Part shown: positions 1 to 20,417 of the stretch, one piece after another
Numbering within the stretch: position 1 is the stretch's first letter
How the letters are laid out: each line of letters begins with the position of its first letter
Virus record (IMG/VR): IMGVR_UViG_3300037189_024306
Span: 1 to 20,417 of that record
DNA length: 20,417 nt
From: a virus
Strand: one strand, 5' to 3'
Made by a program: the position numbers and the translations under genes
The notes under the pieces: model-generated
The model's input: only the letters and a program-made list of their open reading frames with translations
Told to the model about the DNA's origin: nothing
Database searches by the model: none

Positions 1-258
1 ACCAATGCCTTGGCGGCACAAGAGCGCCAGGCAATGCGAACCGCAGACGCTATGGCGCGTGCTGCCATGTCGCAAAACCGCACCGGAGCGATGGCATTTA
101 GAAATGCTGGTCGCTCTGGTAGCGGGTCGTTTGGTCGCGGTGGCTCTGGAACTGGGGCCGCAGGAACGCGCGGCGCCCGCTCCTCACTAGACGATTCCGG
201 GGCGGCTGCCCGCTCTATACCCAGCATAGCAAGCATATCAAGGGCCGCGCTTGGCCTG
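1..258 (+). other. Basic, Gly/Ser/Arg-rich low-complexity N-terminal region
   Basis: The visible N-terminus (to residue ~83) is rich in Gly, Ser, Ala and Arg, with short runs such as GRSGSGSFGRGGSG at about residues 35-48. It resembles disordered RGG-like sequence more than a folded domain. Nothing here looks like a signal peptide or membrane segment. It directly precedes the first copy of the SKRSG-type motif. Because the reading frame continues off the left edge of the window, this need not be the true N-terminus. Confidence 0.5.
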
Positions 259-3200
259 GAGCTGTCTAAGCGCTCTGGCATGCGCAAGGCAGGCATTAGC
301 TCGCGAAACAGACAAAGAGGAACGCCGCTTGCTGCTTCAGATAGAAGCCTAATAGGACTGCCATCTGAGAAGGCATTGGATTACCGCCTGTCTTCGCGCG
401 AGCTAGGTCGATACCTTTCTAGACTTATTGCATCGGAAACTGGCGACGTTTCATATCCATCTGAGCCGTTAGACCTTAGGAATTTTGCTTTCCGTGGCAA
501 TCGCTTTGGTCCGCCAAGGCCAAAACGGAGGTCTGGTCGCTATGGCGCCCAGCAGGCAGACCTAGATCTCTTTGAGAAGGCAATAGAGCGTCAAGACATT
601 TCTCTTCTTGAATCGGCCATTAGGGCTCCGCAAGGCCGCATGAGGGAAGATATTCGGCGTCTTCCAAACTATTTGCAAACATTAATTCAGCAGGCCAGAA
701 TGGATCGCCGGCGAAGCAGCAGATTCTTCCCGCAGTCCCAACCTGGCAAGCCAATGTCAGTTCACGTCCCGGGTCGTGGCTTAATGGAGTTTTCTAAGAA
801 GTCAGGCAGGGGCGGCAGCGGCGGCAACAAAGACATTGACCGAATAGTTGGTCAAATTCTTGGCCAGGGATGGAAATTTGAAAAGCGCAAAGGCGGCCAC
901 AATGCCGTCGTTGCTCCTTCTGGTCAAAAGGTATTTTACCCATCATCAGCATCAGACCGCAGGGCATTGCAAAATTTCATTTCCGAGTTGCGAAAAAAAG
1001 GTGCAATTGTTGATGGCCGAGGGTACGGCGGAAAAGAGGGCAAGGGCGGTCCGCGCGAAATGTCACGACGCTCTGGTGGCAGGTCTGTCGCCGAGACTGC
1101 ATTTGGCTTTGTTCCAGACCGTCGAATCCTGGAAGCAATGCGCCGTGGTGACATGTCATTTGGCCAAGAGATTGGCGCTCAACGTCTAAACACAAAAAGA
1201 CTATCCACCACTGTTTCTATGGGGACAGGAAGAAATCGAGTTCGGGGCACAGCTATTGCCATGTTCCCAGAAAACGACAGGGGGCTCAGGGGCCAATCAG
1301 GAAGAGAGGTTGGGAGAAACCTTGGTCAGGGAGACAGAAAAACTAAAAGAACTAAACTTTCTCCATATAGCCCAATGGCAGAAAAAGTATACGAGGTCCT
1401 TGGTGGAATGCTTGGGGCACCAACCCCTGCAGTTGTCAGGAGAAGGCTAACACCATTAGAGCAGCAACTGGCCACTGGCGGAAGACTGCCGCAAGTTGGC
1501 TCTTCGGCTAAGACAAACATTGGCGCAACCCGCAGAGTCGCCTCCGGAAGATTTGAAAACCCACAAGTCCGTCAACGCCGGCCACTAAGCCGCAATGCAT
1601 GGATGATCCCTTGGCTTGACGATTTTGAGCCAATGAAACGCGTACTTCGCGGTCACCCACAATTTGACGACGAAGTTAGAACGCAAGCAACTAGGCAGCT
1701 TGGCTCAACACGAGACATGCGACGCATCATGCTCCTTGACCAAATACTTGGCCAGACAGATCGACACGGCTCAAACATGATGGTTGGAAAGGGACGAAGC
1801 GGGAAGCGAAGAATTCTTGGAATTGATAACGAGCATGCGTTTAGCATGGGCGGCCTTAATAGGCCTATCTCTGACCTTAATAGGCAGCTAAATAATACGC
1901 CGCAATTCTCTTCATTCTCTGCGCGATATATGCCGCGAGATGTCCCTCAGGGCAGCAGCACATTGCTGCCGTGGATGACAAACAAGGGTGGCTCTGGCCT
2001 TGCAAGAATTAAATTAACAAAGCAGGAGCAAGACGCATCTGCGCGTGAAGCAAAAGTCCTAAGGGGAATCCTTGGCGGCAAGAGGTCAATGAAGATTGTT
2101 GAAGAGTCTTTCTTGACTGCTGGCTACTCCAAGAGGGACACAGATAGGTACATGGAGACCTTGCGCACACGGCTAGAAGCTGCGGCGATTACAAGAGAAG
2201 CAGAGGCATCTTCTGGGCATAGCGACGCCGGAGATTATCGGCAAATGTTGCAAATGTCGCGCCGCTCTGGTGCGCAGAGAAGGCTTGCCGCAAGAACCAG
2301 GGCAACTGGGCGCGGGGTTATGCTTCCACAAGACCTTCGCAGCGGAGATTTTGCTGAGTTGCCGAGACCGATTCGACTGCTTGGAGAAATGCTGCAAAGC
2401 AAAGACAGGGGAAGAAGAGCCCGCCCAATAGAAATGGACGATGAAACCAGGGTCTCTTTGGTTTCAGGAAAAGAAATTATTCCTGGACGAGCAAGCAGAG
2501 GCTCTAAGCCTTTAATCCCGCAAAACCTTGCCGGCCGAAGCCCAGAACAAATTTTTGCTGAAGCGCTTGTGGCATCCCACAACGCCGGTGTGCGGGTTCG
2601 GGAGATCGCACCAGACCCTGATCGACTCATTAAGGCGCAGCTTCGCGCCATGGGCGTTGGGGACCCATATGACGTTGGCGGAAAAAGGATTACTTCACGA
2701 TCAGATCAAATGGCCGCAGCTCGTGCGTATCAATTGCTTAGGCGTCAGCGATTGGGAATGGGCTCAATTGCCTCGCTGGCGCCTGGATCAGTTAACGCAA
2801 GCTCATGGTTAATGCAAATGGGCGGAGATCAGGGCTCACGTCAGGATCTTCTTGGTGGCGCCCTTGATGAGATGAGTGGCTTTGATGCGTTTAGAGAGTT
2901 GAGCGCGGGCACCGCTGGGGCACGAAGGGATAGAAGAGCTGGTCAAAGCGGGAATCGCCGCATTGGGCTTAAGGGCGGGTTTATCGCCACTGTTCCTAAT
3001 AGATTCCATGTCCCAGGCATGGGAGACGCTGCTGGGTTAAGAAATTTTGTTGTAGGGGCAATGACTCACAGAATGCCAGGAACGCATGAACAGGGCAAGC
3101 TTGGCGCCCTAGCCGGTCTTGGGGCTCCAGGTGTTGGAACTAGCCTTATGGCCCACGAGCTGCGTCGTCACGCGCGGGCAATCATGGAGGCCCGAAGAAG

Positions 3201-6200
3201 GTACCCGGCCGCCCTTGCCGCAAAATATGGCGTATCAGTTGACGATCTTGCCGGACTCAATATGGGCGGTCGCACAGCTGCGGGTCTCAGCTTAAAAGCC
3301 AGCAACTCAGGAATGGGCCTGTACGAAGCGCTTGGATTTGAATTTAGCGATCCAAACAACATGGAAAACCGCTTTATGTCTATGGGCGGAGACAAAGTTG
3401 TTGACATGTACGGAAGAATCCGCGCAGAGATTAAAAGAGTAGAGGCCCGCCTTGCGGAGCAGGGCATTGCGTACAGCCCAATGGAGTTTGCACGTAAGTC
3501 TGGTAGCAAATCTTACCCAATGCAAGAAAAACTTGTTAGAAGGATGGGTCCAGGAGACCCAAATTATCTAGGGCAAACCGCTTTTAGATTAGGCGAAGAA
3601 GATTTGCTTGGGCCATTTACGCGCGGAACAAGATTCTACCCCCAGAACGAAACGTATGTAGCTGGACCCCGCAAAGGACAGCCAATCCCAAGGCCAGCAG
3701 GGCACCGAGGCATTCCGTATTACCAAGTAGTGACACCTAGCGGCCTGAGAATTGACAATGTGCCGGCTGATGCTCACCGAGGGCGACTGCAAGAAATTAT
3801 TGCAACTGTAGAAAGCTTCTACAAGAAGTATCCAGAACAAATGCAAGAGCTTGCTGGCCCAAGAAGTACCGGGATACGGTTTTCATACGCAAAATTGCAT
3901 GGGGGCGCTACAGGCACGGCATCAATCGGTTCTGGACCAGTAAATCTAATGGATTATCTACTTACGCCAGATTCAACACACGACAAGACTGGATACTACC
4001 ACGACTACTACAATTCAAAGAATCCTCGCTTTGCGGGCAAGGAAGGTCTTGCTGGCAGGGCAAATAGCATACACGGCATCTTTGCCCATGAGCTCGGTCA
4101 CGTAATGGCTGTTGACAAATATCAAGAAGCAATGAAGCAAAAAGGTATTGGTTTTTACGGTTATAAGCCATATGATGAGTTTGTACACGGAAGCAGAAGA
4201 GATGGCATGGGTCGCGGCGTCAGGGGCTTCCATTATGACTACAAAAAGGGCATGGCGCAGATGGCCGCGCTTGCAAATGTTGAAGAGACTACTGGCGGAA
4301 GATTAAAGCCAGAAGATTTCTATTTGCCTGGCGAAATGGACGGCAAGGGCAACGTGAACGGCGGCGTTTACAGCGGCTTTTTCCATCCTGGCAGTAAGAA
4401 ACAAAAAACGATGTATGGAAGTAATAAATTAGATTTTATGCCGGATGATGCTACCGAGCAAATCCAAATGCGGAAAATTGGCGAAATGATGTTGATGGGA
4501 AAGCAAGGACCGCTTGCCAGCGTCCTTCCAAAGCAATATAAAAATATTGATGAAGCAATGCAGGCATTGTGGAAAATTGGCGGATATGGCTCCATTAGGG
4601 GGCGAATGCATGTTGGTTCCGAGTGGATGTCCCAAATGTTTGCAAAATGGAGCAGTCGCGCATGGGGGGCGCCAGACGCTGCCCTTGGCGGGCATCCCAA
4701 TGTAGACGCAAAAAATAAACTCGGCTATCGGGTTGCGCGCATTTTGGCAAGAAACAACCAATGGGCTGAATACAGCAAGCGCTCGGGTGGCATCGGCGGG
4801 ATGCTTGGCGGTCTCTTTGGTAAGGGCAGGCCAAACATCATGCAGCAGATTACTGGCGGACAAACCTATGGGATGACGCTGCAGGACTTGCTGGGCGGAG
4901 ACATTACCGGCATGGGCTCGCACAGCATCGGCCACTGGTCTGGAGGATCTGGAAAAGAAATCCTCAACCTAAAGACTATGGCTGGAGAAATTAGACAAGT
5001 TCTTGCACAGCCGATTGGTGGGGATGCATCGCAAGGTGGTCGATTTCCAAACAAGGCAATGGAGATCCTTGCTGGACTTCTTGGGGTGGAGACCCCGACA
5101 ATTCTGGAGCGCAGCATTGGCGGCAGGAGAATGGCGATTCAGCCAATGGCTCCAGGAGAAACCGCAATTGACTTTATTAACAGATTAAGTGCTCCGCCAT
5201 CAACACGAGTTCCAGTATGGGAAGACGACCAGATCATCGGTCACTTCTCTCGGCCACTTGGTTCTGGATCAGTCGACCCAGCATTGGCACAGCAGCCCTG
5301 GCTTGCAAGCAGGGGCGGAAGGCGCATGCAGATCCTTGATCATCTTGCGCAGACATACGACCGACACGGACTTAACTACCTTCTCAATTTAGTTGACCCC
5401 AAGGGCGGCGTAGGCTCGCCTGGAAATTATCGCGTTACTGCTATTGACCACGATCTTGCCCTTCGCCCACCAGGCAAGGGCGGAAGAAGAGTCATTGGTG
5501 GTGGCGCTGGGCCAATTGGTGTTCCCGGACAGTTCCAAGAACACCAGATAAAACTTGCAAGGGAAGAAGCCGCTACCCTTGCGGGCATTGTAACGCGGCG
5601 CAAAGTTATAGAGCCGCAATTGCTTGAAGCATTGCGAGCAGGAGGATATAGTGAGCAAGAAGCACTCGCAACAGTCGATGCTATCTTCAGACGCGCACGT
5701 GAAGCGTTTAGGAGTCGCATGGCTGAATCGCGGGGCGCAGCCCACCCGTCTGGGTGGGAACTCTCACGAAGGTCAGGAGGTGTCGGTATGAACGGCCTGA
5801 CAAACCCCTTTGCCCAATACAGCAAGCGCAGCGGTGGAGCTGCTACTGGCACCCCATACACATCCCTGCAGACCGCCTTTGAGCAGGTAACTCTTACCGC
5901 CATCAAGAACCTGAAGGTATCTCTTGCTGGCCAAAAGATGAACCCACAGCTATTCCGCAGAAGCATTGAGTCCTTCCAGAAGACTATTCTTGACGCAGCT
6001 ACGGGCCAGGGAGAGTTTGCTGGCGGTTCAATGCAGAAGGCGTTGAAGGGCATTGCGCCAAAAGCGCGCAAGTCCCTGATGGGCATGTTCAGCGGCATCT
6101 TGAAGGACATTGAAGACACTGGCACTGCTGCATTTGGCCGTGGCGACCTGAAAGGCATTCCTCTTCGCAAGGTGCTGTTCAGCATGCTTGGTCAAGTCCC

Positions 6201-9200
6201 TTCGGTCTATGCGCCAGACATTGCGCAAATTGCCGCAAATCCAGCGTTGCAAAAGAAGAGACCAAGCGGACAAAGAGACAGAATCCCAAGCATTCGCACA
6301 ATCCAATATGGCGAATCTAACCTTGCAACCCTTGGCGGCGTTGGCATTGCCCCAGGCATGAGGCTTGCTGGATCGGCAACACTTGCCTCCCACTTGACTG
6401 ACCAAGGCTATGATCCAAAGGCTTACGGCAATCTTGCCGGAATTCTGACCGACATGGCACAGAAATACTTCCCGTCCGGCATCAGAGGCGGCGGGCTATC
6501 GTTTGGTCACCCCCTAGCTAATGCAGGTGCATGGGCATACTACGAGCCACAGCGCCCAGGATATAACGTACAAAACCCTGGCCAAATTACTATGGACCTT
6601 GGCGGAGCGGGTAAGGGCGGCGTTGTAACTATTGGCAAGGCCATGGCAACAATGGCTCACGAAATCACGCACGCCATGGTAGACGCTTCCGAGATGGAAA
6701 TAGCAAAGCTTTCAGTTGGCGTAACTGATCAAACGCAACTGCAAAAGATTCGCAAGGAAGTTGAGGCAAGACGAGGAGTTCCGTCAGCAGACAAATACCG
6801 TGCCTACTCGGGAATTTCCGGGGAATACATGTTTGTTCCAAAGGGCAAGCAGATTGGCGCAAAAACCATTCCGCTGGGAACCCCAGATAATCCAGAAGGT
6901 TTTAGCTATTTTGATTTGCCGAAAGGATCAATTACAGAAAGTGAATACAAAAAGCTTAATCCGAAGGCCAGGGCGGCATACGAAAAGGCCTATGTCACTG
7001 CGGCACAAGCTGCAGCCATAGATCCAAATGCACAGGGTCAGCATATTAATGTTCCTGGGCACTTTGGCCCGCAGGTTCGTATTCTTGAAGATGCGCAGGC
7101 AGGACTTGCCGAGTATGCGCAGATGCTTGCTGCTTCAACAAGAGTATTGCAGCCAGGAGAAACGCAGAAAAGCTTGATGCTCTCAACCCGGCAAATGAAT
7201 GCCGGCGCTCGTGCAAACGCAACGGATATTGGTGCGGTCATGCCTGGCGTTGCCGGAATTGCCAATCCGTATCAAGGCGGATTGCTTAAAGCAATGGATC
7301 TCTCGGAAACTCTTGGCGGGAAACTTCGTCCAATTGCGGAATTTGCCGCGCGCATTCAGAGAAACATGGCCGGTCAGATGGTGTCTGCTCAGGCAGCAGG
7401 TGGTCTTGACGCTCGTGACCTTGGTGGAATGTTTGCAAAGGCTCTTGGCACGGCTATTGAGGCTACGCCAAAGACACAGCGCGCAAGCGTTCTTGAAGCC
7501 ATTAGGCCAGACCGCATTCTTGATGCCGCAGTAGTTCTTGACTCTATTGGAAGAGCAAAGAATATTCCGGCTTTGACAAGAATGCTTGCGAATGCAACTG
7601 GCGCCACTGGCGCCGCGATTGTCTCTCATGGCGTTGTTGCTTCGGACCTTAATACCGCAGGGGATGTTCAAGCTGTTGCAGAGGCAATGGGCAAGAAGCG
7701 TGGGAAGAAGCCTGCTGAGCCACCACAGCCAGCTGGCCCAGTCCAGCCAAGCCCGCAGGTTGCAGCCATTGCGCCAAAGGGCTATGACTTGTTAACGCAA
7801 TTAACAGAGATTCTTTCACTTGGTGTGGTTGGCGGCGGCAAAGAAAATATTACCTTGCGCAATCAAGTAAGGGCTCAGGCCGGTCTCCCAAATAGGCCGC
7901 TGGCGGGAACGCAACTTGCTGCAAGTAGCCTAACAGGCTCAGCAATTGCCGCACTCGCCGCACAGTATCCAGAGCTTTTGCCATTTGTTCGCGAGTACAG
8001 ACCGGATCATCCGCTTCTTGGCGCGCAACCAGGAACAAAAGTTCCAGCAACAAAGCGCGGACGTCGCGGCGGACCAGTGGGGCCAACTGTCTCCGGGTCA
8101 ACAGGCGTACAGCCATATGCCGACACAGCAAGCAACGATTATTACCAAAATATTGCAGATAGCATCTTTGCTTCACGCGTTGAGGACGCATTTAAGATGT
8201 TTGGCGGTTCCGGTGGATTTGGCTATAACGCACGTGGTCTTGGAAACCGCATGAACGTTTTGCGAGATGTTATGCCAGAAGATCAACTACAGGGCGGAAT
8301 TGACAAGCTAAAGCAATTTGGCTCAACCATGAAAGATGCCTTCCTGAATTCAAAGCCAGTCGTTGGGTTGTTGCAAGACTTTGACGATGCAATGCTCAGG
8401 GCTGCGGACGGATCGCTGGACTTTAGCAAATCACTTGATGCGGCAACCGCGAGTAGCGGTGGGTTGGTAAATCAACTGAAAGAAACGGTAAAACTTGCCG
8501 TTGCATTCGTTCTTACACAAAACGCAGCTAATGCTATTTACCGATCTATTAGCCACCTTTCTTCAGGCTTTATTCAGTTCAACCAAGCGCTTGAAGACGC
8601 CAAGGTAGGTTTCTCAACACTGTTCTACAACGCAGGCGATTCTATGGGCGTTGCCGAGGGTCGCGCAACCGGAATGATTGAACGTTTGAAGGAATTTGCT
8701 AACGTCACGCCGTTTTACTTCACGCAGCTGCAAGAAGCAGCTGTCCGAATGCAAGCGTTTGGCCTTGACATTGGGCAAGTTCTGCAAAGAGACCCAAATA
8801 CGGGCGAGCTTGTTGGTTACATTAAAAACATTGGAGACGCGGTTGCCGCACTTGGCGGTGGCGACGAAAAGATCATGCGCATTACGTATGCGCTTGGTCA
8901 GATGAACTCTGCTGGTCGCGTATATCAAAACGACATGATGCAGCTGGCAAACGCCGGTATTGCTGGATACGAAATCCTTGCTGAAGCTCTTATTAATGAG
9001 CTTGAAGCAAAAGGCAAGGATATGACTAACGATGATAAGAAAATTCTTAATGATTTGTACACAAATCGCGTAGAGGCAATTAGAAAACTTACAACTTCGG
9101 GAAGAATCTCTGGTAAGGCCTCAGCCGCTGCAATTCTTTCTGGGCTTGGCGAAAAATACGGCGGCGGAATGGAGCGGCTGTCAAAGACAATGACTGGTGC

Positions 9201-12200
9201 GCTAAGCACAGTCTCAGACATGTCTCAGTCACTTGTAGCAACAATGACTGGACCGCTTTATAACGCAATACGAGACCTTGTTGTTCAATTTGCCGGAGTT
9301 CTACAAGATCCAAAAACAAGCGCAATGTTTGTCGAAATGGGCCAAAAGTTGCACGGATTTGCTGCAACAATTAAAGAAGCGATTCCTGCAACAATAGCAA
9401 CGATTGTTAATGCATTTACGTACCTTGGTGGAATTATTGCCAAGGTATTTGGCGGATCCGGAACAAAGAGCGCTATAGATCTACTAAGATCTGGTTTGCA
9501 AACTGTTGGAGATTTGCTGTCTAATAACGTAGTGCGAGCGGCGTTGCTTGCAAGCGTTGCGCTAAAAGCAATGATGTCAGTTGTTTCTGCAAACCCGCTG
9601 GTTGCAACAGTTGGCGTTGTTCTTGCCGCACTTGGCGCGCTACGCCAAGCGTACGAAACAAATTTCCTTGGTTTTGCTGATACCGTTGACAACGCAATGG
9701 CTCCATTGCAAAAAATGGGTCCAGATATTGCCGAATCTATCATTCCTGCATTAAAAGAACTTATTGCAGCCGCAGCCCAAGTAATTGGTGGCGGATTAGT
9801 CATAGCCCTAAAAGCAGCCCTTCCAATCATCTCAGCATTGGCTGGTGCGCTAGGCGGAATGGCCGGAATTCTTGAAAAACTAGCTCCGCTTATTGGCGCA
9901 TTTATGGGTGCATGGATTGTTAAAAAGGTTGCCATTGAAGGTATGGCTATCTTGTTTACTAAACTGCAAAACGCAGCAGCCTCTGCAGCGATGTCTGCTG
10001 GAGTTGCTGGCGTCAAGATGGGTGCATGGGGGAAGCAGGGCGCCTCATATTATTCTCAAAGAATTCCAGTACGGCAAACAGAAGTTCAAACACCATTTGG
10101 CCCAATGAACGTCTGGCAGTCTGCCGCGCCAGAGCAAGGCGCGGGAGCGGTAATGGGATCTGCGCCCGGGGTAAAAATTGGCGACGCAGAAAAAGCAAGA
10201 GGCGTTATGCCTCAGCCATTCCAAAAGGTATATACAGTACCAGAACATTTAAGAAACATTCCGCTTCCATACTACACAAACCCAGGAGTTTTGTCTCCAG
10301 AAACTGGTGGCCTTCTTGGTCTTGACCCAGAATCTGGAACGGCCATTGGCGCAAGACCTGAGAACATGGTGCTGCGCACCAGGACTCTTGGCGAGCTTGC
10401 GGCTATGCAGGGTGGCGGACTTCAGCCAGAGCAAATAGTTCATGCCCAAAGAGCGGCAAAAGCGCTTACCGGCCTGCAGCAAGCAGACCTTGTAACAATG
10501 GATGAAAGCGGAACAATTACCGCAACCGAAAAGGGCAAAAAGCTTTTGCGCGACAAGATGGAAAATGCGCGAGCACGGCGAGCATTGGAAAACGATATTT
10601 CAGTTCAAGAGCAAATAAAAAGAGATCAGGAAGAAGTTGCAAGAATCAAGCAAGCCAACAAAGAAGGCAAAAAGGTTATTGGCTATGTCCCTCGCGGAAT
10701 TCCTGACTATGCCAGAACACCAGCACAGCTTTCCCCAACAGAAGAAGTGCAAATGCTTCAGGGAATGCGAAGTCAAACATTTGGACAAGCGTTTGATTAC
10801 AACTACACGGAAGAACTTGCCAAGAGGCATGCACAAGCCAGAGCGGCTGGAAGATTTAGAACCGGTCTTGATGGATCAGAAATAACAAACATTGGGCTTA
10901 CTGGAAGATTGCGAGCGCGCGGTTCGGCAACTATTCAGACAATAAAAGACATGTTTGCCATGGGCGGCAAAACAGAAATGGCTGGAAACGTTGCCGATAA
11001 ATTTAGCGGTCTTACAATGGCAGCAAGCGGTCTAATGATGGGTTTTGAAGCCCTTGGATCAGCCGTAGGAATTAATACAAAAGACCTTCAAACGTTCTCA
11101 ATGGTGCTAATGGGCTTGTCCATTGTCTCCAAAGCTGTTGCTGCTGCTATGGCAGCAATTAGTGCGGCGGGTGGGGTAAAGCAAGCCCTTAGCGGTTTAG
11201 TGAGTTCAATTGGTGGCCCTGTTGGGGCCGCAATTGCAGCAGCTATGGCTGCGGCAATATTTGTTTTTAGTGAAGTTTCTAAGCACGATGCGGAAGCTCA
11301 AAAGTATCGCGATCAGAGAAAAGCGGACAAGGATCGAGAGCGAGCAATCAAACTTGGCTGGAGCGACAGCGGTCTTGGGTATATGGCTCCAAAGGTAATT
11401 GGCGGACAGGCTCAATACGATTTGTACGGTTTCTCAAATGGAAAAACCCTTGGTGGAAATGTTGACCAAGCAAAAATTGATGAAATGGTTTCTCAGGGGC
11501 TATTTAAGAAAGAAACAACAGCCCTTCCAGGAAAGTTTACATATACGCCAACCGAGGCGGGAAGGGCCGCTGGATACATTAGCGCAAGGGGCGTAACTCA
11601 GGCGGTTGTTCCAACTTTTACAAAGGCACCAACTGCCGTTGTCCAAAGGGTGGACAATCTTATGACCAGCTCTACTGGCGGTTTACTTGAAGCACCCCCA
11701 GCGGAAAGAATGGGCCAAACAAATGCAGATCAGTTGCAAACCCTAGCAAGCCTTGGGGTTGTAAGCGAAGATTTTGTCACGCAACTTGTAAAAGATATTA
11801 GGGCTGAGGACAATAGGGGTTTTAATGCCATGATTCCACTTGTTGGAATGGCATGGAGAAACCCAAGCGATGTCCTTACGCAACGATATGGTTCGTCGTA
11901 TACAAACGCTATTGACAACAATATGGGTGTTAATACGCTAAATCCAGAAAAACTGCTAGGTAATCTCCTTTCTTCAAATAATGTTGGCAGAGCAATTCTT
12001 GATTCTACTGGTCTTGGCAAATATTCATTCACGGGAACTTATGCAAAAGAAGGCGTTCCAAACGAGGCAATATTCTCTACTTCTGAATCGTTAAAACTTC
12101 TTAATGATAGTTTAGATGACGCAAGCAAAGCACTAGATGAAGCTAAGAAAAAACTTGCCAAGCTATTTGATCCATTTGCTACCGCTTTTGATCAACTTAT

Positions 12201-15200
12201 GGGCAGGGCAAAAGAGCTTTTGCAAAAAGAATTTGACCTTGAACAGCAACAGCTTAATGCAGAAATGCAAGACGCTTTGTATAACGTTGATGCGCTATAC
12301 AACGGCGAAACTATGCGTCTTGGAGTTCTTGAAGAGCAATATGGATTGCTGCAAGAACAGCGAGCGGAGCAAGAAAAGCTTAACGCTCTTAATGACGCGC
12401 AGGAAAATGCTGCACGGGCAACGCTTGGTTTGTTTGACGCTCAGCAAGACCCGATTCAAGCTGCGATTGCAGCTCGCGAAGCTGCTCAAAAATTGCAAAA
12501 AGAAGAACAAAACTATCAGATGCAACAAATGGCCGAGGCTATCGACCAGGCAAAAAATAGTGTTCAATATCAGCAAACAACAACGTATTACGATGAAAAG
12601 AAAGCTACGCTTACCGCTGACCAGCAGGAGCGATCTCGCCGCCTAGAGGAACGCGCGCAGCAACTCCTTAAGGACATCCAAGAGGGAAAGATTACTGTTC
12701 AAGCAGCGCAAGAAGAGTTTATGGCAATGTTTGGCGATGCTGGCTTGCCACTCGACTCAATTCTTGAAACTGGTCAGTTCCAAGGTCAAGCACTTGCGGA
12801 TATTATGGGCACTGCATTTGCTACAAGGTTCCAAGAGCTTGGCGACATTATTTCTACCACAATGGCAGACGTTGTTAAGGCTGGTATTGCGGCGGCGGCA
12901 GCAGAAGCAAACGTTGACGCTATCGTAGAGCAGATTGACAAAATTGAAAACAAGAAAGACAAGATTAAAAAGAAAGACGTTGAGGCTGAGCGAGAAAGAT
13001 TAAAGCAAGTCCTTAACACTTCTCGCGCATCACTCCTTGAATACGCAACAAGAAAAGATGTTATTGGGACAGATGCATCGACCAAGGCTATTGGCGCTGC
13101 AAACAGCATGGAAAAATACATTCAAGATTTGCAGGCAATGGATTTTTCAAAATATGGAGATTTCCTTACCCGTGCTCAATTCGGCACAGAGTTTGATGCT
13201 ATTTATAAACTATTTGATAGCGTTTACAGCGAATTTGGTGCACTGCAAACAGTTGCTCTTACTTTGACCGACAGCTTTGACAGAAATCCAACATCGCCTG
13301 TTATTCGACCCAGAAAGCCAAAGCCAACATCTCCACCAGCTGGATATACCAACGACACAGGAGCCTGGTACGAAAGGGGCGATAATTGGGTTTGGTATGA
13401 CCTTATGGGCAACGCAATTACCTCTGTGCCAGCGCGCGCAAAGGGCGGACCAGTTGGTGCTGGCCAGTATCTCGTCGGGGAGCGTGGGCCAGAAATGCTC
13501 ACCATGTTCCCAGACGGTGGTGGCTATGTCACGCCAAACCACGAGCTTCCAAGTAGCGTTCAATCCTCTGCTGGCGCACTTAAGGCGGGCAAGCAGGGAC
13601 GATACTACGGCGGCCTGGTTGGTGTAACTGGTCGAGCTGACGGCGGCTACGTCGGTATAAATCGAGACCCCTGGAACTATGACGCCCCATCAGAAAGCTT
13701 CACAAGAAGCCTGGGCTTCATTGGCGACCCTATGGGCTTCCAGCAGCACTCGTTCAACGATTTTATGAATAGCCAGATCAACACAAAGACTCAGAAGAAT
13801 GAACTAGCTCGTAGGTTCCCAAAGCTATACGCTCGCTATGTAGCAGGCAATATTCGCAGTAACGGGCCAAGGGGTTGGAGCCCAGTCAGGGGTCGAGCCG
13901 ATGGCGGATATCTTGGGGGATGGGATTCTTGGGATAGGCCACAGCCAACCGAGACGCCAATTCCGGACACAACGGGTGGCCACGGAATAGATAGCTGGGG
14001 CGCGCCAATCGCAGACGAAAATCTTGTTAAGGGCATCCCCTCGGGAAGGGTTCATTTCCTCGGCGACCTAGACCCTATTCAAAAAATTTGGAACAAACTT
14101 GGCCCAAACAGTGGGAAGGTTGGCGGAAGCGGAAATAAAATTCGTTTTGACTGGGGCGACGTAATTATCTCAGATGATTACGCAAGGACCGGTCAGACGG
14201 TTGACCTAGCAGCCCTATCGGAAGCTGCAAGGTTAAGCCTTGCCGCAGCGCCGGAAAACATGTTTGACCCAAGCGATAGAACAAAAAGAGTCACAATCGT
14301 TGTTGTGCCAGATTTAGGGGATGGGGTAGTGGGTCGAGTAAAATACCCGACCGGACCAAGAAAAAACCACATTTACCTTAGCCCTCAGGGGACCAGCTCT
14401 CAGGGTCAATCATGGGATTTTAACAAGCGAGGAGATGCCAACACTAGCGGGTATTTAGAAACAATTGCCCACGAAACCGGCCATTTAGTTCATTCAAGAA
14501 AACACGGGACGCCGCTACTCAGGGGGCGAGGAATCTTTTCTCCGCTTGTTAGCTTGTTGAGCCTTGGAACACAGGGCGGCATAGGCTTGCCTATGGGAAT
14601 CATAGAGAGAGTTGAAAAGAAAAATCCAACCCTAGCGTTAGCGCTGGCAAAGATGTTCCGACTTCCCGGGCTTGCGGTAAATACTCAGGGCCGGCTTGCT
14701 GACCTGAATAGGGACGCTTTTGTGCGGTCGGCGGCGGACCAAGGCAGAGATGTTCTAAATTGGGCAGAGTTTTCTGGAAAGAGTCCTGCTGTAAGTTTCT
14801 ATGGAATGGGTTCGCCAGCAGAAAATTACGCAGATTCATTTAAGTATCACGTATTGGATCAAGCTCCGGGGAGGCATGGGGAAACCCTTGGGGAATCCCT
14901 TCTTGGTTCCGAGCCCCGCCTGGACGAACCAAGATTCAAGTCTGGAACCGGATGGGATCAGGTTCAAATAAATGACCCAGAAGCACAATATAAAAAAGAT
15001 TTGCTGGAATGGAGAAAAAGAAGAGCCGTTGCCGGAACTTCTAAAATCTTAGCAGTAAGAGAGGGATGGCAAAACATTCACGACAGCATAAACAGAAAGT
15101 CAACTTTCTCCGTTGACGGAAAAGACGCTGCGTATAGGGATGTGGCTGGCGGACAGCGGCCCGATTCCTTTACGCCAACCTATAGGTCTAGCTCGGGATC

Positions 15201-15969
15201 TAGCGCAATAGGCGCTGGGTTGCAAGTTTTTGACAAAAATATGAACACAAAGAAAGGCAACGTCATTGCTTCTATTGCTGCTGATATTGGCCAAATGGCA
15301 GCATCTGGCCAGTGGGATTTTGGCAGACTTATCTTTAACAGAATCTTTGATTTGCTTGGCGCGATACCAATAATTGGCGGCAAGCTTTCGATGATTGCTG
15401 GTCTTGCTACAACGCTACTTAGCGGTGGCGACGTTGGCCGAGCCGGAGTCGGCATGATTGGCTCTTTGCTTGGCGAATTCCTTGGGTCCATGGCGCTTGC
15501 CCCAATTGGCATGCCGTGGCTTGGCGGATTTGTAGGCAGCATGATTGGCGGCTTCTTGGCTGACGCGATTTATACTAATATTATAAATCCAGCTGCAGCC
15601 TCAAAGCCAAACGTAATGGTTGGCGGCGGCAAATATGGTGTATATAACCCTGGTCCGAACATGCCGTTTGCACCAGGGCGGGCTTTTGGTGGGTCAATTG
15701 GCAAGAACATGCCATACCTTGTTGGTGAGCGTGGGCCAGAGCTCATGATCCCTGACAGCAGTGGCTACATGTTGCCAAATACTGGCTTGCGGGCGTTGCA
15801 GGCTCCAGGGGACTTGCGAATGGCTGGCGGAGGCGCGACAATCAATGCGTCCGTCACCATTAACAACCCTGTTGTGTCGGATGCCGCAGATATTGATAAA
15901 CTTGCCGAGAAGGTAAGTTCGGCACAGGTACGCACCCTCCGTGCGGCAGGCTTCATGAGGCCAAGTTGA
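1..15969 (+). CDS. Giant multidomain tape measure protein with embedded effector-like enzyme domains (5' partial)
   Basis: The frame is open from the first base to the TGA at 15967-15969, giving at least 5,322 residues. The first possible start is TTG at 10 and the first ATG is at 34, but neither has a convincing ribosome-binding site, so the true start probably lies upstream. Tape measure proteins set tail length, line the tail lumen and leave the virion during DNA ejection. The identity rests on a tape-measure N-terminal-type core (residues ~2845-3057), hydrophobic helices (~3175-3317 and ~3669-3757), a coiled coil (~4026-4340), GERGPE motifs at 4490-4495 and 5239-5244, and the C-terminal end. 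Unusually, residues 90-2370 carry HicA-like, kinase, GNAT, metallopeptidase, kinase and metallopeptidase domains separated by a repeated basic heptapeptide. Known tape measures are mostly about 700-2,500 residues. The stop overlaps the next gene's ATG. The tape-measure identity is firm; individual enzyme calls are motif-based. Confidence 0.9.
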   Translation, partial: TNALAAQERQAMRTADAMARAAMSQNRTGAMAFRNAGRSGSGSFGRGGSGTGAAGTRGARSSLDDSGAAARSIPSIASISRAALGLELSKRSGMRKAGISSRNRQRGTPLAASDRSLIGLPSEKALDYRLSSRELGRYLSRLIASETGDVSYPSEPLDLRNFAFRGNRFGPPRPKRRSGRYGAQQADLDLFEKAIERQDISLLESAIRAPQGRMREDIRRLPNYLQTLIQQARMDRRRSSRFFPQSQPGKPMSVHVPGRGLMEFSKKSGRGGSGGNKDIDRIVGQILGQGWKFEKRKGGHNAVVAPSGQKVFYPSSASDRRALQNFISELRKKGAIVDGRGYGGKEGKGGPREMSRRSGGRSVAETAFGFVPDRRILEAMRRGDMSFGQEIGAQRLNTKRLSTTVSMGTGRNRVRGTAIAMFPENDRGLRGQSGREVGRNLGQGDRKTKRTKLSPYSPMAEKVYEVLGGMLGAPTPAVVRRRLTPLEQQLATGGRLPQVGSSAKTNIGATRRVASGRFENPQVRQRRPLSRNAWMIPWLDDFEPMKRVLRGHPQFDDEVRTQATRQLGSTRDMRRIMLLDQILGQTDRHGSNMMVGKGRSGKRRILGIDNEHAFSMGGLNRPISDLNRQLNNTPQFSSFSARYMPRDVPQGSSTLLPWMTNKGGSGLARIKLTKQEQDASAREAKVLRGILGGKRSMKIVEESFLTAGYSKRDTDRYMETLRTRLEAAAITREAEASSGHSDAGDYRQMLQMSRRSGAQRRLAARTRATGRGVMLPQDLRSGDFAELPRPIRLLGEMLQSKDRGRRARPIEMDDETRVSLVSGKEIIPGRASRGSKPLIPQNLAGRSPEQIFAEALVASHNAGVRVREIAPDPDRLIKAQLRAMGVGDPYDVGGKRITSRSDQMAAARAYQLLRRQRLGMGSIASLAPGSVNASSWLMQMGGDQGSRQDLLGGALDEMSGFDAFRELSAGTAGARRDRRAGQSGNRRIGLKGGFIATVPNRFHVPGMGDAAGLRNFVVGAMTHRMPGTHEQGKLGALAGLGAPGVGTSLMAHELRRHARAIMEARRRYPAALAAKYGVSVDDLAGLNMGGRTAAGLSLKASNSGMGLYEALGFEFSDPNNMENRFMSMGGDKVVDMYGRIRAEIKRVEARLAEQGIAYSPMEFARKSGSKSYPMQEKLVRRMGPGDPNYLGQTAFRLGEEDLLGPFTRGTRFYPQNETYVAGPRKGQPIPRPAGHRGIPYYQVVTPSGLRIDNVPADAHRGRLQEIIATVESFYKKYPEQMQELAGPRSTGIRFSYAKLHGGATGTASIGSGPVNLMDYLLTPDSTHDKTGYYHDYYNSKNPRFAGKEGLAGRANSIHGIFAHELGHVMAVDKYQEAMKQKGIGFYGYKPYDEFVHGSRRDGMGRGVRGFHYDYKKGMAQMAALANVEETTGGRLKPEDFYLPGEMDGKGNVNGGVYSGFFHPGSKKQKTMYGSNKLDFMPDDATEQIQMRKIGEMMLMGKQGPLASVLPKQYKNIDEAMQALWKIGGYGSIRGRMHVGSEWMSQMFAKWSSRAWGAPDAALGGHPNVDAKNKLGYRVARILARNNQWAEYSKRSGGIGGMLGGLFGKGRPNIMQQITGGQTYGMTLQDLLGGDITGMGSHSIGHWSGGSGKEILNLKTMAGEIRQVLAQPIGGDASQGGRFPNKAMEILAGLLGVETPTILERSIGGRRMAIQPMAPGETAIDFINRLSAPPSTRVPVWEDDQIIGHFSRPLGSGSVDPALAQQPWLASRGGRRMQILDHLAQTYDRHGLNYLLNLVDPKGGVGSPGNYRVTAIDHDLALRPPGKGGRRVIGGGAGPIGVPGQFQEHQIKLAREEAATLAGIVTRRKVIEPQLLEALRAGGYSEQEALATVDAIFRRAREAFRSRMAESRGAAHPSGWELSRRSGGVGMNGLTNPFAQYSKRSGGAATGTPYTSLQTAFEQVTLTAIKNLKVSLAGQKMNPQLFRRSIESFQKTILDAATGQGEFAGGSMQKALKGIAPKARKSLMGMFSGILKDIEDTGTAAFGRGDLKGIPLRKVLFSMLGQVPSVYAPDIAQIAANPALQKKRPSGQRDRIPSIRTIQYGESNLATLGGVGIAPGMRLAGSATLASHLTDQGYDPKAYGNLAGILTDMAQKYFPSGIRGGGLSFGHPLANAGAWAYYEPQRPGYNVQNPGQITMDLGGAGKGGVVTIGKAMATMAHEITHAMVDASEMEIAKLSVGVTDQTQLQKIRKEVEARRGVPSADKYRAYSGISGEYMFVPKGKQIGAKTIPLGTPDNPEGFSYFDLPKGSITESEYKKLNPKARAAYEKAYVTAAQAAAIDPNAQGQHINVPGHFGPQVRILEDAQAGLAEYAQMLAASTRVLQPGETQKSLMLSTRQMNAGARANATDIGAVMPGVAGIANPYQGGLLKAMDLSETLGGKLRPIAEFAARIQRNMAGQMVSAQAAGGLDARDLGGMFAKALGTAIEATPKTQRASVLEAIRPDRILDAAVVLDSIGRAKNIPALTRMLANATGATGAAIVSHGVVASDLNTAGDVQAVAEAMGKKRGKKPAEPPQPAGPVQPSPQVAAIAPKGYDLLTQLTEILSLGVVGGGKENITLRNQVRAQAGLPNRPLAGTQLAASSLTGSAIAALAAQYPELLPFVREYRPDHPLLGAQPGTKVPATKRGRRGGPVGPTVSGSTGVQPYADTASNDYYQNIADSIFASRVEDAFKMFGGSGGFGYNARGLGNRMNVLRDVMPEDQLQGGIDKLKQFGSTMKDAFLNSKPVVGLLQDFDDAMLRAADGSLDFSKSLDAATASSGGLVNQLKETVKLAVAFVLTQNAANAIYRSISHLSSGFIQFNQALEDAKVGFSTLFYNAGDSMGVAEGRATGMIERLKEFANVTPFYFTQLQEAAVRMQAFGLDIGQVLQRDPNTGELVGYIKNIGDAVAALGGGDEKIMRITYALGQMNSAGRVYQNDMMQLANAGIAGYEILAEALINELEAKGKDMTNDDKKILNDLYTNRVEAIRKLTTSGRISGKASAAAILSGLGEKYGGGMERLSKTMTGALSTVSDMSQSLVATMTGPLYNAIRDLVVQFAGVLQDPKTSAMFVEMGQKLHGFAATIKEAIPATIATIVNAFTYLGGIIAKVFGGSGTKSAIDLLRSGLQTVGDLLSNNVVRAALLASVALKAMMSVVSANPLVATVGVVLAALGALRQAYETNFLGFADTVDNAMAPLQKMGPDIAESIIPALKELIAAAAQVIGGGLVIALKAALPIISALAGALGGMAGILEKLAPLIGAFMGAWIVKKVAIEGMAILFTKLQNAAASAAMSAGVAGVKMGAWGKQGASYYSQRIPVRQTEVQTPFGPMNVWQSAAPEQGAGAVMGSAPGVKIGDAEKARGVMPQPFQKVYTVPEHLRNIPLPYYTNPGVLSPETGGLLGLDPESGTAIGARPENMVLRTRTLGELAAMQGGGLQPEQIVHAQRAAKALTGLQQADLVTMDESGTITATEKGKKLLRDKMENARARRALENDISVQEQIKRDQEEVARIKQANKEGKKVIGYVPRGIPDYARTPAQLSPTEEVQMLQGMRSQTFGQAFDYNYTEELAKRHAQARAAGRFRTGLDGSEITNIGLTGRLRARGSATIQTIKDMFAMGGKTEMAGNVADKFSGLTMAASGLMMGFEALGSAVGINTKDLQTFSMVLMGLSIVSKAVAAAMAAISAAGGVKQALSGLVSSIGGPVGAAIAAAMAAAIFVFSEVSKHDAEAQKYRDQRKADKDRERAIKLGWSDSGLGYMAPKVIGGQAQYDLYGFSNGKTLGGNVDQAKIDEMVSQGLFKKETTALPGKFTYTPTEAGRAAGYISARGVTQAVVPTFTKAPTAVVQRVDNLMTSSTGGLLEAPPAERMGQTNADQLQTLASLGVVSEDFVTQLVKDIRAEDNRGFNAMIPLVGMAWRNPSDVLTQRYGSSYTNAIDNNMGVNTLNPEKLLGNLLSSNNVGRAILDSTGLGKYSFTGTYAKEGVPNEAIFSTSESLKLLNDSLDDASKALDEAKKKLAKLFDPFATAFDQLMGRAKELLQKEFDLEQQQLNAEMQDALYNVDALYNGETMRLGVLEEQYGLLQEQRAEQEKLNALNDAQENAARATLGLFDAQQDPIQAAIAAREAAQKLQKEEQNYQMQQMAEAIDQAKNSVQYQQTTTYYDEKKATLTADQQERSRRLEERAQQLLKDIQEGKITVQAAQEEFMAMFGDAGLPLDSILETGQFQGQALADIMGTAFATRFQELGDIISTTMADVVKAGIAAAAAEANVDAIVEQIDKIENKKDKIKKKDVEAERERLKQVLNTSRASLLEYATRKDVIGTDASTKAIGAANSMEKYIQDLQAMDFSKYGDFLTRAQFGTEFDAIYKLFDSVYSEFGALQTVALTLTDSFDRNPTSPVIRPRKPKPTSPPAGYTNDTGAWYERGDNWVWYDLMGNAITSVPARAKGGPVGAGQYLVGERGPEMLTMFPDGGGYVTPNHELPSSVQSSAGALKAGKQGRYYGGLVGVTGRADGGYVGINRDPWNYDAPSESFTRSLGFIGDPMGFQQHSFNDFMNSQINTKTQKNELARRFPKLYARYVAGNIRSNGPRGWSPVRGRADGGYLGGWDSWDRPQPTETPIPDTTGGHGIDSWGAPIADENLVKGIPSGRVHFLGDLDPIQKIWNKLGPNSGKVGGSGNKIRFDWGDVIISDDYARTGQTVDLAALSEAARLSLAAAPENMFDPSDRTKRVTIVVVPDLGDGVVGRVKYPTGPRKNHIYLSPQGTSSQGQSWDFNKRGDANTSGYLETIAHETGHLVHSRKHGTPLLRGRGIFSPLVSLLSLGTQGGIGLPMGIIERVEKKNPTLALALAKMFRLPGLAVNTQGRLADLNRDAFVRSAADQGRDVLNWAEFSGKSPAVSFYGMGSPAENYADSFKYHVLDQAPGRHGETLGESLLGSEPRLDEPRFKSGTGWDQVQINDPEAQYKKDLLEWRKRRAVAGTSKILAVREGWQNIHDSINRKSTFSVDGKDAAYRDVAGGQRPDSFTPTYRSSSGSSAIGAGLQVFDKNMNTKKGNVIASIAADIGQMAASGQWDFGRLIFNRIFDLLGAIPIIGGKLSMIAGLATTLLSGGDVGRAGVGMIGSLLGEFLGSMALAPIGMPWLGGFVGSMIGGFLADAIYTNIINPAAASKPNVMVGGGKYGVYNPGPNMPFAPGRAFGGSIGKNMPYLVGERGPELMIPDSSGYMLPNTGLRALQAPGDLRMAGGGATINASVTINNPVVSDAADIDKLAEKVSSAQVRTLRAAGFMRPS
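280..786 (+). other. Uncharacterised module 1 of the tape measure protein
   Basis: This module (residues ~91-259) lies between the first and second heptapeptide motifs. It is Arg-rich and mostly predicted helical. It has a central Pro/Arg stretch with PKRRSG (520-537) and a helical part around residues 180-240 with many acidic and basic residues. I recognise no family or catalytic motif. Its placement between two border motifs, as for the recognisable enzyme modules, suggests a separate folded domain. Confidence 0.4.
829..1017 (+). other. HicA-like mRNA interferase domain inside the tape measure protein
   Basis: Residues ~274-337 match the HicA (YcfA) pattern in order. There is an N-terminal helix, then GW at the first strand (GQGWKFEKRKGGH), a central histidine (H297) in the Lys-Gly-Gly-His position where HicA has Gly-Ser-His, a Pro-x-Gly hairpin (APSGQKVFYP), and a C-terminal helix ending in Lys-Lys-Gly-Ala-Ile. 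HicA toxins are ~60-80-residue double-stranded-RNA-binding-fold ribonucleases that cleave mRNA and use this histidine; they are normally neutralised by HicB. No HicB-like gene is visible in the window. The domain is bounded by the EFSKKSG and EMSRRSG motifs with a Gly/Ser linker in front. Family assignment is fairly good; activity is inferred. Confidence 0.7.
1078..2250 (+). other. Kinase-like domain 1 (PI3/4-kinase / HipA / Fam20-like fold)
   Basis: The module covers residues ~357-747. The key signature is QTDRHGSN (DRHxxN at 584-589) followed by GIDNEHAF with D606. This is the catalytic-loop and metal-binding pair seen in PI3/PI4-kinase-like and HipA- or Fam20-type kinases. Upstream, a helix with Glu (MAEKVYEVLGGMLGAPTP, residues 456-473) fits the N-lobe helix whose Glu pairs with the ATP-binding Lys. 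The C-terminal part has two helical blocks, the second containing AGYSKRDTD. The same ordered blocks recur in kinase-like domain 2, so the two are paralogous modules. The substrate (protein, lipid or small molecule) cannot be told from the sequence. Confidence 0.65.
2272..2961 (+). other. Uncharacterised region preceding the GNAT domain
   Basis: Residues ~755-984 follow the QMSRRSG motif. The first part is Arg-rich, the middle has alternating strands and helices (for example residues ~838-860 with repeated Ala/Val/Arg), and the end is Gly-rich and charged. I see no catalytic signature. It may be an N-terminal extension of the GNAT module, since no border motif separates the two, or an independent domain too diverged to recognise. 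Confidence 0.35.
2962..3343 (+). other. GNAT-type acetyltransferase domain
   Basis: Residues ~985-1112 show the hallmarks of GCN5-related N-acetyltransferases. A strand ending near residue 1037 leads into the acetyl-CoA pyrophosphate-binding loop GAPGVGTSLMAHEL (1038-1051, equivalent to the [QR]xxGxG/A motif) and its following helix. A later block ends in GLYEALGFEF (1103-1112), the typical 'lYeklGF' element of motif B. About 50 residues between the two, including a Val-Ser-Val-Asp-Asp-Leu element, are an insertion compared with compact GNATs. The HELRRH string at 1049-1054 belongs to the CoA-loop helix and is not a metallopeptidase site. Such enzymes acetylate amines on small molecules, tRNA-bound amino acids or proteins; the target here is unknown. 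Confidence 0.6.
3505..4767 (+). other. Zinc metallopeptidase-like domain 1 (HELGH)
   Basis: Residues ~1166-1586 lie between the EFARKSG and EYSKRSG motifs. The active-site helix IFAHELGHVMA has the HExxH zinc-binding motif at 1360-1364, with E1361 as candidate catalytic base. A later helix, GSEWMSQMFAKW, supplies a candidate third ligand E1538, matching the '[SP]-E-x-x-[AS]-x-x-F' element of many phage and mobile-element zincins. The interval between the two (about 175 residues) is long and contains many Gly, Tyr and Lys residues. The region upstream of HExxH is strand-rich with a DYYNSKNP element. The target could be host cell wall, host proteins or the phage polyprotein itself; the sequence does not decide this. 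Confidence 0.65.
4789..5757 (+). other. Kinase-like domain 2, paralogous to domain 1
   Basis: Residues ~1594-1916 repeat the block order of kinase-like domain 1. There is a Glu-containing helix FPNKAMEILAGLLGVETP (1679-1696), a catalytic loop YDRHGLN (DRHxxN at 1784-1789), and AIDHDLAL with D1813 as metal ligand. Two C-terminal helical blocks follow, with AGGYSEQEA in the position of AGYSKRDTD in domain 1. It is shorter than domain 1 upstream of the N-lobe helix. A Gly/Ser-rich segment with a Lys (GGSGKEILNLK, ~1647-1657) could be the nucleotide-binding loop. All key residues are present, so it is not an obviously dead copy. The substrate is unknown. Confidence 0.65.
5836..7146 (+). other. 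Zinc metallopeptidase-like domain 2 (HEITH)
   Basis: Residues ~1943-2380 follow the closely spaced ELSRRSG and QYSKRSG motifs. The first ~130 residues are amphipathic helices. The catalytic helix MATMAHEITHAMVDA carries HExxH at 2217-2221. A helix with GLAEYAQMLA (E2368) is a candidate for the third zinc ligand. The strand before HExxH (QITMDLGGAG...VVTIG) fits the edge strand of zincins. The flanks share little with metallopeptidase-like domains 1 and 3 beyond the two motifs, so the three may have been acquired separately. The target is unknown. Confidence 0.6.
7147..8142 (+). other. Helical and proline-rich linker between effector-like and structural halves
   Basis: Residues ~2380-2711 are mostly Ala/Leu/Gly-rich helices without catalytic motifs. 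They include a Lys/Pro-rich stretch at 7696-7758 (GKKRGKKPAEPPQPAGP and onward) and a basic Gly/Pro-rich stretch around 8038-8100 with KRGRRGG. These look flexible and could separate the enzyme-bearing N-terminal half from the tape-measure body. There is also a tandem nine-base repeat (ACTGGCGCC twice, 7597-7614), which I take as chance within Gly/Ala-rich coding sequence. Confidence 0.45.
8539..9180 (+). other. Tape measure N-terminal-type core domain
   Basis: Residues ~2844-3057 carry the conserved core of many tape measure proteins (the type described by TIGR02675 and related Pfam tape-measure families). It contains a helix with FNQALEDAKVGFSTLF and an Asn-Val-Thr-Pro-Phe element. The diagnostic ALGQMNSAGRVYQNDMMQLA stretch (2961-2980) is followed by Asn-Ala-Gly-Ile. 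This is the strongest single evidence that the giant protein is a tape measure and not an unrelated multidomain toxin. In ordinary tape measures this domain lies near the N-terminus; here ~2,840 residues precede it. Confidence 0.8.
9526..9960 (+). other. Hydrophobic helices of the tape measure (first group)
   Basis: Residues ~3173-3317 contain several long hydrophobic stretches, including one around 3178-3215 and two around 3258-3317 (for example VIGGGLVIALKAALPIISAL and IGAFMGAWIVKKVAIEGMAI). Such segments are usual in tape measure proteins. In some phages they are thought to insert into the host inner membrane during ejection. Confidence 0.7.
10018..10980 (+). other. Charged insert with winged-helix-like patch between hydrophobic groups
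   Basis: Residues ~3337-3657 interrupt the hydrophobic part of the tape measure with Pro-rich and then strongly charged sequence. Around 3484-3515, ALTGLQQADLVTMDESGTI then TATEKGKKLL resembles the 'Leu-x-x-x-Gly-Leu-Val ... Leu-T-x-x-Gly' end of winged helix-turn-helix domains, where a wing hairpin is followed by Thr-x-Lys-Gly. A helical charged stretch follows (10588-10668). There is no clear upstream recognition helix, so DNA binding is only a possibility. Confidence 0.35.
11010..11280 (+). other. Hydrophobic helices of the tape measure (second group)
   Basis: Residues ~3668-3757 hold at least three hydrophobic, Ala/Gly/Met-rich segments. These include FSMVLMGLSIVSKAVAAAMA and a terminal one around IGGPVGAAIAAAMAAAIFVF. 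They end in charged sequence from 11280. Their small-residue-rich makeup is like the transmembrane-like parts of other tape measure proteins. Confidence 0.7.
12085..13050 (+). other. Long coiled-coil region of the tape measure
   Basis: Residues ~4026-4347 are rich in Gln, Glu, Lys, Ala and Leu with heptad-like spacing. The densest part is 12085-12760 (for example EEQYGLLQEQRAEQEKLNAL), and a second Lys/Glu block lies at 12931-13020. Extended helices like this line the tail tube and are the length-setting element in tape measures. A +1-frame open stretch at 12137-12646 is a by-product of the A-rich codons. Confidence 0.75.
13435..13551 (+). repeat. Tape-measure C-terminal module, copy 1 (GERGPE)
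   Basis: Residues ~4476-4514 read as a Gly-Gly-Pro-Val-Gly turn, then QYLVGERGPEMLTMFPDGGG and a Tyr-Val-Thr-Pro-Asn end. This is the 'G-E-R-G-P-E-[LM]' module commonly found near the C-terminus of tape measure proteins. Copy 2 lies ~2.2 kb downstream (15676-15786). GRADGGY turns at 13630-13650 and 13891-13911 follow copy 1 and resemble the GRAFGGS turn that opens copy 2. Confidence 0.75.
13912..15060 (+). other. Zinc metallopeptidase-like domain 3 (HETGH) inserted near the C-terminus
   Basis: Residues ~4635-5017 contain a zincin core. There is a strand-rich part with a surface-strand VTIVVVPDL and an I-Y-L edge strand, then the helix YLETIAHETGHLVHS with HExxH at 4821-4825 and candidate catalytic E4822. 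A later SPAENYADSFKYHV carries candidate third ligand E4938. This matches the 'P-[AS]-E-x-[FY]-A-[DE]-x-F' element of many phage zincins. It sits between the two GERGPE modules, unlike the N-terminal metallopeptidases, and has no SKRSG-type border motif. A peptidoglycan or protein target is possible. Confidence 0.65.
15343..15585 (+). other. C-terminal hydrophobic block of the tape measure
   Basis: Residues ~5112-5192 are Gly/Ala/Leu/Ile/Met-rich, for example IPIIGGKLSMIAGLATTLLS and a later MIGSLLGEFLGSMALAPIGM. They look like two to three membrane-compatible segments between metallopeptidase-like domain 3 and the last GERGPE module. Glycine-zipper spacing (GxxxG-type) is visible in the second half. 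Confidence 0.6.
15676..15786 (+). repeat. Tape-measure C-terminal module, copy 2 (GERGPE)
   Basis: Residues ~5223-5259 read GRAFGGSIG then MPYLVGERGPELMIPDSSG and a Tyr-Met-Leu-Pro-Asn end. This parallels copy 1 at 13435-13551 block for block. The protein then finishes with a Thr-Ile-Asn-x-Ser-Val-Thr-Ile-Asn-Asn-Pro strand and an Ala-Asp-Ile-Asp-Lys-Leu helix, the usual last element of tape measures. Two copies with a metallopeptidase-like domain between them suggest duplication or insertion at this end. Confidence 0.75.
15957..15960 (+). promoter_or_regulatory. Shine-Dalgarno of the downstream tail gene
   Basis: GAGG lies 8 bases before the ATG at 15969, within the last codons of the tape measure gene. 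Together with the TGATG stop/start overlap it supports this ATG as the start of gene 2 and suggests translational coupling between the two genes. Confidence 0.7.
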
Positions 15970-18900
15970 TGAATATAACAAAAGACCTGAAAGTAGAAAT
16001 ACAGCCCAGGTTTGAAGGTGCTACCGACCCGTTGGCGTTTTACGACGTCACGGGTCGAGTAGACGCCGACGCTTTTGAATTTACATCAAGTGCCGACGGA
16101 TCAACTGCCAATGCGGACATTGGCCTGTATACGCTATTTCCCTTTTCCGGCAAGCGCTGGAACGAGTACGCCGCAACTGAAGCTAAGTCTATTGCCGAAG
16201 CGCTGCTAGACCCAACGTTTAGGTTTGAGATCCCGCTACGCAGCGAGATAAAGATATCTCAGTCGTATGGCGACTTATCTAAGTACTACGCAGTAACGCA
16301 CTACAGCCAAAGCGGAACTACAGTAACGCTTACACTTAACAAAGCTCATACGCTTACCGTTGGAAAATCAATTGTTGTTACCTTGGCCGGCAATACATCT
16401 CGCTCTCCAAACCCATTGACGCTGGGCGGGCAGCGCACCATTATCGCCGTTACCAGCACCACCATTAGCTACGCGGAAACCACATCCAGAACCATCTCCC
16501 AGACCGCTGTTGCTTCTGGTATCAATACCGCAATACTTTATGTTCAGGTAACCGAACTGCTCTTCGGTGGCGTGATGATGTCCGTGGAGGAAAAACGCGC
16601 CGGCGGGGTAATCTTGCAGCAGCTTACGTGTGCGGACTACACCGCCCTGCTGGACGAGCGCGTTATTGATCGCTACCGCGTCCCACAAAACACCTACGGC
16701 TGGGAGCTTATTACTGGTGGTGACTCGTATGAGGCGGGAAAGATTGGCGCTAATAAAATTACTATTAGTCCGTCTGATGTTCCCTCGTACACGTTTACCC
16801 AAATAGAATATGACGCTGATACACAGGTAAGCAAGGCAAGCGTTAAGGGCCCCCACAACCTTAGAAGAAACGAGCGGTTCATCTACGAGGATGCCTCTAG
16901 ATACGAGTATCAAGTGGTTGGCCTTTGCGAGGACATAACCTCTTACGAAATAACGCACTACAGACGAAGCGGCACTACGGTAACGCTTACGCTAAATCAG
17001 CCCCACACGTTTATTGTCGGCGACTCTCTCAAAATTATCTTAGACGATGATGCCTCCCGCTCCCCCGACCCCCTGACGCTTGGGGGGCAGCAAACCGTTA
17101 CTGCTGTTACTAGCACAACGATCAGCTACGTTGTAACGGCTTCTGGCACCATATCCCAAATTGCAGTAAGCGCCGGAATCAACTCTGCAATACTTTACAC
17201 ATCAGGAATTTACTACAAGGTTTGCAACGGCAGCCCGCAGCCAATTACCACAAACGGCCAGCAGTTTAAGATTTGGAATCACCAGGTATCTGTGGATAGC
17301 GCAGTAGATCACCAGCTACAAATCGGTCAAGCCATAATGGCAAATAACGAGTGGAGCGGGGCTACTGGCCTTTGGAATGGCATAGCAAAACTTTATAGCA
17401 CGCAATACATTGTTGACCTTATTGAGAACTCGCGGAAGTTCTTCTTTGTCCATCGGGCCGCAACTCCTGTTGGGACCGGTTCGAGCCCAATGACTAGTGG
17501 GAACATTGTTTCACCATTCCTTGCCTCTGGCTATAACCCAGTAGGAAGAAAAGAGAGCACCACTGTTGCAACATTTACCACTAACGTTGCGCACGGTCTT
17601 TCGAGCGGCAGCACTGTGCTCATCTCTTCTGTTACGTATGCGCAACTTGCCCCGTGGACTGGTGGATTTTCTGCCGTAACGAACGTTGACGGTACCTGGT
17701 ACACCGCAACGGTATCCGATATCCCAGACGCGTATAACTTTCAAGTTTTGTACTCTAGCTCTGGCGGAGAGGCGGAGTCAAGGATTCTTTATTACGATGA
17801 CGGCTATCCGCTGGAGATTCAAGCGATTACTACATCAATCTTTGAAGCAATACGTTCAACCGATCCGTATAACGAAAAGTATGATCCGCTTGGGGTTAAA
17901 TATCTTGAAAACATTCAAAAAGTTGAGACGGTTCGATACAATCCGATTCTCCGGTCCTGGGCCCCTGGATACCCAGAGAACGCCTACGAGGACAAAGACG
18001 CCCTGGATCGAATCACTACGGTTGCTGATTTTTGGGCTGAGCTTTCCCCAACAACCAACGCATATGCGTTTGACCCAATTGTTTCTACCACCACAAGCAA
18101 TGTAAAGCACGTTCCCAAAGTTGCAATAAACGCCGGAAGACAGAAGCAGCACCGACTGCAAAATACGTTCCGCGCTGACATTGACATTGTTTCGGGAGAG
18201 CTTATTGTCACTGTCGCCAATAACTTTGTTGAAGGAGACTCGTTTTATTTGAGGAAGATTGAAGGGCTTGCAAGCGGTCAAAGCCCCGCGTTTAAGACGT
18301 ATGAGGTAAACGAAAACACTACATCTTCTGCGATACACGCAGACATAAACGCCGAAGACGCCGTGTTTACCCTTAGCGCCTCTGCCACAGCAGAGATTGT
18401 TATGCTGCCAACCCACGACGAGAACACCGGAACCGTTCGGGTGTACACCAGCAGGCACCATGCAATTCAGCCAGGGGATTCCATTAAGCTAAACAACTTT
18501 AAAATAAAAAACCCCGACGAATTTGACGGCGGGGCGCAGGATAACGAGTTTATAGTTGAAAGCATTAACAGCAAGCTAAATAATAACAGCATTAATTTTA
18601 GCAGCATCAACCTTAGCGTTGGCGCGGAAGACCCTGGACTTACGCTTTACCCAAGCCAAGACACACCAAGTGAGGTCACCACCTTTGAGGAGGGCGCCCA
18701 GTTCCTGACGACTAGGACAAAGCGCTACCGAATAATACACGCAAGAAAAGAGAGCGGCATTGTTGAGCTCACTTCTGTTATCGCAGAGGTAATTGTTGGG
18801 TATGAAATTGTTGATAGCAACAAGATTAAGCTAACTCTAAGCGTTGAGGCAGACTCATACTCAACAAACCAAGTTGTGCGCATCTTGGGCATGATCCCGC

Positions 18901-20417
18901 CGTTCTCTGGTCTGTACTCCGTATATGCCGTTAGCGGAAAAACCGTTACGCTAAAGTCATACGGGAGTGCAAATATCTTCCTTTCGAAGAGCGCAGCGGT
19001 TTCTGGCACCCCAACTTGGAACGCAGCGACCAAGGGGCTAACGGTAACTGCCACAGCACATCCATTCGCTGTCGGTGATTACGTTACTGTTTATTACGGC
19101 ACTGGGTACGGTTCTGTGGTTTACCGAGAAAAGATTCTCTCAAAGACCGCCAACACATTTACGGTTGGCTTGCTAACCCAACCAAGCGCCGGATCATGGG
19201 CCGGCTACCGAGCGGCAACTGGGTACTCTTCTGCGTTTACTGCAAAGTCTTACACTTCTGCTGGCGGCGGAAGGGCAACATACACAGCAGCGTCTCATTC
19301 ATTCTCGCAAGGAGACAGGGTTTCTGTCGCCAACGACATTGATGCGTGCGAGGTTGTATCCGTATCAAAAGATACCGTAGAGGTAATCGTCGGAGCAAAC
19401 CCAATCAACGCCACTGGCACACTCGTTCTTGGGAAAGTTGACCAGCAGATACAAATTAACGATGTCTTAAGATATAGCACCGGCGGATCTTACGTTAAGG
19501 GGGTTGACTATGTTCTGCAGATTTCCGCACTCAATCACGGATTTGTCAGAAACCCAAATTCTCTTATTGATATTATTCCAATAGACGTATTGCCAGAACT
19601 TGAACCCGAGGGCGGTGTTGCTAAAATTATTAACGTGCTAAGCGCTGGGTCATTCTGGGTTGCCGCCGACGGACCAAGTGCGGCAACTTCTAAATATCAG
19701 ATTACCCACTATAGCCAAAGCGGCACAACAATAACGCTAACGCTAAGCCAATCGCACACAATGATTGTTGGAAATTCCGTACAGGTTGTCTTGGCCGGAT
19801 CGGCGGCCCGATCCCCTAATCCTATAACCCTTGGTGGGGAAAAAAAGATTACCGCAATCACCAGCACAACAATTAGCTACCTTGACAACACCTCTAGAAC
19901 CATTGCGCAAATTGCAGTCGCAACGGGGACAAACTCCGCAAGCCCCCTGCCGTTTGACATGGTTACCGACAGGGCGTTTGGTAACTTTTCCACAGAAACA
20001 TCCTCTGCCCTGGGCGTCCTGATGTCAAGAATAGATGAAGGCCTTGTAGAGCATGAGGCAATTACCGTCAGTGGCGTTGGTGGCTCCCTGTACGACAGCA
20101 CCGTCCCGCAAAGAGTTGGCGGCATTAAGCACTACGGCACCTCAACGTCAGAAAACCCTATGTCAATTTACTGGGAAACAAGCGGTCTTACCACGTTGTA
20201 TTTTGCTGAAACGCTTTCTGAAGAGCTGTCTGCAGCGTTTGCAGAAGGAAGATCACTATACCTAGACATCAGCACTACCAATGTTGGGTACGAGCATAAG
20301 TTTGCCGGAATCCGAACCATCCTTAACTCCAGTGCGGTTACAAGTAACGACACGCACAATGATGACCGTGGAAAAACAGCTGGGCAGCCGTACATCCAAT
20401 GGGTACAGGATAAGGCT
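15969..20417 (+). CDS. Baseplate hub / tail-tip-like protein with repeated beta modules (3' partial)
   Basis: The frame starts at ATG 15969 and stays open for 1,483 codons to the window edge, so the C-terminus is missing. Position directly after the tape measure gene, the size, and beta-rich Thr/Ser/Val/Gly composition point to a distal tail, baseplate hub or tail-tip protein. The N-terminal ~110 residues plus residues 198-238 resemble the hub-type layout: EIPLRSEIKIS, later ELLFGGVMMSVEE, then LTCADYTALLDERVIDRYRV with C221-A-D-Y224. An 83-residue module is inserted between these parts and recurs twice (residues 109-191, 328-410 and 1245-1327). Other segments show an 'A-H-x-[FL]-x-x-G-D' beta hairpin pattern. 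No lysozyme, peptidase or receptor-binding domain is recognised in the part visible. The tail role is likely; the exact subunit is uncertain. Confidence 0.8.
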   Translation, partial: MNITKDLKVEIQPRFEGATDPLAFYDVTGRVDADAFEFTSSADGSTANADIGLYTLFPFSGKRWNEYAATEAKSIAEALLDPTFRFEIPLRSEIKISQSYGDLSKYYAVTHYSQSGTTVTLTLNKAHTLTVGKSIVVTLAGNTSRSPNPLTLGGQRTIIAVTSTTISYAETTSRTISQTAVASGINTAILYVQVTELLFGGVMMSVEEKRAGGVILQQLTCADYTALLDERVIDRYRVPQNTYGWELITGGDSYEAGKIGANKITISPSDVPSYTFTQIEYDADTQVSKASVKGPHNLRRNERFIYEDASRYEYQVVGLCEDITSYEITHYRRSGTTVTLTLNQPHTFIVGDSLKIILDDDASRSPDPLTLGGQQTVTAVTSTTISYVVTASGTISQIAVSAGINSAILYTSGIYYKVCNGSPQPITTNGQQFKIWNHQVSVDSAVDHQLQIGQAIMANNEWSGATGLWNGIAKLYSTQYIVDLIENSRKFFFVHRAATPVGTGSSPMTSGNIVSPFLASGYNPVGRKESTTVATFTTNVAHGLSSGSTVLISSVTYAQLAPWTGGFSAVTNVDGTWYTATVSDIPDAYNFQVLYSSSGGEAESRILYYDDGYPLEIQAITTSIFEAIRSTDPYNEKYDPLGVKYLENIQKVETVRYNPILRSWAPGYPENAYEDKDALDRITTVADFWAELSPTTNAYAFDPIVSTTTSNVKHVPKVAINAGRQKQHRLQNTFRADIDIVSGELIVTVANNFVEGDSFYLRKIEGLASGQSPAFKTYEVNENTTSSAIHADINAEDAVFTLSASATAEIVMLPTHDENTGTVRVYTSRHHAIQPGDSIKLNNFKIKNPDEFDGGAQDNEFIVESINSKLNNNSINFSSINLSVGAEDPGLTLYPSQDTPSEVTTFEEGAQFLTTRTKRYRIIHARKESGIVELTSVIAEVIVGYEIVDSNKIKLTLSVEADSYSTNQVVRILGMIPPFSGLYSVYAVSGKTVTLKSYGSANIFLSKSAAVSGTPTWNAATKGLTVTATAHPFAVGDYVTVYYGTGYGSVVYREKILSKTANTFTVGLLTQPSAGSWAGYRAATGYSSAFTAKSYTSAGGGRATYTAASHSFSQGDRVSVANDIDACEVVSVSKDTVEVIVGANPINATGTLVLGKVDQQIQINDVLRYSTGGSYVKGVDYVLQISALNHGFVRNPNSLIDIIPIDVLPELEPEGGVAKIINVLSAGSFWVAADGPSAATSKYQITHYSQSGTTITLTLSQSHTMIVGNSVQVVLAGSAARSPNPITLGGEKKITAITSTTISYLDNTSRTIAQIAVATGTNSASPLPFDMVTDRAFGNFSTETSSALGVLMSRIDEGLVEHEAITVSGVGGSLYDSTVPQRVGGIKHYGTSTSENPMSIYWETSGLTTLYFAETLSEELSAAFAEGRSLYLDISTTNVGYEHKFAGIRTILNSSAVTSNDTHNDDRGKTAGQPYIQWVQDKA
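16293..16541 (+). repeat. 83-residue beta module, copy 1
   Basis: Residues 109-191 of gene 2. It begins VTHYSQSGTTVTLTLNKAH and carries SRSPNPLTLGGQRTI, AVTSTTISY and an Ile-Ser-Gln end. All three copies are exactly 83 residues and differ mostly by conservative changes. It falls between two parts of the hub-like N-terminal region, so it looks like a loop insertion. Confidence 0.85.
16560..16682 (+). other. Hub-like conserved segment of gene 2
   Basis: Residues ~198-238 carry LFGGVMMSVEEKRAGG followed by VILQQLTCADYTALLDERVI. A 'phe-x-Gly-x-Val ... Leu-x-C-x-D-Tyr-x-x-Leu-Leu-Asp' arrangement is common in phage tail hub and distal-tail proteins, where two beta domains meet. The first 83-residue module separates it from the N-terminal beta domain. 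Confidence 0.45.
16950..17198 (+). repeat. 83-residue beta module, copy 2
   Basis: Residues 328-410 of gene 2. It begins ITHYRRSGTTVTLTLNQPH and has SRSPDPLTLGGQQTV, AVTSTTISY and AGINSAILY. It is close to copy 1 over its full length, with the main differences in the loops. It is flanked by other beta-rich sequence with no clear domain name. Confidence 0.85.
17565..17753 (+). repeat. 'A-H-x-L-x-x-G' beta repeat unit in gene 2
   Basis: Residues ~533-595 read VATFTTNVAHGLSSGSTVLI and continue with a Trp-x-Gly-Gly/Asp-Gly-Thr-Trp segment and a closing NFQVLY strand. The pattern (strand, Ala-His-Gly-Leu, turn with Gly, strand, then 'G-x-W/Y' and a final F/V strand) recurs with variations in this protein. 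Similar repeats occur in phage tail fibres and baseplate proteins. Function is likely structural. Confidence 0.55.
19035..19394 (+). repeat. Two consecutive 'A-x-H-x-F-x-x-G-D' beta repeats in gene 2
   Basis: Two tandem units are visible. The first (19035-19175) has LTVTATAHPFAVGDYVTVYY and ends in NTFTVGLL. The second (19272-19394) has ATYTAASHSFSQGDRVSVAN and ends in DTVEVIVG. Both share the strand / His-x-Phe / x-x-Gly-Asp / strand core with the unit at 17565 and, more loosely, with segments near 18197 (LIVTVANNFVEGDSFYL) and 18439 (HHAIQPGDSIKL). These are probably stacked small beta domains of a tail-tip shaft. Confidence 0.55.
19701..19949 (+). repeat. 83-residue beta module, copy 3
   Basis: Residues 1245-1327 of gene 2. 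It begins ITHYSQSGTTITLTLSQSH and has ARSPNPITLGGEKKI and AITSTTISY. The last few residues diverge (ATGTNSASPL in place of the ATGINxAILY-type end). It lies ~2.5 kb from copy 2, showing that the module was placed at distant sites in the same protein. Confidence 0.85.

Follow-up and report, generated by a model that had tools for sequence, protein, structure and literature searches.

The giant tape measure protein of an environmental phage carries about 2,000 aa of modules fused, in one frame, to a tape-measure core (Pfam TMP_3); a basic peptide, E/Q-hydrophobic-[SA]-[KR]-[KR]-S-G, recurs eight times and marks the module borders. The protein was found on a 20,417-base IMG/VR phage contig, the whole stretch analysed here and called the window, in which its frame is unbroken over the studied region. 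The tape measure protein probably doubles as a polyvalent effector carrier that delivers its modules during infection. Cutting at the border peptide is plausible.

Architecture of the tape and identity of its modules

The coordinates of the features are collected in Table 1. The first 113-116 codons of the gene are missing from the window and visible in contig L001, where the stop-to-stop frame of the same gene encodes 5,438 aa. The window is near-identical to L001, and L013 is like L002; the L001 group is referred to as clade A, and L006, L007, L009, and L010 as clade B. Because the window is one contig whose 5′ end is open, a chimera or an assembly artefact might be suspected, but this explanation is already refuted and has a negligible probability, because the same architecture is carried by several independent contigs and is complete in L001, L002, and L005.

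Table 1. Features of the tape gene in the window (nt).
Feature	Position	Strand	Basis or remark
Giant tape measure protein gene	1..15969	+	5′ end missing; 5,322 aa in window
N-terminal leader, end	1..258	+	profile; common to clade B (L006, L007, L009, L010)
Heptapeptide 1	259..279	+	ELSKRSG
Module 1, no recognised domain	280..786	+	no family below E 0.3
Heptapeptide 2	787..807	+	EFSKKSG
Module 2, HicA-like	808..1056	+	profile matches
Heptapeptide 3	1057..1077	+	EMSRRSG
Module 3, PI3/PI4-kinase-like	1078..2250	+	DRHGSN nt 1759, GIDNE nt 1819
Heptapeptide 4	2251..2271	+	QMSRRSG
Module 4, GNAT-like acetyltransferase	2272..3483	+	LGAPGVGTSLM nt 3118
Heptapeptide 5	3484..3504	+	EFARKSG
Module 5, HExxH metallopeptidase-like	3505..4767	+	HELGH nt 4087; candidate third ligand SEWMSQMFA nt 4618
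Heptapeptide 6	4768..4788	+	EYSKRSG
Module 6, second kinase-like	4789..5757	+	DRHGLN nt 5359, AIDHD nt 5440
Heptapeptide 7	5758..5778	+	ELSRRSG
Heptapeptide 8	5815..5835	+	QYSKRSG
Last module with HExxH	5836..7710	+	HEITH nt 6658; candidate third ligand GLAEYAQMLA nt 7102; common to clade B
Tape-measure core	8647..9246	+	Pfam TMP_3
Hydrophobic membrane-spanning-like stretches	9529..9873	+	sequence
Third HExxH domain	14041..15150	+	HETGH nt 14470; PAENYADSF nt 14815

An earlier reading of this DNA, made from sequence only, had placed a tape-measure core after the modules, and this was borne out by a match to PF20155 (TMP_3; 1.9e-11, 44.5 bits against a cut-off of 41) and by six PHROG tape-measure families matching nt 8101-12999. 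Hydrophobic stretches occur in the tape only at aa 3177-3291, 3699-3754, and 5118, and none in the cargo region is above the threshold. Near the C terminus, the tape bears a third HExxH domain, absent from the sequence-only reading and flanked by two GERGPE motifs (nt 13477 and 15724).

Among the modules, the HicA-like assignment of module 2 is well supported by profile matches (PADLOC HicA-like, 6e-15; phrog_2089, 6.4e-10; “toxin” phrog_353, 0.029), and the His of its GGH motif is kept in all seven aligned sequences. The module is named HicA-like only, because no Pfam family matches it at E up to 1. Module 3 matches PF00454 (PI3_PI4_kinase) at E 2.7e-5 with 24.7 bits, the curated cut-off being 27.1, and the first kinase of L005 matches the same family at 1.8e-5. 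For the second kinase, no Pfam match was obtained with the window copy (module 6); the L002 copy matches PF00454 at E 0.0097, and the L005 copy does not match it. Module 4, which has no Pfam GNAT match, is moderately supported as GNAT-like by its predicted structure: of the 50 structural matches listed for a low-confidence model, 20 fall within model residues 757-1067, 17 of them acetyltransferases as judged by title, identity with a titled protein, or background knowledge. TacT3, AtaT, and KacT are among the matches listed for this module. The Z scores in the region are at most 6.8, and helical coils elsewhere on the same low-confidence model score alike.

The second kinase and the metallopeptidases are putative and are recognised mainly by conserved motifs. 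HExxH is retained in diverged copies, and all three sites have downstream Glu candidates; in Pfam, Peptidase_M48 matches at E 0.26 only. About 275 aa with no recognised domain lie between the last motif copy and the second HExxH. AlphaFold modelling, which had been proposed as a check of the folds, gave the GNAT-like matches described above; the kinase and zincin folds are unconfirmed because the models are poor (mean pLDDT 40.4 and 38.8). The 50 matches listed for the model covering modules 5 to part of 8 fall on helical stretches, with no zincin or kinase titles among them, barring one histidine-kinase sensor domain. For modules 1-4, Foldseek returned no match at E ≤ 0.001. When profiles of module 2 and the two kinases were compared with PDB sequences, all matches were at chance level, and no NCBIfam family matched the cargo below E 0.08. 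Thus, in the module order proposed earlier (HicA, kinase, GNAT, metallopeptidase, kinase, metallopeptidase), the HicA-like assignment is well supported, the GNAT is moderately supported, the first kinase has a Pfam match just short of the curated cut-off, and the second kinase and the metallopeptidases are mainly motif-based. Relatives retain the kinase-, GNAT-, and HicA-type motifs.

The border heptapeptide and the exchange of modules

Eight copies of the pattern [SA][KR][KR]SG lie within the first 2,400 aa (aa 89, 265, 355, 753, 1164, 1592, 1922, and 1941), compared with 0.08 copies expected from shuffles of the same residues. The first copy begins at nt 259, as had been read earlier. The claim that the same heptapeptide introduces each module agrees with these border copies and fits less well the last two, which are separated by only 19 aa. 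The surroundings of the motif are basic and often Gly-rich. Among non-overlapping frames of at least 80 aa on the 90.8-kb contig, only one besides the tape bears the strict motif.

The motif is found in register in L002, L003, L004, L005, L012, and L013 wherever the site is covered (five of the eight sites in L003 and L004), with NRRSG in L012 as the single varied copy. Codon counts over L001, L002, L003, L004, L005, and L012, with the window and L013 left out, give 0.043 nonsynonymous differences per codon pair at the motif 5-mer versus 0.243 in the remaining N-terminal region, synonymous differences being alike (0.282 and 0.246, respectively). Equally few nonsynonymous differences were met in 4 of 20,000 random window sets and in 186 of 20,000 flank-matched sets; since the latter make up 0.9% of draws, part of the motif conservation is the border region’s own. 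As judged from these counts, the heptapeptide is under selection as a peptide in the related contigs, with synonymous sites drifting. A DNA-level recombination signal was rejected because the eight copies differ in codons and their synonymous sites vary freely.

The borders also serve evolution, as alignments indicate for one replacement and one duplication. The replacement emerges from DNA-identity comparisons of nine chosen pairs among seven contigs. L001 and L012 are 92-97% alike in modules 3, 4, and 6 and the next stretch and 52% alike in module 5, the drop starting directly after heptapeptide 5 and ending at most about 25 residues before heptapeptide 6; L001 and L005 are 92% alike in module 5 and 61-87% elsewhere. 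By this comparison, module 5 has been replaced in relatives as a cassette, border to border. In clade B, a sister clade whose peptide is similar, a module has been duplicated border to border, as judged from modules B2 and B3 (213/342 identical), whose repeat unit starts shortly before one basic motif and extends shortly past the following one.

No border motif common to the whole tape family was found; clear enrichment among the proteins examined is confined to clades A and B. In L029-L032, two loose motif copies were counted versus 0.2-0.5 expected, and for most repeats of other tapes the count is close to that in shuffles. IMG/VR scans for kinase 1, metallopeptidase 1, the GNAT, kinase 2, the last module, and the clade B GNAT returned only known clade A and B contigs, with patterns narrow enough for distant copies to be missed. 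By tblastn, nt 265-8100 matched none of 50,697 phage records at E ≤ 0.01. In GTDB genomes, two distant tapes devoid of cargo were found in MAGs named Anaerolinea and Dethiobacter.

Across the wider tape family, the stretch before the core falls into two length classes, about 100-540 aa and about 1,200-3,000 aa, and some of the long stretches hold the polyvalent-protein domain DdrB-ParB. In 20 related records, which together with 15 Pfam-scanned cargo regions were hand-picked from 80 loci with near-identical contigs counted apart, DdrB-ParB is present in four, always in the tape frame and twice above the Pfam cut-off; it has no match in the window segments or in G001. A HicA-like domain occurs in seven of the 20, five times in the tape frame (three of these in clade A) and twice in frames of 70 and 73 aa. 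No Pfam terminase (PF03237) was found in these records. A search for other tapes with the same architecture, suggested by the sequence-only reading, thus yielded several independent contigs as well as relatives with DdrB-ParB or HicA-like domains in the tape frame. The same reading would have been refuted by homologous tapes forming ordinary helical lumen sequence in place of the modules. Short tapes have no counterpart to the module profiles, and the seven short leaders inspected are Ala-rich and helical-looking by eye; the modules are therefore absent from short tapes rather than present there as helices.

Proposed delivery, possible cutting, and rival explanations

In the proposed mechanism, the C-terminal half of the tape would set tail length and carry hydrophobic stretches for the entry channel. 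The six or seven modules lie between the leader and the core as a cargo bay free of membrane-like stretches. At infection, ejection of the tape would precede or accompany that of the DNA, and the modules may thereby arrive in the cytoplasm or at the inner envelope face, as the analogy with tape proteins generally and with phage P23-45 suggests. Their targets there would be host RNA, translation, and proteins, and they would act ahead of phage gene expression. The tail lumen may not accommodate folded modules, which would then have to pass through unfolded or be housed elsewhere. The earlier reading of the protein as an effector-delivery polyprotein gains from the tape core, several effector-type domains, the DdrB-ParB and HicA-like domains of relatives, and the P23-45 precedent; its delivery step is suggested by analogy.

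It is tentatively proposed that the heptapeptides are exposed sites cut by one of the tape’s own HExxH domains, which would free the modules after entry. Somewhat more doubtful is the full picture of a self-processing polyprotein, whose own zincin would cut the dibasic heptapeptides inside the cell and release effectors, the borders serving as joints for effector trading. Cutting at the motif would not be general, because most other cargo-bearing tapes lack the dibasic motif. A Peptidase_S78 match is present in 17 of the 20 related records; the S78 prohead protease is no obvious cutter, because the adjacent 408-aa protein, presumed from its position only to be the major capsid protein, lacks [SA][KR][KR]SG and contains only a loose TRRG.

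The absence of the motif from those relatives also suits an explanation whose chances are considerable, if short of even, namely that the modules are delivered and never cut, the protein working as a single chain fixed at the entry channel and the heptapeptides being flexible basic linkers or binding sites for DNA, membrane, or a tail chaperone. The basic, often Gly-rich surroundings of the motif befit a linker, and the authors of the P23-45 study hypothesise that the tape-fused RNA polymerase stays with the membrane pore (PMC10770324). However, a plain linker needs no five-residue pattern so poor in amino-acid changes, although a binding motif would.

An extracytoplasmic or assembly role of the modules, with metallopeptidases opening the envelope or trimming tail proteins and the other domains being degenerate structural filler, is improbable. 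Module 1, with no known family, would fit such filler, but the motifs conserved in relatives are those of kinase-, GNAT-, and HicA-type enzymes, which require intracellular substrates or cofactors, and DdrB-ParB in related tapes points to nucleic acids. Still less probable is that the HicA, kinase, and GNAT cassettes are a weapon against superinfecting or competing phages or sister cells rather than a means of host takeover: HicA-like and toxin-type GNAT folds are those of toxin-antitoxin enzymes, and cassette exchange suits an arms race, but a tape acts in the cell being infected.

Relation to known systems

The polyvalent proteins described by Iyer et al. (2017, PMC5512222) combine unrelated catalytic domains, including HExxH peptidases, kinases, and GNATs, in one chain predicted to be injected, and their authors predict that the metallopeptidases split the chain into units. 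The window tape likewise appears to unite at least two unrelated catalytic-type domains (HicA-like and PI3/PI4-kinase-like by profile), its GNAT-like and HExxH domains also being of polyvalent type with less certainty. In contrast, phage examples in PMC5512222 are described as head-packaged, their kinases belong to a truncated protein-kinase group and not to a PI3/PI4-like one, and the main text contains neither “tape measure” nor “TMP” nor “HicA”. DdrB-ParB, a phage-type marker of polyvalent proteins that is not required of every member, has no match in the window segments. If self-processing is true, the heptapeptides would supply cleavage sites for the processing predicted by the polyvalent-protein hypothesis, and they are a specific candidate, open to testing, for the way in which injected multi-domain proteins are split into functional units.

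Module 2 resembles HicA-like mRNA interferases in its profile match and conserved His and differs from them in being fused within a tape protein. Contractile injection systems have the tape-measure-related effectors Sle1 (PMC13277306) and Tme (PMC11126660), which also join a tape-like protein to a variable effector domain; as described there, these are parts of bacterial nanomachines with the variable domain at the C terminus, unlike the N-terminal modules of the phage tape. If the proposed reading is true, the tail ruler of a family of environmental phages would double as a carrier of exchangeable cargo, and the family would offer small enzyme modules directed against bacterial hosts.

The closest tested precedent is gp96 of Thermus phage P23-45, a 5,002-aa tape measure protein with an N-terminal virion RNA polymerase (PMC10770324). 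Both are giant tapes with an N-terminal enzyme or enzyme-type part before the core, a metallopeptidase, and membrane domains, the metallopeptidase of the window tape being putative and its membrane domains predicted from hydrophobic segments. P23-45 gp96 carries one enzyme, whereas the window tape strings together six or seven effector-type modules; no tape processing, repeated border peptide, or module exchange is reported for P23-45 in the searched passages of PMC10770324. The window tape would thus extend the single tape-borne enzyme of P23-45 to a whole effector set.

A giant tape measure gene and its border peptide

The window, which is the entire record of 20,417 bases and is classified as viral by IMG/VR, is dominated by a giant tape measure gene. 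A nearly identical gene is whole in the related 90,839-base contig L001, with a stop-to-stop frame of 5,438 aa, relative to which 113–116 codons are missing at the window's 5′ end. Hydrophobic stretches of the membrane-spanning kind are present in the core and the C-terminal part of the protein, and none was found in the cargo region preceding the core.

Coding features of the tape gene, with the evidence for each
Feature	Position	Strand	Evidence
Giant tape measure gene	1..15969	+	one open frame, 5,322 aa, 5′ end open; main feature of the window
Tape-measure core	aa 2883–3082	+	TMP_3, E 1.9e-11; PHROG tape families also match
Heptapeptide copies 1–8	nt 259, 787, 1057, 2251, 3484, 4768, 5758, 5815	+	motif search
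Module 1	between heptapeptides 1 and 2	+	unrecognised
Module 2, HicA-like	between heptapeptides 2 and 3	+	PADLOC HicA-like, E 6e-15; phrog_2089, E 6.4e-10
Module 3, kinase-like	between heptapeptides 3 and 4	+	PF00454, E 2.7e-5, 24.7 bits, under the curated cut-off of 27.1
Module 4, GNAT-like	between heptapeptides 4 and 5	+	structural comparison
Module 5, HExxH	between heptapeptides 5 and 6	+	motif
Module 6, putative second kinase	between heptapeptides 6 and 7	+	DRHGxN...ID motif

The same basic heptapeptide had been claimed to stand at the module borders, and counting confirms it: [SA][KR][KR]SG occurs in eight copies in the first 2,400 aa of the tape, against 0.08 by shuffling, and extends over the two preceding residues to E/Q-hydrophobic-[SA]-[KR]-[KR]-S-G. 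Copies 7 and 8 are only 19 aa apart and precede the second-HExxH stretch. Among non-overlapping frames of at least 80 aa in the L001 contig, the strict motif was found in the tape and in a single other frame, 519 aa long.

Near the tape C terminus, a third HExxH is flanked by two GERGPE motifs; the pair and this domain span 13477–15741, as if the domain were inserted between copies of a C-terminal pattern. The next gene (ORF 15966–20417; 2,812 aa in L001) bears three repeats of ~60 aa (THYxxSGTT...) at 16296–19900 and perhaps encodes a tail-tip or fibre protein. Elsewhere in L001, two sugar-nucleotide epimerase-like genes (74255–76170) and a Cas4/PD-(D/E)XK-like gene (11275–12147) were recognised by eye from their first residues only.

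Domains along the cargo

The sequence-only reading had proposed a string of HicA-like, kinase, GNAT and metallopeptidase domains, and support for these varies. AlphaFold was run on modules 1–4 and on module 5 to part of the last module (nt 3490–7080), giving mean pLDDT values of 40.4 and 38.8. Module 2 is the best-modelled part, predicted as helix-strand-strand-strand-helix, and its HicA-like nature is well supported.

Foldseek returned nothing at E ≤0.001 for the model of modules 1–4. In the structural comparison, 20 of the 50 listed matches fall on residues 757–1067 (module 4), and acetyltransferases account for 17 of them, counted by entry title, by identity with a titled protein or as known GNATs (TacT3, AtaT, KacT and Naa50). 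The remaining three comprise two entries for isocitrate lyase 2 and one titled “bacterial toxin” (7byy). Z scores on module 4 are at most 6.8, and helical coils elsewhere on the same model reach 7.1. A GNAT-like module 4 is thus moderately supported.

The sequence of module 3 gives moderate support to a kinase-like domain, and its L005 copy matches PF00454 at 1.8e-5. For module 6, Pfam gave no PF00454 match in the window or L005 copy, and the L002 copy matches at E 0.0097; the two kinase profiles share an aligned block of 49 columns that includes DRHGxN...ID (E 3.6e-5). The second kinase and the metallopeptidases are putative, assigned by motifs and motif conservation, and the 50 structural matches listed for the nt 3490–7080 model fall on helical stretches only.

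Peptide-level selection and exchange at the borders

In the related contigs L002, L003, L004, L005, L012 and L013, the motif is in register at every site that the contigs cover (five of the eight in L003 and L004), with a single varied copy, NRRSG in L012. Nonsynonymous differences per codon pair are fewest in the motif (0.043), followed by the tape core (0.087), the 30-codon flanks (0.162) and the remaining N-terminal region (0.243), whereas synonymous ones are about equal (0.282, 0.270, 0.219 and 0.246, respectively). As few nonsynonymous differences were found in 4 of 20,000 random window sets and 186 of 20,000 flank-matched sets. Since codon usage also differs among the eight copies, the motif is kept as a peptide.

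DNA identity between L001 and L012 is 92–97% in modules 3, 4 and 6 and the next stretch, 70% in module 1, 85% in module 2 and 52% in module 5, where the drop starts directly after heptapeptide 5 and recovers at most ~25 residues before heptapeptide 6. For L001 and L005, module 5 reaches 92% identity and the other parts 61–87%. L002 and L004 are 97–99% identical over as much of module 3 as is covered, over the sequence following motif 8 and over the second-HExxH stretch, 85% identical in modules 4 and 6, and 51% in module 5. The second-HExxH region varies among contigs (62% for L001 and L003, 97% for L002 and L004).

Clade B (L006, L007, L009 and L010), whose core is 66–67% alike to the window's, has a similar basic motif, [QR][YF][AD][KR][KR]G, near aa 280, 581, 932, 1272 and 1565 of L006 (contig 3300044678_003165), separating four tandem related modules, B1–B4. 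B2 and B3 are identical at 213 of 342 positions, the repeat unit starting a few residues ahead of one motif and ending just past the next. B1 and B4 resemble window module 4, scoring 183 and 140 where shuffles reach at most 71 and 58; B2 and B3 score at or near chance level against it. The module 5 drop between heptapeptides and the B2/B3 repeat therefore indicate that modules are replaced and copied border to border.

Cargo in the tape family, its fate and known systems

An IMG/VR scan with the tape core yielded the best 80 of 82 relatives, of which L077–L080 are distant; these aside, the 5′ end is closed in 61 of 76. From frame start to core match, leader included and near-identical contigs counted separately, these 61 measure ≤150 aa (2), 151–550 aa (16), 1001–2000 aa (28) or >2000 aa (15), with none at 551–1000 aa. 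Seven short leaders inspected by eye are Ala-rich and helical-looking, and profiles of the window modules found nothing in them. The core thus occurs with and without cargo, and the modules are missing from these short tapes, not present in them as ordinary tail-lumen helix, which would have spoken against the effector-string reading.

In 15 long N-terminal regions chosen by hand, Pfam finds ddrB-ParB in four at E 5e-4 or better (above the curated cut-off in L015 and L047, below it in L022 and L031) and no other convincing family. The module 2 profile picks up related sequence in the tape proteins of L022, L048, L031, L032, L030, L025 and L075. Over 20 whole records, ddrB-ParB occurs in four, always in a tape-length frame, and HicA-like domains in seven, five in tape frames (three from clade A, the L001 group) and the other two in small frames (70 and 73 aa). 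The border motif was not seen in most other cargo-bearing lineages. Among 50,697 phage records, the cargo has no match, and the rest of the protein matches in 75, over 8–12% of its length among the matches listed.

The tape frames of L015, L016, L022, L031 and L047 carry ddrB-ParB, those of L022 and L031 also a HicA-like domain, with none or only two dibasic motif copies. L059, L061, L067 and L068 have tapes >5,000 aa with 2,500–2,950 aa before the core, a region without a sure Pfam match (best E 0.0063); HExxH-like sites are kept before the core in L059–L061 and L067–L069. Across 17 records (e.g., L104:5647–7665, L105–L108), the open frames with a Peptidase_S78 prohead protease measure 552–725 aa, much longer than the domain, which is perhaps fused to a scaffold.

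The tape with its modules would be carried in the phage tail, and the modules would be delivered on infection and act as enzymes on the host; delivery is suggested because tape proteins generally behave so and because of Thermus phage P23-45, whose RNA polymerase, in the N-terminal part of the tape protein, transcribes pre-early genes (PMC10770324). Cutting of the chain at the heptapeptides is somewhat less likely than not, and is suggested by borders that are dibasic and often Gly-rich and by HExxH domains within the chain; Iyer et al. predict that metallopeptidases split polyvalent proteins into units (PMC5512222). That the delivered chain instead stays uncut and tethered has not quite an even chance, and the P23-45 authors hypothesise that the tape-borne polymerase stays with the entry pore (PMC10770324).

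No multi-effector phage tape with border peptides was recognised among the matches listed by a full-text search of the openly licensed literature, judged by titles and abstract starts. A tape-borne enzyme is already known from P23-45 and tape-related effectors from contractile injection systems (PMC10770324; PMC13277306, PMC11126660), and polyvalent proteins are known as well, the main text of Iyer et al. containing neither “tape measure” nor “TMP” (PMC5512222). Given such precedents and no matching description, the multi-effector tape with border peptides is seen as a variant on known tape enzymes and polyvalent proteins.
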